Below are positions 1 through 64,000 of a stretch of DNA of 64,000 bases, piece by piece (position 1 is the stretch's first letter; the number at the start of each line of letters is the position of its first letter). The stretch spans positions 1-64,000 of the forward strand of contig JACQAO010000056.1 of assembly GCA_016194935.1 (NCBI GenBank), read 5' to 3'. The notes under the pieces were generated by a model. That model searched no databases. It was not told the origin of the DNA and saw only the letters and a list, made by a program, of their open reading frames with translations. The translations under genes were made by a program, and so were the position numbers. This DNA is from Betaproteobacteria bacterium. Lineage in GTDB: Bacteria; Pseudomonadota; Gammaproteobacteria; Burkholderiales; Rhodocyclaceae.

Positions 1-2
1 CG

Positions 3-203
3 AGCGGCGCGACGTATGCAGCGGGAACACCGTTTGCGTCGTTTGACCACTTTGAGCCCTATCTTCGGTCGGTTCTCGCCTTCATTGGTATCACGGACGT
101 GACCTTCGTAAAGGCCGAAGGGCTCGACTTCTCGCCGCCGCCCGAACGAGACGCCTCCTATGCTGCGGCTGTTCTACGGCTACAAGAGATTGCGGGTACC
201 TGA
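3..203 (+). CDS. azoR: FMN-dependent NADH azoreductase / quinone reductase, C-terminal part
   Basis: Open reading frame running in from the window edge, 66 codons followed by TGA at 201-203. The translation contains SGATYA, a DHFEPYLRSVLAFIGITD stretch and a V-x-AEGL motif. These match the C-terminal end of AzoR-type flavodoxin-fold enzymes, which reduce azo compounds and quinones with NADH through FMN in the cytoplasm. The N-terminal FMN-binding half lies outside the window, so whether the whole gene is intact cannot be judged. No downstream gene is coupled to it; the next sequence is transposase debris. Confidence 0.85.
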   Translation, partial: SGATYAAGTPFASFDHFEPYLRSVLAFIGITDVTFVKAEGLDFSPPPERDASYAAAVLRLQEIAGT

Positions 204-233
204 ATTTTCTTCGAGGCGCTGCAGAGAATATGT

Positions 234-575
234 CTAGGGAAATGCTGAATAAGCTGTCGCAAAATTTAGCGGTAAATTGAAATCGAGGCGAAGTTGTGAC
301 GGTGATGTCATTTTCATTGTGTAATGGCCTTTCCCGAGCCAGGATACTGAGAACTTTTTATTGATGTTGAACATCGCCAGCATGGCAAAGGCGCGGTTGG
401 CATTTTTTGCCAAGCCGCGATAGCGAACCTTGACAAAGCTCCACGGTCGCTTGATGATCAGGAAAGAGTGTTCAACCTTGGAACGCACACTGGACTTGTG
501 GCCGAAGGAAATCCCCGTGGGACGCCGATTGGAGTTGAAGCAGGAATTTGTCTTGTCGTATTGTGAAGAGGGCAA
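234..575 (-). pseudogene. IS5-family transposase, decayed C-terminal remnant
   Basis: Reading leftward, about 351-497 encodes a recognisable IS5-type DDE transposase tail: SVRSKVEH, then IIKRPWSFVKVRYRGLAKN, then a helix that normally reads LFALSNLW but here is AMLAMFNINKKF. The catalytic DDE core expected upstream (toward 800) is not readable in any one frame. The protein ends in unrelated residues past the usual terminus. No terminal inverted repeats could be identified. I read this as an old, inactive insertion scar at the edge of the catabolic island. Confidence 0.7.
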
Positions 576-898
576 CTGGCGTGGCGTCCATCACTACGCT
601 ACCCTGTACATCGCTGTCTAAAGTTTTCTGCTCCATCAGCGCCTCACTCCCAACAGTAATAAACGCTACTCGACCACAAGCGCCTGGCCTACCCGAAGGC
701 CACGTCCCTCGCGGTAATCGATCAGATCCAGCGCCGCGTCCCGGATTCGATTGCAACCCTGAGATTCCTCATCAGCCAGCGCTTCGCCGCTCAGCTTAAG
801 TGATGTCCTTGTTGCGGTATGGAGAGGCCCGTTGAATGACATCTCATATTAGAACAACATGTCGCGGCTTATAAATGATATAAAGGTTTTAAAGTTTA
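576..898. other. Gene-poor stretch, no supported gene
   Basis: Several short overlapping frames cover this stretch, but none looks like a known protein. A leftward reading around 660-760 gives a weakly protein-like run (DLIDYREGRGLRVGQALV, then stop) that I cannot assign. It may be further debris of the insertion seen at 234-575. From about 840 the composition becomes AT-rich, leading into the promoter at 903-954. Confidence 0.4.
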
Positions 899-902
899 AT
901 AA

Positions 903-954
903 TATTTAAAGGTGATCCATTTTTATTGACTCTATCGGTGTTGCTGATTAGTAT
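903..954 (+). promoter_or_regulatory. Sigma70-type promoter with island box, upstream of SMP-30 gene
   Basis: TTGACT at 926-931, a 17-base spacer and TAGTAT at 949-954 form a near-consensus promoter. Directly upstream lies an AT-rich element (TATTTAAAGGTGATCCATTT, about 904-923). Its CCATTTTTATTGAC end matches CCATTTTAATTGAC in front of the ABC transporter promoter at 16537-16550 in 13 of 14 positions. A related box is at 11834-11850. The placement next to the -35 suits an activator or an overlapping repressor. Confidence 0.65.
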
Positions 955-990
955 TGCGATTTCGCGATAACTTTGGAGATGGAGAGTCGT

Positions 991-1884
991 ATGTCCGCTA
1001 TGTCCGAGTTTAGGCTGGGGCCGTCAAATATTACCTATCTGGGTCGCGATTTGAGTCGCCCAGAGTGTATCGTCGCCGAAAAGAACGGCACTTTGTGGGT
1101 CTCGGACAATCGCGCAGCGGTGACCCGTGTGGATCCGGATGGCACCCAGACTCTGATCGGGACGATGGGCGGCAAGCCGAATGGGATGGCCATGGCTGGT
1201 GACGGAACCTTGTATCTCGCCAACATTGCGCACAGAAAATTCTACCGTCTCCACCGCGACGGTCGCCATGAGGTTCTTTTGGACGAGATCGACGGGCGTC
1301 CGGTCGGCGCCGCGAACTTTGTTCTCCGCGATCACAGAGACTGTCTCTGGCTATCGGTATCGACGGTCACCGACCCGCATCTGGACGCTCTGGAGCGGGA
1401 TATTCCAGATGGTTACGTGATTAAAATCGACGAACTGGGCGCGCGGTCGGTTGTGGGTGGTCTGTTGTTCACCAACGAAATCCGCATCAGCCCGGATGGG
1501 CGATTCCTTTATATGGCCGAGACGCGGGCCGGACGGATCTCGCGCGCCGAAATCCGTGCTGATGGAAGCCTGGGCTATCCGGAGCCATTTGGCCCAGACC
1601 CTCTCGACCTGGGGGCAAAGGTCGACGGAATCGCATTCGACTCGGAAGGCAACCTGTGGGTGACGGAAATCGCCGGCAATCGCTTGTATGTCATTGACTT
1701 GCAGGGTAAAGCGCATACGGTATTCGAAGATCCAGGCGGAGGCATTATCGACCATCCTTCCAGCCTGACGTTCGTCGGAGCGGATCTAAGGACAGTCTTG
1801 GTGGGGTCGCTCACCATGGATCGGATCGCCACTTTCCGCTCGCCGATACCCGGCCAGCCGATGCGTCATTGGTCGGACAATTGA
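991..1884 (+). CDS. SMP-30/gluconolactonase/LRE-family protein (putative lactonase)
   Basis: 297 residues from ATG 991, chosen because GGAGAG at 981-986 lies just upstream; a TTG at 973 or ATG at 979 would add a few residues. The protein is a six-bladed beta-propeller of the SMP-30 type. Visible repeats are GTLWVSDN, GKPNGMAMAGDGTLYLANI, ISPDGRFLYMAET and VDGIAFDSEGNLWVTEI. Glu25, Asn in GAANF and Asp in VDGIAFD are in the places of the metal ligands. Family members hydrolyse lactones in the periplasm or cytoplasm; no signal peptide is seen. It lies under the promoter at 903-954 and is followed by an aldehyde dehydrogenase gene. The substrate is unknown. Confidence 0.8.
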   Translation: MSAMSEFRLGPSNITYLGRDLSRPECIVAEKNGTLWVSDNRAAVTRVDPDGTQTLIGTMGGKPNGMAMAGDGTLYLANIAHRKFYRLHRDGRHEVLLDEIDGRPVGAANFVLRDHRDCLWLSVSTVTDPHLDALERDIPDGYVIKIDELGARSVVGGLLFTNEIRISPDGRFLYMAETRAGRISRAEIRADGSLGYPEPFGPDPLDLGAKVDGIAFDSEGNLWVTEIAGNRLYVIDLQGKAHTVFEDPGGGIIDHPSSLTFVGADLRTVLVGSLTMDRIATFRSPIPGQPMRHWSDN

Positions 1885-1996
1885 TGCGGTGGCGGCATTT
1901 TGGCACGCCGGTCGCTGAGGATGCGTCGTTGCAGTTTCTCGCCGGGACCGCGTACCAAGTTTTTTCACAGCGATTTAGAGGTTGGAGACGATTTTT

Positions 1997-3430
1997 ATGT
2001 ATGAAGATTTAGGGTTGTTTGTGGATGGGGTGTGGCTGCGCGGGGGTGGGCGCGATACTCGTCCCGTCTACGATCCCGCGACGGAGGAAGTTTTGGGGGT
2101 GCTGCCGCTGGCGACGGAGCAGGATCTGGGTGTCGCGCTTAGCGCCGCCTCACGCGCCTTCGAAACCTGGCGGACAACGTCGCCCAGCGAACGTGCCGCC
2201 ATCCTGAAGCGGGCAGCAAGTAATCTTCGGATGCGCTCGGTCGAGGTCGCCGAAAACCTGGTGAAAGAGCAGGGAAAGATCAAACGTGAGGCGGAGATCG
2301 AAGTTTCGGTTTCATCTGAAATTATCGAATGGTCAGCCGAAGAAGGGCGACGCCAATATGGGCGGATCATTCCGCCTAGATCTTCGGAATACCGGCAATC
2401 GGTAATTCACGAACCGGTTGGTGTCAGCGTGCTGATCACATCGTGGAATGTCCCGGTCTTATTTGCCGCACGAAAATTCAGCGAATGCTTGGCGGCAGGG
2501 TGTACGGCGATCATGATCGGATCAGAAAGTGCGCCGGCCTCGGCAATTGCCGTGATGCGGGCTCTGGAGGAAGCAGGACTTCCGCCGGGTGTTGCCAACC
2601 TGGTTTTTGGCGCGTCGCCGGATACTTCGCGTTTTCTGCTTTCGGCTCCCGTGGTGCGTAAGGTGTCGTTTACAGGCGGGACTGCAGGCGGCAAGGCGAT
2701 AATGAGGCTGGCCGCCGATTCCGTACTTACATCGACCATGGAACTCGGCGGCCATGCACCAGCGATCGTATTTGACGATGTCGACACCGATAAGGTGGCC
2801 ACGATCCTGGTGGCGAGCAAGTACCGGAATGCGGGGCAGGTCTGCAACTCACCGACCCGGTTCTTCGTCCACGAGGCCGTCTATAGCGATTTCGTCCGGT
2901 CCTTCGTAGCCCAAGCTAAAGCCATCCAGGTCGGTTCTGGCCTGGAGCGAGGCGTGCAGATGGGACCGCTTTCAAACAAGCGGCGCCTCTCTGCCATCGT
3001 CGAGATCGTCGCTGATGCAGTCGGCAAAGGCGCGCGCCTTTCCGCCGGCGGCGGCAGGATTGGAAACCGAGGATATTTCTACCAACCCACTGTGCTTGAA
3101 GAGATTCCAGCCGAGGCGAGGATATTGCATGAGGAACCGTTTGGCCCTGTGGCGGCAATGCTTCCTTTCTCAGATACCGATCAGATGATTGCCGACGCGA
3201 ATAGCCTGCCGTACGGGCTGGCGGCATATGCCTACACGAACAGTCTGCGAAACGTCAGCGCGGTCGAGGTAGGATTGAGGGTTGGTATGTTGGGAGTGAA
3301 CACCCCTCAGATATCGTTGCCCGAGACCCCTTTTGGCGGGTCCAAGGAAAGCGGGTTCGGTTCTGAAGGGGGCTCGGAGGGTGTCGCCAGCTATATGACG
3401 ACAAAATACGTTTCCCAGTTTGCGGCCTAA
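1997..3430 (+). CDS. NAD(P)-dependent aldehyde dehydrogenase
   Basis: 477 residues; ATG 1997 is preferred over a TTG at 1982 because GGAG at 1984-1987 is nine bases upstream. This is a full-length ALDH superfamily member oxidising an aldehyde to an acid. The general base Glu is at about residue 249 in MELGG, and the nucleophilic Cys at about 283 in GQVCNSP. EEPFGPV follows in the C-terminal half. The usual PWNFP motif reads SWNVP. It resembles vanillin/succinate-semialdehyde dehydrogenases, but the substrate cannot be inferred from sequence. It is probably co-transcribed with the lactonase gene 112 bp upstream. A 14-bp palindrome (AAGGTGCGCACCTT, 3468-3481) lies downstream. Confidence 0.9.
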   Translation: MYEDLGLFVDGVWLRGGGRDTRPVYDPATEEVLGVLPLATEQDLGVALSAASRAFETWRTTSPSERAAILKRAASNLRMRSVEVAENLVKEQGKIKREAEIEVSVSSEIIEWSAEEGRRQYGRIIPPRSSEYRQSVIHEPVGVSVLITSWNVPVLFAARKFSECLAAGCTAIMIGSESAPASAIAVMRALEEAGLPPGVANLVFGASPDTSRFLLSAPVVRKVSFTGGTAGGKAIMRLAADSVLTSTMELGGHAPAIVFDDVDTDKVATILVASKYRNAGQVCNSPTRFFVHEAVYSDFVRSFVAQAKAIQVGSGLERGVQMGPLSNKRRLSAIVEIVADAVGKGARLSAGGGRIGNRGYFYQPTVLEEIPAEARILHEEPFGPVAAMLPFSDTDQMIADANSLPYGLAAYAYTNSLRNVSAVEVGLRVGMLGVNTPQISLPETPFGGSKESGFGSEGGSEGVASYMTTKYVSQFAA

Positions 3431-3557
3431 TGTCTGCGGATGCAGCTATCCGCTCGCCTGCTCCAGTAAGGTGCGCACCTTCTACCTGAGCTCCTGCCGG
3501 AAGTGCGTGTCGCTCTAGGATGGGCGCCGTGCGGTTCCGATGGATTCTGCTGCTGTG

Positions 3558-4988
3558 CTAGCGGGCGACCAGCGGCTTGTCATGGAACCACGGTCGCATA
3601 GCTTCAAGCTGCGCGGCCAAACGGAACAGCGTGGCCTCATCGCCCCAGCGCGCGACGAGCTGCACCGCCAGCGGCAGGCCGGAGGCGCTGCGCCCGAGCG
3701 GCAGCATCATCGCGGGCTGTCCGGTGAGGTTGAACCACACCGTAAACGGCGACATGCAGAACACCCGCCGCCAATACTCGTCCAGGTCGTCCAGCATCAT
3801 GTCGATATAGCCGAGTGACGGCGGGAGCGTCGCCAGACCCGGCGTCAGCAGCACGTCCCAGTCGGCGTGGAAGGCGGCCATCTGGCGGCCCAGGCGGTGC
3901 GCGGTCTGCGTAGCCCGCACGTAGTCGGCACCGCTCACGCCCTGGCCGCGTTTCCACATGCCCCAGGTCACGCGCTCGATCTCATCCGGATTTGGCGTCC
4001 GTCTGCCCGGATGTCCTGCGAGATTGACGACGGTGTTCGCGGCGGCAAGCGTGAGGAACGCCGGCGCCACCGCCTCGCGCTCGATGGCCGGGTCGGCCTC
4101 GTCCACGCGATGACCGAGTCCGGCGCAGATGCGCACGACGTCGCCCAGCGCGCGCCGGCATTCCGCGTCGATGGGGGTGCCGTTCGGCGTCTGCGCCGTC
4201 CACGCGATGCGGAGCGCCCCCGGATCGGCCCCCACCTCGTCGGCGAACGGTCGGATCGGCGCGGGCGCCGTGTAGGGATCGCCGGGGCCGGGACCCGATG
4301 TCGCGTCGAGCAGCCGTGCGCAGTCGCGCACCGTGAGCGTCACGGCATGGCCGATCACCAGACCGCCGAGGCTTTCGCCCAGGTACGGCGCCATCGTGGC
4401 GCGGCCCCGCGTCGGCTTGAGGCCCACCAGCCCGCAGCACGCTGCGGGCGCGCGGATGGAGCCGAAGCCATCCGAGGCGTGCGCCATCGGCAGCATGCGC
4501 ACACCGACGGCCGCCGCCGCGCCGCCGCTTGAGCCGCCGGAAATGCGCGTCTGGTCCCAGGGATTCTTAGTCGGCCCGTGGAGCTGCGGCTCGCAGGTGA
4601 GGGAGAGGCCGAGCTCGCAAGTGTTGGTACGACCGAAGATGACGAGACCTGCGCGCTTGAGCCGCTTGACGTGCTCGCTGTCGGCGACAGCCGGGGGCGT
4701 GTCAGCGAAGAAGCGCGAGCCGCTCGTCATCGGCACGCCCGCGATCACTGCGCCGAGGTCTTTCACCAGGAAGGGTACGCCACGGAACGGTCCGTCCGGC
4801 AGGCCCTCGGCGATGGCGCGGCGTCCGTAGTCGTAGAGCGGCATCGTCACGGCGTTGACCACAGGGTTTCGCGCCTCAACGCGCTCGATGGCCGCTTCGA
4901 GCAACTCCAGGGGCGTTATCAGGCGTTGCCGAACAAGATCCGCAAGACCAGTCGCGTCGTAGTACTCGTAGTCCGTGAATCCACCCAT
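3558..4988 (-). CDS. Amidase-signature family hydrolase
   Basis: 476 residues. The Ser-cisSer-Lys triad of the amidase signature family is intact: Lys76 in FLVKDLG, cis-Ser153 in ISGGSSGG and nucleophile Ser177 in DGFGSIRAP, followed by GLVGLKPTRGR. The C-terminal PFTVWFNLTGQPAMMLPLG is typical of family amidases such as 6-aminohexanoate-cyclic-dimer hydrolase-like enzymes. It would hydrolyse an amide, or less often an ester, in the cytoplasm. It is last in the leftward direction of the island, 136 bp beyond the SDR gene. Its third-codon positions look clearly more GC-rich than those of its neighbours. No convincing Shine-Dalgarno sequence precedes the ATG. Confidence 0.88.
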   Translation of the reverse strand: MGGFTDYEYYDATGLADLVRQRLITPLELLEAAIERVEARNPVVNAVTMPLYDYGRRAIAEGLPDGPFRGVPFLVKDLGAVIAGVPMTSGSRFFADTPPAVADSEHVKRLKRAGLVIFGRTNTCELGLSLTCEPQLHGPTKNPWDQTRISGGSSGGAAAAVGVRMLPMAHASDGFGSIRAPAACCGLVGLKPTRGRATMAPYLGESLGGLVIGHAVTLTVRDCARLLDATSGPGPGDPYTAPAPIRPFADEVGADPGALRIAWTAQTPNGTPIDAECRRALGDVVRICAGLGHRVDEADPAIEREAVAPAFLTLAAANTVVNLAGHPGRRTPNPDEIERVTWGMWKRGQGVSGADYVRATQTAHRLGRQMAAFHADWDVLLTPGLATLPPSLGYIDMMLDDLDEYWRRVFCMSPFTVWFNLTGQPAMMLPLGRSASGLPLAVQLVARWGDEATLFRLAAQLEAMRPWFHDKPLVAR

Positions 4989-5124
4989 CGAGCGCTTAGA
5001 CGAAAACGCGCGTGAAGTGGTGACATGTCATAGAGATGGCGCCGGACATTTGAATTTTGCTTTGACATCACAGTGGGGTCCGACAGGCATTCAAAATAGG
5101 TTCAAGTTGGCTAACCCAAGATGA

Positions 5125-5910
5125 TCAGATACCCTTTGTCATACCACCGTCGATGTCGATAGAAGCTCCGTGGATGAAGCTTGCTGCTTCAGAAACTAGA
5201 AATCCGATCAGTCCGGCAATATCGCCCGGGGTGCCTAGCCGCGTGATTTTGAGGTCTTCCAACAGGCGGGCGCTGGCTGACTCCTCGCTGTCTAGGCCTT
5301 CGCGCTCCGCAATCTCCGCAAGGTGACGCGCCAGTCGGCCCGTATCGATCCATCCAGGATTGACTGCGTTGACGCGGACCTTGTCCCTGCGCCCCAGTTC
5401 GGCGAGCGCCTTGTTCAGATTCGTGAGGGCGCCGCAAATCGTGCTGCCAATCATCGCCTGATCGCTGGGCGTGTGCGAGAGCGCGCCGACGATGTTGATG
5501 ACTTGTCCGTGGGCTCTGGCAAGATGCGGCCAAGCGGCGCGGGTCAGGCGGATTGTTCCATGGAACTTGAGCGCGAAGCCGTCGAGCCAGTCGTCGTCGT
5601 CCAGATCGAGCAACGAACCTCGGTGTGTTGCGCCGGCGTTGTTGATCAGAACGTCCAGGCGACCGTGATCCCGGACGACATCATCGATCAACCGGACGGC
5701 ACTGGCGGCATCCCGAAGGTCCACGATGTAGGGACTCGCGGCGCCGCCTCCGGCTTGGCTGATGGCTGTTGCCGTAGCCCGCAAATCCGCATCGCCGCGC
5801 GCTGCAATTGCCACGACAAAGCCGTCGCGGGCCAAGCGCTGCGCGATCGACTTGCCGATGCCGCGGCTGCCACCTGAAATAACCGCAACTTTGCCGGTGA
5901 CGCCTGTCAT
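5125..5910 (-). CDS. SDR-family protein lacking the canonical YxxxK catalytic pair
   Basis: 261 residues with a Rossmann fold. The cofactor motif GGSRGIG is at about residues 13-19, and NNAGATHRG and the C-terminal GASIDIDGG are present. Where classical SDRs have YxASKxAL, this protein reads IGSTICGAL, so the catalytic Tyr and Lys are replaced (Gly/Cys in my alignment). Ser remains in GALSHTPS. It may be a divergent oxidoreductase using other residues, or a non-redox partner. It lies 40 bp downstream of the BKACE gene in the same direction, consistent with one catabolic operon. Assignment as an SDR is firm; activity is open. Confidence 0.82.
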   Translation of the reverse strand: MTGVTGKVAVISGGSRGIGKSIAQRLARDGFVVAIAARGDADLRATATAISQAGGGAASPYIVDLRDAASAVRLIDDVVRDHGRLDVLINNAGATHRGSLLDLDDDDWLDGFALKFHGTIRLTRAAWPHLARAHGQVINIVGALSHTPSDQAMIGSTICGALTNLNKALAELGRRDKVRVNAVNPGWIDTGRLARHLAEIAEREGLDSEESASARLLEDLKITRLGTPGDIAGLIGFLVSEAASFIHGASIDIDGGMTKGI

Positions 5911-5950
5911 TCGATCATCCCATCGTCGGTATTGCGAAAAATGATGTCAT

Positions 5951-6889
5951 TTAAAATGCTACCGAATTTCCGCCCTTGAGGGCGAGAATGCCCCGCGCTT
6001 CGTCCGCAGAAGCGATTTCGAGGCCCAATCCCTCGATGATTTGCCGCACATTCTTAACCTGCGCGGCATTCGATTCGGCAAGCTTGCCGGCGCCGAGCCA
6101 CAACGAGTCTTCTAATCCGACGCGGACATTGCCGCCCATTGCCACAGCTTGCGCGGCGACCCGCATCTGGTGACGCCCGGCGCCAAGTACGGACCAGCGA
6201 AAATTGTCGGCGCCAAGTAACCGGTCAGCGGTGCGCTTCATGTGCACCACGTCCTCCGGATGTGCGCCGATGCCGCCAAGAAGACCGAAAACCGATTGAA
6301 CGAAGAACGGCGGTTTAACAATGCCGCGTTCGGCGAAATGCGTGAGCGTATAGAGATGCCCAATATCGTAGCACTCGATCTCGAAACGGGTGTCATTTTC
6401 AGCGCATGTGCGCAGGATGTATTCGATGTCGGCGAAGGTGTTCTTGAAGATACGGTCGCGCGAACCTTCGAGATAGGGTTTTTCCCAATCGTGCTTGAAC
6501 TCCTTGAAACGAGTGAGCATCGGGTAAAGACCGAAATTCATCGAACCCATGTTCAGCGAGGCGACCTCCGGCTTGAAGGTGGCGGCGGGGCGCACGCGCT
6601 CCTCGATCGCCATGGTCGGCGCACCCCCGGTGGTGATGTTGATGACGACATTGGAGCGCTGCTTGATCGTCTTCAGGAACGGCGCGAAGGCCTCCGGCGA
6701 TTGATCGGGACGGCCATCTATCGGGTTGCGCGCGTGCAAATGCACGATTGCTGCACCCGCTTCCGCAGCGCTGATGGCGGCATCGGCAATTTCTTCCGCT
6801 GTTACCGGGAGATGCGGCGACATTGACGGCGTGTGGATCGATCCGGTGACTGCGCAAGTGATGATGACCTTTCGATTGACTGCCTTCAA
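5951..6889 (-). CDS. Beta-keto acid cleavage enzyme (BKACE, DUF849)
   Basis: 312 residues, full length for the family. BKACE enzymes are Zn-dependent TIM barrels that condense a beta-keto acid with acetyl-CoA, giving acetoacetate and a CoA ester; Kce of lysine fermentation is the prototype. The metal ligands are visible as His50 and His52 in VHLHAR and Glu260 in VGLEDSLW. SLNMGSMNFG and the FGLLGGIGA loop are also typical. The start ATG overlaps the end of the DUF35 gene by 4 bases, indicating translational coupling. Acetoacetate produced here could be activated by the AacS encoded at 22483-24471. The acyl specificity is unknown. Confidence 0.9.
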   Translation of the reverse strand: MKAVNRKVIITCAVTGSIHTPSMSPHLPVTAEEIADAAISAAEAGAAIVHLHARNPIDGRPDQSPEAFAPFLKTIKQRSNVVINITTGGAPTMAIEERVRPAATFKPEVASLNMGSMNFGLYPMLTRFKEFKHDWEKPYLEGSRDRIFKNTFADIEYILRTCAENDTRFEIECYDIGHLYTLTHFAERGIVKPPFFVQSVFGLLGGIGAHPEDVVHMKRTADRLLGADNFRWSVLGAGRHQMRVAAQAVAMGGNVRVGLEDSLWLGAGKLAESNAAQVKNVRQIIEGLGLEIASADEARGILALKGGNSVAF

Positions 6890-7329
6890 TTGACTACTCC
6901 GTTGTGCGTGTTGGAGGATCCTCGGACGAACGGGCGAAAACGGGTAATCGCCGTACCCCGTTCGTGCTGTATGACAAGTTCCAGATCCTGATCGATCATC
7001 AATGTTTCCGGATCATCCACCTCAACGATATTGCTGATAAGCCTAGGACCCTCGATCAACTCGACGACGGCCACGGTATAGGGTAGACGATCAGCAAATG
7101 CCGGGTGAAAGGCGGTCTGGTATACGACCCAACTGATCAACTTGGCCGCGCCACTGGCGCGTCGCCATTCCCAGGCGTCAGAGAGGCAGTGGGGACACTC
7201 GGTGCGCGGAGGGAGCCGCGGTTTATCGCAAGACAGACACTCCTGAAAAACCAAATGTCTGGCATCGAGCGCAAGCCAGTAGTGTTCGTTGACGCCACTT
7301 CTGTCTGGAACCAAGATTTCGCCAGTCAT
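6886..7329 (-). CDS. DUF35 / Zn-ribbon OB-fold protein, partner of the thiolase-like protein
   Basis: 147 residues. A rubredoxin-like zinc ribbon (Cys31, Cys34, Cys45, Cys48 in CLSC and CPHC) precedes an OB-fold carrying SWVVYQTAFHPAF and PYTVAVVEL. DUF35 proteins bind acyl-CoA and form complexes with thiolase-fold enzymes; ChsH2-DUF35 with the aldolase Ltp2 is the studied case. The gene starts only 8 bp after the thiolase-like gene and overlaps the BKACE start, so a complex with the protein encoded by 7338-8462 is expected. Confidence 0.9.
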   Translation of the reverse strand: MTGEILVPDRSGVNEHYWLALDARHLVFQECLSCDKPRLPPRTECPHCLSDAWEWRRASGAAKLISWVVYQTAFHPAFADRLPYTVAVVELIEGPRLISNIVEVDDPETLMIDQDLELVIQHERGTAITRFRPFVRGSSNTHNGVVN

Positions 7330-7337
7330 TCAATCTC

Positions 7338-8462
7338 CTATTGTCCAAGTATGAGTGTTGAGTGGGTGTGCATAATTCCTCCCTGATTGGAAACGATGCA
7401 TGACCGTGCGTTTGGAACCTGGACTGCGGCGGCGCCGCGCATTTGCCGCACGCCCTCAATGACAAGCTGTAGCCCCGGCATGCCGGTTTCTGAAAGCAGA
7501 CCGCCGCTCGTGTTCATGGGCAGATCGCCGCCGATTTCGATGCGGCCATCTTCCACGAATCGTCCGCCTTCGCCTTTACGGCAGAATCCATAGTCCTCAA
7601 TCGTCATTAGTGCCGTGATGGTAAAGCAATCGTAGATCTGGGCTACATCAATATCTTTTGGCGCAATCCCAGCCATGGCAAATGCCGTTTTGGCGGAGAT
7701 CGCGGCGGCGGTCGCGGTTAGGTCAGGTCGCTGGGCGACTTCCCACGATGTCTGCCCCTGGCCGTAGCCTAGAATCGGTACCGGAGCCGAAACCTGCATC
7801 TGCTTGGCGCGTTTGGCGCTCATCAGAACTACGGCGGCACCCCCATCCGATACCAAACAGCAGTCGTCACGGCGTAGCGGAGCAACGATCATCTTTGATT
7901 GCCGATAATCGTCGAGGGTTATCTCTTTGCGTAGTTGAGCATTTGGATTTCTCGCTCCGTGTTTGCGGCAGGCGACAGCAATGGCGCCCAGTTGATCGGC
8001 AGTGGTGCCATACTGTCCCATGTGGCGGCGCGCGATCATGGCGTAGCCTGGCGGTACTCCGAACCAGCCATATACTTCGTCATGGCCCCATGCCTTCTGG
8101 TAGACATGACGCGTGCCGCTTTTTGGATTGTCGGCGAAGCAGACCACGGCAATTTCGCACTGCCCAGCGTCGATGGCCATCGCGGCGAACGAGATCAGAC
8201 TGATATTGGCGGCGCCGCCCTGATCCCAAACGCCGCCGATTCTCGGCTGGATGCCGAGCAACTCGGCAAGTTTCTGGCCGTACATGAACTCGAACCGCGA
8301 TGTCGGAAACTTGACAAACAGGCCGTCGACTTCGCTCTTGTCGACGCCGGTGTCGTTCAGCGCATTCCTGACCGCCTCGATATTCAGCGAATAGGTACTC
8401 CGATCCGGATGGTGTCCAAATGCGGTGTGGCCGATTCCAGCGATTACCACTGAGCCATGCAT
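7338..8462 (-). CDS. Thiolase-fold protein without thiolase Cys and His (putative acyl-CoA retro-aldolase)
   Basis: 374 residues from ATG 8462, which shares one base with the stop of the CoA transferase gene (TGATG); a longer frame starting at 8519 would overlap that gene by 58 bp. SCP-x/Ltp-type thiolase fold: VVIAGIGHTAFG, IYDCFTITALMTIEDYGFC, and GGLLSETG near the end. The position of the nucleophilic Cys reads QGGAA (residues 81-85). The catalytic GHP reads GMP (residues 327-329), and the C-terminal segment is SNQGG. Thiolytic cleavage is therefore unlikely. Cys-less members paired with DUF35, such as Ltp2, are retro-aldolases acting on 3-hydroxyacyl-CoA thioesters. Function by analogy only. 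Confidence 0.85.
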   Translation of the reverse strand: MHGSVVIAGIGHTAFGHHPDRSTYSLNIEAVRNALNDTGVDKSEVDGLFVKFPTSRFEFMYGQKLAELLGIQPRIGGVWDQGGAANISLISFAAMAIDAGQCEIAVVCFADNPKSGTRHVYQKAWGHDEVYGWFGVPPGYAMIARRHMGQYGTTADQLGAIAVACRKHGARNPNAQLRKEITLDDYRQSKMIVAPLRRDDCCLVSDGGAAVVLMSAKRAKQMQVSAPVPILGYGQGQTSWEVAQRPDLTATAAAISAKTAFAMAGIAPKDIDVAQIYDCFTITALMTIEDYGFCRKGEGGRFVEDGRIEIGGDLPMNTSGGLLSETGMPGLQLVIEGVRQMRGAAAVQVPNARSCIVSNQGGIMHTHSTLILGQ

Positions 8463-9664
8463 CAGATCACTTTTTCCTCTTCGAGCCGAGCCAACTCCGT
8501 TTCCGAGTATCCCAGCCATTCTCCATATATCTGGTGGTTGTCGCGCCCCAGCTCTCCACTAGGTTTCAGTTCTATTTGCTCTTCGCCGTCGAATCGGAGT
8601 GGCGATCTCGGCAGTACGACGCGTCCGTACATGGGGTGATCGACCCATTCCAGTGCGCCACGGGTGTGCATGTGATCGTCATTCACGACTTCATCGAGCG
8701 TGCGCACTGGCGCGCAGGGGACACGGCAATCACTGAGCAATGCGAACAATTCCTGCTTCGGATAATTTGCCGTGAATCCGGCGACGACTTCGTCGATTTC
8801 GTCGATGTGGTCGACACGCGACTTCAATGTGAGATAGCGAGAATCGTCCGCAAGCTTCTCGTTTCCCATCGCTTTCGTCAGGTTTCGCCAGTGAGCGTCA
8901 CTGACACAAATGATGGCGATGTAACCGTCCTGAGTCGGATAGACGTTGTAGGGAGCTTCCGCTAGTCCGGCATGGCGATTGCCTGTGCGCGGCGGAATTT
9001 TTCCACCGGAGCCGTAATACAGACCAAGGCTTGAACTGAGCGATGCGTAAACAGCTTCTTGCATGGAGACTTCGACCAAGCGACCGGTGCCGGTGACGGT
9101 GCGTTCATACAGTGCCGCCACAAGCGCCCCAAAGAGATGCACTCCACCGAAAAAATCACAGATCGCCGGCCCTGCCTTGACCGGAGGGCTATCCGGAAAG
9201 CCGGTAGTACTCATTACTCCGGACATGGCCTGGACCGTCAGGTCCATGGCCAGATATCCGGCTTTCGGGCCGGATCGTCCGTATCCAGAGCCCGCCGCGT
9301 AAATGAGACGAGGATTCCGCTGCTTCAGGACGTCGTAGCCCAAGCCAAGCTTCTCCATGGTACTCGGCGCGTAGTTCTCAACCACCACATCGCCGCGCTT
9401 CACCATTTCAAGGAAAATCTCGCGGCCCCGCACCGACTTTAGATTCAGCGACACCATGCGCTTGTTCGAGTTCAGCATGGCGAAGGGGAGGGCGGCACCG
9501 CCCACAACGCTGCGACGTCTTAACGGATCGCCGGTCGGCGGTTCAATTTTAATGACGTTTGCACCGGCCATCGCCATGAGGAACGTACAATACGGGCCGT
9601 TGTAGATCTGCCCGAGGTCGATGACGGTGATCCCGTCAAGGGGTTTTCCAGAGAACTCGCTCAT
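8462..9664 (-). CDS. CaiB/BaiF family (class III) CoA transferase
   Basis: 400 residues, full length. The N-terminus GITVIDLGQIYNGPYCT and the glycine-rich segment IYAAGSGYGRSGP are typical of the family, and the catalytic Asp is Asp141 in MDLTVQAMSG. These enzymes move CoA between carboxylic acids through an aspartyl-CoA intermediate in the cytoplasm. Here it would activate the acid made by the oxidative genes of the island. It is third in the leftward operon, starting 3 bp after the enoyl-CoA hydratase gene and sharing one base with the thiolase-like gene. Confidence 0.92.
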   Translation of the reverse strand: MSEFSGKPLDGITVIDLGQIYNGPYCTFLMAMAGANVIKIEPPTGDPLRRRSVVGGAALPFAMLNSNKRMVSLNLKSVRGREIFLEMVKRGDVVVENYAPSTMEKLGLGYDVLKQRNPRLIYAAGSGYGRSGPKAGYLAMDLTVQAMSGVMSTTGFPDSPPVKAGPAICDFFGGVHLFGALVAALYERTVTGTGRLVEVSMQEAVYASLSSSLGLYYGSGGKIPPRTGNRHAGLAEAPYNVYPTQDGYIAIICVSDAHWRNLTKAMGNEKLADDSRYLTLKSRVDHIDEIDEVVAGFTANYPKQELFALLSDCRVPCAPVRTLDEVVNDDHMHTRGALEWVDHPMYGRVVLPRSPLRFDGEEQIELKPSGELGRDNHQIYGEWLGYSETELARLEEEKVI

Positions 9665-9667
9665 CGT

Positions 9668-10441
9668 CTATCGTCCTTGAAATTGCGCGGGACGTTTCTC
9701 GCGGAACGCGCTGACCCCTTCGCGCGCATCCTCGCTGAATTGAAGAAGGCGATTGGTCAACTGTTCGGCGCGGAGTCCGGTCGCCAGATCCATGTCACGA
9801 CTTCGCAGCGCCAGCTCCTTGCTTGCCTGCACTGCCAGCGGAGCATTTTCGGTGATCCTGCTGGCGTATCCTATCGCAGTGTCCATCAATCGGTCCATCG
9901 GCACCATGGCATTGATCAGTCCCCATCTGGCCGCAGTGGGCGCGTCAATCGTTCCACCCGTCAGTAGCATTTCCATCGCGATCACATGTGGCAACTGTGC
10001 CATGATCCGCTGGGTTCCGCCATTGGCGGCGATTACCCCGCGCTTGACCTCGGTGAATGAGAATGTCGCGTGATCGGCTGCGACGCGGATATCGGTTGCC
10101 ATCAGCAAGGTCATGCCACCACCGAGGCAGTAGCCATTGACTGCCGCGATGATCGGTTTCCACACTTCAAGGCCCCGGTTGAGCAGAGGATCCCGTTGCG
10201 TCAGCCACGTTTCCGAAAGTTCGGCAGGATGGCCGACAAAACTCTTAATGTCGGCGCCGGCGGTAAACGCGCGATCACCAGCGCCAGTTACGATTGCGAC
10301 CCGGATCGATGGATCGTCGCGGACCTGGATCCACGCTTCGGACAGCAGACGATAGTGCTCATGGTCCATGGCATTCATGCGTTCCGGTCGGTTGATGGTG
10401 ACCGTGGCGATGCCGTTGCCGGTTGTTAGATCGATGCTCAT
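9668..10441 (-). CDS. Enoyl-CoA hydratase/isomerase (crotonase) family protein
   Basis: 257 residues of the crotonase fold: INRPERMNAMD, the oxyanion-hole motif AGADIKSF, and GYCLGGGMTLLMATDIR. The second catalytic Glu of hydratases is present (Glu131 in TEVKRG). The first, normally in GGGxE, is Thr111. Many crotonases keep only one Glu, so hydration is possible but another acyl-CoA reaction (isomerisation, hydrolysis) cannot be excluded. It sits between the acyl-CoA dehydrogenase gene (1-bp gap) and the CoA transferase gene (3-bp gap), which argues that it hydrates the enoyl-CoA from the dehydrogenase. Confidence 0.9.
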   Translation of the reverse strand: MSIDLTTGNGIATVTINRPERMNAMDHEHYRLLSEAWIQVRDDPSIRVAIVTGAGDRAFTAGADIKSFVGHPAELSETWLTQRDPLLNRGLEVWKPIIAAVNGYCLGGGMTLLMATDIRVAADHATFSFTEVKRGVIAANGGTQRIMAQLPHVIAMEMLLTGGTIDAPTAARWGLINAMVPMDRLMDTAIGYASRITENAPLAVQASKELALRSRDMDLATGLRAEQLTNRLLQFSEDAREGVSAFREKRPAQFQGR

Positions 10442-10442
10442 G

Positions 10443-11621
10443 TTATGCTGCTTTGAGCCGTGTTCCCAGCAGGTCGCGGGCGATCACCATGCGGTGGACT
10501 TCGGACGGCCCCTCGCCTATGCGTTTGATACGCAATTCGCGATACCAGCGCTCCAATGGCATCTCTGCGGCAACGCCCATTCCACCCAATATCTGGATGC
10601 ACCGGTCAACCACGCGACCAGCAGTCTCCGTGCCATGGAGTTTGCAAACCGACGCGTCAATCTTGACGTCATGACCGAGATCGGCACGAGAGGCGGCCTG
10701 ATAGACGAGCAGCCGCGCCGCCCGTAATTCGACCTCGGAATCCGCGACCATCCACTGGATTGCCTGGCGATCAGCGAGAGGTTGGCCAAAAGTCTTGCGC
10801 TCCCGGGCCCAGGCGAGCGCAAGATCCAGCGCCGCTTGTGCGACACCGATCGTACCTGCGGCATAAGGCATGCGTTCATGTACTAGCCAGCTCTCGGCCA
10901 ACTTGAAACCTTCTCCCTCTTCTCCCAGGCGGTCTTCGACCGGAACCTCGTAGTCCTGGAAGTTGAGTTCGTAGGGCGAGTACGAGCGGATCACTCGAAT
11001 GGGGCTGATCGTCAGACCGGGGCGGTCAATCTCCACTATAAAGCTGGTGATTCCGGCGCGCCCTTTGTCCGGACCGGTACGTGCGAACAGGATACCCCAC
11101 CTGGACTGACCCGCACCGGTGATCCATAGCTTCGTTCCATTAATCACATAGCGGTCGCCTTTGCGCTCAGCGCGAGTCGTGATGGCGCGCGCCGGATCCG
11201 CGCCGCCGCCGGGTTCGCTGATTGCGACGAACGTCTTCTCGCCGGTTTCCACCGTTGGCAGTGCGTATTTTTCAATCTGCTCGCGAGACCCCTTGAATAT
11301 TACGTTCGGAGGATCGAAGCCGAAAGCGCCGCAAGCAGCGATATAAGCACCCATTCGGCATTTCGCGGCCTCCTCGGCGACGACGCATTGACCAAGCAGG
11401 CTGAGGCCGGCTCCCCCATACTCGGCGGGGGTCTGCACATTCCACAGCCCGGCGCCCCGCGCTTTGACGCGTAATGCGGCCAAGACGTCGTCGGGTAGAG
11501 TGTAAGCATCGTACGGCGCTTTGTCCTCAGCAGGACGCACCTCCCGTTCCATAAACCTGCGAACCGTCTCTTGGAGCATCTTGAGTTCGTCCGGCAAATC
11601 GTAGAATCCCGTTTCGTTCAT
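10443..11621 (-). CDS. Acyl-CoA dehydrogenase
   Basis: 392 residues, the usual length of homotetrameric acyl-CoA dehydrogenases. FAD/substrate motifs are visible: FVAISEPGGGADPARAITT, LWITGAGQS, and a C-terminal QILGGMG with the catalytic Glu at about residue 370 in GEGPSEVHR. It introduces the alpha,beta double bond into an acyl-CoA and passes electrons to ETF; no etf genes are in the window. It is the first gene of the leftward operon 11621-5125, under the promoter at 11787-11815. The substrate is unknown. Confidence 0.93.
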   Translation of the reverse strand: MNETGFYDLPDELKMLQETVRRFMEREVRPAEDKAPYDAYTLPDDVLAALRVKARGAGLWNVQTPAEYGGAGLSLLGQCVVAEEAAKCRMGAYIAACGAFGFDPPNVIFKGSREQIEKYALPTVETGEKTFVAISEPGGGADPARAITTRAERKGDRYVINGTKLWITGAGQSRWGILFARTGPDKGRAGITSFIVEIDRPGLTISPIRVIRSYSPYELNFQDYEVPVEDRLGEEGEGFKLAESWLVHERMPYAAGTIGVAQAALDLALAWARERKTFGQPLADRQAIQWMVADSEVELRAARLLVYQAASRADLGHDVKIDASVCKLHGTETAGRVVDRCIQILGGMGVAAEMPLERWYRELRIKRIGEGPSEVHRMVIARDLLGTRLKAA

Positions 11622-11786
11622 TTAGAGTGCCTATTCATCGGACGGTGGGCGCCGCTGTGTCAAATACAGAAATAAGGCCATAGCGATATTATGGTCTGAC
11701 CTTTAACAATAAGTCCATTGCTTCTCCTGATCTCGAGTCCTATTCACAGAATAGAGGTAGAGTACAGGGTTTCTTAGACAGAGAAA

Positions 11787-11815
11787 ATGATAGCGAGTCA
11801 TCTTAGCTGTGTCAA
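11787..11815 (-). promoter_or_regulatory. Sigma70-type promoter for the leftward acyl-CoA operon
   Basis: On the minus strand TTGACA (11815-11810), a 17-base spacer and TATCAT (11792-11787) form an almost perfect promoter. It points at the acyl-CoA dehydrogenase gene, whose ATG is at 11621, giving a leader of roughly 160 nt. The island box at 11834-11850 lies just upstream of this -35, so one regulator bound there could act on both directions. Confidence 0.65.
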
Positions 11816-11833
11816 CAAAAGATTTTTAGTTAA

Positions 11834-11850
11834 AAATATTAAACCATTTA
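11834..11850 (+). promoter_or_regulatory. Island box in the divergent region ahead of the MBL hydrolase gene
   Basis: AAATATTAAACCATTT matches AAATATTGAACCATTT at 16527-16542 in 15 of 16 positions. CCATTT-ending variants also lie ahead of the SMP-30 gene. TAGTAT at 11871-11876 could serve as the -10 for the rightward gene, with a poor -35 (TTTATA, 11847-11852). Confidence 0.5.
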
Positions 11851-11878
11851 TATTATCTGACGCATGCATGTAGTATGA

Positions 11879-11893
11879 TTGTCAATATGACAA
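11879..11893. promoter_or_regulatory. Inverted repeat TTGTCA-ATA-TGACAA
   Basis: A perfect 6-bp inverted repeat with a 3-bp centre, between the candidate -10 and the start of the MBL hydrolase gene. The position fits a repressor operator. The half-site resembles GntR-type sites, but no regulator is encoded nearby. Confidence 0.4.
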
Positions 11894-11947
11894 TGCGGGA
11901 CATCCCCATTAAAGTCGAAAGTCAAAGATCTCGTGGAGACCAATCCA

Positions 11948-12841
11948 GTGACTACAGAAGATATCCAGCCGATCATCCAGTCCCGTACCCAGGCGCCGGC
12001 CATTTATCGCGTTCGCATCGGGAGTTTTGAGATCACGGTACTTTCAGATGGCTACCTGGACGCCGATCCAAATCTATTTTCCGCCGGGGGCGACGTGCTG
12101 GCGCAACTGACCGACGAGGCGTTTCTCAGTCGGACTCCGTTCCGCTTAGGGACCGTCGCCTACGTCGTGAACACCGGACGCCGGTTGATCCTGATCGACG
12201 CCGGCTGCGGGCCGCTGTTCGGACCTACTTCCGGGTTTCTACTCGCCAACATGCGCACTGCCGGCATCGCGCCGGAGCAGATAAGTTCGGTGCTCATTAC
12301 TCACATGCACGCTGATCATGTGGGCGGGCTCCTGACCGAGGGGCAGGCAACATTCCCGAATGCCGAGATCGTGATTCACTCCGCCGAACTCGATTACTAT
12401 ATGAGCGACCTGGCGCTTAGCCGCGCCACTGAGCGAACGCGTCCTTGGATTCTGCGGGCGCGCCGGGTGCCAGAACACTATCCGGGTATACGGTTCTTTG
12501 ACCGCGACGGCGAAGTCTCACCGGGTATTTCCGCTTGCGTGCTTGCAGGACACACGCCAGGACATACTGGCTACATCATCGATTCCGACAACAATCAACT
12601 GTTCGTCTCCGGTGATATTGTCTACTCGCCGGTCTACAGTTTCAAATACCTGGACTACGATTTCCCCTTCAGCGTCGATCACGTTGCCGCAGAACAGTCC
12701 CGGCGGCGCGCGCTCGACATGATCGCCGCCGAGAGGTGGCTAATGACTGGCTCCCATCTGCCGTTTCCGGCGCTCGGCCACGTACGAAAAATGGGCAGCG
12801 CCTACGAGTATGTTCCCGACGAGTGGCGCTTCGAGGTGTAG
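11948..12841 (+). CDS. MBL-fold metallo-hydrolase (lactonase/esterase type)
   Basis: 297 residues from GTG 11948, which has GGAG at 11935-11938 nine bases upstream; GTG 11933 is an alternative. The binuclear metal site is complete: THMHADHVGG, then AGHTPGHTG, then SGDIVYSP. The overall layout, with an N-terminal ITVLSDGYLDADPN, is that of AHL-lactonase/methyl-parathion-hydrolase-like enzymes, which hydrolyse lactones or esters. No signal peptide is seen. It is divergent from the acyl-CoA operon and convergent with the GMC oxidoreductase gene. Within this island it more likely opens a catabolic lactone than a quorum signal. Confidence 0.87.
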   Translation: MTTEDIQPIIQSRTQAPAIYRVRIGSFEITVLSDGYLDADPNLFSAGGDVLAQLTDEAFLSRTPFRLGTVAYVVNTGRRLILIDAGCGPLFGPTSGFLLANMRTAGIAPEQISSVLITHMHADHVGGLLTEGQATFPNAEIVIHSAELDYYMSDLALSRATERTRPWILRARRVPEHYPGIRFFDRDGEVSPGISACVLAGHTPGHTGYIIDSDNNQLFVSGDIVYSPVYSFKYLDYDFPFSVDHVAAEQSRRRALDMIAAERWLMTGSHLPFPALGHVRKMGSAYEYVPDEWRFEV

Positions 12842-12884
12842 CGTCCGGTAGTCGCTAGGTGGTGATGCCGCCAGCCCGTGGCCG

Positions 12885-14516
12885 TCAGACATCAGCGGGA
12901 AGCAAGGCCGGACGGCCAAGGATGAGGTCCGCCGCCTTTTCGGCGATCATCATGACTGCCGCGTTAGTGTTACCGCCGATCAAGTCTGGCATCACTGACG
13001 CGTCGACAACGCGCAAGTTGTCGACGCCGCGAACACGGAGTTCGGACGTGACAACAGCCCCTGGATCGCCGCCCATGCGGCAAGTACCAACCGGATGAAA
13101 TATGGTGTTAGCCTCAGCGCGAATGAACGCCCTGATTTCGTCATCATTCGCAACGGCGTTGCCCGGCGTCAGCTCGCGGCGCCAGTGTGGCGTCATTCCT
13201 GGATGGATGGCCAAGCGCCGAACCAGCCTGACTGATCTCACCAGTGTTTCCATATCTGCCTCGACCGCCAAGTGGTTGTGCAGAATAAGTGGCGGATGAC
13301 GCGGATCGGGCGAAGTCAATTTGACACTGCCGCGACTCACAGGGCGTAGCAGGCACGCCACAAAACCGAATCCATCGATTGCTGGACGCTTCAAGTGTGG
13401 AAACCAGGGGTGCGCACCGGGATGGAACAGCCTAAAGATTATCTGCAAGTCTGGTAGCGGGACGTGCGGTAGGCTGCGGACAAACAAGTTCGCGGTGGAG
13501 AGGGGCTCGGTGGCCGGTCCGGATCGCAGAAAGAGGGCTCTCGCCATGTTGAAGGCAAGGCGGTCGAGCCTGAGATTCCGGTGCATGGCGGAAGGCTCCG
13601 TGCGCTCGTATTCAATTGCAACCCGGATGTGGTCTTGAAGATTCACGCCGACGCCGGGTACGTCGAGCACAGGATCAATCCCAAGCCTCTTCAACTGTTC
13701 GATTGGTCCTACCCCAGAGAGCATGAGCAAATGGGGCGTGTTGTATGCGCCAGCCGCGAGCAAGACCTCTTTGCCCGCCCACACCCTAAACACCGTGCCG
13801 TTGGCCTCGTACTCGACGCCAACGGCCTTGCGTCCCTCGAATAAAATCCGCCTGACATGTGCGCCGGTGCATAGGCTCATGTTGGGGCGCCGCAAGGCCG
13901 GGCGAAGGAAGCAGGAAGCGCTGCCCTGACGTCGCCCTTTGCCAATGCTGAACTGAGCTAACCCAAGGCCCTCCTGCTGGGCGCCGTTGTAGTCGTCGGT
14001 ATGCAGGACGCCTGTCGATCTGACCGCGTCCGCCAGCGCCGTGTAAAGCGGCCCTCCATGTGGCGCAGACTGGGTTAGCATCGGACCTGAACCGCCGCGA
14101 TAGCGATCCTCCCCACCAAGGAAGGTCTCGGATCTTCTGAAATACGGCAGAACCTCCGCATAGGACCATCCCGGCAAGCCGGAGCAATCCCACCGATCGA
14201 AGTCGCCGCGATGCCCGCGCACGTAAGCCATCATGTTAATGGAAGAGCTACCGCCCAAGACCTTGCCGCGGGGCAGCCGGAGTCGGCGAGAATCGAGGTG
14301 CGGCTCAGGCTCAGAGGTATAAGGCCAGTTGAAGCGCGGGGCGTTCCAAACTTCGCCGACGCCAAGCGGAATGTGGAGCAGCCAGTCGCGATCACTTGGC
14401 CCCGCCTCAAGGAGGAGAACGCGGCGCCGTGGATCGGCGCTCAGCCGATTGGCAAGGATGCAACCGGCAGTTCCCGAGCCAACGATGATGTAATCGAACC
14501 AACTCTTGCCGGTCAT
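12885..14516 (-). CDS. GMC-family FAD oxidoreductase (choline/alcohol dehydrogenase type)
   Basis: 543 residues. The FAD-binding dinucleotide fold starts with DYIIVGSGTAGC and LLLEAGPSD. GMC signature 1 lies around PRGKVLGGSSSIN and signature 2 around GAYNTPHLLMLSGVG. The active-site pair is His474 in IFHPVGT and Asn518 in GGNTNAA. Such enzymes (for example AlkJ) oxidise alcohols to aldehydes, often at the inner membrane. It is last in a leftward group after the serine hydrolase and flavin-reductase-like genes, and would feed the ALDH encoded at 1997-3430. Confidence 0.92.
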   Translation of the reverse strand: MTGKSWFDYIIVGSGTAGCILANRLSADPRRRVLLLEAGPSDRDWLLHIPLGVGEVWNAPRFNWPYTSEPEPHLDSRRLRLPRGKVLGGSSSINMMAYVRGHRGDFDRWDCSGLPGWSYAEVLPYFRRSETFLGGEDRYRGGSGPMLTQSAPHGGPLYTALADAVRSTGVLHTDDYNGAQQEGLGLAQFSIGKGRRQGSASCFLRPALRRPNMSLCTGAHVRRILFEGRKAVGVEYEANGTVFRVWAGKEVLLAAGAYNTPHLLMLSGVGPIEQLKRLGIDPVLDVPGVGVNLQDHIRVAIEYERTEPSAMHRNLRLDRLAFNMARALFLRSGPATEPLSTANLFVRSLPHVPLPDLQIIFRLFHPGAHPWFPHLKRPAIDGFGFVACLLRPVSRGSVKLTSPDPRHPPLILHNHLAVEADMETLVRSVRLVRRLAIHPGMTPHWRRELTPGNAVANDDEIRAFIRAEANTIFHPVGTCRMGGDPGAVVTSELRVRGVDNLRVVDASVMPDLIGGNTNAAVMMIAEKAADLILGRPALLPADV

Positions 14517-14537
14517 GGTCGGAGTGTGATAGTCCGA

Positions 14538-15161
14538 TCAGCCGCCGCTAGGCTGTCTTACCAAATAATCCATGCGCGGCATGGTGATGATTTCACCAAG
14601 AGTCGCGTAGATTGGCCCTCCCAATCGCGCGATTGGGTTCAGTTCGGATGTCGTGATCTTGCCGTCCTTCACCAGACCGTCACGAATATAAAAGCGCTGG
14701 ACTTCGCCTATCATCAGTCGATTCGGCTCCCGACCGAACTCGATGCAATCGTGCAATACACATTCGAGGCTCACGGGTGCTGCGGCGATTCGAGGCGGTT
14801 TCACAGTAACGCTGTCGCGCGTCTCGAGTCCTAGAATCTCGATTTCGCTGACATCGGGGGGGAACTCGGTCGCACTGGCGTGAAGTGCCTGAAGTAAAGG
14901 CTGATCGGCAATATTCACGACGAACTCGCCGGTATCTAGGATGTTGCGCCCGGTATCCTTAATGACCCCTTTCTTTAACCCGATGCTGATGGCAACCATC
15001 GGCGGGTCGTGGGAAACAAAGCTAAAGGCCGAAAATGGGGCAAGGTTGACGACACCGGTTTTAGACAGAGTCGTTACCCACGCAATCGGCCGCGGAACGA
15101 CAATCCCGGTCATCAGTTTGTAAGCCTGCACCATGGTCAGTCCGGCTGCGTCGATCTCCAT
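14538..15161 (-). CDS. Flavin reductase-like (FMN-binding split barrel) protein
   Basis: 207 residues from ATG 15161, chosen because AGAGGAA stands six bases upstream; a longer frame begins at 15197. Split-barrel flavin-binding family (flavoredoxin/HpaC type): GIVVPRPIAWVTTLS, VNLAPFSAFSFVSHDPPM and NILDTGEFVVNI are visible. It either reduces free FMN for a partner monooxygenase or uses bound flavin itself. No flavin monooxygenase is adjacent; the only candidate in the window is the luciferase-like protein encoded at 62255-63223. It lies 21 bp upstream of the GMC gene. Confidence 0.85.
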   Translation of the reverse strand: MEIDAAGLTMVQAYKLMTGIVVPRPIAWVTTLSKTGVVNLAPFSAFSFVSHDPPMVAISIGLKKGVIKDTGRNILDTGEFVVNIADQPLLQALHASATEFPPDVSEIEILGLETRDSVTVKPPRIAAAPVSLECVLHDCIEFGREPNRLMIGEVQRFYIRDGLVKDGKITTSELNPIARLGGPIYATLGEIITMPRMDYLVRQPSGG

Positions 15162-15218
15162 GTCAAGTTCCTCTTTCACTAGATTGCGGTTCGACAAGCG
15201 TCTTCGCTGCTTCGGCGT

Positions 15219-16379
15219 TCACTCGGTGATCGATCCATGGACGATGTCGGACAATTTCTGGAAGCGCAGATGACTGTCGATCTGATCCATCAGTCCGCTC
15301 GTAAGGCAGACAAAAGATATCTCGGATTTCGGGTCCACCCAGAATACCGTCGAGCCAGCGCCGATGCCGCCGAAGGTCGAGGGCGACGCAAGCGTTCCGA
15401 AGGGGGCGGGAAAGTAGACCCCCTCGCCACGCAAAAAGAATCCGAGTCCGAGATAGGCCGGATAGGTATCCCAACCGCGCATTTCCATCTGTGCCGCCAA
15501 GGTGTTGTTCGGCATCATGCCGGTGTGGTTTCTAGTCGCCAGGCGAAGCGATGCGGGCGAAACAATGGCTGCGCCGTCCAGTGTTCCTCCGAGACGCAGC
15601 ATCTCAGCAAAGCGATGCATGTCGGCGAGTGTCGAAAACGCGCCACCGCCAGGAAGCTCCGTTTCAGCGGTGACCGTGCGATCGCGAGACTCGAGCTGCC
15701 GGTTCATCTCGGTCGGGTTACGAGCGACCACCGGTACCCGGTAGGGCGCGAGATCGTTGCGCAGTCCGATGGCGGTGCGGGTCATTCCGAGCGGCGCAAG
15801 GATATCGCGGGCTATGACGTCGCGATAACGGCTGTCGGGTCCGTCGAGCCGCCTAATCACCTCGCCTAACATGTCGTAGGAGATGCGGGCGCTGTAGCTG
15901 ACCGATTCACCCGGGCGATTGACAGGGGAGATCGCGCAGATCGCGGCCACTGTCGACGCCAGATCGCCGATCCTGTCCGCCGGAAGGTTTGGCAGCAAGA
16001 ATGGCATGCCGCCGGTGTGGCTCAGCAACTGCGCGATCGTAATGCGGTGCTTGCCGAGTATTCCGAACTCGGGGATTATTGCGCAAACCGGCGTGTTCAG
16101 GGCAAGGTCGCCCCGTTCTATGGCCCGAAAAATGGCTACAGCGGTCATCGGCTTGGTCAAGGACATAACAGAAAAGACGCTGCCCTGATCGATCGCGGTG
16201 CCAGTGGCACGCTCGGCAAACCCGAATACGGCGTCCACTGCGACGATGCCGCGCCGGGCGACACGAATCGCGATGCCGTCACAGCGCCCGGCGGCGAGAT
16301 CGCGCTCGATCGCTCTCGAAAGCCGCCCCACCACAGCCGGGTCCATTCCCGCCGTGACAGGATCGTAGCTATTCATCAT
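15219..16379 (-). CDS. Serine hydrolase, beta-lactamase class C / EstB family
   Basis: 386 residues. The SxxK motif is Ser73-Leu-Thr-Lys76 after QGSVFSVM. The second motif position reads YSA rather than YSN. GGIGAGSTVFWVDP takes the place of the C-terminal Gly-rich motif of EstB-type esterases. Family members hydrolyse short-chain esters or peptides. No clear signal peptide is seen, suggesting a cytoplasmic esterase. It is the first gene of the leftward group that continues with the flavin-reductase-like and GMC genes. ATG 16379 is followed directly by a second ATG at 16376. Confidence 0.85.
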   Translation of the reverse strand: MMNSYDPVTAGMDPAVVGRLSRAIERDLAAGRCDGIAIRVARRGIVAVDAVFGFAERATGTAIDQGSVFSVMSLTKPMTAVAIFRAIERGDLALNTPVCAIIPEFGILGKHRITIAQLLSHTGGMPFLLPNLPADRIGDLASTVAAICAISPVNRPGESVSYSARISYDMLGEVIRRLDGPDSRYRDVIARDILAPLGMTRTAIGLRNDLAPYRVPVVARNPTEMNRQLESRDRTVTAETELPGGGAFSTLADMHRFAEMLRLGGTLDGAAIVSPASLRLATRNHTGMMPNNTLAAQMEMRGWDTYPAYLGLGFFLRGEGVYFPAPFGTLASPSTFGGIGAGSTVFWVDPKSEISFVCLTSGLMDQIDSHLRFQKLSDIVHGSITE

Positions 16380-16526
16380 CTTAATCCCCTGCGCTGACGG
16401 CTAGACAAAGTTTGGGAGACGTACTGTGAGGTTTTCATTGCTGCCTTCTTTCTCAATCATGCTGATTCGTTCTCTACTCGCAGCACTATTTTAAGCGAAA
16501 AATCCTGCCCTGGAAATAAATATTAT

Positions 16527-16575
16527 AAATATTGAACCATTTTAATTGACTTATCTTCTGCGATAGTGATATTAT
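16527..16575 (+). promoter_or_regulatory. Promoter with island box for the ABC transporter operon
   Basis: The box AAATATTGAACCATTT (16527-16542) runs into TTGACT (16546-16551), then an 18-base spacer and TATTAT (16570-16575). The arrangement matches 903-954. Transcription would start near 16582, leaving a leader of about 70 nt before the small ORF at 16653 and 170 nt before the ATPase gene. The rest of the 16380-16750 gap holds no other recognisable feature. Confidence 0.65.
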
Positions 16576-16652
16576 CAATCAAAAGAGCGCGACTCTCGCT
16601 AAAACACTTGGTGATCTCAGGTGAGACGGGCGAAGTCAACACGGAGGAGCGA

Positions 16653-16757
16653 ATGAAGTTGCGAAAAAACAAGAAGCTTCATCTCGGTGAAGAGTGGCGT
16701 CAGGCGACAGGCGAAGTCCTGATGCGTACGCAGTGTGCTGGAGATATCTCATGCTGA
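16653..16757 (+). CDS. Small leader ORF overlapping the ABC ATPase start
   Basis: 34 codons beginning at ATG 16653 behind a strong ribosome site (GGAGGAG, 16643-16649). It ends at TGA 16755-16757, seven bases into the downstream ATPase gene. The product is basic at its start (MKLRKNKK) and resembles no family I know. The overlap suggests translational coupling or a leader peptide for the transporter operon. A chance ORF is possible, but its ribosome site is better than that of the ATPase gene itself. Confidence 0.45.
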   Translation: MKLRKNKKLHLGEEWRQATGEVLMRTQCAGDISC

Positions 16758-17932
16758 CTTTGGAGGGACTTCACAAGACTTATCCACCCACCGATCCCAG
16801 TCAGGGCGCAGGCAAGACCGCGCCGGCGTTGAGAGGCGTATCGATTACCGTTGAGAAGGGCGAGTTCTACACCCTGCTCGGACCAAGCGGCTGCGGAAAA
16901 ACTACGATGCTTCAGTGTATCGCCGGTCTGGAAACACCCGATTCAGGTGATATCACGATGTGCGGCGAGGTCGTGTTCAGCAGTGCACGGAATATTTTTG
17001 TTCCCGCGAGCAAGCGACGGCTTGGGATGGTGTTTCAGTCCTACGCGATCTGGCCGCATATGACGGTTTTCGAGAATGTCGCCTTTCCGCTACGGCAAGG
17101 AGGCAAAGGGCTCTCGAAACAGGTATTGGGCGATAGAGTGATGGCCGCCCTTGACAGGGTGAAGCTGCGCGATTTCGCCAATCGGCCGGCTCCCTATCTG
17201 TCAGGCGGGCAACAGCAGCGCGTCGCCTTGGCACGCGCGCTGGTTGGTGAGCCGCGCGTGATTCTTCTGGACGAGCCGTTGAGCAATCTTGACGCGAAGC
17301 TTCGTGACGAAATGCGAGTCGAACTGCGTGATCTGGTCAAGTCCCTGGGAATAACGACGATCTACGTGACGCATGATCAGGTCGAGGCTCTTTCCATGTC
17401 CGACCGCATCGCGCTTATGAAAGACGGGAAAGTAATACAGGAGGGTACGCCCGCCGATTTATATATGCGGCCCAAGACGGCGTTCGCGTCCGAATTTGTC
17501 GGGCGCAGCAATCTCATTCCCGGAAAAGTAGTCAACGGTTCTGCGGATAGTGATTATGGAACCGTCGCCGTTCAGTTCGGCGACATTCGATGTCGATTAC
17601 CTGATGGCGTTGCTGTCGGCGAGAGTGTCAACGTCATGGTGCGCCCCCACGGTATTGATGTGAACGGACAGGCGGACGAGATCAATCGGTTCGCCGGTCG
17701 GGTACGAGGAACAAGTTTTGTCGGCGAATTTCTCGACATCTGTGTCGATCTGAAAGGTTGTTCCCTTCGCGTCTATGCCAGTCCGTACGATGCGATCACG
17801 ACAGGTCAGGAAGTCGCCCTGAGTTTTCCGCCGGATCGCTGCGTTGTTCTCTTGCCGGACGAAGCAGCTATTAGTGGGGAGGGTGGGCGATACAGCCAAT
17901 CGCTCGAACAACCAAGTCATAGGAGCGACTAG
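16751..17932 (+). CDS. ABC transporter ATP-binding protein (Fe3+/putrescine-type importer, with TOBE domain)
   Basis: 393 residues from ATG 16751, with GGAGA about seven bases upstream; the frame stays open further upstream but without a better site. ATPase motifs in order: Walker A GPSGCGKT (44-51), Q-loop VFQSYAIWPHMTVFENV, signature LSGGQQQRVALARAL, Walker B VILLDEPLSNLD, and switch VTHD. The C-terminal third is a TOBE-type regulatory domain, as in FbpC/PotA. It energises the permease encoded by the next gene, two bases downstream. No binding-protein gene is nearby. Substrate unknown. Confidence 0.92.
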   Translation: MLTLEGLHKTYPPTDPSQGAGKTAPALRGVSITVEKGEFYTLLGPSGCGKTTMLQCIAGLETPDSGDITMCGEVVFSSARNIFVPASKRRLGMVFQSYAIWPHMTVFENVAFPLRQGGKGLSKQVLGDRVMAALDRVKLRDFANRPAPYLSGGQQQRVALARALVGEPRVILLDEPLSNLDAKLRDEMRVELRDLVKSLGITTIYVTHDQVEALSMSDRIALMKDGKVIQEGTPADLYMRPKTAFASEFVGRSNLIPGKVVNGSADSDYGTVAVQFGDIRCRLPDGVAVGESVNVMVRPHGIDVNGQADEINRFAGRVRGTSFVGEFLDICVDLKGCSLRVYASPYDAITTGQEVALSFPPDRCVVLLPDEAAISGEGGRYSQSLEQPSHRSD

Positions 17933-17934
17933 CG

Positions 17935-19683
17935 ATGCCGGCTGCGGTTCAAAGCGTAAATCCGAGCAGCGTTTCTATTCGCCATCCTTTTGCCTCGCGC
18001 CAAGGTCAGGTGGTCGCGTTGGCGTTGCTGGTGCTCTTGCTGGTTCTTATCGCCGCACCGTTGATTTTCCTGCTCAGGGCCAGTCTGACACCGCCGGGCG
18101 AGTTGCCGTTCTTTGTCGACACTTACTCGCTCGAAAACTATGTTTCCGTGCTTACCAGCCCGGATCTGTTGGATCTGATCTTGAACACGCTCAAGTACGC
18201 ACTGGGCAGCGTGATCTTCGGCGTGACCTTGGCGTCAGGTATCGCCTGGCTGGTAGAGCGAACCGACATTCCGTTTCAAACGACGATCCGCATCCTGATG
18301 TATTCGTGGATGGCGGTGCCGACGATTGTTCTTGCATTCGGATGGATATTGCTTGCGAATCCCGGCAGTGGAATCGTGAACTTGCTGCTCCGGGAATTTT
18401 TTAACGTTACCGGCTCGCCGATTTCCATTTACTCGCTACCCGCCATGACGTTGGTCACCGGGCTGGCTCTCGTCCCGACGGCTTTCGCCATGATTGCCGG
18501 TCTGTTGCGCAATATGGATCCGCAGCTCGAAAGCGCTGGCGCTGTGCACGGAGCGACGACGTTCAGCGTATTCCAAAGCGTAACCTTTCCGCTTCTGATC
18601 CCGGGATTATTCTCGGTCGGCATCCTGCTGGTAATGGCGATGGTGCAGGCTTTCGATTTCCCCTTGGTACTCGGGCTCACCGCCAAGGTGCACGTCCTCA
18701 GCACTCGGATATACCTCCTCGCGCACTCCGACATTTCGCGACCCGACTACAGTCTTCCCGCGACCTTCGGCATTTTCTTCTTGGTGTTGGCCGTGGCACT
18801 CATGTTCGCCTATTTTCGGACGGTGCGCATGGGAGAACGCTTTCGGGTCGTGACAGGCAAGGCTTTTCGACCCCGCCGGTTTTCCTTGAATGGCTGGCGA
18901 TATCCAGCCGCGACAGTCGTTGGATTGTACTTCGCGTTGATGCTTCTACCTCTTCTCATTCTATTGTGGACGAGTTTCCAGCCTTTCTATCAGGCACCGT
19001 CGATCCATGCGCTGACACAACTCACCTTAGCCAATTTCGTCTCTGTCTTCGAGGAGAGCCAGATTCTTAGGGCGATCAGCAATACAGTTATTCTCGTTAT
19101 GTGCAGTGCGACACTGGTTATGGTGCTTTCGGTCATGATCGCCTGGTACGCAGTACGGTCAAAAGGCCGCATCGGCAAGTACCTCGAGCTGCTGGCTTTT
19201 GCCCCCATGGCGATACCGCCTGTGGTACTGGCGATTGCCGTTCTGCTGATTTATCTGCGGACGCCTTTGTACGGAACGATCTGGCTAATCGTACTGGCCC
19301 ACGTGTCGGTTTACATCGCCTTCGGCACGCGCACCATGCACGCGGCGCTGCTACAGCTCCATCAAGAGTTGGAGAACGCAGCGCTGGTCTGCGGCGCCAA
19401 CTGGTTCGTCATGCTGCGGCGCATCGTTTTCCCCTTGCTACGCCCGCAAATCCTCAACGGGTGGCTCTGGGTTGCAGCGCACAGCGCTCGCGACATTACC
19501 TTTCCGCTGTTCCTGATTACCGCAACGAATGTCGTCGTCGCATCTGAATTGTGGGTTCTCTGGGAAACCCCGGAAATTCCAACGGCTTCTGCACTCTCGA
19601 TGGTGCTGGTGCTGGGGCTGCTGGTGCTGGTTGTGCCTGTTCAGATACTCGCTTCGCGGAGCATGGCGCGAGAGGCGCATTGA
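17935..19683 (+). CDS. ABC transporter permease, two fused membrane domains (FbpB/SfuB type)
   Basis: 582 residues, about twelve membrane segments arranged as two MetI-type halves. The first carries an EAA-like loop around LESAGAVHGATTFSVFQSVTFPLL, the second around ELENAALVCGANWFVMLRRIVFPLL. This fused form is typical of the ferric-iron and related organic-ion importers in the inner membrane. AGGAG sits just ahead of ATG 17935. It partners with the ATPase encoded immediately upstream. Metal uptake is the usual role, but the setting and the shared promoter box argue for uptake of an organic substrate. Confidence 0.9.
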   Translation: MPAAVQSVNPSSVSIRHPFASRQGQVVALALLVLLLVLIAAPLIFLLRASLTPPGELPFFVDTYSLENYVSVLTSPDLLDLILNTLKYALGSVIFGVTLASGIAWLVERTDIPFQTTIRILMYSWMAVPTIVLAFGWILLANPGSGIVNLLLREFFNVTGSPISIYSLPAMTLVTGLALVPTAFAMIAGLLRNMDPQLESAGAVHGATTFSVFQSVTFPLLIPGLFSVGILLVMAMVQAFDFPLVLGLTAKVHVLSTRIYLLAHSDISRPDYSLPATFGIFFLVLAVALMFAYFRTVRMGERFRVVTGKAFRPRRFSLNGWRYPAATVVGLYFALMLLPLLILLWTSFQPFYQAPSIHALTQLTLANFVSVFEESQILRAISNTVILVMCSATLVMVLSVMIAWYAVRSKGRIGKYLELLAFAPMAIPPVVLAIAVLLIYLRTPLYGTIWLIVLAHVSVYIAFGTRTMHAALLQLHQELENAALVCGANWFVMLRRIVFPLLRPQILNGWLWVAAHSARDITFPLFLITATNVVVASELWVLWETPEIPTASALSMVLVLGLLVLVVPVQILASRSMAREAH

Positions 19684-19774
19684 TGGGGATGTTAGCGGCT
19701 GCGCCACGACTGACCCGCTTGGTTGGGGGCGGAGCGGCGCTCCTACAAAATTGCGGAGAATTCGGAGTGAAACT

Positions 19775-20779
19775 ATGAACTATCGATCTCTGGGCCAGAC
19801 GGGCATGATGGTCTCGCCCATCGCCATCGGCACCTTCAATTTCGGCGGACCCACCTCCGAGGCCGACTCGAACAGGATAATCGCCCGGGCGCTGGAGGCG
19901 GGAATCAATTTCTTCGACGTGGCGAACTCCTACAACGAGGGACGCAGCGAGGAGTTTCTCGGCCGGGCTCTCAAAGAACACGCCGTGCGCGACGACGTCA
20001 TTATTGCTACGAAAGCGCACTATTCCGTCGGCAAGGGTCCGAACGACAGCGGAAACTCCCGCCTGCACATTATCCGCGAGTGCGAGCGCAGCTTGAAACG
20101 CATGGGGGTCGACTATATCGATCTCTTCCAGATCCATCGACCGGATTTCGTTCTTCCTGTGGAAGAGACTCTCGGGGCGCTCACCGACCTCGTAAGACAG
20201 GGCAAGGTTCGGTACATCGGCTGTTCAACCCATCCGGCCTGGAAGGTCATGGAGGCATTGGCAGTCAGCGAGGCAAGGGGCTACGCTCGTTATGTGGCTG
20301 AACAGCCGCCCTACAATCTCCTCGACCGGCGCGTTGAAAACGAACTTGTGCCGCTCTGCCTGAAACATGGCCTTGGAATCATTCCATACGCACCCTTGGC
20401 GCAGGGCGTCCTAGCGGGACGCTATGCGAGCAAAAACAGCCCGCCGCCGGATTCCAGGGCGGTTTTGCGTGGTGGTGCCTACGCCGACAGGGTGAATACG
20501 CGCGGTATCGAGATCGGGCGCCGACTCACCGAACTTGCCGCCGAGGCTGGCATAACAACTGCCCAGTTAGCAATGCTCTGGATCAAGGATCGCCCCGGCG
20601 TCACGGCGCCGCTCTTCGGCCCTCGAACTGTCGAGCAGCTGGAAGATGTATTGCCAGTGCTCGAGATGAGCTTCCCGGAGGAACTGGAAGACAAGTGCGA
20701 CGCACTGGTGCCGCCTGGAAGTGCGGTCACGAATTTTCACAACGGCTGTCACTGGATGAAGCAAGTGTTGATGTTCTAG
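19775..20779 (+). CDS. Aldo/keto reductase
   Basis: 334 residues from ATG 19775, with CGGAGTGA upstream; the longer open frame from 19529 overlaps the permease gene and is not used. (beta/alpha)8 NADPH-dependent oxidoreductase with the full catalytic tetrad: Asp48 (FFDVA), Tyr53 (SYNEG), Lys80 (ATKAHY) and His121 (QIHRPD). The subtype resembles YhdN/IolS and L-glyceraldehyde-3-phosphate-reductase-like proteins that reduce carbonyls to alcohols. It lies 91 bp after the permease gene in the same direction, so probably in the transporter operon. Confidence 0.9.
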   Translation: MNYRSLGQTGMMVSPIAIGTFNFGGPTSEADSNRIIARALEAGINFFDVANSYNEGRSEEFLGRALKEHAVRDDVIIATKAHYSVGKGPNDSGNSRLHIIRECERSLKRMGVDYIDLFQIHRPDFVLPVEETLGALTDLVRQGKVRYIGCSTHPAWKVMEALAVSEARGYARYVAEQPPYNLLDRRVENELVPLCLKHGLGIIPYAPLAQGVLAGRYASKNSPPPDSRAVLRGGAYADRVNTRGIEIGRRLTELAAEAGITTAQLAMLWIKDRPGVTAPLFGPRTVEQLEDVLPVLEMSFPEELEDKCDALVPPGSAVTNFHNGCHWMKQVLMF

Positions 20780-20898
20780 GAAGTCAGGACTTTCTGTGCA
20801 TTGACACATTCCTAACCAGTCAACGAGTCACATAACGTTTTCCTGTTCGCTTTGGCGAATTTTACTTGCTCTGCTAAAACTAAAGGAGATTACGCAAC

Positions 20899-21948
20899 AT
20901 GAAAAAGAAACAAAATAAACTGATTGCACTTGCAATCGCTGGCATTGTTTCCAACGGTGTTTTTGCTCAATCAAATGCCACCATTTTTGGCGTCGTCGAC
21001 CTCTCTGTTGAGAGTGGTAAGTATTCCGACTCAGCAGGTACTTTGACACGTATGGCATCTGGAGGTAACCTCGTAAGCCGTATAGGCTTCAGAGGCTCAG
21101 AAGATATGGGCGGTGGATTAAGTGCCAACTTCCTGCTGGAAGCTCAACCCAGTCCCGACAACGGCGCACAAGCGATCACGTCGCAGTTCTGGAACCGTAG
21201 CGCCACAGTTGGCCTCTCAAGTACCAGTTGGGGCAGCGTAAACCTAGGTCGCCAATACACTCCCTGGTTTAGTGCTGTTTCCGACGTTGACCCGTTCTAT
21301 GGGGCAGGCTTGGCCACATACTACGCCATGGTGTTTGGTGACACCCGCATGAATAATTCCATTCGATGGGATTCTCCCAGCATGAATGGTCTATCTGCCG
21401 CCGTGATGTTTGGCTTGGGCCAGGATGGAGATGCTACTGGCATTGAAGGTACAACTGCTACAACAAAGAAGCTGGGTAAAGAAGGTGGCGTAAAACTCTC
21501 TTATGCCAATGGCCCTATACGTGCCAACTATGGTTACGATACTCAAACGACTGCGGTTAGTCCTGATGTCGACACAAAACGTAACCAGTTGAATGGTTCA
21601 TATGATTTCAAGGTTGTTAAGCTGGGGCTTAACTGGAACAGCAACAAAAAGAGTGATAACACACTGGATGATCGCGCTTGGTCTGTTACCGTTGTTGTGC
21701 CGGTGTTCGGTACTGACCTGTTTAAATCTGGCTATACCAGATTGCATGACAAGGTTACAGCTAACAAGGATGCCAGATTAATTGCCATTGGCTACGAACA
21801 TCCGCTGTCCAAGCGTACCAATCTGTATGCTAATTACGCCAAGATAAACAATGATCAAGCCGCTAGCAAAACATTGAACGGCGGTGTCGCTGTTGTTCAA
21901 GGCTTCGATCCGAGCGCTCTACAGGTTGGTATACGGCATCTGTTTTAA
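20899..21948 (+). CDS. Outer-membrane porin (Neisseria/Burkholderia type)
   Basis: 349 residues. A signal peptide (MKKK, a hydrophobic core, then FAQ around residue 24) is followed by SNATIFGVVDLSVESG. It continues as a 16-strand general porin with RIGFRGSEDMGGGL and a constriction-loop region. The last residue is Phe in VGIRHLF, the usual signal for outer-membrane assembly. AAAGGAG precedes the ATG. Base composition is distinctly more AT-rich than in the flanking genes, which could reflect high expression or transfer. It lies between the island and the core block and ends in a strong terminator at 21969-22000. Confidence 0.93.
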   Translation: MKKKQNKLIALAIAGIVSNGVFAQSNATIFGVVDLSVESGKYSDSAGTLTRMASGGNLVSRIGFRGSEDMGGGLSANFLLEAQPSPDNGAQAITSQFWNRSATVGLSSTSWGSVNLGRQYTPWFSAVSDVDPFYGAGLATYYAMVFGDTRMNNSIRWDSPSMNGLSAAVMFGLGQDGDATGIEGTTATTKKLGKEGGVKLSYANGPIRANYGYDTQTTAVSPDVDTKRNQLNGSYDFKVVKLGLNWNSNKKSDNTLDDRAWSVTVVVPVFGTDLFKSGYTRLHDKVTANKDARLIAIGYEHPLSKRTNLYANYAKINNDQAASKTLNGGVAVVQGFDPSALQVGIRHLF

Positions 21949-21968
21949 CCAATTTTCGTCGACATGTG

Positions 21969-22000
21969 TAAAAACGGCCACCTTTGGGTGGCCGTTTTTA
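21969..22000 (+). terminator. Rho-independent terminator after the porin gene
   Basis: Stem AACGGCCACC / GGTGGCCGTT with a 4-base loop, flanked by an A-run and a T-run (TAAAAA ... TTTTTA). The symmetrical A/T runs could also stop transcription from the other strand, but only the porin gene ends here. Confidence 0.92.
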
Positions 22001-22049
22001 CTGGTTCAGCCGATTATAATTCCAATCCGCAGTTCGACCGGTATTCAAA

Positions 22050-22463
22050 ATGGATCATCCGCACAAACTGGTTTTCACGCTCCGCATCCCCATCCGCTGG
22101 GGCGATATGGATGCCATGGGCCATGTCAACAACACCGTTTATTTTCGTTATGCAGAGCAGGCGCGCATCGAGTGGATTGAGTCGCTGGGCTTTCCTGCAC
22201 GGCAAGAACACGATCAATCGCCGGTGATTGTGAACGCCAGTTGCACATTCCTGATTCCCCTGACCTATCCCGGCACAGTAGAGGTTCGCACGTACACCGG
22301 CAGTGCCGGACGCAGCAGCCTGCCGACTTTCTTCGACCTGCGACCGCTCGGCGATGATCGGGTGCATGCCGAAGGCGCGGCCAAGATCGTGTGGACCAAC
22401 CCCGCCAGCGGCAAGTCGATACCCCTGCCCGACGTCATGCGCCGCTTGGCGGCGGATCAATAA
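22050..22463 (+). CDS. 4-hydroxybenzoyl-CoA-thioesterase-like (hotdog) acyl-CoA thioesterase
   Basis: 137 residues. The hotdog-fold motif [28 protein letters not shown] carries the catalytic Asp of the 4HBT/YbgC family. The enzyme hydrolyses an acyl-CoA to free acid and CoA in the cytoplasm. The next gene, acetoacetyl-CoA synthetase, starts 19 bp downstream, so the two are probably co-transcribed and may balance CoA ester pools. The ATG has no strong Shine-Dalgarno sequence. Confidence 0.88.
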
Positions 22464-22482
22464 AATTTCCAGGAGACCGCCA

Positions 22483-24471
22483 GTGACCACCCAAACCAGC
22501 AAGCCTCCGCTGTGGCAACCTTCGACCGAGCGCATTGCGCGGAGCAACCTGACCGCTTTCATGCATGCCGCCAGCCGCCAATGGGGACGCGGCTTTGAGG
22601 GATATGCCGAGCTGCACCGCTGGTCGGTGGAACATCCCGAACAGTTCTGGGTTTCGCTGTGGGAATTCGCCGGTGTGATCGGCACAAGAGGCGATACGGC
22701 GCTCGTCGACGGCGACAGGATGCCGGGCGCGCAATGGTTTCCCGAGGCGCGCTTCAACTTCGCGGAGAACTTGTTGCGTTCGAGAGAGGACAGCGATGCC
22801 CTGGTTTTCTGGGGCGAGGACAAGTTCAAGAGCCGTCTCAGCCATGCCGTGCTGTATCGCCAGACCGCACAGTTGGCGGCAGCCTTGCGGGCAATGGGCG
22901 TCGTCAGCGGCGACCGCGTCGCCGCTTATCTGCCCAATCTGCCCGAGACCCTCGTTGCCATGCTGGCAACGGCTTCCATCGGCGCGACCTTTACTTCGGC
23001 ATCGCCGGATTTCGGCGTGCAAGGCGTGCTGGATCGCTTCGGCCAGATTGAGCCGAAGATATTGATTGCCGCCGACGGTTATTGCTACAACGGCAAGATT
23101 ATCGCCACGCTGGACAAGGTCGCCGAGGTGGTGGAGCGATTGCCGAGCGTGACGCGCACCCTGATCGTCCGATATGTCACCCCGGCGCAACAGGACATCG
23201 ATTTAACAAAGATTCGTAATGCGGTATTGTTGGCCGATTTCATCGAGCCTTATCGCCAGGTAGAGGAGATCGAGTTTGTCCGGTTGCCTTTCAGTCATCC
23301 GCTCTACATCATGTATTCCTCGGGTACCACCGGCGTGCCGAAATGCATTGTGCATTGCGCCGGCGGCGCGTTGTTGCAGCATCTCAAGGAGCATCTGCTG
23401 CACAGTGACATCCGGCCCGGCGACCGCCTGTTTTTTTTCACCACTTGCGGCTGGATGATGTGGAACTGGCTGGCCTCCGGGCTGGCCGCCGGCGCCACGC
23501 TGCTGCTCTACGACGGTTCACCTTTCGTTGGCAAAGGCAATATCCTGTTCAACTATGCCGACGCGGAGGGCATGACACACTTAGGCGCCTCGGCGAAATT
23601 CATTGACGCCATCGCCAAAATCAATTTGGAGCCGGCGCAAACGCATCGTCTGGATGCATTGCGCGTCCTGTTTTCCACCGGAAGTCCGCTGGTGGCTGAG
23701 GGTTTCGAGTATGTCTATCACAATATCAAAAGCGATTTGCAACTGGCCTCGATCTCCGGCGGCACCGACCTGCTGGCCTGTTTCGTTCTGGGCAACCCGC
23801 TCGGCCCGGTATGGCGCGGTGAAATCCAGTGTGCCGCGCTGGGCATGGCCTGTGAAGTTTTCGATGAAAACGGCCAACCGTTGCGCGGTGTCAAAGGTGA
23901 ATTGGTGTGCACGCGGCCTTTTCCGTCGATGCCGCTGGGCTTCTGGAACGATGCCGATGGCGCGAAATACCGTGCCGCTTACTTTGAACGCTTTCCCGGC
24001 ATCTGGTGCCACGGCGATTTTGCCGAGATCACGGCACATGACGGTTACATCATTTATGGCCGCTCCGACGCCACCCTCAATCCCGGCGGAGTGCGTATCG
24101 GCACTGCCGAGATTTACCGCCAGGTGGAGAAGCTGCCCGAGGTGGTCGAGTCTATCGTCATCGGCCAGAACTGGCCGCCGCAGGCGCCGAGCGATGCGCG
24201 GGTGGTGCTGTTTGTCAAGCTGCGCGAAGGACTGACGCTCGACGATACGCTGGCCAGTCGCATCCGCGCGACCATCCGCGCCAACACCACGCCGCGCCAT
24301 GTGCCGGCAAAAATCCTCCAGGTGGCCGACATCCCGCGCACCAAGAGCGGCAAGATTGTCGAACTGGCGGTGCGCAATATGGTGCACGGAGAGCCGGTGC
24401 GGAATCTCGAAGCGCTGGCCAATCCCGAGGCGCTCGAACACTTCCGTAATCGGGCCGAGCTTCGGGACTGA
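22483..24471 (+). CDS. aacS: Acetoacetyl-CoA synthetase
   Basis: 662 residues from GTG 22483 with AGGAGA at 22471-22476; an in-frame upstream extension overlaps the thioesterase gene and is rejected. Adenylate-forming enzyme: the P-loop-like motif [14 protein letters not shown], then [33 protein letters not shown] and, near the end, [14 protein letters not shown]. Length and the [14 protein letters not shown] segment place it with acetoacetate-CoA ligases (EC 6.2.1.16), which use ATP to convert acetoacetate to acetoacetyl-CoA. It could recover acetoacetate released by the BKACE encoded at 5951-6889. Confidence 0.93.
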
Positions 24472-24520
24472 GGAGTGCGTGTCGTTTGTTTTTGACTACG
24501 GTTTCACCTATGATAACGCC

Positions 24521-24766
24521 ATGCCAACGATACGCGGAATATCCGGCCCGTACCGGCTGTTTTTTGTCAGCTTTGATTGCCACGAGCCGCAGCATGTTCA
24601 TGTGCAACGGGAACGCAGAACATGCAAGTACTGGATGGAGCCTGTCGTGCTGGCGAGCAATCACGGCTTTTCGCCAATTGAATTGAACTCGATTCGTAAA
24701 TTGCTGCACGACAATCGTAGCCGGATATTGGAGGCATGGGATGAACACTGCGACCACCATCGTTGA
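24521..24766 (+). CDS. DUF4160 protein (putative toxin of a TA-like pair)
   Basis: 81 residues from ATG 24521. The family pattern is clear: MPTIRGISGPYRLFFVSFD, EPQHVHVQRE, KYWMEPVVLASNHGFSPIELNSIRKLL, and a closing LEAWDEHC. DUF4160 genes very often precede DUF2442 genes, and the pair has been proposed to be a toxin-antitoxin module. The 3' end overlaps the DUF2442 gene by 26 bases. Its activity has not been inferred from motifs. Confidence 0.85.
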   Translation: MPTIRGISGPYRLFFVSFDCHEPQHVHVQRERRTCKYWMEPVVLASNHGFSPIELNSIRKLLHDNRSRILEAWDEHCDHHR

Positions 24767-25010
24767 ACCGCGTATCTCTGAGCTGCGCGTTACGGAGTCC
24801 GAAATCACCGCTTACCTCGTCGACGGGCGCACCGTGAGCGTGCCTCTGGCTTGGTCGTGGCGTCTGTCCGAGGCAACCGCCGCCCAGCGCGATCATTGGG
24901 AGTTGATTGGCGATGGCGCCAGCGTTCATTGGCCTGAGGTCGATGAGGACATCAGCATTGAAGGCATGTTGCACGGTATCCCCGCACCGAGGCCGGTTGC
25001 CGTTTCGTGA
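24741..25010 (+). CDS. DUF2442 protein (putative antitoxin partner)
   Basis: 89 residues. The DUF2442 core reads ITAYLVDGRTVSVPLAWSWRLSEAT, followed by HWELIGDGASVHWPEVDEDISIEGML. GGAGG at 24730-24734 inside the preceding gene serves the ATG. The 26-base overlap indicates translational coupling with the DUF4160 gene, the usual toxin-antitoxin-like arrangement. Confidence 0.87.
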   Translation: MNTATTIVEPRISELRVTESEITAYLVDGRTVSVPLAWSWRLSEATAAQRDHWELIGDGASVHWPEVDEDISIEGMLHGIPAPRPVAVS

Positions 25011-25094
25011 ATAAAAAGTAGTCTGTCCCTGAAAATACTGCTGGACTGAGCGCACATCTGGTTTTTGTCGCGGAATGCGTGTGAAAACACCCAT

Positions 25095-25123
25095 TTGCAG
25101 GCAGGAAATTTGACGGCTACACT
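25095..25123 (+). promoter_or_regulatory. Candidate promoter for the DUF4258/DUF2283 pair
   Basis: TTGCAG (25095-25100), a 17-base spacer and TACACT (25118-25123) lie about 40 bases ahead of the TTG start at 25162. Confidence 0.45.
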
Positions 25124-25161
25124 TGGCAGATGTTCAGTGAACGATTCAGGAAACCGTCCGA

Positions 25162-25380
25162 TTGACGGATCACGCGGCCAGGCGAATGCGTGAGCGGGGC
25201 ATCGAAATGGATATTTTGGTAGATATGATTGATAACGGGACGATCAAATTCAAGGATGAAACCCATTTTTGGGCATTCAAGACATACCCTGGGCGGTCGG
25301 ATAACATGCTTTGTGCCGCCGCTATTGAGGGCGAAGCCATCATTGTAAAAACGGTGATGCATCACTTTAGCGAGGCGTAG
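25162..25380 (+). CDS. DUF4258-like small protein (putative toxin)
   Basis: 72 residues from TTG 25162, with AGGA about ten bases upstream; an ATG at 25186 is a shorter alternative. The N-terminal LTDHAARRMRERGIEMDILVDMI pattern is that of the DUF4258 group, which is related to RelE-like small toxins. The C-terminal half reads AAAIEGEAIIVKTVMHHF. The DUF2283 gene follows after two bases, so the pair looks like a second toxin-antitoxin-type unit. Confidence 0.7.
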   Translation: MTDHAARRMRERGIEMDILVDMIDNGTIKFKDETHFWAFKTYPGRSDNMLCAAAIEGEAIIVKTVMHHFSEA

Positions 25381-25382
25381 CC

Positions 25383-25577
25383 ATGCACACGACTTATTAT
25401 CCAGACGACGATATTCTTGAAATCAAGTTTTCAAGCAAACCCATCGTCAGGGAAATTTCTCAGGACTGGAATACCTGCGTCAGCTATGACGCTGACGGCA
25501 AGGTCGCTGAAATGGTAATTCTGGAAGCCCATGTTTCCGGCGCGTGGCCGGTGGATGAGCAGCGCAAAGCCGCGTAG
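25383..25577 (+). CDS. DUF2283 protein (putative antitoxin partner)
   Basis: 64 residues with the DUF2283 pattern: YYPDDDILEIKFSSKPIVREISQDWN followed by CVSYDADGKVAEMVILEA. Members are often encoded directly after small DUF4258 or BrnT-like genes. The two-base spacing to the upstream gene indicates co-translation. No DNA-binding domain is visible. Confidence 0.85.
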   Translation: MHTTYYPDDDILEIKFSSKPIVREISQDWNTCVSYDADGKVAEMVILEAHVSGAWPVDEQRKAA

Positions 25578-25632
25578 GTTTTTTCCGGTAGAGCCTTGAC
25601 TCAAGGCTGTGCGGTGCCGGGACGACGGATGA

Positions 25633-28097
<2,465 letters not shown>

Positions 28098-28137
28098 GTC
28101 ACTGAATCGATATCATTGATCCCGAAAACACTGTGAC

Positions 28138-28971
28138 ATGAAACTTTGCAATTTCGATGTTGGCCTCAAGCACCCGCTGTTCCTGATTGCCGGCCCCTGC
28201 GTGATCGAGTCGCGCCAGTTGGCCCTGGATACCGCTGGCGAGTTGAAGGAAATGTGCGCGTCGCTGGGCGTTCCCTTCATCTACAAGTCTTCCTTCGACA
28301 AAGCCAACCGCAGCTCCGGCCAGTCGCCGCGCGGGCCAGGCTTGGAGCAGGGACTGTCTATCCTGGCCGAAGTGAAGCAACAGATCGGCGTGCCGGTGCT
28401 GACCGATGTGCACAACGAGCGCGAGATTGCTGAAGTCGCCGCAGTGGTCGATGTGCTCCAGACACCGGCCTTTCTTTGCCGCCAGACGGATTTCATCGAA
28501 GCCGTGGCGCGTTGCGGCAAGCCAGTGAATATCAAGAAGGGGCAATTCCTTGCACCGGGCGACATGCAGCATGTCGTCGCCAAGGCCAAGGCCGCCAATG
28601 GCGGCGCGGACAGCATCCTGGTATGCGAGCGCGGCGCGAGTTTTGGTTACAATAATTTGGTCTCTGACATGCGCAGCCTGTCCATCATGCGCGGCGCCGG
28701 TTGCCCGGTGGTGTTCGACGCCACGCATTCGGTGCAGTTGCCGGGCGGGCAGGGCAGCACCTCCGGTGGGCAACGCGAATTCGTGCCGGTGCTGGCGCGG
28801 GCGGCGGTGGCGGTGGGCGTTGCCGGGCTGTTCATGGAAACGCACCCGAATCCCGAGCAGGCGCTCTCCGACGGCCCCAATGCCTGGCCGCTAAGCAAGA
28901 TGCGGGCGCTGCTTGAATCCCTGCGCGACATCGACGCGCTGGTCAAGCGCCACGGTTTTCTGGAGACTTGA
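28138..28971 (+). CDS. kdsA: 2-dehydro-3-deoxyphosphooctonate aldolase (KDO-8-P synthase)
   Basis: 277 residues. Family motifs: [45 protein letters not shown], and [14 protein letters not shown]. It condenses PEP with arabinose-5-phosphate to KDO-8-phosphate for lipopolysaccharide, confirming a Gram-negative host. It sits 40 bp after lepB and two bases before the DUF1330 gene, and leads into eno, a gene order seen in betaproteobacteria. Confidence 0.97.
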
Positions 28972-28973
28972 AC

Positions 28974-29261
28974 ATGGCTGCTTATCTGGTGGTGGACAGC
29001 AAGGTGAAGGATCTGCAAAAAATCCTGAAATACCGCGAGCTGGCGCAACAGGCTGTCTCACAGTATGGCGGTCGCTACCTGGCGCGCGGTGGCGCCTGCA
29101 CAGCGCTGGAAGGCAACTGGCAACCGGAGCGGCTGGTGATCGTGGAGTTCCCGTCATCCGAATTGGCGCGGCAGTTTTATGATTCACCGGAATATCTCGC
29201 GGCGCGCGAAGCCCGTGCCGCCGCAGCGGATTTCGACATGTTGCTGGTCGAAGGCACTTGA
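28974..29261 (+). CDS. DUF1330 domain protein
   Basis: 95 residues from ATG 28974, two bases after the kdsA stop. A small ferredoxin-like alpha/beta barrel of the DUF1330 family: AAYLVVDSKVKD, GGRYLARGG, and ERLVIVEFPSSELARQFYDSPEY. No enzymatic function is established for the family. The position between kdsA and eno is typical of related betaproteobacteria. Confidence 0.9.
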   Translation: MAAYLVVDSKVKDLQKILKYRELAQQAVSQYGGRYLARGGACTALEGNWQPERLVIVEFPSSELARQFYDSPEYLAAREARAAAADFDMLLVEGT

Positions 29262-29278
29262 GTTCCATTTTTTGTTAG

Positions 29279-30574
<1,296 letters not shown>

Positions 30575-30853
30575 ATGCGCTGGCCGACGCTGGTGCTGTT
30601 GGCGTTGATCGCCTTGCTACAGTACCCGCTGTGGCTTGGCAAAGGCGGCTGGCTCAAAGTGTGGGAGGCGGATCGCCAGTCGCAGGCGCAACGCGATCTG
30701 AACCAGAAACTCGAACAGCGCAACGCCGGCCTGGATGCCGAAGTGCGCGATCTCAAGAGCGGCTACGACGCCATTGAGGAACGCGCGCGTTATGAACTTG
30801 GCCTGATCAAGCAGGATGAGACCTTTGTCCAGGTACCGCAGAAACAGCCGTGA
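30575..30853 (+). CDS. ftsB: Cell division protein FtsB
   Basis: 92 residues starting directly after the eno stop. One N-terminal membrane helix ([17 protein letters not shown]) is followed by a coiled coil ([22 protein letters not shown]) and the conserved [18 protein letters not shown]. It is part of the FtsQLB complex of the divisome. The eno-ftsB order is widespread in proteobacteria. Confidence 0.95.
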
Positions 30854-30869
30854 ATCGCTGTCGTCACGC

Positions 30870-31394
30870 CTATGGAATTATCCGGAGTTGCGCCGCATAA
30901 AGTTTCCAGCGCGCCACATAGTGCTCCGCGCCCAACAACTGTTGTGCAACTTCCTCGTCGCTCAGCGTGCGTACCACTTTGGCGGGTGCGCCGAGTATCA
31001 GCGAACGTTCTGGGAACTCCTTGCCTTCCGGCACCACCGATCCAGCGGCGACCAGGCAGTGCTTGCCGATGCGTACCCGGTTGAGAATAATTGCACCGAT
31101 GCCGATCAGCACGCCGTCGTCGACAGTGCACCCATGCAGCATGGCTTGATGGCCGACGGTGACGTTGCTGCCGAGTGTCAGCGGGACTCCTACGTCGGTG
31201 TGCAGTACGGCGTTATCCTGGATATTGGAGCCTGCGCCGATGGTGATCAGATCGTTGTCGCCGCGAACCACGGCGCCGAAAAATACGCCGACGCCGGATT
31301 CGAGAATCACCGAACCAATGACCGTGGCAGTGTCGGCCACCCAGCTATCGGCGGCGCAGCGGGGGTGTCGGTCGCCCAAGGTGTAGATCGGCAT
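30870..31394 (-). CDS. Gamma-class carbonic anhydrase family protein (YrdA type)
   Basis: 174 residues of left-handed beta-helix hexapeptide repeats. SVILESGVGVFFGAVVRGD, NIQDNAVLHTD and VTVGHQAMLHGCTV carry the three metal-ligand His residues of gamma carbonic anhydrase-like proteins. Activity of YrdA-type members varies. It is convergent with ftsB, 16 bp away, and a single gene with a separate promoter in the short gap before the DUF3301 gene. Confidence 0.93.
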   Translation of the reverse strand: MPIYTLGDRHPRCAADSWVADTATVIGSVILESGVGVFFGAVVRGDNDLITIGAGSNIQDNAVLHTDVGVPLTLGSNVTVGHQAMLHGCTVDDGVLIGIGAIILNRVRIGKHCLVAAGSVVPEGKEFPERSLILGAPAKVVRTLSDEEVAQQLLGAEHYVARWKLYAAQLRIIP

Positions 31395-31444
31395 TTTGCG
31401 GCTCCAGTGTTGAAAATTTATGTATTCTCAATGGCGAATTCTAC

Positions 31445-31756
31445 ATGTCCATTTTTGAAATTCTCGGGTTAACTTTGCTGGGCGCTGGCGCCTGGCTCTG
31501 GCTGGATAGCCTGAAAACCAGAGAGATCGCCGTGTCCACTGGCCGTAGCGTCTGCGCGGCGGAAGGCTTGCAATTTCTCGACGAAAGTGTCGCCATTGAA
31601 TCGCTCTGGCCGGCGCGGGACGGTGAGGGTTCCTTGAAATTGCGGCGCGTCTACAGTTTCGAGTACAGCGACACCGGAAATAATCGTTGCAAGGGCAGCG
31701 TCACTTTGATCGGTCAGCAGGTGGTGACGTTTTATGTCGGGCCGAGATTGGTGTGA
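31445..31756 (+). CDS. DUF3301 domain protein
   Basis: 103 residues with one N-terminal membrane helix (ILGLTLLGAGAWLWLDSL). The DUF3301 core follows: CAAEGLQFLDESVAI, then LKLRRVYSFEYSDTG. Membrane-anchored protein of unknown function found in beta- and gammaproteobacteria. Convergent with folE, whose stop is 15 bp away. Confidence 0.88.
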   Translation: MSIFEILGLTLLGAGAWLWLDSLKTREIAVSTGRSVCAAEGLQFLDESVAIESLWPARDGEGSLKLRRVYSFEYSDTGNNRCKGSVTLIGQQVVTFYVGPRLV

Positions 31757-31770
31757 TCTGGTTTCTGCGA

Positions 31771-32409
31771 TCAAACCGGGCGTCCGCCGATGGCCCGCAG
31801 AAATTCACTGCGCAGTTGATCCGAGCGTTCGAAGGCCCCGGTAAAGGCTTGCGTCACTACTCGCTCATCACCGCGCCTATCCTCTCCCAGCAGCAGGCAC
31901 AACTGCTCCGCCTCGACCACGCAGGCCGCGCCTTGGGCTTTGCCGTGATTCATCATGGCTTCGGCGATGTCGCGGGTCATCCATTCCTGATAGGTGAAGC
32001 GATGGCCGATGGCATCCACCAGCCGGGCGATGCGCCCGAAGCCGTGCAGGCGTCCGCCGGGCAGGTAAGCAACATGCGCCAGGCCGCGAAACGGCACCAG
32101 ATGATGCGGGCATACCCCATGCACTGCGATGCCGCGAATCACCACCATGTCGGTGCGATGATCGGCGAAGCCTTCGCCCAGCGCCTCGGCGGGATCCAGC
32201 TCATATCCGCCGAGCAGGCGTTTCTGCCATAGCTCCCGCACCCGTTCGGCGGTCCTGCCCATGTGCTGCATGTCCGGCGCAATGCCGCAGGCGCGCAGCA
32301 GTGCGCTGACGGCCTGCTCGAAAGCCTCGGGGTCGAAGGGATTCTGGCGGGCTATCCCGATGCCGGTCGAGGTGACGGGGGCAGGGTGGTGATCGGTGCA
32401 ATCGGACAT
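31771..32409 (-). CDS. folE: GTP cyclohydrolase I
   Basis: 212 residues from ATG 32409; the longer frame beginning at 32565 runs into the divergent gene and is not used. The zinc site is visible as Cys100 and His103 in VCPHHLVPF and a later Cys in EAEQLCLLL. GRTAERVRELW and RFTYQEWMTRDIA match the family. It makes dihydroneopterin triphosphate from GTP for folate synthesis. The usual GLSK after the zinc motif reads GFGR, a mild divergence. Confidence 0.93.
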   Translation of the reverse strand: MSDCTDHHPAPVTSTGIGIARQNPFDPEAFEQAVSALLRACGIAPDMQHMGRTAERVRELWQKRLLGGYELDPAEALGEGFADHRTDMVVIRGIAVHGVCPHHLVPFRGLAHVAYLPGGRLHGFGRIARLVDAIGHRFTYQEWMTRDIAEAMMNHGKAQGAACVVEAEQLCLLLGEDRRGDERVVTQAFTGAFERSDQLRSEFLRAIGGRPV

Positions 32410-32533
32410 GGTAGTTTCCCGGAAATTTCTGGAGAGGAAAATCATACACTGCGCGACCCGTAACAACAGGCCGGGAACAAAGAAACGCTCCATAATCACG
32501 GTCTTTGAACAAACTGTGCAGCACTGTGCCTCA

Positions 32534-33838
32534 ATGACAACCTCTTCCCCTTGCGTCGCCATCATCGGCGCCGGCCCCGCCGGATTGATGGCGGCTGAGG
32601 CTTTGAGCCGGCATGGACAGGGGCTGCGGGTCGATGTCTATGACGCCATGCCATCCGTGGCGCGCAAGTTTCTGATGGCGGGCAAGGGTGGCTTGAATCT
32701 CACCCATGCTGAACCGCGCGAGGCATTCATGTCGCGCTATGGCAGCCGCAGTGAGCGAATTGCGCCGCTGCTGGAGGCTTTCGGACCGCAGGCTTTACAC
32801 GAGTGGGTGCGCGGGTTGGGCATCGAAACTTTCATCGGTTCGTCGGGGCGCGTGTTTCCCGCCGACATGAAGGCCGCGCCCTTGCTGTGTGCCTGGCTGC
32901 ACCGCTTGCGTCAGTCGGGAGTGCATTTCCATATGCGTCATCGCTGGTGTGGTTGGGAAACTCCTGGGGATGGCGGCAGGGCGCTGCGTTTCTTCACGTC
33001 TGACGGCGAGCAAGCGGTGCGCGCCGATGCGGTGATCCTGGCCTTGGGCGGTGGCAGTTGGGCGCGTCTGGGCTCCGATGGAGCATGGACATCACTACTG
33101 GCGCAGGAGGGTGTTGCCGTTGCACCGTTGCGGTCATCGAACTGCGGTTTCGACGCGGCTGGCGAAGGTTGGAGCGAGCACTTTCGCGGACGTTTTGCTG
33201 GTCAGCCGGTCAAGCCTGTGGTTGTGAGTTTCACCGACTCGACGGGCCATGTCCATCGCAAGCAGGGCGAGTTCGTAGTGACGGCCAGCGGCGTCGAAGG
33301 CGGTTTGATCTATGCGTTATCCGCAAGCTTGCGCGACACGATTGCCGCTACGGGTTCCGCCACACTGCATCTCGATCTGGCGCCTGGCTGGGAATTGTCG
33401 CGCCTCACCAAAGAAGTGTCGCGGCCACGCGGTTCCCGTTCGATTTCCAGCCATTTGCAGAGTCGCCTGAACATCAAAGGGGTGAAGACCGGCTTGCTGC
33501 GGGAACTGCTGACGGCGGATGATTTTGCTGATCCCGTCCGGCTGGCCGCAGCCATCAAGGCGCTGCCGCTGCGCCTGAGCGCAACCCGCCCGCTGGATGA
33601 AGCCATCAGCAGCGCGGGCGGCGTGGCTTTCGAGTCGCTTGATGAACGGCTGATGATTCGTTCAATGCCGGGCGTATTCTGCGCCGGCGAAATGCTGGAC
33701 TGGGAAGCGCCCACCGGCGGCTACCTGCTGACTGCCTGCTTCGCCAGTGGCCATGCCGCAGGGCTGGGCGCGCGGGACTGGCTGCATCATGTCGATTCCG
33801 GATCGACGGCGGGGGCCGCAGACTCGGAAGACGGCTGA
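32534..33838 (+). CDS. FAD-dependent oxidoreductase, HI0933/BaiN family
   Basis: 434 residues from ATG 32534. The N-terminal dinucleotide fold is VAIIGAGPAGLMAAEAL, followed by KFLMAGKGGLNLTHAEP, the hallmark of HI0933/YhiN flavoproteins. SSGRVFPADMKA and, near the end, CAGEMLDWEAPTGGYLLTACFASG also fit. The shape matches the TIGR03862 subgroup. It binds FAD; the physiological substrate is not known. Its 3' end overlaps a short opposite-strand gene (33787-33963) by 52 bases. Confidence 0.9.
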   Translation: MTTSSPCVAIIGAGPAGLMAAEALSRHGQGLRVDVYDAMPSVARKFLMAGKGGLNLTHAEPREAFMSRYGSRSERIAPLLEAFGPQALHEWVRGLGIETFIGSSGRVFPADMKAAPLLCAWLHRLRQSGVHFHMRHRWCGWETPGDGGRALRFFTSDGEQAVRADAVILALGGGSWARLGSDGAWTSLLAQEGVAVAPLRSSNCGFDAAGEGWSEHFRGRFAGQPVKPVVVSFTDSTGHVHRKQGEFVVTASGVEGGLIYALSASLRDTIAATGSATLHLDLAPGWELSRLTKEVSRPRGSRSISSHLQSRLNIKGVKTGLLRELLTADDFADPVRLAAAIKALPLRLSATRPLDEAISSAGGVAFESLDERLMIRSMPGVFCAGEMLDWEAPTGGYLLTACFASGHAAGLGARDWLHHVDSGSTAGAADSEDG

Positions 33839-33963
33839 TCGGGGTTTTCTGTGTCGGGCTGCACCGCGTTCTTTTCGTGCTTGCGTTTCAGTTTTTCCTC
33901 GTGCTTCTTCTTTTTGGCAATTTCTTTTTGACGTTTTTCAAACTGGAAATTTGGTTTTGCCAC
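33787..33963 (-). CDS. Small conserved basic/charged protein
   Basis: 58 residues from GTG (33963-33961), with AGGTGA upstream on the minus strand. The N-terminus VAKPNFQFEKRQKEIAKKKK followed by HEEKLKRKHEK matches a small conserved hypothetical protein of proteobacteria that usually starts MAKPNxxFEKRQ. The C-terminal third is acidic and Pro/Ser-rich. The gene overlaps the 3' end of the convergent flavoprotein gene. Function unknown; the charged helix suggests a nucleic-acid or ribosome contact, but that is a guess. Confidence 0.7.
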   Translation of the reverse strand: MAKPNFQFEKRQKEIAKKKKHEEKLKRKHEKNAVQPDTENPDQPSSESAAPAVDPEST

Positions 33964-34006
33964 ATTGTCACCTCATGGAAGTATGGTTCGGATTCTGAAT
34001 TGTCAG

Positions 34007-34837
34007 TCATGCTGTCGTAAAAAAACGCTGCCCCATTTCCTCCAGTCCCAGTGTTCGCAACAATTCCTGCAAGCGCCCGGCGGGCCGCTGGCGCGGCAGA
34101 TCCTTGAAACTGGCGATGATGAGTTCGTTTTTCATCGAATGCTCCCATCCCACCAACTCGGTGACATTAACCTGGTAGCCGTGCGCTTCAAGCTGCAGGC
34201 AGCGCAATACATTGGTAAGGTGGCTGCCAAACTCGCGGGTATGCAGCGGATGGCGAGATAGTTCGGCCAAAACGCGATGCTCACGACTGATGAGCATTTT
34301 ACTCTTGTTTTTCCTGAGCACTGCCGCGACCTCTGCCTGGCAACAGGGGGCCAGCACAATAAATTTCACCTGTTTTTCCAGCGCGAAGCGTATCGCGTCA
34401 TCCGTCGCAGTATCGCAGGCGTGCAGCGCGGTGACCAGATCGATGCGCGCCGGCAGGTGCTCCGAAGCGATGGCCTCCGCCACCGACAGGTGCAGGAAAC
34501 TCATGCCGGGAAAATCCAGCTTGAGCGCCAGATCGCGTGATTTGGCGACCAGATCATCGCGTCTTTCAATGCCGTAAATGCGGGCGTCATTCATTTGCGA
34601 TTTGAAAAACAGATCGTAAAGAATGAAGCCCAGGTAGGACTTGCCAGCGCCGTGATCGACTATCTGGATATCCGGATGCGCTTGCCGAATTTCCTCCAAC
34701 AGGGGTTCGATGAATTGGGCCAGATGATAAATCTGTTTTAGCTTGCGCCGGCTATCCTGGTTCATCTTGCCGTCGCGCGTGAGGATATGCAGTTCCTTCA
34801 GCAGTTCGAGCGATTGCCCCGGCTTGATTTCGTGCAT
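34007..34837 (-). CDS. Class I SAM-dependent methyltransferase (Methyltransf_32-like)
   Basis: 276 residues. The SAM-binding motif I is IQIVDHGAGKSYLGFILYD, followed by IYGIERRDDLV and DLVTALHACDTATDDAIRFAL. APCCQAEV is the Cys-Cys motif typical of this methyltransferase group. Both RNA and protein substrates are known in related families, so the target is open. The neighbouring S4 RNA-binding and GTPase genes would fit a ribosome or RNA role, but they lie on the opposite strand. Confidence 0.8.
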   Translation of the reverse strand: MHEIKPGQSLELLKELHILTRDGKMNQDSRRKLKQIYHLAQFIEPLLEEIRQAHPDIQIVDHGAGKSYLGFILYDLFFKSQMNDARIYGIERRDDLVAKSRDLALKLDFPGMSFLHLSVAEAIASEHLPARIDLVTALHACDTATDDAIRFALEKQVKFIVLAPCCQAEVAAVLRKNKSKMLISREHRVLAELSRHPLHTREFGSHLTNVLRCLQLEAHGYQVNVTELVGWEHSMKNELIIASFKDLPRQRPAGRLQELLRTLGLEEMGQRFFTTA

Positions 34838-34955
34838 GTTCTTCGGGATGCCGTCGATTGATTTGGATAGACGAAGTATAGCCGGTGTTACGATACGTTA
34901 TGATGCGTCCCGGCCATCAGTTACGTATAAGATAACCATACCCTCTGGGGCATAA

Positions 34956-35189
34956 ATGCAAACCATAGAATTTCAACTGGATAACACACATACGCACGTC
35001 GAGCTGTGCAATCTGCTGAAGCTGACTGGCGTGGCCAGCAGCGGCGGGCAAGGCAAGCTGATGGTGGCGAACGGCGAAGTGAGCGTCGATGGCAAACCGG
35101 AAAGCCGCAAAACCGCCAAAATACTTGCGGGTCAGGTGGTGGAGTGCCTCGGCACGCAGATTACCGTAGTCGCCGCCGGAGCAGCCTGA
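34956..35189 (+). CDS. S4-domain RNA-binding protein (YbcJ-like)
   Basis: 77 residues forming a single S4 domain: FQLDNTHTHVELCNLLKLTGVASSGGQGKLMV, then NGEVSVDGKPESRKTAKILAGQ. Members bind structured RNA, probably during ribosome assembly. The GTPase gene follows after six bases, so the two are co-transcribed and may act on the same ribosomal target. Confidence 0.9.
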   Translation: MQTIEFQLDNTHTHVELCNLLKLTGVASSGGQGKLMVANGEVSVDGKPESRKTAKILAGQVVECLGTQITVVAAGAA

Positions 35190-35195
35190 TTCCTC

Positions 35196-36095
35196 ATGAC
35201 GATTCAATGGTATCCCGGTCACATGACTCTGGCCCGCAAGAAGGCGGCCGAGACTATGGCGCTGACCGACGTAGTGATTGAAGTGGTGGATGCGCGCCTG
35301 CCCGAGGCCAGCAGCAATCCGATGATCCATGAACTGCGCCTGCACCGCCAGCGGCCATGCCTGAAAATACTCAACAAGGCCGACCTGGCCGATCCGCTGG
35401 TAACCAAGGCGTGGCTCGGCTACTACAACCACCAGCCGGGCATCAAAGCGGTGGCGATGTCCAGCAAGAAGCCGGCTGATGTGGCCAAGGTACCCAAGCT
35501 CTGCCAGGCGCTTGCGCCGCATCGTGACGATAATCTAAAACCCTTGCGCATGATGATCATGGGCGTGCCGAATGCCGGCAAGTCGACCTTGATGAATGCG
35601 CTGGTGAAGCGCCGGGTGGCGGCGGTGGGTGACGAACCGGCGGTCACCAAGGCGCAGCAGCGTTTCGACCTCGGCCCGCGCATGACACTGGTCGATACGC
35701 CGGGCATGCTCTGGCCGAAAATCGAACACCCCAGCGATGGTCTGATGCTCGCTGCCAGCCATGCGGTGGGGCGCAATGCCGTAATCGAAGAGGAAGTCGC
35801 GGTGTTTCTCGCCGACATCCTGCTGCGCCGTTATCCCGCCCTGCTAACCGCGCGTTACGCTTTCGCTGTGGCGGAACTCGACGGCGCGGCTGTGCTCGAA
35901 GCGGTGGCCCGCAAGCGTGGCTGCCTGCTGAAAGGCAAGGGTGGCGAACCCGATCTGGAAAAAGCCGCGATGCTGCTGCTGACGGACTACCGCAGCGGCG
36001 CCCTGGGCCGCATCAGCCTGGAAACTCCGGCCAGCCGCGCCGCCATGCTCGCCGCGCCGGGTGATCGCGCAACGCCGCCGCTGGATACCGCCTGA
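35196..36095 (+). CDS. ylqF: Circularly permuted ribosome-biogenesis GTPase (YlqF/RbgA)
   Basis: 299 residues with GTPase motifs in permuted order: G4 NKAD (60-63), G5-like SSK, then G1 GVPNAGKST (123-131), and G3 DTPGML. The N-terminus QWYPGHMTLARKKA is the YlqF/MTG1 signature. It assists maturation of the large ribosomal subunit. It is operonic with the S4 protein gene and converges on the M32 carboxypeptidase gene with no gap. Confidence 0.93.
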   Translation: MTIQWYPGHMTLARKKAAETMALTDVVIEVVDARLPEASSNPMIHELRLHRQRPCLKILNKADLADPLVTKAWLGYYNHQPGIKAVAMSSKKPADVAKVPKLCQALAPHRDDNLKPLRMMIMGVPNAGKSTLMNALVKRRVAAVGDEPAVTKAQQRFDLGPRMTLVDTPGMLWPKIEHPSDGLMLAASHAVGRNAVIEEEVAVFLADILLRRYPALLTARYAFAVAELDGAAVLEAVARKRGCLLKGKGGEPDLEKAAMLLLTDYRSGALGRISLETPASRAAMLAAPGDRATPPLDTA

Positions 36096-37565
36096 TCAGC
36101 CCCCCAGATAACGGCTCTGCAAGTGGGCGCGAAAGTGGGCCGGATTGAGCGTCTCACCGGTCGCGCGGCTGACCAGTTCGTCAGTGGCGTAGCGGCTTCC
36201 TTGTATCCAGATATTCTGTTTCAGCCAGTCCGTCGCCTGCGCGAAGCTGTCCGATTCCGCCGCCGAGCGGCGGATGGTGGCGAAGAACTGCGCCGCGTAC
36301 ATGGCGCCCAGGGCATAACTCGGAAAGTAACCGAAGATGCCCTCCGGCCAATGAATGTCCTGCATGCAGCCATCCTTGAAGTTGCCGCGCGTGTCCAGGC
36401 CCAGATACGCCTGCATCTTTTCGTTCCATAGCGCCGGGATGTCTTCGGGTTCGATCTCCCCGTCGATCAGGGCGCGCTCGATTTCATAACGCAGCATGAT
36501 GTGGGCGGGGTAGGTCATTTCATCGGCATCGACGCGGATCAGTCCGGGCCGCACGCGGGTGGTCAGTTGCAGCAGATTGGCCGGATCGAATGCCTCTTGC
36601 CGCCCGAAATGCACATTCAGTAAGGGCGCGAGTTCGGTCAGAAAATCCAGCTTGCGGGCAATCTGCATTTCGAAGGACAGGCTCTGGCTTTCGTGGATGC
36701 CCATCGAGCGGGCCTGCGCCAGCGGCTGCCCGAGCCAGTCGCGCGGCAGGTTCTGCTCGTAGCGGGCATGGCCGGTTTCGTGGATGATGCCCATCATGCT
36801 CTGGGTAAAATTATCTTCCCGGTAGCGCGTCGTCAGCCGGACGTCTTCCGGCACGCCGCCGCAGAATGGATGGATGCTGACGTCGACCCGTCCGGCGGAA
36901 AAATCGAAGCCCAGCCGTTCCATCAACTTGACGCCGAGCGCGCGTTGCGACTCAATGGGAAACGGGCCACGCGGCAGAATCGGGCTGGTGTGGGATTGCC
37001 GCTCGCGTGCTGTGGCGATCATTCCAGGCAGCCAGGTTTTTACTGCGCCAAAAATGTTGTCGAGCTGATGGCTGCGCATGCCAGGCTCGTGCAGGTCCAG
37101 CATGGCGTCGTAAGGCGAGACGCCCGAGGCGTCCGCAAGCAGCCGGGCCGCGCGCCGGCTAAGCGTCACCACTTCACGGAAGTTTTCCAGAAAACCCGCC
37201 CAGTCGTTGGCCTGGCGCAGCGTGCGCCAGGCATGCTCGCAGCGCGAGGACGCCAGCACGCGCGCCTCCACTAGATCTTCGGGCAGCACGGCTTCGTTGC
37301 GCCAGGCCCGTTCCATCTCGGTCAGGTTGGCCTGTTCGAGTGGGTCGAGAGTCTCGCTCCTGGCGGCGGCTATCCAGTCCCGCATCTGCGGATCGGTGAG
37401 GGTGCGGTGCATCAGGGTCGCCATCTCGCCCATCGCGGCGGCTCGCGCTGCGCGGCCTTCGGGCGGCATGAAGGTCATCTGGTCCCATCCGGCGATGGAC
37501 ATCAGGTGCTGGTAGCGATGCAGGCGGGTAAAACTGTGGGTGAGCTTTTGGTAGGCAGTTGTCAT
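36096..37565 (-). CDS. M32-family carboxypeptidase Taq-type metallopeptidase
   Basis: 489 residues from ATG 37565, chosen over an upstream in-frame start because it overlaps the stop of the EamA gene in an ATGA arrangement and gives the family's usual length. The zinc motif is HETGH (262-266) in MGIIHETGHARYEQN. HESQSL and IRVDADEMTYPAHIMLRYEIE are family signatures. It removes C-terminal amino acids from peptides in the cytoplasm, with broad specificity. Confidence 0.94.
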   Translation of the reverse strand: MTTAYQKLTHSFTRLHRYQHLMSIAGWDQMTFMPPEGRAARAAAMGEMATLMHRTLTDPQMRDWIAAARSETLDPLEQANLTEMERAWRNEAVLPEDLVEARVLASSRCEHAWRTLRQANDWAGFLENFREVVTLSRRAARLLADASGVSPYDAMLDLHEPGMRSHQLDNIFGAVKTWLPGMIATARERQSHTSPILPRGPFPIESQRALGVKLMERLGFDFSAGRVDVSIHPFCGGVPEDVRLTTRYREDNFTQSMMGIIHETGHARYEQNLPRDWLGQPLAQARSMGIHESQSLSFEMQIARKLDFLTELAPLLNVHFGRQEAFDPANLLQLTTRVRPGLIRVDADEMTYPAHIMLRYEIERALIDGEIEPEDIPALWNEKMQAYLGLDTRGNFKDGCMQDIHWPEGIFGYFPSYALGAMYAAQFFATIRRSAAESDSFAQATDWLKQNIWIQGSRYATDELVSRATGETLNPAHFRAHLQSRYLGG

Positions 37566-38464
37566 GAGCTGGCTTTCGGTAGGGGTTGGTTTTTCTTGCC
37601 GCGTCGTTCCACCAGCACCACGGCCAGGCCGCTGCCGGCGATTACGATCATGCCGAGGATGGACCAGCCATCCGGCAAGTGGCCGAACACCTGCCAGCCG
37701 AGCAGCGTAGCCCAGATCAGTTGCGCATACATGAAGGGCGACAGGGTCGACGCCGGCGCGTGGCGGAAGGCGCGCGTCAGCAGGTAATGGCCGGTGCCGC
37801 CGTAGACGCCCATCGAGGCGATCAGCAGCATTTCGAATCCGTCCGGTCGCGGGCCGTCCCAGAACCACGGTAATCCCAGCGTCATTACCACGGTGCCGAC
37901 CAGGGCCGTGTAGAACAGCATGGTGAAGGTGTTTTCGGTCGAGGACAGCAGGCGCGTCTGGATCTGGTACACGCTGTAGCAGACCGCGCCGGTCAGCGCC
38001 AGCAGGATGCCGGGGCCGCTCAGTGCGCCGCCTGGCCGGGCGATCAGCAAGGCGCCGGCGAAACCGGTCAGTACCGCCAGCCAGCGCAGCACGCCGATTT
38101 TTTCACCCAGCCAGGGGCCGGCCAGCAACGCCACCAGCAGCGGCGTGACAAACAGGATCGCGGTGGTCTCGGCCAGCGGCATCAAGCGCAGGGCGGCCAT
38201 CAGGAAGCCGGTGGTGCCTACCAGCATCAGCGCCCGCGTTACCTGGATCAGCGGGCGTTGCGTGGCGATCAGCCGGATGCGCATCGACGGCGCCAGGAAA
38301 ATCACCATCAGGATGCAGTGCAACGTGTAGCGCGCCCAAACCAGCAGCGGCACGGCGAATTTCTGCGCGAGATGTTTGGATGTGGCGTCAAGCGCAGCGA
38401 AAAAAAACAGCGCGGACAGAATCAGCAAAATGCCGCGCAGGGGGTGTTGCCGGGTATCGGTCAT
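37562..38464 (-). CDS. EamA/DMT-family transporter
   Basis: 300 residues, about ten membrane helices in two EamA repeats: ILLILSALFFFAALDATSKHLA opens the first, and GIIL-type helices with VYQIQTRLL lead to the second. RhaT/YdcZ-like exporters of metabolites or amino acids use this fold in the inner membrane. The C-terminal tail is basic (VERRGKKNQPLPK). The gene shares four bases with the carboxypeptidase gene, so peptide breakdown products might be exported; this is inference from context only. Confidence 0.9.
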   Translation of the reverse strand: MTDTRQHPLRGILLILSALFFFAALDATSKHLAQKFAVPLLVWARYTLHCILMVIFLAPSMRIRLIATQRPLIQVTRALMLVGTTGFLMAALRLMPLAETTAILFVTPLLVALLAGPWLGEKIGVLRWLAVLTGFAGALLIARPGGALSGPGILLALTGAVCYSVYQIQTRLLSSTENTFTMLFYTALVGTVVMTLGLPWFWDGPRPDGFEMLLIASMGVYGGTGHYLLTRAFRHAPASTLSPFMYAQLIWATLLGWQVFGHLPDGWSILGMIVIAGSGLAVVLVERRGKKNQPLPKASS

Positions 38465-38642
38465 GGTGCGGCGGGTGATAGAGGAAGGGCGTCTCGGGAA
38501 ATCGGCATTATGCCGAAATCCCGCCGCAACACTCCGGATTTGTTCTGCAAATTATTTTTACCTAAGCGTGACTTACCGCACACACACTTTCTCGCCAGCG
38601 GCAGTAGACTGATCTTCACATTTTTTTCTGGAGGGCGCCAAC

Positions 38643-39632
38643 ATGAATAGCCAGTTGATTCAAGGATTCGTCATCAAGACGCTTGCCACAACCGTAGCGG
38701 CGGCGTTTGCGCTCGGCCTGGGTGGCTGTGGCGGCGGCGGCGGTGCGGCGGCAGCCAGCACCAGCACTACCACCAGCATCGGTGGTGTTGCTTCCAAGGG
38801 CTTGCTGAAGCACGCCCAGGTGACAGCGTATTGCGGCAGCAGCTCGATTGCGCTGGCGCAGGACACCACCGGCGACGGCACCGGAGGCAAGGCCAAGGGC
38901 GCCTACACTTTGAGCTGGACGAGCGCATGCAGCGAGCCTGTCAAGATCGTCGTGACACCCAGCGCTGACGGCCAGACACGCATGGAAGATGAGGCGACCA
39001 AGGCGGACGTGACACCCGGTCCCAGCTTCAAGTTGCGCGCCATCGTTGCTGACTCCAGCACCGTCAAGACCCAGAACGTCACTCCGGCCACCGATATGGC
39101 GTCGGCAGTGGCGGAAAAGGCCGTGTCCCTGACCGCCAAGGCGGTTGCCAACGCCAATGCGCTGATTGTGGCAACGGTATTCGGCGGCGACAAGAGCGCC
39201 TACGAGGCCGAGCCGAAATCTCCGAATAACTTGGTCACGGCCAAGCCCGAGGAAAAGAAACTGGCCTCCCTGCTGACCACCATTTCCGCGATGGCCCAGG
39301 ACGATGCGGTCTGCAAGACCAAGTCCACCGATGCCGCGAAAATCCAGTGCGCCGTGGAATCACTGTCGAAAGAAGCCAAAGACAGCGTGGAAAAAATTGA
39401 CGACGATGGCGCCAAACCTGACAAGACCAAGCAAAGCCCGGCCGACATGCTGGCGAAAACGCGAGACGACCTCAAAACCGGCAAGGTCAAGGATCATGAT
39501 GGCCATGACGTTCGGGATAATCTGCCCGAGATCGAAAAGGCAGATATCGAAAACGACCAGGGCATAGGCGTAATGTTGGCCGCTGGAAGCGCAACAGCAG
39601 CCAGCGGTGTTTCAATCACGGGTGGTCATTAA
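38643..39632 (+). CDS. Putative lipoprotein of unknown function
   Basis: 329 residues; GGAGGG precedes the ATG. A signal sequence ends in the lipobox LGGC followed by a glycine run, giving a lipid-anchored envelope protein. The domain after it starts GVASKGLLKHAQVTAYCG, resembling the opening of proteins with a carboxypeptidase-regulatory-like module. The remainder is rich in Lys, Asp and Ala with long predicted helices (DMASAVAEKAVSLTAKAVANANALIV). I do not recognise a family with confidence. It stands alone, followed by a hairpin at 39643-39674. Confidence 0.75.
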   Translation: MNSQLIQGFVIKTLATTVAAAFALGLGGCGGGGGAAAASTSTTTSIGGVASKGLLKHAQVTAYCGSSSIALAQDTTGDGTGGKAKGAYTLSWTSACSEPVKIVVTPSADGQTRMEDEATKADVTPGPSFKLRAIVADSSTVKTQNVTPATDMASAVAEKAVSLTAKAVANANALIVATVFGGDKSAYEAEPKSPNNLVTAKPEEKKLASLLTTISAMAQDDAVCKTKSTDAAKIQCAVESLSKEAKDSVEKIDDDGAKPDKTKQSPADMLAKTRDDLKTGKVKDHDGHDVRDNLPEIEKADIENDQGIGVMLAAGSATAASGVSITGGH

Positions 39633-39642
39633 GGCTGCGAAC

Positions 39643-39674
39643 TACTGCCGTGCGACGGTTCGTGCACGGCAGTA
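39643..39674 (+). terminator. Hairpin after the lipoprotein gene, probable weak terminator
   Basis: Perfect 11-bp stem TACTGCCGTGC / GCACGGCAGTA with a 10-base loop, 11 bases after the stop codon. No T-run follows, so termination may be partial, or the hairpin may stabilise the mRNA. Confidence 0.5.
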
Positions 39675-39722
39675 TGGGTTGGCTGTGCTTTAACTGCATC
39701 ACATGGCGGCGCGTCCTGCGAA

Positions 39723-40118
39723 TTAGTTCGTATATGGCTCATGCACTATTCGTTGCGAAATCCACCAGATATTTCCGTGGGTGTCCCGAATGCCGCCCTG
39801 ACGGTCGCCGTAGGGCATGTCGGATACTTCCATCTCAAGGGTGGCCCCGTGTGCAAGTGCCTTGTTCATGGCTGCTTGCGCGTCTTCGACATACAGGTAG
39901 TAGGCCGCAGGCATGGGCGGGTAGGCGGTTGATGCCTCGCTGATCATCACCGTGGTGGCGCCGATCCTGACTTGTGCATTAGCGACGCGCCCATCAGAGC
40001 GCAGATGCCGGAGGCTTTCCATGCCGCCCAGTCCTTGCACCATGAAATCGATGAAACGATCCGCTTCATGTACGAAGAAATATGGTGTAACGGTTCCGAA
40101 GTTGGGGGGGATGTACAT
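39723..40118 (-). CDS. VOC/glyoxalase-fold protein (PhnB-like)
   Basis: 131 residues with the VOC beta-alpha-beta-beta-beta pattern: TVTPYFFVHEADRFIDFMVQGLGG, then YYLYVEDAQAAMNKALAHGA, and DTHGNIWWIS at the end. Such proteins are metal-dependent enzymes or ligand-binding resistance proteins. The specific role cannot be read from sequence. It is the first of a run of small leftward genes that are spaced apart rather than tightly coupled. Confidence 0.85.
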   Translation of the reverse strand: MYIPPNFGTVTPYFFVHEADRFIDFMVQGLGGMESLRHLRSDGRVANAQVRIGATTVMISEASTAYPPMPAAYYLYVEDAQAAMNKALAHGATLEMEVSDMPYGDRQGGIRDTHGNIWWISQRIVHEPYTN

Positions 40119-40150
40119 GGTATTGCTCCTATGTTGCGTTCAGTGTTTCC

Positions 40151-40636
40151 TTAAGCGCCATCGTAAGCCTGTTGCAAGCCCGCGATGTCGAATTTTTTCA
40201 TTTGAAGAAACGCTTTGGTTACTCGCTGTGATTTCTGGGTGTCGGCACTGCTCAGCAGCGTCGAAAGAATTGCCGGTACGATTTGCCAGGAAACGCCGAA
40301 TTTATCCTTCAGCCAGCCGCACGGACCTTCTTCACCGCCTTCAGATAGCCTGGCCCAAAAATAATCAATTTCATCTTGAGCATCGCATTCAACAACTATG
40401 GAAGCGGCTTCGTTAAACCGGAATTGCGGGCCGCCATTCAGGGCGGTGAAGTTCATCCCGTTTATTTTGAAACTTATTGTCATTACGGCGCCTTCAGGTT
40501 TTTTGTGGAATTCAAAACCCTCCTTGCCATACCGGGTTATGACGCCGATCTCCGAGTGTTTAAAAATAGTTGTGTAGTGCTTTACTGCCTCTTCCGCCTG
40601 ATCATTAAACCACAGGCAAAGCGTCATTTTCTGCAC
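40151..40636 (-). CDS. VOC-family protein, PhnB / 3-demethylubiquinone methyltransferase-like
   Basis: 161 residues: LCLWFNDQAEEAVKHYTTIF, then NGGPQFRFNEAASIVVEC, and CGWLKDKFGVSWQIVP. This matches the PhnB-like group that is often misannotated as 3-demethylubiquinone-9 3-methyltransferase. A VOC dimer would make one ligand pocket. No operon partner is apparent; it lies 32 bp from the previous VOC gene. Confidence 0.87.
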   Translation of the reverse strand: MQKMTLCLWFNDQAEEAVKHYTTIFKHSEIGVITRYGKEGFEFHKKPEGAVMTISFKINGMNFTALNGGPQFRFNEAASIVVECDAQDEIDYFWARLSEGGEEGPCGWLKDKFGVSWQIVPAILSTLLSSADTQKSQRVTKAFLQMKKFDIAGLQQAYDGA

Positions 40637-40729
40637 GATTTTCTCCTGAATATTTGTCAGCGTTCATGTCAAGGGGCCGCGATGCGGTTAGTTGTAGAGC
40701 GATCACGGAATCAGACTGTAGGCAGATAA

Positions 40730-41149
40730 TCAAGGTGCGACATTGACCATCCAGCCGACGCCAAAACGATCCGTGAGCATGCCGAAGCGTGGCGACCAGA
40801 ATGTTTTGCCTAATGGCATCTTTATCTGGCCACCCTCGGCCAGCGCGGCGAAGACGCGGTCAGCCTCGGCTTCGCTGGCTACCGAGAGCGAGAGCGAAAA
40901 TCCGCTGAAATTGACGCCTTCCGATAGTCCATCTGAAGCCATGAGGATGGTTTCCCCGATGCGCAAGGCCGTGTGCATCACTTTGTTTTCAAAGCCGGCC
41001 GGGAGCATGCCGGGTGGCGGCGGCTCGGGGTTGTCCGTATTGCGCATCAGCAGGTCGACTTGCGCGCCCAGTGCGGTACGGTAGAACTCAACGGCTTCTT
41101 CGCAGCGGCCGCCAAAGAAAAGATAGGGTTGTATGAGTGCTTTTGACAT
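40730..41149 (-). CDS. VOC-family protein (PhnB-like)
   Basis: 139 residues. It opens with IQPYLFFGGRCEEAVEFYRTALGA and closes with SPRFGMLTDRFGVGWMV, the PhnB-like pattern. It is a third paralogue beside two others and differs strongly from both, so recent tandem duplication is unlikely. Independent capture of similar genes is more plausible. Confidence 0.88.
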   Translation of the reverse strand: MSKALIQPYLFFGGRCEEAVEFYRTALGAQVDLLMRNTDNPEPPPPGMLPAGFENKVMHTALRIGETILMASDGLSEGVNFSGFSLSLSVASEAEADRVFAALAEGGQIKMPLGKTFWSPRFGMLTDRFGVGWMVNVAP

Positions 41150-41214
41150 GGTTTTCTCCGGGGAATGGTTGGATTCCCGCCCATTTGGCGGCCTGTTGCG
41201 GTAATCAATATTTT

Positions 41215-41859
41215 CTAGCCTTTTTTAAGAACGACATGTGTTGCATTCTGTGTAGCCACATGCTCAGCGCATTCGTAGCCTAGCGAGGGCATGTCGATAC
41301 CGGCGAATAGCTTTTCTCCCGAACCCAGAAGGGCAGGGGCGATGGCAAGGTGTACCTCATCTACCAGCCCGGCATGCAAGTATTGCTGGATCGTGGCGAC
41401 ACCGCCGCCGAGGCGAATATCCAACCCATTCGCCGCCTCGGTGGCGCGCTTTAGCGCACTGTGGATACCATCCGCGACAAAATGGAACGTGGTGCCGCCC
41501 TTCATCGTGATGGACTCGCGCGCGTGGTGGGTCAGTACAAACACAGGCGTGTGATACGGTGGTGTGTCACCCCACCAGCCCTTCCATTCTGCGTCTGGCC
41601 ACGGTCCGCGTATCGGTCCAAACATGTTGCGACCGAGAATCCATGCGCCGATGTTGTCGAACCCGCGCCTAGCGAAGTCGTCGTCAATACCGGTAGTACC
41701 GTCAGCGTTTCCGAACATCCGCTGAAACGTTCTGGTAGGGAAGAACCATTTGTGGAGCGCAGTTCCACCAACACCAAGCGGATTCTCAAGACTTTGATTC
41801 GGCCCGGCGCCGAATCCGTCAATGGACACGGAAAAACTTTGTACACGCAGCTTTGGCAT
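41215..41859 (-). CDS. Dihydrofolate reductase-like (RibD C-terminal domain) protein
   Basis: 214 residues of the DHFR/RibD_C fold: FSVSIDGFGAG at the start, NIGAWILGRNMFG, PVFVLTHHARES, and GGVATIQQYLHAGLVDEVHLAIAPALLGSGEKLF. Proteins of this group are NADPH-dependent reductases of unknown substrate and are common in accessory DNA. The length is somewhat above the family average. It stands alone on the leftward strand. Confidence 0.88.
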   Translation of the reverse strand: MPKLRVQSFSVSIDGFGAGPNQSLENPLGVGGTALHKWFFPTRTFQRMFGNADGTTGIDDDFARRGFDNIGAWILGRNMFGPIRGPWPDAEWKGWWGDTPPYHTPVFVLTHHARESITMKGGTTFHFVADGIHSALKRATEAANGLDIRLGGGVATIQQYLHAGLVDEVHLAIAPALLGSGEKLFAGIDMPSLGYECAEHVATQNATHVVLKKG

Positions 41860-41899
41860 TACCTTCTCCTTTATGAACAGTAATTATTTGGGGGATTTG

Positions 41900-42322
41900 T
41901 TACCTGAACTCCTGATATTGAGGCAGTTGATCAGAAATTGTGAACCAAGCAGCCATTGAGCCGACGAAAATGTGTGCAGTGGGGTGGATGGAAGGACAGT
42001 CGGCGAGAGTCCCCATAGTGACGTGGACAAATGCACCATCGCGGACAACCGAATAAAGGTATGAGCAGCACTTCTTGCAGTGAACGTCGTGGGCGTTCAC
42101 TTCACCAAAGATAAGAAGAGTGTCCTTGCCTTCGATAATACTGAGCTTATGCCGCTCGATGCCGGCGAAAGGTTTGAAGGCAGACCCGGTCGCACGGCGG
42201 CATTTCGAGCAATGGCAGTTCAGCGCATAGACGAACTCGTCTTTCACAGTGTAACGAACTGCTCCGCATAGGCACTTGCCCTCGAGCAAACGATTTTCAA
42301 TTGCCTCGGGCAGCGTGTTCAT
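41900..42322 (-). CDS. GFA / CENP-V family zinc protein
   Basis: 140 residues from ATG 42322; a frame extending to 42541 lacks conservation and would run into the SRPBCC gene. Zinc-binding Cys pairs are GKCLCGAVRYTV, LNCHCSKCRRATG and VHCKKCCSYLY. This is the glutathione-dependent formaldehyde-activating enzyme-like family, in which most members have unknown function. It lies 103 bp downstream of the SRPBCC gene. A second, divergent GFA protein is encoded at 44649-45098. Confidence 0.85.
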   Translation of the reverse strand: MNTLPEAIENRLLEGKCLCGAVRYTVKDEFVYALNCHCSKCRRATGSAFKPFAGIERHKLSIIEGKDTLLIFGEVNAHDVHCKKCCSYLYSVVRDGAFVHVTMGTLADCPSIHPTAHIFVGSMAAWFTISDQLPQYQEFR

Positions 42323-42425
42323 GACGCCAAACATTTCTGTTGAAATGCACGCTGCCGAATGGCAAAGTTCCCCGGCTGCTATGGGTTGGCGACAATCCGT
42401 CTGTGATTGAGCGGAACATGGTGAT

Positions 42426-42884
42426 CTATGCCCCATCCGGGATTTCCGGCTCAACAAGCTGTGCAAGCAGCAGTAACGATTCCTGCCAGCCGAGGTAGCA
42501 GAACTCGAGGGGAATCGCTGTCGGCAGCCCTTCCTGAACAATACTCAGCTCGGTACCGCAGGCGACCGCACGCAGTGAGATGGTGACCTGCATCTCGCCC
42601 GGCACGTTGGGGTCTTCGAACTTGTCGGTGTACCGTATGCGCTCATGTGGCGTAATTTCAGTGTAGTTACCGCCAAATGAGTGGCTCTTGCCGGTGCTGA
42701 AATTTGCGAACGACATGCGGTAACCGCCACCAACACGCGCGTCCATGTGGTGTACCTTGCCGGTGAACCCGTGCGGCGGAAGCCATTTTGCCTTTGCGTC
42801 GGGATCGAGAAATGCCCGGAACACACGTTCAGGCGGTGCGCGTAATACACGGTGAAGCCGGACGGTATTGGTGTCGCTGGGCAT
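42426..42884 (-). CDS. SRPBCC / AHSA1-like (START fold) protein
   Basis: 152 residues from ATG 42884, with AAGGAG upstream on the minus strand. The AHSA1-like pattern is RVLRAPPERVFRAFLDPDAKAKWLPP, then GGGYRMSFANFSTGKSHSFGG, ending in GWQESLLLLAQLVEPEIP. A hydrophobic-ligand cavity is expected. It is divergent from the HxlR gene, a common pairing in which the HxlR protein controls the SRPBCC gene. Confidence 0.88.
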   Translation of the reverse strand: MPSDTNTVRLHRVLRAPPERVFRAFLDPDAKAKWLPPHGFTGKVHHMDARVGGGYRMSFANFSTGKSHSFGGNYTEITPHERIRYTDKFEDPNVPGEMQVTISLRAVACGTELSIVQEGLPTAIPLEFCYLGWQESLLLLAQLVEPEIPDGA

Positions 42885-42941
42885 TGTTGTTAGCTCCTTA
42901 GAGTGGGGGTTGTCGGGCGGTTTGGAAAAGCATATCAAACT

Positions 42942-42960
42942 TACTTTTATAATGCAAGTA
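42942..42960. promoter_or_regulatory. Candidate HxlR operator in the divergent gap
   Basis: Inverted repeat TACTT-N9-AAGTA. A TATAAT -10 element (42948-42953) for the rightward gene lies inside it, though no good -35 was found. A regulator bound here would cover that promoter and affect the divergent SRPBCC gene. Confidence 0.4.
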
Positions 42961-42976
42961 TGTTATATTGCTACCC

Positions 42977-43454
42977 ATGAAACGTGCGGAAAACAAATCA
43001 CATTGCCCGGTCAACTTTGCGCTGGAGTCGTTCGGCGACGCATGGTCTTGCGCTGGAGTCGTTCGGCGACGCATGGTCACTGCTGATCGTGCGTGATATC
43101 GTGTTTTGGGGGAAAAGAACCTACGGAGAATTCCTCGAATCCGGTGAAGGCATAGCCACCAACGTGCTGGCCGCGCGCCTGGCGCATCTGGAGCGCAAGG
43201 GCATCGTGACAAAGCTGCCGCATGAAAGCGATGGCCGCAAAGAGCTGTACACACTGACGGAAAAGGGCTTGGCGTTAATCCCCATCGTGCTGGAGATGTC
43301 GGGCTGGAGTACGCAATACGACCCAAAGACAACCTCGCCTAAGAATTTTGTCGACGCCGTGTATCGGGACCGGGATGGAATGTTCAGGAAAATTCAGCAG
43401 GCGGTGCGCGAAGGCGGCAGTCTGTTTGGCGTGAAGCCATTGGTGAAGCGGTGA
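42977..43454 (+). pseudogene. HxlR-family transcriptional regulator disrupted by a 31-bp tandem duplication
   Basis: From ATG 42977 the frame reads a canonical HxlR start (MKRAENKSHCPVNFALESFGDAWS). It then enters the second copy of a 31-bp repeat, shifts frame and stops after about 19 more codons. Behind the repeat the correct frame resumes with LLIVRDIVFWGKRTYGEFL and the winged-helix core, and runs intact to 43454. A GTG at 42984 in another frame would read through the repeat into the correct frame with an altered N-terminus, so a variant protein could still be made. HxlR proteins bind DNA as dimers and often sense small electrophiles. Probably the former regulator of the divergent SRPBCC gene. 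Confidence 0.8.
43017..43078. repeat. Perfect 31-bp tandem duplication
   Basis: Two identical 31-base copies, 43017-43047 and 43048-43078, each beginning TTGCGCTGGAGTCG and ending GACGCATGGTC. As 31 is not a multiple of three, the duplication shifts the reading frame of the HxlR gene. Identity of the copies suggests a recent event. Confidence 0.95.
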
Positions 43455-43488
43455 TCAGTGCGGGTTTCCGTGATGTTGCCTGAATATT

Positions 43489-44121
43489 TCAACGACGGTA
43501 GGTGGAGGCGCCGTGTGGCGCTGCCTGGAACTCGGGGAGTTGCTCTGCATGGGCTGAGAAATCGTGCAGCGCCGGATAGTTTGCCGCGCTCACCACCTCG
43601 GGCAACATGGCCTGCATGAAATACCACGCGACCGCAGTAGTGACGCCGGCTTGGTTGATGCTCTCGCGGGTGACTGCAAGGGGCTGACGAAGCAGTTCTG
43701 ATTCGAGTGCGTCGCAGGCGGCAAGAAGCTGCCCCGTGACCCTGGACACCCAGGGTTGATGCAGCTTTTCAGCCGGGCGCAGGTTGCGTTCGTAGACAAT
43801 CTGCACGCTTTTCTCGCAGGCGGCGAGCGCAAGGCCGGTCAATCGCAGCGCGTGCTGGCGCTCTGTGGCGCCGGTGGGGATCAGCGATTTCCCGGTAGCG
43901 GCAAGACCTTCGGCGTACTCCAGGATCAGCGTCGAATCCATCAACACCTCGCCGTCGTCGCAGACCAGCGACGGCGCTTTGACCACAGGGTTGATCTGAT
44001 GAAACTGTTCGAAGGTACTGAAAACAGAAATTGAACGATGCTCAAAGGCCAGACCGAGCAATTGCAGCGAGACAGCCACGCGGCGAACGTAAGGTGAGTC
44101 GAGCATTCCGATGAGTTGCAT
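43489..44121 (-). CDS. Glutathione S-transferase family protein
   Basis: 210 residues. N-terminal thioredoxin-like domain: LIGMLDSPYVRRVAVSLQLLGLAFEH, the glutathione-binding NPVVKAPSLVCDDGEVLMDSTLILEY, then an all-helical C-terminal domain. The SPYVRR motif places a Ser near the thiolate-stabilising position. It resembles YibF-like GSTs. It is convergent with the HxlR remnant, 34 bp away, and otherwise isolated. Confidence 0.9.
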   Translation of the reverse strand: MQLIGMLDSPYVRRVAVSLQLLGLAFEHRSISVFSTFEQFHQINPVVKAPSLVCDDGEVLMDSTLILEYAEGLAATGKSLIPTGATERQHALRLTGLALAACEKSVQIVYERNLRPAEKLHQPWVSRVTGQLLAACDALESELLRQPLAVTRESINQAGVTTAVAWYFMQAMLPEVVSAANYPALHDFSAHAEQLPEFQAAPHGASTYRR

Positions 44122-44168
44122 GGTTCCTCCAAATTAAGTATTGCTACAGGTAAGGGCTGACGGACAAG

Positions 44169-44609
44169 TCAGGCATCTTGGCCAACTGCTCGTAGAGTCT
44201 CAATCTCTGCGATAACAGCTTGACCGACTGCGGCAGGTGCGCCCCAGTAGTCGAAGATGCCACCGCGTGACGAGTTACAGCCACAGACGACCAGGATGCC
44301 AGAGCCAAATTTTGCCTTTATGTGCGACGCAAGCCAGCCAACAAAGCCGGAGTTGTCGAGGCCAAGCTTGAAATGGAACGAGAAAAGAACAAAGGGCTGC
44401 GCCGTATTTGGTTCAGCCGCAGCAAGGACACTCCAAACCTCATCATCACGAACAAAGGCAAGCGCCTGCGCCACCGCAGAAGTTGGAAATTCCGTGACCG
44501 GGTATTCTCGGTATGCGTATAGCCCCGGATGTACAACGAACTCAGCGGCGTGAATAACCTGCAGCAGACGCTGTTGTGTTTGCTCGTACGTTTCGTGGCT
44601 TATTTGCAT
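44169..44609 (-). CDS. Conserved protein, DUF6196-like
   Basis: 146 residues: SHETYEQTQQRLLQVIHAAEF, ALAFVRDDEVWSVL, FHFKLGLDNSGFVGWLASHIK and CGCNSSRGGIFDYWG. The pattern agrees with what I remember of the DUF6196 family; I am fairly but not fully sure of the number. No function is known and no catalytic motif is obvious apart from the conserved SRGGIFDYWG segment. Confidence 0.65.
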   Translation of the reverse strand: MQISHETYEQTQQRLLQVIHAAEFVVHPGLYAYREYPVTEFPTSAVAQALAFVRDDEVWSVLAAAEPNTAQPFVLFSFHFKLGLDNSGFVGWLASHIKAKFGSGILVVCGCNSSRGGIFDYWGAPAAVGQAVIAEIETLRAVGQDA

Positions 44610-44648
44610 GGATAGCCTATTGAAAGTTCGGGTGCAAAGAGGCTTGAG

Positions 44649-45098
44649 TCATCGCTTGGGGCCACGGATGACATTGGGTGTTTTGTTCGATTTAGGCAGT
44701 CCGGGATTGAGATGCAGCCAAGCTGGTGCACTTGGTACCCATGTGTCGATGGTCGGCTTGAACCAGGACGAATCGTCCAAACTTCCCGGCTTAATGGAAA
44801 TGTCACCAGGGGCTATCTCGCCCTTTGCGAATAGCGGCGTACCGCAATCGGGGCAAAAACCGCGATCCGTCCAACGTCCTGCTTCACCCACGACCCGATG
44901 GTATTTGGGCTGGCCCTGCAGCAGGCGCAGAGCGGATTCGCTAATCAACGCAACAGTAACAAAGGCCCCTCTGCTTGCGCGCTGGCAATCCCGGCAATGG
45001 CAATTGAACATGGCGAGAGGCGCCTCAGCACATTCATAGCGCAAGGCACCACAGGCGCATCCACCTTGAAATGGAACTATGATCGGAGGAATTTGCAT
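44649..45098 (-). CDS. GFA / CENP-V family zinc protein
   Basis: 149 residues from ATG 45098. Zinc ligands: GGCACGALRYEC, FNCHCRDCQRASRG and GFCPDCGTPLFA. GDISIKPGSLDD is typical of the group annotated as glutathione-dependent formaldehyde-activating. It diverges considerably from the GFA protein encoded at 41900-42322. It stands alone on the leftward strand. Confidence 0.9.
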   Translation of the reverse strand: MQIPPIIVPFQGGCACGALRYECAEAPLAMFNCHCRDCQRASRGAFVTVALISESALRLLQGQPKYHRVVGEAGRWTDRGFCPDCGTPLFAKGEIAPGDISIKPGSLDDSSWFKPTIDTWVPSAPAWLHLNPGLPKSNKTPNVIRGPKR

Positions 45099-45185
45099 TT
45101 CAGTGTTAGCTCCATACAGGGGCTGCGAGGTTTCATCCAAGGCAGGCAATTTACTTCCTTACTGCGCGTGATGGGTTGGCCTGCA

Positions 45186-45677
45186 TCACTTCGCGAGCAA
45201 TGACAAGATGAGTTCATCGGTGATCTCGGACGGTTGGCCGCGCCACACGATCTTGCCCGCACGATTGACAAAGATGGCGTAGGGAAGGGCTTTGATGCCC
45301 AGTGCTTTGTGCAGGCTTTTCGATCCTTCAATGGCTGTAGCGTAGTGCATCGGGAGTTTTCCCAAGAACGGATCAACCACCTTTTTTGATTCCTGGGATA
45401 CGCCGATGATGACCAGACCCTTGGCGCCAAATTTCTCGTGCCACATGTTCAACCTTGGAATGGATTCCCGACATGGCTCGCACCATGTGGCCCAAAAGTC
45501 GATGAGTACGATGTGATCAGCCGTTGCCGCCGTAGCGCCGAGAAACTGCAGGTCGTTCTCGGGCAGTGGGGCTCCAATCTCGACCCCGTTGAAGAAGTCG
45601 GCAAACCCCGCGTAGACGGGAAATGCGATCACAATTGCAAAAGCAAAACTAATGAGGAGTTTTTTCAAGGCAGTCAA
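45186..45677 (-). CDS. TlpA/ResA-like exported thiol-disulfide oxidoreductase
   Basis: 163 residues assuming the TTG at 45677 (LTALKKLLISFAFAIVIAFPVYA), which yields a clean signal peptide; an open frame continues to 45749 without an obvious signal. The thioredoxin-fold active site is WCEPC in IDFWATWCEPCRESIP, followed by VIIGVSQESKK and the cis-Pro loop KALPYAIFVNRAGKIV. It works in the periplasm reducing disulfides. No cytochrome-maturation genes are adjacent. Confidence 0.85.
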   Translation of the reverse strand: MTALKKLLISFAFAIVIAFPVYAGFADFFNGVEIGAPLPENDLQFLGATAATADHIVLIDFWATWCEPCRESIPRLNMWHEKFGAKGLVIIGVSQESKKVVDPFLGKLPMHYATAIEGSKSLHKALGIKALPYAIFVNRAGKIVWRGQPSEITDELILSLLAK

Positions 45678-45767
45678 CGTGTGACATGAGCGGCTGCTGG
45701 AGGGCGCAGCCCGGAAGCAGTCCGCTCGATGGAAAGAGAGGCCGCACACCTACATCGCTACGTATAC

Positions 45768-46199
45768 TCACTTGGATATGGGGATCGACTTGGCTGCAAT
45801 GCGGTCGGGCAAGACACGCGCGATCAATTCTGTGTCGCAATATTCCTCGTATCGGACGATCTTTCCATCCTCGAAGTGGATCACGAAGACATAGTCGTTG
45901 TCGTAGCGTTGACCGTCGCGGGTCAGATTCTTTCCTCTGGCTTGCAGAACGATGACATCGCCGCCATCGATTAAGCGGGTGGGGATAGTGGCTCGTTCAA
46001 CGAGAGCGCGATCCAGTGGGCGGAACACCTCGTCGATGATGGTTTGCTTGCCCGAGAACTCACCACTCCAGGAGCCTTCACCTATAGTGCGCCAAACGAC
46101 ATTATCGTGGCACGCCTCCCAAAAGGGCGCGCCATTGCCTTTGGCGACTTCGTCGAAGATGTCAGAGACGAGTTGGGCGTTGGGGGAGAGGTTACGCAT
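45768..46199 (-). CDS. SnoaL-like / NTF2-fold protein
   Basis: 143 residues from ATG 46199. NTF2-like cone fold: LVSDIFDEVAKGNGAPFWEACHDNVVWRTIGEGSWSGEFSG, then VFVIHFEDGKIVRYEEYCDTELIA. Family members act as isomerases, cyclases or ligand carriers; this one matches the ketosteroid-isomerase-related group of unknown function. It stands alone on the leftward strand. Confidence 0.83.
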   Translation of the reverse strand: MRNLSPNAQLVSDIFDEVAKGNGAPFWEACHDNVVWRTIGEGSWSGEFSGKQTIIDEVFRPLDRALVERATIPTRLIDGGDVIVLQARGKNLTRDGQRYDNDYVFVIHFEDGKIVRYEEYCDTELIARVLPDRIAAKSIPISK

Positions 46200-46409
46200 A
46201 AGCTTCCTAGTCTTTGGTGGCCTTGGAAGTCGTGTACGACCGCAGGTGCGGCCTAACCATAATGACGACGTCGATTTCGGTGTATATCCGGATTCCCAAG
46301 GATGAATACTTCCTACCACTGACCCATATCTGTGGCGGACAAGCGTTAAACATTACAGTATTCGTGCCGAAACGCAATATGCGTCACCTGTTAAGCGTTG
46401 AAATTCGTG
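46200..46409. other. Non-coding stretch ahead of the toxin-antitoxin pair
   Basis: About 270 bases without a gene separate the SnoaL-like gene from the antitoxin gene. It contains GCCTAAC near 46248 and GTTAAAC near 46350, which fit integron core-site patterns. They lack the complementary inner arms an attC site needs. Short GTATTCG-type motifs recur from about 46360 onward. Confidence 0.4.
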
Positions 46410-46438
46410 TTGCCGTTAAGTACTGTATTCGGTATCAT
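46410..46438 (+). promoter_or_regulatory. Promoter of the toxin-antitoxin pair
   Basis: TTGCCG (46410-46415), a 17-base spacer and TATCAT (46433-46438), 33 bases ahead of the antitoxin ATG. The motif TACTGTATTCGGTA inside it and ATTCGT motifs on either side are candidates for autoregulatory binding. Confidence 0.5.
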
Positions 46439-46471
46439 ATTCGTAAATTTCAGTACCGCCCTGGAGGTCGC

Positions 46472-46738
46472 ATGAATACACTTACTGTTGCTGAACTCAA
46501 GCGCCGCGGCATGGCTGCCATTGAAGATGGTCTGCGGCGCGGCCCGGTGCATATCGTCAAGCGCAACAAGCCGGCGGCTGTGGTGTTATCCGAGGACGAG
46601 TATCAGCGACTCGCTCACGGCAGGGTGACAATGCCGAGCGGGATGACCGCCGTGCAGTGGCTGCTGTCCCAACCGGCCACCGGCAAGCGCAGCAAGGCGC
46701 GGATAGACGCCGGTCTCAAGGCCGAGCGCGACTGGTGA
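46472..46738 (+). CDS. Phd/YefM-type antitoxin
   Basis: 88 residues; GGAGGT precedes ATG 46472. The N-terminal Phd/YefM DNA-binding pattern is TLTVAELKRRGMAAIEDGLRRGPVHIVKRNKPAAVVLSEDEYQRL. A flexible C-terminal tail for toxin neutralisation follows. The stop TGA overlaps the GTG start of the toxin gene, the standard coupling for such pairs. It should repress its own promoter at 46410-46438. Confidence 0.9.
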   Translation: MNTLTVAELKRRGMAAIEDGLRRGPVHIVKRNKPAAVVLSEDEYQRLAHGRVTMPSGMTAVQWLLSQPATGKRSKARIDAGLKAERDW

Positions 46739-47148
46739 TTGCTTTCTTCGACGCCAGCGCCTTGATCTACCTGATTGAGGGCAAGGAGCCGTTCGCTGCC
46801 AAGGTGCGCAAGGAACTTGCTGTACTCGCCAGGAAACACTCAACGCTGGGGGCGGCGGTAAGTCGGCTGACTTGGCTGGAGTGTCGGGTTGGGCCGATGA
46901 AGGTCGGCGACATGGAGACATTGGCGGCGTTCGATGCTTTTTTCGCCCGGCCTGATCTGGTCTGGGTGGAACTGACCAGGGATGTGGTGGAACTGGCGGC
47001 TGTCATTCGCGTCAAACAGGGGCTGCGGACACCGGACGCCTTGCAGGCGGCATGCTGCCTGCAGTTGGGCGCGGCGCATATTTTCCTGAGCGGAGATAGC
47101 GCCTTCAAGCGCGTGGCAGGCCTGAATGGTCGTATATTATGTGCCTGA
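46735..47148 (+). CDS. PIN-domain ribonuclease toxin (VapC type)
   Basis: 137 residues from GTG 46735, overlapping the antitoxin stop. The acidic PIN residues are visible: Asp6 in FFDASALIYL, Glu in LTWLECR, Asp in LRTPDALQAACCLQ, and Asp in FLSGDSAFKRV. VapC-like toxins cut tRNA or rRNA with Mg ions. The pairing with a Phd/YefM-type rather than an AbrB-type antitoxin is common. Confidence 0.9.
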   Translation: MIAFFDASALIYLIEGKEPFAAKVRKELAVLARKHSTLGAAVSRLTWLECRVGPMKVGDMETLAAFDAFFARPDLVWVELTRDVVELAAVIRVKQGLRTPDALQAACCLQLGAAHIFLSGDSAFKRVAGLNGRILCA

Positions 47149-47189
47149 GTATTTTCCCGTATAGACTTTAACCAGGAAGGAATACCCGT

Positions 47190-48047
47190 ATGCCTCCGAT
47201 GCGCCAGCGCAGCGTACTATGCGCCAATCCCACCGGACTGCACCGCGTGGCCTATACCGAATGGGGCGAGCCGCACAACCCCAAGGTGCTGGTGTGCGTG
47301 CATGGCCTGACGCGCTGCGGGCGCGACTTCGATTTTCTCGCCCAGGCGCTGGAGGCTAAGTACCGCGTGGTCTGCCCCGACGTGGTTGGTCGCGGCCTCA
47401 GCGACTGGCTTGTCGATAAGCCGCAGTACAGAATAGAACAGTACCTGGCGGACATGGTGACGCTGATCGCGCGGCTGGATGTCGAGCAGGTGCATTGGGT
47501 CGGCACGTCGATGGGCGGGCTGATCGGCATGGCGCTGGCGGCCCAGGCCAATACCCCCATCAGCCGGCTGGTGCTGAACGATGCCGGGCCGGTGGTAACG
47601 GCGGTGTCGATGGTGCGTATTGCCCAGTATGTCGGCAAGGACCCGCGTTTCGAATCAATGGAACAAGCGGAGCAGTTTGTGCGCGCGGTCAGCGCAACTT
47701 TCGGACAGTTTACCGATGCGCAGTGGCGGCACCTGACCGAGCATGTGGTGCGTACCGGCGCCGACGGCAAGATCGAGTTCCGCTACGACCCCGGCATTGC
47801 CGAGCCGTTCCGGCAGTTTCGGGGAGAGGGTCAGGACCTGGAATTGTGGCCGATCTACGACGCTATCCGTTGCCCGACATTGGTGATACGCGGCGCCGAG
47901 TCGGATTTGCTGCGACCGGAGACTGTGGCGCAGATGAGGCAGCGCGGCCCGCATGCTGAAAGCGCTGAAATACCAGGAGTCGGCCATGCGCCGATGCTGA
48001 TGGATGAAGCGCAGGTTGCCGTGGTGCGCAAATTCCTGCTGAAATAA
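47190..48047 (+). CDS. Alpha/beta-fold hydrolase
   Basis: 285 residues. Oxyanion region VCVHGLTRCGRDFDFLA, nucleophile elbow GTSMGG (GxSxG), acid Asp in RGAESDLLRPET and His in PGVGHAPML complete the triad. It hydrolyses an ester, lactone or thioester; the substrate is unknown. It is convergent with paaX (4 bp apart), and a short related fragment survives at 54274-54360 on the other side of the paa cluster. A link to phenylacetate metabolism is therefore possible but unproven. Confidence 0.9.
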   Translation: MPPMRQRSVLCANPTGLHRVAYTEWGEPHNPKVLVCVHGLTRCGRDFDFLAQALEAKYRVVCPDVVGRGLSDWLVDKPQYRIEQYLADMVTLIARLDVEQVHWVGTSMGGLIGMALAAQANTPISRLVLNDAGPVVTAVSMVRIAQYVGKDPRFESMEQAEQFVRAVSATFGQFTDAQWRHLTEHVVRTGADGKIEFRYDPGIAEPFRQFRGEGQDLELWPIYDAIRCPTLVIRGAESDLLRPETVAQMRQRGPHAESAEIPGVGHAPMLMDEAQVAVVRKFLLK

Positions 48048-48051
48048 AATT

Positions 48052-48984
48052 TTAGTCTCGCAACATGCGTTGGCTGATAGCGCGTGGAGTTTTTTTGAAC
48101 GACCCTTCGGCAGCCTCCATATGAGCGCATAAAAACGCTTCGCTGCCGGCCAGCAAACCACGGTACAAAGCGATACACAATTGTCTGCCCTGTACCCCGG
48201 GCCAGTCCGCTGGCAACAAGGCTTCTGGCAGATTGGGGTCACGCAGCAAAACCCTGCGATATTCATGGATGAGCAGGGTACGCACAAAAAAAGTTTCCGC
48301 CGGATTCAAATTTTCAAGCGCTGCAAGCATAGGCTCAAACCGCGCCATAAATTGCCGCCACGCCTGCGCCACTTCGGTCAGCTTGAAGCTTTCCGCCATG
48401 ATGCATTGCAAGGGCTTACGTGAATACGCCGCAATACTGGCGGCGCTCAGTACCGCAACGCGCTCGCCAGCGGGTGCTGTTTTCAGGATTTCCTGAAGCG
48501 AAATGTGATCCGCGTGGGGATGTGCGAGCAGATTCACCGACACCTGGCCAAAGCCTTGCCACAACAATTCACGGCGCAGATATTTCCTCTCGCTGGCGCG
48601 CATCGCAGCGTCCAGTAGCACCAGTGTCCAACGCCCGTCCCATTCCGGGAAACTGGATTCGTAGATGCGCCGGTCAGCGTGCTGCACACGCCGCCGGCCT
48701 GTGTCGGACAGCGCATAAAAGCTGCGCCGGCCAATGCGTGTTGCTACCAGCCAGTCGTCCGCAACAAGCCGGAATGCGCTGGTTCGCACCAGCCTGGGAG
48801 ACAGCCCGAACAACTCACTCAAGCTGATCAAGCTGCCCAGCCAGACAGATTGCCTGCGGGGGGCAATGGCATCGCCGTAAAGCGTAATCAGCAGTGAATT
48901 GGCTCTCAATACCAGGCCGCGCCGCACTCTGGCGACCTTGGCTGAAATCTGGACATTCGAAATCTTGTGGCGCACCATGCTCCT
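48052..48984 (-). CDS. paaX: PaaX-family transcriptional repressor of phenylacetate genes
   Basis: 310 residues from ATG 48984; 48975 and an upstream start at 49047 are alternatives, and none has a perfect ribosome site. The N-terminal winged helix reads SLISLSELFGLSPRLVRTSAFRLVADDWL, then GRRSFYALSDTGRRRV. The middle and C-terminal PaaX domains contain WDGRWTLVLLD and LIHEYRRVLLRDPNLPEALLPADWPG. PaaX binds operators near paa promoters and is released by phenylacetyl-CoA. It is divergent from paaA across a 112-bp region with an inverted repeat. Confidence 0.93.
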   Translation of the reverse strand, partial: RSMVRHKISNVQISAKVARVRRGLVLRANSLLITLYGDAIAPRRQSVWLGSLISLSELFGLSPRLVRTSAFRLVADDWLVATRIGRRSFYALSDTGRRRVQHADRRIYESSFPEWDGRWTLVLLDAAMRASERKYLRRELLWQGFGQVSVNLLAHPHADHISLQEILKTAPAGERVAVLSAASIAAYSRKPLQCIMAESFKLTEVAQAWRQFMARFEPMLAALENLNPAETFFVRTLLIHEYRRVLLRDPNLPEALLPADWPGVQGRQLCIALYRGLLAGSEAFLCAHMEAAEGSFKKTPRAISQRMLRD

Positions 48985-48996
48985 CATTCGCCAAAG

Positions 48997-49034
48997 CGAT
49001 ACATGAAATTCAATTGCATGAGTCCTTTGTATCG
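48997..49034. promoter_or_regulatory. Candidate PaaX operator
   Basis: CGATACA at 48997-49003 and its exact complement TGTATCG at 49028-49034, centres about 31 bp (three helix turns) apart. The right arm lies in the spacer of the paaA promoter and the left arm reaches the start of paaX. This suits repression of both genes. Confidence 0.5.
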
Positions 49035-49041
49035 TTAATAT
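49014..49041 (+). promoter_or_regulatory. Promoter of paaABCDE-K
   Basis: TTGCAT (49014-49019), a 16-base spacer and TAATAT (49036-49041), about 56 bases ahead of the paaA ATG, overlapping the candidate operator. Confidence 0.5.
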
Positions 49042-49096
49042 TCGCATACTTTGTGGTCATTCGACCCGGATCGGCAAACCTGCAACGGAGCTTGAT

Positions 49097-50092
49097 ATGT
49101 ATGCACAACTTGTGGAAACCGGCGCGAAAGCAGTCAAAACCCTCGACCAGATGGAGCCGCAAGAACGGGCATTTCAGGAAAGAATCAACGCCGGCATCAA
49201 GACGGAGCCCAAGGACTGGATGCCCGAGGCTTACCGTAAAACACTGGTGCGGCAGATATCCCAGCATGCCCACTCGGAATACGTGGGCATGCTGCCCGAA
49301 GCCAACTGGATCACCCGCGCGCCCACCCTCAAGCGCAAAGCCATCCTCCTGGCCAAGGTGCAGGACGAAGCCGGCCATGCCCTGTATCTCTACAGCGCCG
49401 TAGAAACGCTGGGCGTGACGCGCGACCAGACTTACCTCGATTTGCTTTCCGGCAAGGCCAAGTATTCCAGCATCTTCAACTACCCGACACTGACCTGGGC
49501 CGATATCGGGGCCATAGGCTGGTTGGTGGACGGCTCCGCCATCGTCAACCAGATCCCGCTTTGCCGCTGCTCCTACGGCCCGTATGCCAGGGCGATGGTG
49601 CGTGTGTGCAAGGAAGAGTCGTTCCACCAGCGTCAGGGCTTTGACATCATGCAGGCGCTTTGCAAAGGTACGCCAGAACAAAAAGCGATGGCGCAGGATG
49701 CGCTCAACCGCTGGTGGTGGCCGTCCCTGGCGATGCACGGCCCGCCCGATGAACTGTCCGCCAACAGCGCCCAGTCGATGGCCTGGAAGATCAAGCAAAA
49801 CAGCAACGACGAACTGCGTCAGCGGTTCATCGACCAGACGGCGCCGCAGATCGAGTTTTTGGGCCTGGCGCTGCCGGATGCCGATCTCAAGTGGAATGAA
49901 GCGCGCGGTCATTACGATTACGGCGCGATTGACTGGGAAGAGTTTTTTAATGTGGTCAATGGCAAAGGCCCCTGCAACCAGGAGCGGCTGGCCGCCCGCA
50001 ACCAGGCTTGGGAAGAGGGCGCATGGTTCCGTGAGGCCATGAGTGCTTATGCAGCCAAACAGGAACAGTCGGATATGCAGGGGGCCACATGA
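49097..50092 (+). CDS. paaA: 1,2-phenylacetyl-CoA epoxidase, catalytic subunit A
   Basis: 331 residues. A ferritin-like diiron protein: [14 protein letters not shown] supplies Glu91 and His94, and [14 protein letters not shown] supplies the second metal-binding helix. [20 protein letters not shown] is characteristic of PaaA. With PaaC it forms the core that inserts oxygen into the ring of phenylacetyl-CoA. Its stop overlaps the paaB start (ATGA). Confidence 0.97.
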
Positions 50093-50388
50093 CATCAAAC
50101 GACGTAAAACCCGAATGGCCCTTATGGGAAATCTTCATTCGCAGCCAGCATGGCCTGGCGCACAAGCATGTGGGCAGCCTGCACGCGGTGGATGGCGCCA
50201 GCGCCATCCACCACGCGCGCGATGTATATACCCGGCGCAATGAGGGCGTAAGCATCTGGGCGGTGCGCGCCGCCGACATCGTGGCCAGCAGCCCCGGCGA
50301 CAAAGAAGCTTTGTTCGATCCCGCGCAAAGCAAGGTCTACCGCCATCCCACTTTTTTTCCCACACCGGACGGTGTAAAAAACCTCTAA
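50089..50388 (+). CDS. paaB: 1,2-phenylacetyl-CoA epoxidase subunit B
   Basis: 99 residues: [29 protein letters not shown] and [19 protein letters not shown] are diagnostic of PaaB, the small subunit bridging PaaAC heterodimers. It overlaps paaA by four bases, and paaC follows after six. Confidence 0.97.
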
Positions 50389-50394
50389 GGCCGC

Positions 50395-51150
50395 ATGCGT
50401 ATGAGCCACAAATTCCAGTACCTGCTGCGTCTCGGCGACAACTGCCTGGTGCTGTCGCAGCAGCTTGCTGCGTGGTGCGGTCACGGGCCGGCGCTGGAAG
50501 AGGATTTGGCGCTGACCAATGTGGCGCTCGACCTGCTCGGGCAAGCCCGGCTGTGGCTGTCGTACGCAGGTGAAGTGGAGGGCCGTGGCCGTGACGAAGA
50601 CGCGCTGGCCTTTGGCCGGGATGGCCTGGACTTTCGCAATCTGCTGCTGGTCGAGCAACCCAACGGCCACTATGGCAATACCGTGGCGCGCCAGTTTTTG
50701 TTCGACGCATGGCACCGGCAACTGCTGGCGGGCTTGTGTGAGTCCAGCGACCCACGCATCGCGGAGATCGCGCAAAAAGCCGTTAAAGAAGTGCGTTACC
50801 ACGTCGAACGCAGCGCCGGGCTGATGATCGCCTTGGGCAATGGCACAGCGCTGAGCCACGCACGCATGCAGGATGCCGTGAATATGCTCTGGCCTTACAC
50901 CAATGAGTGGTTTGACTCCGATGCAATCGACGCGCAATGCGCCTCGGCTGGCGTGGCGCCTGCTGCATCAAGCCTCGCAGCCGCGTGGCGTGCCGATGTG
51001 GAAACGGTGCTTGGCCGTGCCGGGTTAACCACACCCACTTACACAGGCCACCAGCGGGGCGGCAAGCTGGGTGTTCATTCAGAACACCTGGGCCGCCTGC
51101 TCACCGCGTTGCAATTCATGCAACGCGCCTATCCCGGAGCGCAGTGGTGA
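50395..51150 (+). CDS. paaC: 1,2-phenylacetyl-CoA epoxidase subunit C
   Basis: 251 residues from ATG 50395; ATG 50401 is equally possible. Degenerate ferritin-like partner of PaaA: LRLGDNCLVLSQQLAAWCGHGPALEEDLALTNVALDLLGQAR, then VRYHVERSAGLMIALG and GVHSEHLGRLL. It has a structural role in the epoxidase. The stop TGA overlaps the GTG start of paaD. Confidence 0.96.
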   Translation: MRMSHKFQYLLRLGDNCLVLSQQLAAWCGHGPALEEDLALTNVALDLLGQARLWLSYAGEVEGRGRDEDALAFGRDGLDFRNLLLVEQPNGHYGNTVARQFLFDAWHRQLLAGLCESSDPRIAEIAQKAVKEVRYHVERSAGLMIALGNGTALSHARMQDAVNMLWPYTNEWFDSDAIDAQCASAGVAPAASSLAAAWRADVETVLGRAGLTTPTYTGHQRGGKLGVHSEHLGRLLTALQFMQRAYPGAQW

Positions 51151-51719
51151 GCGCCGCTTTTGTGGCACAGGCCAGGCCGCTCGCCAGTCGGGAAACAATT
51201 CTTGCCTGGCTGGGTGAAGTGATGGACCCTGAAGTGCCGGTGGTGTCGGTGATTGACCTGGGCATCGTGCGCGATGTTCGCTGGCAGGACGAGGCGGGTC
51301 GCGCATCACGCGTGCCATCCCTGCTGGTGATCGTCACCCCTACCTATTCGGGTTGTCCCGCTACCGAAGTGATTGCGGAGTCAATTCGCAGTGTCCTGCA
51401 TGCTCATGGAATTGATGAAGTCGAGGTACGCACCCTGTTGTCGCCGGCCTGGACCACCGACTGGATGACTCCCGCCGCTCGTGAAGCTTTGCGCGCCTAC
51501 GGCATCGCGCCGCCGGTGTTGCGCGCAACGGGTGCCGACAATGCTCAAGTGATCGACATCACCGCGCTGACGCTCAGACTCAGCCGCGTGGCCGTACCTT
51601 GCCCACGCTGCGCTTCGCGCAAGACACGTTTGTTGTCCCAGTTCGGTTCCACTGCCTGCAAGGCGTTGTACCAGTGCAATGATTGCCTGGAGCCTTTTGA
51701 TTATTTCAAGCCGCATTGA
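51147..51719 (+). CDS. paaD: 1,2-phenylacetyl-CoA epoxidase maturation protein D
   Basis: 190 residues from GTG 51147, which overlaps the paaC stop; an open frame extends far upstream inside paaC but is not used. The N-terminal MIP18/DUF59 domain is VMDPEVPVVSVIDLGIVRDV with TPTYSGCPATEVI. A C-terminal zinc ribbon follows: CPRCASRKT and YQCNDCLEPFDYFKPH. PaaD is thought to help iron-sulfur or diiron assembly. Confidence 0.95.
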   Translation: MSAAFVAQARPLASRETILAWLGEVMDPEVPVVSVIDLGIVRDVRWQDEAGRASRVPSLLVIVTPTYSGCPATEVIAESIRSVLHAHGIDEVEVRTLLSPAWTTDWMTPAAREALRAYGIAPPVLRATGADNAQVIDITALTLRLSRVAVPCPRCASRKTRLLSQFGSTACKALYQCNDCLEPFDYFKPH

Positions 51720-51750
51720 ACCATTGAACATTGGGGATTGAAGAATACCT

Positions 51751-52851
51751 GTGACCTCGCACCAGTTTCACGCTCTCAAGGTCAGCGACATTCAGGCTGT
51801 CACGCGCGATGCGGTGGCCTTGACCTTCGCTGTGCCGGAACACTTGTCGCAGGTATTTGCTTATAAGCAGGGCCAGTACCTCACGTTGCGCACAACGCTG
51901 GACGGGCAGGAATTGCGGCGCTCATACTCCATCTGCGCAGCGGTACAGGACAGGCGGTTGCGGGTTGCCATCAAGCGCGTTGCGGGTGGAGTTTTTTCCA
52001 ATTGGGCGGCAGAGAATTTATTGCCCGGCATGGTCATTGAGGTGATGCCGCCGCAAGGCAATTTCAATATTCCTCTGACGCCGCAGATTCCCCGCAATAT
52101 TGCAGCCTTTGCTGCGGGCAGCGGCATCACGCCGGTGCTGTCGATCATCAAGACGGCGCTGTTTGCCGAACCGCAAACCAGCGTAACTTTGGTATATGGC
52201 AACCGCGCTTCGAGCAGTGTGATGTTCAAGGAGGAACTTGAAGACCTCAAGGATACCTATCTGGAGCGCTTCAATCTGGTGTGGATCATGAGCCGGGAGT
52301 CACAGGAAATCCCTTTGTTCAATGGCCGCATCGACTATGAAAAATGCAGCCAACTGTTGAGTCGTTGGCTGGACCCTGCAAGCATGGATGCCGCCTTCAT
52401 TTGCGGCCCGGAGGATATGATGCTGGCCACCGCACAGGCGCTGCAAGACAAGGGCGTGGAGCAGTCGCGCATCAGGATCGAGCGGTTTGGCGCAGTCCTT
52501 CAAGATGGTACACCGCGCATTTTGCACACCTCGCGTCCGCCTGCGCCTGGCAACGATGCGTGCCAGGTCGAAATCATCCTGGACGGCACGCGGCACAGCT
52601 TTGTAATGCAAAAAAACCGGAACAATCTGGTGGATGCGGCACTCAAAGCCGGACTGGAGATACCCTATTCCTGCAAGAGCGGGGTATGTTCAAGTTGCCG
52701 AGCCAAGGTGGTGCAGGGCGAGGTAGACATGGATAGCAACTTTGCACTGGAAGATTACGAAGTGGCACGCGGTTTCGTGCTGTGCTGCCAGAGCTATCCG
52801 GTCACAGACAAGCTGGTGATCGATTTCGACGAAGACCATCCGCACAACTGA
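51751..52851 (+). CDS. paaE: 1,2-phenylacetyl-CoA epoxidase reductase subunit E
   Basis: 366 residues from GTG 51751. The FAD domain carries RRSYSIC, the NAD domain AAGSGITPVLSIIKTAL and ICGPEDMM. A C-terminal plant-type 2Fe-2S domain has Cys ligands in YSCKSGVCSSC and the later VLCCQS. It passes electrons from NADPH to PaaA. It lies 31 bp after paaD. Confidence 0.96.
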   Translation: MTSHQFHALKVSDIQAVTRDAVALTFAVPEHLSQVFAYKQGQYLTLRTTLDGQELRRSYSICAAVQDRRLRVAIKRVAGGVFSNWAAENLLPGMVIEVMPPQGNFNIPLTPQIPRNIAAFAAGSGITPVLSIIKTALFAEPQTSVTLVYGNRASSSVMFKEELEDLKDTYLERFNLVWIMSRESQEIPLFNGRIDYEKCSQLLSRWLDPASMDAAFICGPEDMMLATAQALQDKGVEQSRIRIERFGAVLQDGTPRILHTSRPPAPGNDACQVEIILDGTRHSFVMQKNRNNLVDAALKAGLEIPYSCKSGVCSSCRAKVVQGEVDMDSNFALEDYEVARGFVLCCQSYPVTDKLVIDFDEDHPHN

Positions 52852-52873
52852 AGGCTGTCCAGAGGAGACATGG

Positions 52874-54199
52874 ATGTCCGCCCACCCCAACACTGCGCCC
52901 GCAGAACTGCTTGATCCCATCGAACGCGCCAGCCGCGATGAAATTACCGCTTTGCAGATACAGCGGCTCAAGACCACATTGAATCACGTCTATCAAAATG
53001 TGTCGCATTACCGCAAGGCTTTTGACGCGAAGGGCGTGCACCCGGACGACCTGAAAGAGATCAAGGATCTGGCGAAATTCCCCTTTACATGCAAGCAGGA
53101 CCTGCGCGACAACTATCCCTTTGGCATGTTCGCGGTACCCCAGGCAAGGATCGCACGGATTCATGCGTCGTCCGGCACCACCGGCAAACCCACAGTGGTG
53201 GGCTACACCGCCGGAGACATCGACCGCTGGGCCGGCCTGGTGGCCCGCTCCATCCGGGCTGCCGGCGGGCGCGCCGGCGACATCGTGCATATCGGGTATG
53301 GCTATGGCCTGTTCACTGGCGGGCTGGGTGCGCATTATGGCGCCGAGCGGCTGGGTTGTACGGTGATTCCGGTGTCGGGCGGGCAAACGGAAAAGCAGGT
53401 GCAACTGATTCGGGATTTCAAGCCGCGCATCATCATGGTGACACCGTCCTACATGCAGGTGATCATTGAAGAGTTTGTCCGCCAGGGGGTCGAACCGCGC
53501 GAGAGTTCACTGGAAATCGGCATATTCGGCGCGGAGCCGTGGACCGAGGCCATGCGCCGCGAGATAGAAACCAGTGCAGACATCGATGCAGTGGATATTT
53601 ATGGTTTGTCCGAAGTGATGGGACCGGGCGTCGCCAGCGAGTGCATCGAAACCAAAGACGGCCCGGTGGTATGGGAAGACCATTTTTACCCCGAAGTGAT
53701 AGACCCTGAAACGGGTGAGTCGCTGCCCGATGGCGAAGAAGGCGAACTGGTGTTTACCTCGCTCACCAAAGAGGCCTTCCCGGTGATACGTTATCGCACC
53801 CGCGACCTGACGCGCCTGCTGCCGCCGACCGCGCGCGCTTTCCGCCGCATCGGCAAGATAGTCGGGCGCAGCGACGATATGCTGATTATCCGGGGTGTGA
53901 ACCTGTTCCCCACGCAGATTGAGGAGCTGGTCTTGCAGCACGGCAAGCTGTCACCGCTCTATCAACTGCTGGTGAGCCGTGCAGGCAAACTGGACGAAGT
54001 GGAGGTGCTGACAGAACTACAGCCTGCCGAGGCCGCCATGCCGTCCAGCGCAGTAGAAGACATCAGCCGCTCGTTACAGCATCGCATCAAAGTCATGGTG
54101 GGCATCAGCACCAAGGTTACGGTGCTTCCGCCGAATTCCATCGAACGCACCCAAACCGGGAAATCGCGGCGCGTGATTGACCGGCGTCCGAAAGGCTGA
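52874..54199 (+). CDS. paaK: Phenylacetate-CoA ligase
   Basis: 441 residues, with GAGGAGA ahead of the start. Adenylate-forming enzyme: SSGTTGKPTVVGYT, then DIYGLSEVMGPGVASEC, YRTRDLTRLLPP and RSDDMLIIRGVNLFPTQIEE. It activates phenylacetate with ATP and CoA, the entry step to the epoxidase encoded upstream. It is the last intact gene of the cluster; the lower-pathway genes paaF, G, H, J and Z are not in this window. Confidence 0.97.
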   Translation: MSAHPNTAPAELLDPIERASRDEITALQIQRLKTTLNHVYQNVSHYRKAFDAKGVHPDDLKEIKDLAKFPFTCKQDLRDNYPFGMFAVPQARIARIHASSGTTGKPTVVGYTAGDIDRWAGLVARSIRAAGGRAGDIVHIGYGYGLFTGGLGAHYGAERLGCTVIPVSGGQTEKQVQLIRDFKPRIIMVTPSYMQVIIEEFVRQGVEPRESSLEIGIFGAEPWTEAMRREIETSADIDAVDIYGLSEVMGPGVASECIETKDGPVVWEDHFYPEVIDPETGESLPDGEEGELVFTSLTKEAFPVIRYRTRDLTRLLPPTARAFRRIGKIVGRSDDMLIIRGVNLFPTQIEELVLQHGKLSPLYQLLVSRAGKLDEVEVLTELQPAEAAMPSSAVEDISRSLQHRIKVMVGISTKVTVLPPNSIERTQTGKSRRVIDRRPKG

Positions 54200-54273
54200 T
54201 TTGGCGGTGACTCTGATCTGCATAGCGCTGGCGGCACACGCAAATGAACCCATCAGACGACTGACGTTATCTG
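54200..54273. other. Short gap after paaK without recognisable gene
   Basis: No gene or terminator hairpin is seen between the paaK stop and the hydrolase fragment. Confidence 0.5.
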
Positions 54274-54360
54274 ACCGAAGATATGGTGCGGACGGTCGCC
54301 GATGGCAAAATCGAGTTCCGCTGCGACCCGGGCATCGCCGAGCCGGCGCGTAATGCTCTT
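54274..54360 (+). pseudogene. Fragment of an alpha/beta hydrolase related to the gene at 47190-48047
   Basis: The reading TEDMVRTVADGKIEFRCDPGIAEPAR closely matches TEHVVRTGADGKIEFRYDPGIAEPFR in the intact hydrolase, about residues 182-207. The similarity stops abruptly on both sides, and neither the GxSxG elbow nor the catalytic Asp and His is present. It is a relic of a duplicated or deleted hydrolase gene at the junction between the paa cluster and the next catabolic block. Confidence 0.8.
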
Positions 54361-54457
54361 GAGCAGACTCGCAGCGGAGATTTCGAAGCCAGGCCGTATA
54401 AGCGATCCGCTGCCTGTCCCTGGTGCTGTGCGGGGCGAAGCGGAGCAATACTATCGC

Positions 54458-55891
54458 TCAACCTGACCGTTTAACATTGATGACTTGAACGTTGGTATAT
54501 TCGGCTAAACCGTATCGTGCGAATTCGACGCCGTAACCCGATTGCTTGATTCCGCCAAAAGGGATGTCCGGTCTCATCGCCGGATGCGTATTCGTCCAGA
54601 CGGAACCCGCGTGCAGGCGGCGGGCCACCGCTTCGGCTGCTGCCAGATCGACTCCCCATACGGAAGCGCCAAGACCATAGTTTGAGTCGTTCGCTTCGGC
54701 AATTGCCGTATCAATATCTCGATAGGACCGAATCGGCAGGATGGGGCCGAATTGCTCTTCACGCCATAACTCGCTGTCGGGATCGACATCTCGAACAATC
54801 GTGAGCGGAAGGAAATAGCCGTCTCGATTCGGGATCGTGCCACTATGGATTATCCGTCCAACGTCACCGGCGGTCTCGATGAGCTTCTTGACCTTGTCGT
54901 ACTGCATTCGATTTTGCATTGGGCCGATCTCGACTCCGGAATCGAACCCGGCGCCGATCTTAACCTTCTTGGCCACGTCGACCAGGCCATCGCAGACCTG
55001 ATCCATCCGGCTTTCGTGCACCAGCAAGCGCTTGATCGAAGCGCAGACCTGTCCGCAATTTGAGAAGGATGTCCAGAACAGATCCTCAACCTGGGCGCTC
55101 ACATCGAAGTCCGGCAAAATGATTCCGGCGTCGTTGCCGCCGAGTTCGAGAGTGATACGCTTGAGCGTGGTCGCGGCGGAAGCCATGATCTTTTTGCCCG
55201 TACCGGTCGAACCGGTGAATGCGATCTTGCTGATGTCCGGATGATCGGTCATCCAGCGACCGAGTTCATCGCCGCCGGAAACAACATTGAGCACCCCCGG
55301 CGGCAGGATATCCTTCGCCAACTCCCCGAGCCGTAGCACGCTGAGTGGAGTGTATGGCGATGGTTTCAATACCAGCGTGTTGCCGGTGATCAGCGCCGGG
55401 CCGATTTTCCAAAGCGCCAGCAAGACCGGATAATTCCAGGCGGTAATGGCTCCCACCACACCCAAGGGAATGCGGCGCACCTCGACGCGTTGTGTCCCGG
55501 CATCGCCGATCACTTCGACCGGCAGCTCCATCCCCCGATACGCGGAGAAAAAATTGAGACCGGAAGTGACCTCCGACCGGGCTTTCTGAAAAGGTTTGCC
55601 TTGCTCACAAACGAGAAGTGCCGCCAAATTATCGATATCGGCGCGAATAGCCTCGATATATCGGGTCAGCACTTCGGCGCGATCCGCCCAGGTCCTGGCG
55701 CTCCAGGCGGGGAAGGCTGCTTTGGCGGCCGCGACCGCAGCGTCAAGGTCCGCTTGGCTCGCATTCGGAGCATCTGCGAAATGCTTGCCTGAAGCCGGAT
55801 CGATCACACCTATGCAATCACGCGTGGTGACAATGGCGTTGCCGATCAGCATGCCTTTCGGGAGAATTATATCGGGTTTAGTATTGCTCAT
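54458..55891 (-). CDS. NAD(P)-dependent aldehyde dehydrogenase
   Basis: 477 residues from ATG 55891; the open frame from 55972 adds a non-conserved head. ALDH motifs: ITAWNYPVLLALWKI, the base Glu in ITLELGGNDAGI, the nucleophilic Cys in FSNCGQVCASIKR, and EEQFGPILPI. It resembles betaine/aminobutyraldehyde-type dehydrogenases. It is last in the leftward block GST - ALDH and converges on paaK across the hydrolase fragment. Only distantly similar to the ALDH encoded at 1997-3430. Confidence 0.92.
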   Translation of the reverse strand: MSNTKPDIILPKGMLIGNAIVTTRDCIGVIDPASGKHFADAPNASQADLDAAVAAAKAAFPAWSARTWADRAEVLTRYIEAIRADIDNLAALLVCEQGKPFQKARSEVTSGLNFFSAYRGMELPVEVIGDAGTQRVEVRRIPLGVVGAITAWNYPVLLALWKIGPALITGNTLVLKPSPYTPLSVLRLGELAKDILPPGVLNVVSGGDELGRWMTDHPDISKIAFTGSTGTGKKIMASAATTLKRITLELGGNDAGIILPDFDVSAQVEDLFWTSFSNCGQVCASIKRLLVHESRMDQVCDGLVDVAKKVKIGAGFDSGVEIGPMQNRMQYDKVKKLIETAGDVGRIIHSGTIPNRDGYFLPLTIVRDVDPDSELWREEQFGPILPIRSYRDIDTAIAEANDSNYGLGASVWGVDLAAAEAVARRLHAGSVWTNTHPAMRPDIPFGGIKQSGYGVEFARYGLAEYTNVQVINVKRSG

Positions 55892-55908
55892 CTTCAATAT
55901 CTTTCGGA

Positions 55909-56532
55909 TTAACAACAAGCAACACTTGGGCGTTGCGCTACCTTCTGACGCCAGGCGAGCAGGGCCTTGCACTCAGTCAGGATCGCAAGTTTCACAAAAT
56001 CGGCGTACAGAAGACCGGCGAAGAGAGTGATATCCGCCATGGAGAATTCATCGTCGACTACATATGCGTTTTGGCTGAGCACCTTGTCGAAGTAGCGCAT
56101 GCCGTCAATAGCGCGCTCATACTGTTTCTCTCCCCATTCTTTGTTCTGGTAGGTTTCGAGCCTCGGCCCGAGACCGGGGGTTGCGTGGTGGAAATAAGCG
56201 TTAACGGGTTCCAGCAAGTATGCCTCGGCGCGGCGCTGCATCATATGAATCTTGGCGCGCTGGATTGGGGTTGATCCGGTCAGCGATGGCCCGGCAAAAA
56301 CATGGTCGATATACTCGGTAATCGCGGTGCACTCGGCGATCATTGTGCCATCGTCCAGTTCAAGAACCGGCACTACGCCACTTGGGTTTTTGGCGAGAAA
56401 CGCCGGCTCCTTGTGTTCGCCTTTAGGCACATCAACCGTGATGAACTCTACCTTGTCCGCTGCGTGTTTCTCACCCAGCGCGATCCGAATGCGCGATGGA
56501 TTCGGGAACCCTCTGTATTCATAGATTTTCAT
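55909..56532 (-). CDS. Glutathione S-transferase
   Basis: 207 residues from ATG 56532, six bases after GGAG. GST fold: KIYEYRGFPNPSRIRIALGEK, NPSGVVPVLELDDGTMIAECTAITEYID, and a helical C-terminal domain with FSMADITLFAGLLYADF. The Ser/Arg of NPSRIR is in the active-site loop. It ends 17 bp before the ALDH gene and starts 31 bp after the nitronate monooxygenase-like gene, so it belongs to one operon with them. It could conjugate glutathione to an electrophilic intermediate. Confidence 0.92.
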   Translation of the reverse strand: MKIYEYRGFPNPSRIRIALGEKHAADKVEFITVDVPKGEHKEPAFLAKNPSGVVPVLELDDGTMIAECTAITEYIDHVFAGPSLTGSTPIQRAKIHMMQRRAEAYLLEPVNAYFHHATPGLGPRLETYQNKEWGEKQYERAIDGMRYFDKVLSQNAYVVDDEFSMADITLFAGLLYADFVKLAILTECKALLAWRQKVAQRPSVACC

Positions 56533-56548
56533 GATCATCTCCATTGTG

Positions 56549-56572
56549 CCTTCAGTGGTACCTTCAGTGGTC
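56549..56572. repeat. 12-bp tandem direct repeat at the 3' end of the NMO-like gene
   Basis: CCTTCAGTGGTA followed by CCTTCAGTGGTC, spanning the stop codon (56564-56566) of the leftward gene. A small local duplication with no clear function. Confidence 0.7.
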
Positions 56573-57709
56573 AGCCAGGTTTTGGCCGAATTGGCCGCAA
56601 TGTTGCGCATCGCGATCCGAATTTTTTATCCCGCCTTTGGTCGAAGCGGACAAGTTTTTCAGAAGACGCTGGGTATCGGCGGCCAGCGCAGTCGTGAAGG
56701 CGCCAGCGGCCCCATCTCGACCAAGAGCGGCGGACTGACCCGCCCAGAGAGGGATAAAGTCTCCCAGACCTTCGGTTTTATCCTTGATCGGCGATAGCGC
56801 GGCAGTCGCAAGAGGAAACTCCTGTACTGCGTCGTTCATCGGCCCTATTTCGCGGATCAAGCGGTTGGTGATTGATCTCCCCGGGCGTCCCGTAAACACA
56901 TTCGTTAGAGCCGTTTGATCAGCATCCGTTGAGCGAAGCAATTCTCGATGAACGGGTTTAATCGTGGATTCGTCGCAGCGGAGATATGCGGTACCCATCT
57001 GTACGCCGGAAGCCCCCAGCATAAACGCCGCAGCAACGCCTCGCGCATCTGCAATGCCGCCGGCGGCGATCACCGGAATCCCGACTGCATCCACGATTTG
57101 GGGAATCAGCGAAAGTGTACCCACTTGCCCGTTAATATCGGTTGCCATAAACATTCCCCGATGTCCGCCCGCCTCGACTCCCTGGGCGATGACAGCGTCA
57201 CAGCCATTCGTAGCAAGAAAAAGCGCTTCGCGGACGGTTGTCGCGGATGACAAAATCTTCGCACCCGAAGTTTTGATGCGATCCAATATGGATTTGTGTG
57301 GCAGTCCAAAATGGAAGCTTACGACTTCCGGTCGTAGCTGTATGATCAGATCGCACATTGCCGCGTCAATCGAAAAGAGACCGACGGAAGAAGGAAATTC
57401 CGGGGCTATGTCGAATTCTTTGTAGTATCTTGAGAAGTGCTTACGCCACTTGGCTTCCCGGCGCGCATCGCGCTCCGGTTCGGTATGGCAAAAGAAATTC
57501 AGATTGATCGGCTTATCGGTGCGCCGCCGAAAATACTGGACTTCCGAGTTAACCTGGTCGGGCTTGAGCGTGGCACAAGCGAGCGAGCCAAGCCCTCCCG
57601 CTTCCGCAACCGCCACCGCCAGCCGGGCATCTTGCGCTCCGGCCATCGGCGCCTGGATGATAGGGTGAGCGACGTTGAGAAGTTGCGTGATTCGACTGTC
57701 TGGCCACAT
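56564..57709 (-). CDS. Nitronate monooxygenase-like FMN enzyme
   Basis: 381 residues of the NMO/2-nitropropane dioxygenase TIM barrel. HPIIQAPMAGAQDARLAVAVAEAGGLGSLACAT opens the barrel. GVEAGGHRG carries the catalytic His, and PVIAAGGIADARGVAAAFMLGASGVQMGTAYL binds the FMN phosphate. Related enzymes oxidise alkyl nitronates (for example propionate-3-nitronate) or act as NADH:quinone reductases. In this operon it sits between two GST genes. Confidence 0.9.
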   Translation of the reverse strand: MWPDSRITQLLNVAHPIIQAPMAGAQDARLAVAVAEAGGLGSLACATLKPDQVNSEVQYFRRRTDKPINLNFFCHTEPERDARREAKWRKHFSRYYKEFDIAPEFPSSVGLFSIDAAMCDLIIQLRPEVVSFHFGLPHKSILDRIKTSGAKILSSATTVREALFLATNGCDAVIAQGVEAGGHRGMFMATDINGQVGTLSLIPQIVDAVGIPVIAAGGIADARGVAAAFMLGASGVQMGTAYLRCDESTIKPVHRELLRSTDADQTALTNVFTGRPGRSITNRLIREIGPMNDAVQEFPLATAALSPIKDKTEGLGDFIPLWAGQSAALGRDGAAGAFTTALAADTQRLLKNLSASTKGGIKNSDRDAQHCGQFGQNLADH

Positions 57710-57738
57710 GGCTACGATGCCCTTGTTGAGCTACCTGA

Positions 57739-58440
57739 TTAGTTTCTCTTCTCCAGAACGTGCTTGGCGTTCTGATTGAAAAGAATGTTGTTATTGGATG
57801 CGTTCTGTTCGCCTCGATTCTGCTCATCCTTATAAAGATTGATCGCCCGCTGCACCGCCTGACGCGCCTTGATGCGTGCGCGCCACGCAGCAGTGTTTGG
57901 AAAAGGATCGAGCGACACCCCAAGGGGTTTGGCGATGAAGACCCAGGGGAAGGCGATCATGTCCGCAATCGAATAGTCATCCAGGATGTAGTCCCTGCCG
58001 TCAAGCCGGCGTTCCAGCACTGCGAGATTTCGCTCATACTCTCCGGCGTATCGCTTATGGCCATAGCCCTGACCCTTCGGAGCGTAATTCACAAAATGGC
58101 TGAGTTGCCCCGCCATCGGGCCCTGATTTCCGACCTGCCAGAAGAGCCATTCCAGCATTTCCTTCCGCCCAGAAGCGTCAGCTGGCATGAACCGACCGGT
58201 CTTCTCGGCGAGGTAAAGGAGAATGGCGCCTGACTCGAACACGGTGACGGGACCATCGGCGCCATCGTGATCGAAAATCGCCGGTATTTTTGCGTTGGGA
58301 TTGATTTCCAGGAAGGCAGGCTTGAGTTGATCTCCTGTGGTGAGGCGCATCAGGATAGTGCGGTATTCCAGACCGCATTCCTCAAGCATAATGGCGATTT
58401 TCCAGCCGTTGGGCGTTGGAGCGTAGTAGAAATCAATCAT
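57739..58440 (-). CDS. Glutathione S-transferase, YfcG/Nu-class like
   Basis: 233 residues from ATG 58440, overlapping the CoA transferase stop by 8 bases. It closely follows the YfcG/GstB pattern: YYAPTPNGWKIAIMLEECGLEY, NPNAKIPAIFDHDGADGPVTVFESGAILLYLAEKTG, then WLFWQVGNQGPMAGQLSHFVNYAP and DYSIADMIAFPWV. YfcG-like proteins are glutathione-dependent disulfide reductases or peroxidases. A tail of about 25 Asn- and Lys-rich residues after the usual end is unusual. Confidence 0.92.
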   Translation of the reverse strand: MIDFYYAPTPNGWKIAIMLEECGLEYRTILMRLTTGDQLKPAFLEINPNAKIPAIFDHDGADGPVTVFESGAILLYLAEKTGRFMPADASGRKEMLEWLFWQVGNQGPMAGQLSHFVNYAPKGQGYGHKRYAGEYERNLAVLERRLDGRDYILDDYSIADMIAFPWVFIAKPLGVSLDPFPNTAAWRARIKARQAVQRAINLYKDEQNRGEQNASNNNILFNQNAKHVLEKRN

Positions 58441-59644
58441 CTCCGCCCCCTGCATCCGTTGACTGCCAAACTGCGCCGAATTTTTCCAGGGCCGAGATTT
58501 CGTCAAGTTCGAATCCGGCCTCACCCAACACCTCGCGCGTATTTTCTCCATAGGCGGGCGCACCTCGCCGGACTGATGTGTCCGTTTCGGAGAACTGCGC
58601 TGGATGCCGGGCTTGCCGCAACAATCCTGCCTGGGGATGCATGGTCTCGATCACGATGCCATTGGCGATCACCTGCGGATGTGTCCGCATTTCGCGCCGA
58701 GTCAGAACGGGTGCGCAGGGAACGTCCTCGTGCTCCAGGCGGTCGATAATCTCCTGGGACTTGAACCGCCTCAGCGCCTGTTGCGTGATGTTGATGCGCG
58801 CATCCTTGTTCAGCTCTCGCAGTTCTGGTGTTTTGAATTTCTCAATAGCCAGCAGGTCCGGGCGCTCAAGAGCGCGCGCCAGTCCGCTCCAATGCTTGTC
58901 CTGCATCACTGCGACGCTGATAAAACCATCTGCCGTCTCATAGACTAGATCGATGAAAGACTGTGCTTCCTCCACTTCCATCTCGTCGCCAATGAAAGTG
59001 TGTCCCCCCATATCCGAACTCCACAGAAAGGACACCACTGTGTCGAGCATCGAAAGGGTGACATGCTGACCCTCACCGGTTCGCTCTCGTGCAAAAAGCG
59101 CCGCAGCGATGGCTTGCGAAGCTTGAATCGCCGTCAACTTGTCTGGAAGAATCGTGCGAACCAGCCGGGGTGATTGCTCGTCCGACCCGGCTTGCACCGT
59201 CGTAAGCCCCGATACGGCCTGAATAAGAGGGTCGAAGACAGGTTTTTGCGCATACGGGCCAACGAACCCGAAGCCGCAGATCGAGACATACACGATGGAC
59301 GGGTTAATCAATCGCAACGCATGCTCTCCGATACCCATGCGATCCGCGACACCCGGGCGGAAATTTTGAACGACGACGTCCGCGCCTTGTGCCAAGCGCT
59401 TGAGGACATCGACGCCTTTTGTGGACTTTAAATCGATAACGACTGAGCGTTTGTTCCGGTTGTTGTTCAGAAACGAGGCCGAAAAACCATTGCGCCGTGT
59501 AGCCACATGCCGGGAGTAATCTCCGCCATTCGGCGTTTCGATTTTGATGACGTCGGCGCCTTGGTCGGCCAACGTCATCGTCGCCAGCGGACCGGAAATT
59601 ACGGTGCTCAGATCGATGATACGAATGCCGGCGAACGGTCCCAT
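58433..59644 (-). CDS. CaiB/BaiF family (class III) CoA transferase
   Basis: 403 residues from ATG 59644, with GAGGA upstream. GIRIIDLSTVISGPLATMTLADQGADVIKIE begins the fold. The catalytic Asp is Asp138 in VFDPLIQAVSGL, and RTGEGQHVTLSMLDTVVSFLW is typical. It is first in the leftward operon CoA transferase - GST - NMO - GST - ALDH. It would activate the acid produced by the ALDH. It is a distant paralogue of the CoA transferase encoded at 8462-9664. Confidence 0.93.
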   Translation of the reverse strand: MGPFAGIRIIDLSTVISGPLATMTLADQGADVIKIETPNGGDYSRHVATRRNGFSASFLNNNRNKRSVVIDLKSTKGVDVLKRLAQGADVVVQNFRPGVADRMGIGEHALRLINPSIVYVSICGFGFVGPYAQKPVFDPLIQAVSGLTTVQAGSDEQSPRLVRTILPDKLTAIQASQAIAAALFARERTGEGQHVTLSMLDTVVSFLWSSDMGGHTFIGDEMEVEEAQSFIDLVYETADGFISVAVMQDKHWSGLARALERPDLLAIEKFKTPELRELNKDARINITQQALRRFKSQEIIDRLEHEDVPCAPVLTRREMRTHPQVIANGIVIETMHPQAGLLRQARHPAQFSETDTSVRRGAPAYGENTREVLGEAGFELDEISALEKFGAVWQSTDAGGGDD

Positions 59645-59779
59645 TAAGTGTGTCCTCTTAAAGTATAGTAACGATGTTGCCCGCATGATCGGCTTGCATC
59701 GGTTTTGCGTACGATAGACTTTTTCACCGGGGCGGATGGCCGTATCGTTGAATTCACTATTCCATTTTATGGAAGGCCC

Positions 59780-60697
59780 ATGAAAGACCGTTTGACGCCG
59801 ATGCTCACATTTGTACGCATCATGGATGCCGGCAGCCTGTCGGCGGCCGCACGCGCCATGGGGCGCTCGCTGCCTGCAGTTTCACGTTCGCTCGCGCAGC
59901 TTGAGCAACGGCTGGGTGTGCGGTTGATACAACGCACCACGCGGCGACTGAGCCTGACGGACGCGGGTGTGCAGTTCTACGAGCGCTGCCGCCGCATCCT
60001 CGCCGAAATAGATGAGGCCGAGGCCACCGCTGGCGCTCAGCGGCTTGAGCCGCAAGGGTCTTTGGTGGTGACCGCACCTCTGCTCTTCGGGCGCATGCAC
60101 GTCACGTCGGTCGTCGCCGAGTTCCTCCGGCGGCACCCGAAAATCTCGGTTCACCTGCTGCTGACCGACCGCGTGGCGAACCTCGTGGAAGAGGAAATTG
60201 ACGTCGCCGTACGCACCGGCAAGCTGGCGGATTCATCGCTCATCGCGCGCCGGCTCGGCGTCATCCCCCGTATCGTGTGCGCATCGCCCGACTATCTCAA
60301 GCGCCGGGGTACGCCTCACACGCCGGAAGACCTCGCGCGCCACGACTGCATCCGTTTTACCGACCTTACACAGGTGCGCTACTGGTCATTCGTCGACGGC
60401 GAACGACCCATACGGATAGCGGTGCACGGGCTGTTCGTCACCAATAATGCAGACGCCGCGATCAATGCAGCTGAGCACGGACTGGGCCTTGTGATGGTGC
60501 TCGCTTACCAGGTCACCGCGCTGCTTGCAGAAGGGCGTCTGGTGCGCGTGCTCCAGTCGTTTGAGCTGCCGCCCACGCCGGTGAACGCGGTACACGCCTC
60601 CGGTCGGCTGGCGCCGGCGAAACTGAAGGCGTTCCTCGATCTACTCGCGGAAATTGTCGCGCCGCGCCTTGCTGCGCTCAACTCTGCACGCCGGTAG
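59780..60697 (+). CDS. LysR-family transcriptional regulator
   Basis: 305 residues from ATG 59780, just after GGAAGG; an open frame starts further upstream at 59705. The N-terminal winged helix reads LTFVRIMDAGSLSAAARAMGRSLPAVSRSLAQLEQRLGVRLIQRTTRRLSLT. The C-terminal effector domain begins PQGSLVVTAPLLFG. It is divergent from the CoA transferase operon, the usual arrangement for a LysR activator of that operon. The inducer is unknown. Confidence 0.93.
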   Translation: MKDRLTPMLTFVRIMDAGSLSAAARAMGRSLPAVSRSLAQLEQRLGVRLIQRTTRRLSLTDAGVQFYERCRRILAEIDEAEATAGAQRLEPQGSLVVTAPLLFGRMHVTSVVAEFLRRHPKISVHLLLTDRVANLVEEEIDVAVRTGKLADSSLIARRLGVIPRIVCASPDYLKRRGTPHTPEDLARHDCIRFTDLTQVRYWSFVDGERPIRIAVHGLFVTNNADAAINAAEHGLGLVMVLAYQVTALLAEGRLVRVLQSFELPPTPVNAVHASGRLAPAKLKAFLDLLAEIVAPRLAALNSARR

Positions 60698-60793
60698 CCT
60701 CCAGCGGGTGAAGCAATGCGAATCCGCGCCGCGTGCCAGCGACGCCCTGCCCAGTTATCTTGAATGCCACGGGAGGTAAGCACCGCTTGGTGG

Positions 60794-61699
60794 TTAGCGG
60801 TATCGTACGGTTGTTCCCACTGAAATCAAATCAAGTCCATAGGGTTTCCCGAGGCTTTTCTCGGCCAGCCGGCTAATGGGTTCAAGATATAAGGGGTAGG
60901 TGGAATGATGAATCGGCAACACTTTTCCGGGAGACAGCGCCGCTGCAAATATCAGGACTTGGTCGGCGCCCATGCTGACCAGCCCAAGCGGGCCGGTTGT
61001 ACCCACACCCCCTACATGTGGAATCATCACGTCCGGTTTGCCAAGTCGCTTGACGGATTCGATGACATCTGCTGTCGGAAAGGAATCGCCGGTCCAGTAG
61101 AAAGTTTTCTGCCAGTCGCCTTGCGAGAATTTGATCCAATAGCCGTTACCCACGCCAAGAAACTTTTCCATGGATGGGTTTTCAGTGTGCCGGGCTGGAA
61201 CTGCAGTAATGGCTACCTGTCCCGCCCCCGCCTTGAATGTTCGAGTTGTTTCCCATTGCACACCGTCAACCTTTTTAAAGCCCATTACCTTCAATTTATC
61301 GGAGTCAACAGCGGGAACGATAATGGGCATGCTTCGATCAAGTTTAGCTTGTGCCGCCTGGTCAAAATGATCTTCGTGTGTGTGACTGAGTACGACAAGG
61401 TTTATTCCTTCCAGAGCGGCGCCAGGAAACGGTGTTAACCTCGGATAGGCGAAGACTGTCGGCCCTTTGCTGAGATCGAACATTTCATTGGGGTTGCCCA
61501 TAGTAAACGCAGCCGCACCTTCACCCAGCATTGGATCAGTCAGAATTTTCAGGCCATTAAACGCCATGACTAGCGTGGGGCCGCCAAGCCATGTAACGTC
61601 AATATGCGGCGGCGCCGTGAAGGTATCTTTTGCAGCGTGTGCCGCGGAGGTAACCAGAGTCAAGACTATGGCGGTAGCCTGAAGGAATTTGTGGAACAT
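60794..61699 (-). CDS. Exported MBL-fold metal-dependent hydrolase (UlaG/YtnP-like)
   Basis: 301 residues with a signal peptide (MFHKFLQATAIVLTLVTSAAHAA), so periplasmic. The metal site is LSHTHEDHFD, with further His in VPARHTENP and an acidic ligand in WTGDSFPTADV. PIHHSTYPLYLEPI is near the end. The substrate-binding region (ILTDPMLGEG) resembles L-ascorbate-6-phosphate lactonase/NAPE-PLD-like proteins. It is divergent from an ArsR gene across a region with a perfect operator-like palindrome. Confidence 0.88.
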   Translation of the reverse strand: MFHKFLQATAIVLTLVTSAAHAAKDTFTAPPHIDVTWLGGPTLVMAFNGLKILTDPMLGEGAAAFTMGNPNEMFDLSKGPTVFAYPRLTPFPGAALEGINLVVLSHTHEDHFDQAAQAKLDRSMPIIVPAVDSDKLKVMGFKKVDGVQWETTRTFKAGAGQVAITAVPARHTENPSMEKFLGVGNGYWIKFSQGDWQKTFYWTGDSFPTADVIESVKRLGKPDVMIPHVGGVGTTGPLGLVSMGADQVLIFAAALSPGKVLPIHHSTYPLYLEPISRLAEKSLGKPYGLDLISVGTTVRYR

Positions 61700-61765
61700 G
61701 GGGTTCTCCTTGAATAAATGTGTGCAGTTTTCAACGTGCGGCCATAGGCCGTGGCGACCGAAGTA

Positions 61766-61799
61766 ATTCTAATGTTCGATAACAATCGAACATTAGAAT
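61766..61799. promoter_or_regulatory. Perfect inverted repeat, probable ArsR operator
   Basis: Arms ATTCTAATGTTCGAT (61766-61780) and ATCGAACATTAGAAT (61785-61799), 15 of 15 complementary, with a 4-base centre AACA. Located between the divergent MBL and ArsR genes, 27 bases before the ArsR start. Size and placement suit a dimeric winged-helix repressor acting on both genes. Confidence 0.75.
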
Positions 61800-61826
61800 A
61801 CCATGCGCTCATGCGATAATGCAAAC

Positions 61827-62147
61827 ATGCGAGTAATCAATCATCCCCCAAAAAAAAGCATGACGCTAACAGGCATCTTGTATGCGCTGAGCGATCCAGT
61901 ACGGCTCAGCATAGTTAAAGAGCTGGCTACCCATGGCGAGAGTCCGTGCGGCGCTTTTTGTTTGACCGTGGCCAAGTCCACCGTGTCGCATCACCTCAGA
62001 GTATTGCGGGAAGCCGGCGTTATCCGGATGAGATCGGAAAAAACGCAGTACATCAATACACTGCGGCGGGAGGAACTGGATAGCTGCTTTCCAGGGCTGC
62101 TCGATGCAATCTTGCGGGCGTCGCCAACAGTTCGCGCCGGTCGATAA
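61827..62147 (+). CDS. ArsR-family transcriptional regulator
   Basis: 106 residues from ATG 61827; a GATAAT sequence lies only six bases upstream. The winged helix is LTGILYALSDPVRLSIVKELA, then LTVAKSTVSHHLRVLREAGVIRMRSEKTQYINTLRREELDSCFPG. Cys in ESPCGAFC could sense metal or oxidant, but the ELCVCDL metal motif of ArsR proper is absent. It probably represses itself and the exported MBL gene through the palindrome at 61766-61799. Confidence 0.92.
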   Translation: MRVINHPPKKSMTLTGILYALSDPVRLSIVKELATHGESPCGAFCLTVAKSTVSHHLRVLREAGVIRMRSEKTQYINTLRREELDSCFPGLLDAILRASPTVRAGR

Positions 62148-62254
62148 ATTTTTGGTGAAGCGTACTGTGAGCATCTGTAGCGACCTCCAGGCTGCTACCC
62201 AAGCATCTCAATAGGACCGTCTTTTCCGCCTGCCTTACTCAAAAATGGGAACTG

Positions 62255-63223
62255 TCATGCCTCGGCGACCTGTGCATGTGCAGCGAATCTGGGCAACACC
62301 TCCTCTCCAACCTCTTCCAAGACTTCGGCAGCCGGCCTGTTGCCATATTTCAGATTCAAGACGACATGGTTAACTCCAATGTCCTGCAGCGCGTAGAGAA
62401 GCTCGATCAGCCGGTTTCTTCCCAGACGGAAGCCAAGATGGATCGGCTCCGGGGTTGCGTCCGGATGATTCGCGAGATCGATATACAGCGATTGGGTGAA
62501 AGGTTTGAAGGTGTCCGGGCAATACTGTTGCGTCAGCCTGCGCCAATCCTTGATTGACTGCTCTTGATGGCTCAGGCGCCGCGGATAATAGACCCAGCCA
62601 TCCGCATTTTCGGCAAGCCACGGCAAACTTTGCTGGCTATTGCCTGTGACCAATATGGGAATACACCCGTTGTAAGGTTTGGGGATGAGGTCGATACCAT
62701 CGAATTGCCCCAAGGGCGAAGCGATGGTGGGGAAAGAATTTTCCAGTACCTCCCTAAAATATCGCAGGGTCTCGCGAAACCTTTCTCCGCGAGTGGCAAA
62801 GTCGATCCCGAACGCCGGGTACTCCACTGGACGGTCGCCTGAAGCTATGCCGAGTACCAGCCGCCCCTGGGAAAGCCGATCTACCGACGCGGCCGCTTTG
62901 GCCGGGTGCAAAGGGTGGCGTATCGGAAAAATGATGCTTCCCGTCGCGAGCGCAATGCTTGAGGTGTGCGCTACGATATAGCCAAGATAAACCCATGGAT
63001 CGTATATCTGCCCAACATCGCCGAAACCGGGGTCGCGCAAAGGAACATCACGAAACCACAGCGCGGCAAACCCCAACTGTTCCGCACGCCGCGCGAGTTC
63101 AACCTGCCTTGACATGACAGGAGTATCGCCTTTATAGGATTCAATGGCGAAAAACACGCCAATCGTCATTTTGTCTGGGGCAAACATCCTTCTAAATCCT
63201 GAATTCAATTGCACTGTACTCAT
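62255..63223 (-). CDS. LLM-class (luciferase-like) flavin-dependent oxidoreductase
   Basis: 322 residues from ATG 63223, with GGGAGAG four bases upstream. Bacterial-luciferase TIM barrel: MTIGVFFAIESYKGDTPVMSRQVELARRAEQLGFAALWFRDVPLRDP, RLSQGRLVLGIASGDRPVEYPAFG, and PILVTGNSQQSLPWLAENADGWVYYPR. It matches the luciferase-type BA3436-like subgroup. It uses reduced flavin to oxygenate an unknown substrate. It probably responds to the ArsR protein encoded next to it. Confidence 0.9.
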   Translation of the reverse strand: MSTVQLNSGFRRMFAPDKMTIGVFFAIESYKGDTPVMSRQVELARRAEQLGFAALWFRDVPLRDPGFGDVGQIYDPWVYLGYIVAHTSSIALATGSIIFPIRHPLHPAKAAASVDRLSQGRLVLGIASGDRPVEYPAFGIDFATRGERFRETLRYFREVLENSFPTIASPLGQFDGIDLIPKPYNGCIPILVTGNSQQSLPWLAENADGWVYYPRRLSHQEQSIKDWRRLTQQYCPDTFKPFTQSLYIDLANHPDATPEPIHLGFRLGRNRLIELLYALQDIGVNHVVLNLKYGNRPAAEVLEEVGEEVLPRFAAHAQVAEA

Positions 63224-63257
63224 CCAACTCTCCCTTACCATTTGTGATATATAGATA

Positions 63258-63269
63258 TAGGAATTTCTA
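63258..63269. promoter_or_regulatory. AT-rich near-palindrome ahead of the LLM oxidoreductase gene
   Basis: TAGGAATTTCTA, a near-palindrome flanked by GATAT and ATAT runs, about 35 bases upstream of the gene. It is a candidate binding site for the neighbouring ArsR protein. Confidence 0.35.
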
Positions 63270-63321
63270 GATATATTTATTGAACGCACCTCCCTTTTTG
63301 GCTTGATGATTCAGGGGGGTA

Positions 63322-63648
63322 CTAGAGGTTACGCTTGATGTGACCCGCCAGGGCCGCGATACCTTTCTCGTTACGCTTATAGTATGTCCACTGGCCCAGG
63401 CGGGTTACGCTGACAAGCTTGGTTTTTTGTAGCTCTGCAAGGTACTGCGACACGGTCGACTGAGATAAGCCGACCTTGTTCTGTATGAGCGTGACACAAA
63501 CTCCCACCTCACGAACATCCGCCGCATCCTGCATGGAAAAATTCTTCTCCGGCTCTTTGAGCCATTGCAGAATCTGTAGACGCGCGCTATTAGATAATGC
63601 CTTGAACACCGCGATCAGATCGCGGTCATCGCCGAAATTTTCAGTCAT
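63322..63648 (-). CDS. ArsR-family transcriptional regulator
   Basis: 108 residues. The winged helix is AVFKALSNSARLQILQWLKEP, NKVGLSQSTVSQYLAELQKTKLVSVTRLGQWTYYKRNEKGI. A Cys in VREVGVCVTLIQ is the only candidate sensor residue. No Shine-Dalgarno sequence precedes the ATG, and the -10 element ends six bases upstream, suggesting a leaderless message. It is upstream of, and in the same direction as, the LLM oxidoreductase gene with a 98-bp gap. Confidence 0.93.
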   Translation of the reverse strand: MTENFGDDRDLIAVFKALSNSARLQILQWLKEPEKNFSMQDAADVREVGVCVTLIQNKVGLSQSTVSQYLAELQKTKLVSVTRLGQWTYYKRNEKGIAALAGHIKRNL

Positions 63649-63654
63649 CGGCAG

Positions 63655-63682
63655 AGTATATCTGTATTTCCCGATATGTCAA
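63655..63682 (-). promoter_or_regulatory. Promoter for the distal ArsR gene, probably leaderless
   Basis: Minus strand TTGACA (63682-63677), a 16-base spacer and TATACT (63660-63655). Transcription should begin at or within a base or two of the ATG at 63648. A dyad GATAT-TGAC-ATATC overlaps the -35 and fits autorepression. Confidence 0.65.
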
Positions 63683-63699
63683 TATCAGAATATTTAACC

Positions 63700-64000
63700 G
63701 TGCCACCCGGTCTATCCCCCCTTCCCCCCGCAATGGTTCCACCGCATTTAGCCGAGCCGCACGCAGTGCCGCCTGCGGTCGCCGCCGGCGCGTCCGTGGA
63801 ATTCACGCTGGAGTAGGCGATAGATTTACGATGACCGACCACGTCGGCTCAGCATCAAGCTGACCAACACCGTCACCGAAACGCCATTCGAGGGGAGCCG
63901 GGTAGTCCAGCCAGGATTGTGGCGATTTCTCGTCGCGCTAGCGACTCCCCACGCGTTTTAGTGCTGCCAGTTATATATCTACCTGATTGTTGATGTATTG
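63700..64000. other. No supported gene to the window end
   Basis: Short frames on both strands were read. None resembles a known protein or an insertion-sequence end. A rightward frame around 63734-63817 (MVPPHLAEPHAV... to TAG) looks like a tail fragment but cannot be assigned. Confidence 0.4.

Follow-up and report, generated by a model that had tools for sequence, protein, structure and literature searches.

A thiolase-fold protein and its DUF35 partner as a probable acyl-CoA retro-aldolase in a bacterial gene island

The gene pair and its island

The window (the whole analysed stretch of 64,000 nucleotides) encodes a thiolase-fold protein of 374 aa (7338-8462, reverse strand; Pfam Thiolase_C_1 3.7e-54 and Thiolase_N 2e-07), the putative subunit of an acyl-CoA retro-aldolase. 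Its length is counted from the ATG at 8462; the start given in the open reading frame list is 8519. After a gap of 8 bp (7330-7337), as noted in an earlier sequence-only reading of this DNA, follows the gene of a DUF35 partner of 147 aa with a zinc ribbon and an OB fold (6886-7329, reverse strand; Pfam zf-ChsH2 5.7e-10 and OB_ChsH2_C 7.9e-15, both over the cut-off). Upstream on the same strand lie genes for a CaiB-type (family III) CoA-transferase (8462-9664; CoA_transf_3 9e-113), an enoyl-CoA hydratase of the crotonase family, the proposed source of 3-hydroxyacyl-CoA (9668-10441; ECH_1 3.1e-61), and an acyl-CoA dehydrogenase (10443-11621; Acyl-CoA_dh_1 3.6e-50). Beyond the DUF35 gene, also on the reverse strand, come a beta-keto acid cleavage enzyme (BKACE; 5951-6889; PF05853 2.9e-110; NF053538 546.7 bits for a cut-off of 430), with no second BKACE found in the genome assembly, and an SDR oxidoreductase (5125-5910; adh_short_C2 3.7e-43).

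The remainder of the island is spread over both strands. Forward genes encode an SMP-30/gluconolactonase-like protein (973-1884; SGL 1.5e-23), an aldehyde dehydrogenase (ALDH) that may accept an aldehyde product (1982-3430; Aldedh 8.1e-141), a metallo-beta-lactamase-fold hydrolase (11933-12841; Lactamase_B 2.6e-20) and the ATPase and permease of an ABC transporter (16694-19683; BPD_transp_1 2.3e-15); the ATPase matches polyamine-type ATPase models, each below its cut-off. Reverse genes encode a GMC oxidoreductase (12885-14516; GMC_oxred_N 4.3e-51), a flavin-reductase-like protein (14538-15197; Flavin_Reduct 2e-24) and a beta-lactamase-family serine hydrolase (15219-16379; PF00144 6.1e-56). Apart from the ALDH, considered below, all these genes recur in loci L014, L016, L017 and L025, the flavin-reductase-like protein at 60-63% identity and both transporter proteins at 60% or more. 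An acetoacetate-CoA ligase (22402-24471, forward strand; TIGR01217 937.9 bits for a cut-off of 520.9) could recover acetoacetate formed by the BKACE and is a candidate member of the island.

The family of the thiolase-fold protein was defined as the window protein plus 56 loci whose identity to it is at least 50% (n = 57). Most loci were picked via six peptide patterns taken from the window protein, which include NQGGIMHT but not YDCF; for the three plasmid members (L061-L063), no pattern was used. A DUF35 gene adjoins the thiolase-fold gene in 56/56 related loci, and the four-Cys zinc ribbon CX2CX10CX2C is present in 55 of the 57 DUF35 proteins. The best PDB sequence match of the window DUF35 protein is ChsH2(DUF35) (6ok1_B, 3.2e-18), and its AF2 model has a pLDDT of 92.3. 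Ltp2 and Sal are described as binding the DUF35 domain of the hydratase (PMC11321319).

A crotonase-type hydratase stands upstream in all 45 loci that have at least 3.7 kb of upstream sequence (within 3.7 kb in 44), an acyl-CoA dehydrogenase gene in 40/45 and a CoA-transferase gene in 41/45. Catalytic residues are kept in the hydratase (Glu131 in 50/50, Glu157 in 49/50), in the dehydrogenase (Glu370 in 43/43) and in the CoA-transferase (Asp141 in 49/50, the remaining sequence having a gap). A directly adjacent BKACE occurs in four of the 56 loci, which are related islands, and a BKACE located elsewhere in three more; none turned up in the remaining 49, although short flanks are frequent among these. 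Cultured carriers of the syntenic island include Pararhodobacter aggregans and Flavimaribacter sediminis. The pairing of a BKACE with a putative acyl-CoA retro-aldolase, a combination earlier noted as unfamiliar from described pathways, is thus found in other loci as well. ALDH genes (54-56% identity) were found among the 56 loci in the four BKACE-adjacent ones alone, so that the observed link to an ALDH, suggested earlier as acceptor of the carbonyl product, is confined to these clusters.

Active-site residues across the family

The motif QGGAA (residues 81-85) places Gly83 (8214-8216, reverse strand) in the alignment column shared with Gly89 of CtSal, Gly83 of Ltp2 and the nucleophilic Cys of four thiolases. 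Residue 83 is Gly in 55/55 family sequences long enough to cover the position, which bears out the reported replacement of the nucleophile by QGGAA. At the site of the thiolase GHP loop lies ETGMP (325-329; 7476-7490, reverse strand), in which Glu325 is invariant and GMP corresponds to residues 327-329, with Gly327 at the position of Ltp2 Tyr344. No His occurs within residues 322-332 in any of the 57 family sequences; since this covers the whole segment, the missing loop His, also claimed earlier, does not depend on the alignment of the loop. The C-terminal SNQGG loop is likewise free of Cys, as had been stated; Cys355, kept in 49/57, is located on the preceding strand. The family-specific SNQGGIMHTH (358-367; 7362-7391, reverse strand) retains Q360, H365 and H367 in 57/57 and differs in CtSal and Ltp2.

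Within QIYDCFT (residues 275-281), a Tyr occupies the thiolase His site and a Cys follows two positions later. Tyr277-Asp278-Cys279 (7626-7634, reverse strand) contains the proposed base and acid pair, aligned with Tyr302/Cys304 of CtSal. Tyr277 and Cys279 are kept together throughout the family, and Y277, D278, C279 and G362 are each invariant (57/57). Two more distant homologues in the alignment, L053 and L055, keep the Tyr and have Asp at the Cys279 position; L054 and L058 have Asp there as well. The initial description of the protein as 'Cys-less' is therefore true of the nucleophile alone, because the YDCF Cys is retained. Inspection for a Cys or His elsewhere in the active site, as then suggested, yields no loop His and a Cys at the proton-donor position of CtSal.

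The lowest pairwise identity in the aligned subset (39 members) is 49%, and members are found in Pseudomonadota, Actinomycetota and Vulcanimicrobiota. At such divergence, and with members from three phyla, the residue pattern is not due to chance. The same data bear on a role as a non-catalytic CoA-binding or scaffold protein, to which the missing thiolase Cys and His could point; invariance of Y277, D278, C279 and G362 down to this identity makes that role highly improbable.

Kinship with aldolases and thiolases

The top PDB sequence matches of the thiolase-fold protein are 4u4e, which ranks first, Ltp2 and CtSal. Its AF2 model (pLDDT 87.9, pTM 0.91) is closest to CtSal (9myr, Z 51.3) and Ltp2 (6ok1, Z 51.2) in VIA-align, and to 4u4e and Ltp2 in Foldseek; its low-confidence segments (113-116 and 123-134) lie within a loop for which disorder is reported in both CtSal and Ltp2. 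Likeness of fold was rejected as proof of an aldolase, as thiolases score almost equally (7yvy, Z 49.7).

In the phylogeny, four Cys-bearing thiolases form a separate clade (support 100/100), apart from the homologues with Gly and Tyr. The window family forms a clade of its own; the free tree, in which Sal is represented by one sequence, joins the family with neither Sal nor Ltp2. In AU tests, joining the family with Sal gives p 0.064 and joining it with Ltp2 p 0.116, and a tree with the family as first branch beside the thiolases is not rejected (p-AU 0.287). This value argues against a strong claim that the family lies inside an aldolase clade, and otherwise allows no more than a first branching of the family outside the thiolases. 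The question raised earlier, whether the protein clusters with true thiolases, is thus answered for the four Cys-bearing sequences, which stand apart, and is left less sharp by the unrejected tree. Both this tree and the near-equal Z scores would suit a thiolase that uses an alternative nucleophile. Such an enzyme is scarcely credible in view of Gly83 (55/55), the His-free loop and Tyr277 (57/57), and two other thiolases, both Cys-bearing, are among the matches from the host genome.

The best-matching known system is the bile-acid aldolase CtSal-ShyDUF35 of Comamonas testosteroni (9myr), which shares the thiolase fold, Gly for Cys, the Tyr/Cys pair, the DUF35 partner and the lack of the loop His. 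G83/Y277/C279 correspond to CtSal G89/Y302/C304, unlike the four Cys/His thiolases, one of which is from the host genome. In CtSal, the Gly in place of Cys makes thiolysis impossible, Y302F is nearly inactive, C304A, C304S and C304H are inactive, and Cys304 is the essential proton donor (PMC12329534). Differences exist as well. The CtSal loop is three residues longer; its Gln347, Gln352 and Gln161, for which a role in tuning Cys304 or holding the oxyanion has been proposed, become Leu322, Glu325 and Val136 here in an alignment whose loop part is uncertain; and its CoA-contacting Arg216 becomes Lys190, a position variable across the family. ShyDUF35 is fused to a MaoC hydratase and has a C3H1 zinc site, whereas the window DUF35 is a separate protein with a C4 site, and the hydratase is a crotonase.

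The steroid aldolase TcLtp2-ChsH2DUF35 (6ok1) is alike in fold, Gly83, the Tyr of YD(H/C)F, the C4 DUF35 and the loop length after GG. Tyr294 of its YDHF motif is matched by Tyr277, while His296 and Tyr344 become Cys279 and Gly327, the latter correspondence being clear because the loops have the same length. As the acid Tyr344 of Ltp2 is replaced by Gly327, CtSal is the closer mechanistic model; Ltp2, the model first chosen, remains apt for the shared Tyr and Gly83 and fails at Tyr344. SCP-2 and classical thiolases have the His of HD(C/A)F and the GHP-loop His, where the window family has Tyr277 and a loop without His. The 4u4e/PRK06158 group shares Gly and Tyr and has YDSF or YDAF instead of YDCF, plus a loop His; the window protein scores 354.8 bits against PRK06158 (NF004811), below the cut-off of 421. 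The eukaryotic TbSLP, ∼25% identical, shares YDCF and has no DUF35 partner (PMC12329534), unlike the window family with its adjoining DUF35 genes. Finally, the pair can be set beside IpfD/IpfE of ibuprofen degradation by description: this non-steroid system acts on a dioxygenase-made dihydrodiol, its retro-aldolase step gives propionyl-CoA, and the ipfDE product is named a thiolase (PMC9195938).

Proposed reaction, pathway and substrate

With the thiolase machinery lost and two aldolase residues kept, the pair most likely splits a hydroxylated acyl-CoA, and we consider it a probable heteromeric retro-aldolase that cleaves 3-hydroxyacyl-CoA. From the observed residues, their conservation, the predicted fold and the partner genes, we infer complex formation, reaction, direction, product and later steps as follows. 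The CoA-transferase would activate an acid, which the acyl-CoA dehydrogenase and the crotonase would convert to 3-hydroxyacyl-CoA. The thiolase-fold subunit and DUF35, expected to form a 2:2 complex, would then cut between C2 and C3, with no need of free CoA. Tyr277 would take the proton of the 3-hydroxyl, an aldehyde or ketone would depart, and protonation of the enolate by Cys279 would set free acetyl-CoA or a homologue. Here the earlier proposal of aldolytic, not thiolytic, cleavage with DUF35 after dehydrogenation and hydration gains in likelihood from the motifs, its substrate and product staying conjectural. In the window island, the neighbouring ALDH might oxidize the carbonyl product, supposing this to be an aldehyde; in the CtSal pathway, an ALDH oxidizes the aldehyde product. 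If the ALDH product were a beta-keto acid, BKACE and acetyl-CoA would turn it into acetoacetate and a new acyl-CoA.

Other enolate chemistry on an acyl-CoA is unlikely, be it that a beta-carboxyacyl-CoA is decarboxylated or that an SDR-made ketoacyl-CoA is split hydrolytically. TbSLP, with its shared YDCF, slowly decarboxylates malonyl-CoA, and no such decarboxylation was seen with CtSal (PMC12329534). The residues E325, H365 and H367, invariant and the family's own, could serve such a reaction. Of 30 loci whose flanks extend to 8 kb, 15 have an SDR no farther than 3.5 kb away, so that ketoacyl-CoA could form in many loci; 10/30 have none within 8 kb, and the profile used to find SDRs came from these same loci, so distant relatives may escape the count. 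A 3HCDH-type dehydrogenase was detected in 1/30, in a search seeded with two sequences from the host genome that distant relatives may likewise escape. An absent dehydrogenase, considered as proof of the aldolytic route, is weakened by the SDRs near half of these loci. Against the enolate alternatives stands the hydratase, which of all upstream partners varies least (45/45); SDRs are inconstant.

A forward aldol reaction in vivo, joining an acyl-CoA enolate with an aldehyde or ketone in a biosynthetic route, is very unlikely. Aldol reactions are reversible, and the thiolase fold includes enzymes that form C-C bonds, such as PhlC (fold match 5m3k); the genes around the pair nevertheless suggest catabolism (CoA-transferase, dehydrogenase, hydratase, transporters, BKACE and ALDH).

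A broader version of the retro-aldolase reading, possible yet doubtful, is that retro-aldol cleavage by the clade serves non-steroid acyl-CoAs in general and takes the place of dehydrogenase and thiolase in beta-oxidation. The cut would come directly once the substrate is hydrated, by a Tyr/Cys pair of the Sal type in a loop of Ltp2 length, and one branch would feed an ALDH-BKACE module (aldehyde to beta-keto acid to acetoacetate plus a shorter acyl-CoA). The breakdown pathway is probably common to distantly related bacteria. If retro-aldol cleavage is the right reading, aldolytic acyl-CoA shortening has a broader place in catabolism than the described cases of steroids and ibuprofen, and the labels acetyl-CoA acetyltransferase or thiolase, borne by members in three plasmid records, give the wrong reaction. 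The Sal-type Tyr/Cys pair offers a direct mutational test, and stand-alone aldolase pairs for C-C bond chemistry could be drawn from the clade.

The neighbourhoods point to differing substrates; a lactam, a lactone and a 3,5-dioxygenated acid were weighed, none being preferred. Many loci have HyuAB, AtuA and a branched-chain amino acid type transporter as neighbours, and window-type loci have lactonase-like, GMC, ALDH and BKACE genes. The nearest models of HyuAB are caprolactamase alpha (513.1 bits) and beta (292.4 bits), with cut-offs of 1000 bits, and literature searches on the HyuAB/AtuA gene set gave no help toward a substrate. The substrate may be steroid-like. Among NCBIfam models, the hydratase matches EchA19 best, presumably a mycobacterial cholesterol gene (248.7 bits, below the cut-off of 400). 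The sole steroid model sought in the genome, NF009473 (PRK12835), which we take to be 3-ketosteroid delta-1-dehydrogenase, finds nothing there above the cut-off (best 29.7 bits for 837; assembly 90% complete). The model NF053538 names a 3,5-dioxohexanoate enzyme; BKACE relatives are widespread (572 plasmid records), so this name was rejected as a substrate clue and is not evidence for the present pathway. In our reading, the position of Kce Glu14 (PMC10470551) appears to be occupied by Ile18 in the window BKACE.

Active site and fold of the thiolase-like protein

The thiolase-fold protein (374 aa; 7338-8462, minus strand) and the DUF35 protein encoded beside it (6886-7329, minus strand) are probably a retro-aldolase acting on 3-hydroxyacyl-CoA. 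Retro-aldolases of the thiolase-fold/DUF35 kind are already described for steroids, and ibuprofen breakdown includes a retro-aldolase step involving ipfDE (excerpts of PMC9195938). The sequence-only reading had proposed an aldolytic enzyme from a replaced nucleophilic Cys and a missing loop His. Both absences are borne out. In an alignment of 66 rows, including CtSal (bile-acid aldolase of Comamonas testosteroni), Ltp2 (steroid aldolase) and thiolases, residue 83 is Gly, in a column occupied by Cys in four thiolases (Pyrococcus, Methanothermococcus, zebrafish and the SCP-type thiolase on contig C29 of the same genome), and residues 322-332 contain no His in any of 57 family sequences. The third match in the genome, on contig C25, also reads as a Cys-bearing thiolase. 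What the earlier reading overlooked is the positive evidence, a YDCF motif at 277-280.

In CtSal, Tyr302 and Cys304 align with Tyr277 and Cys279 of the window protein, and Gly89 and Gly391 with Gly83 and Gly362. According to the accessible text of PMC12329534, the Y302F variant of CtSal is all but inactive and the activity of C304A, C304S and C304H is undetectable; Tyr302 is proposed as the base and Cys304 as the proton donor, and the authors state that the enzyme, in which Gly replaces the nucleophilic Cys, cannot catalyse thiolysis. Unlike CtSal, Ltp2 uses Tyr344 as the acid (same source), a position occupied by Gly327 in the window protein. The loop of the window protein is as long as that of Ltp2, with nine residues from GG to the following helix by visual count on the sequences. 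Thus, with Tyr277/Cys279 matching CtSal and the loop length matching Ltp2, the active site joins a Sal-type pair to a loop of Ltp2 length. Gln347, Gln352, Gln161 and Arg216 of CtSal are not common to the window protein.

Conservation was assessed in 57 sequences (the window protein and 56 loci with at least 50% identity, comprising 53 of the 57 loci from the locus search and three plasmid loci), with pairwise identity as low as 49% among 39 aligned members. Y277, D278, C279, E325, G327, Q360, G362, H365 and H367 are invariant (57/57), and G83 is kept in all 55 sequences long enough to cover it. The segment SNQGGIMHTH (residues 358-367, DNA 7362-7391) adjoins the oxyanion-hole glycine and contains the invariant His365 and His367, which lack counterparts in both Sal and Ltp2. 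Loci L053, L054, L055 and L058, ∼36% identical to the window protein and left out of the family, make up another group of Gly/Tyr homologues, which have YDD instead of YDC and a longer loop.

The AlphaFold2 model (38-sequence input) has a mean pLDDT of 87.9 and a pTM of 0.91. Its low-confidence stretches (113-116 and 123-134) lie in the region of a loop that is reported to be disordered in both CtSal and Ltp2 (PMC12329534, in part). Foldseek ranks 4u4e and Ltp2 at the top, and VIA-align 2 gives Z 51.3 for CtSal (364 residues, 2.4 Å), 51.2 for Ltp2, 49.7 for the Pyrococcus thiolase and 49.5 for the eukaryotic thiolase-like protein TbSLP. As modelled, the fold alone leaves the chemistry undecided.

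The tree comprises 48 of the 66 rows, after removal of 15 family rows by thinning and three repeats or distant rows. A 100/100 branch splits the four Cys-bearing thiolases from 44 Gly/Tyr or related proteins, one of which (locus L074) has FDG instead of YDC. The window family forms its own clade of 24 rows (support 100/100). Several placements are unsure due to long branches. Values of p-AU for the family are 0.287 next to the thiolases, 0.116 with the Ltp2 group, 0.064 with CtSal and 0.030 with the 4u4e group; from the first value, the family may be the first branch beyond the thiolases.

Operon and proposed pathway

The operon, on the minus strand, is transcribed in the order acyl-CoA dehydrogenase (10443-11621), crotonase-type hydratase (9668-10441), CaiB-type CoA-transferase (8462-9664), thiolase-fold protein, DUF35, beta-keto acid cleavage enzyme (BKACE; 5951-6889) and SDR (5125-5910). 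ORF coordinates confirm the 8 bp reported earlier between the thiolase-fold and DUF35 genes, which adjoin in 56/56 family loci. In the 45 family loci with at least 3.7 kb upstream, a same-strand hydratase always precedes the pair (44 within 3.7 kb, L061 at 4.2 kb), the CoA-transferase is found in 41 (downstream in L062), the dehydrogenase in 40 and all three together in 39. The residues presumed catalytic are retained: hydratase Glu131 (50/50) and Glu157 (49/50), dehydrogenase Glu370 (43/43) and CoA-transferase Asp141 (49/50, one gap).

CoA transfer, dehydrogenation and hydration would successively yield a 3-hydroxyacyl-CoA, which the pair would cleave in retro-aldol fashion into acyl-CoA and an aldehyde or ketone, Tyr277 acting as the base and Cys279 as the acid. 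Among the 30 loci with at least 8 kb on both sides, a 3HCDH-type dehydrogenase occurs in one only (L040), while 10 lack an SDR within 8 kb and 15 lack one within 3.5 kb. That the hydratase has no dedicated dehydrogenase beside it agrees with the aldolase reading, but with SDRs near many loci the argument is not decisive.

In the Sal pathway, the aldehyde product is oxidised (PMC11321319, in part), and ALDH is present in all four BKACE-adjacent islands. Triacetate BKACE converts a beta-keto acid and acetyl-CoA into acetoacetate and acyl-CoA (available text of PMC10470551). For the BKACE islands we infer a chain in which the aldehyde would become a beta-keto acid and then acetoacetate. An acetoacetate-CoA ligase is encoded at 22402-24471. 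At the threshold used, ALDH is absent from the other 52 family loci (33/56 loci have at least 6 kb on both sides), so that at those loci either the product may be a ketone or its oxidation may take place elsewhere. Among the matches listed, from literature outside most subscription journals, no publication covers the window clade or an aldolase-BKACE operon; in one search, none of the 10 papers listed out of 12 matched combines an Ltp2/DUF35 term with a BKACE term.

Neighbourhoods and distribution

The window type comprises an ABC transporter, beta-lactamase-family hydrolase, flavin reductase, GMC oxidoreductase, MBL hydrolase, the core, BKACE, SDR, SMP-30 and ALDH. This content recurs in near-identical order in four loci: L014 (Flavimaribacter), L016 (Proteobacteria bin RHODO2), L017 (Pararhodobacter) and L025 (Devosia). 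L009, L052 and L059 also carry BKACE, at a distance of 7 to 10 kb from the core. Among loci with at least 8 kb flanks, HyuA and HyuB each accompany the core in 17/30, a branched-chain-type binding protein in 18/30 and AtuA in 10/30. Such HyuAB/AtuA surroundings suggest a substrate entry different from that of the window type. In L007 (Burkholderiales; 2874-20031) and similar loci, the core lies amid caprolactamase-like HyuAB, a branched-chain-type ABC transporter and AtuA.

Matches at E 1e-60 occur in 20 of 150 sampled genomes of the taxonomic family, including the window's own; the other 19 show at most 44% identity among the matches listed, and the three same-genus genomes of the sample have none. 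With matches so sparse and distant, the operon looks accessory, and it is perhaps a transferred catabolic island. The base composition is unremarkable.

An amidase-signature gene (3558-4988) within the window's island has no match in any of 63 related loci scanned. ORFs read by eye include an apparent phenylacetate (paa) cluster whose last ORF encodes a PaaK-like ligase (49097-54199) and a second CaiB-type CoA-transferase-like ORF near the window end (58433-59686). Finally, on a Hydrogenophaga plasmid (L062, 14983-19324), a single gene run flanked by IS1071 copies contains two distinct thiolase/DUF35 pairs, of YDCF and YDAF type.
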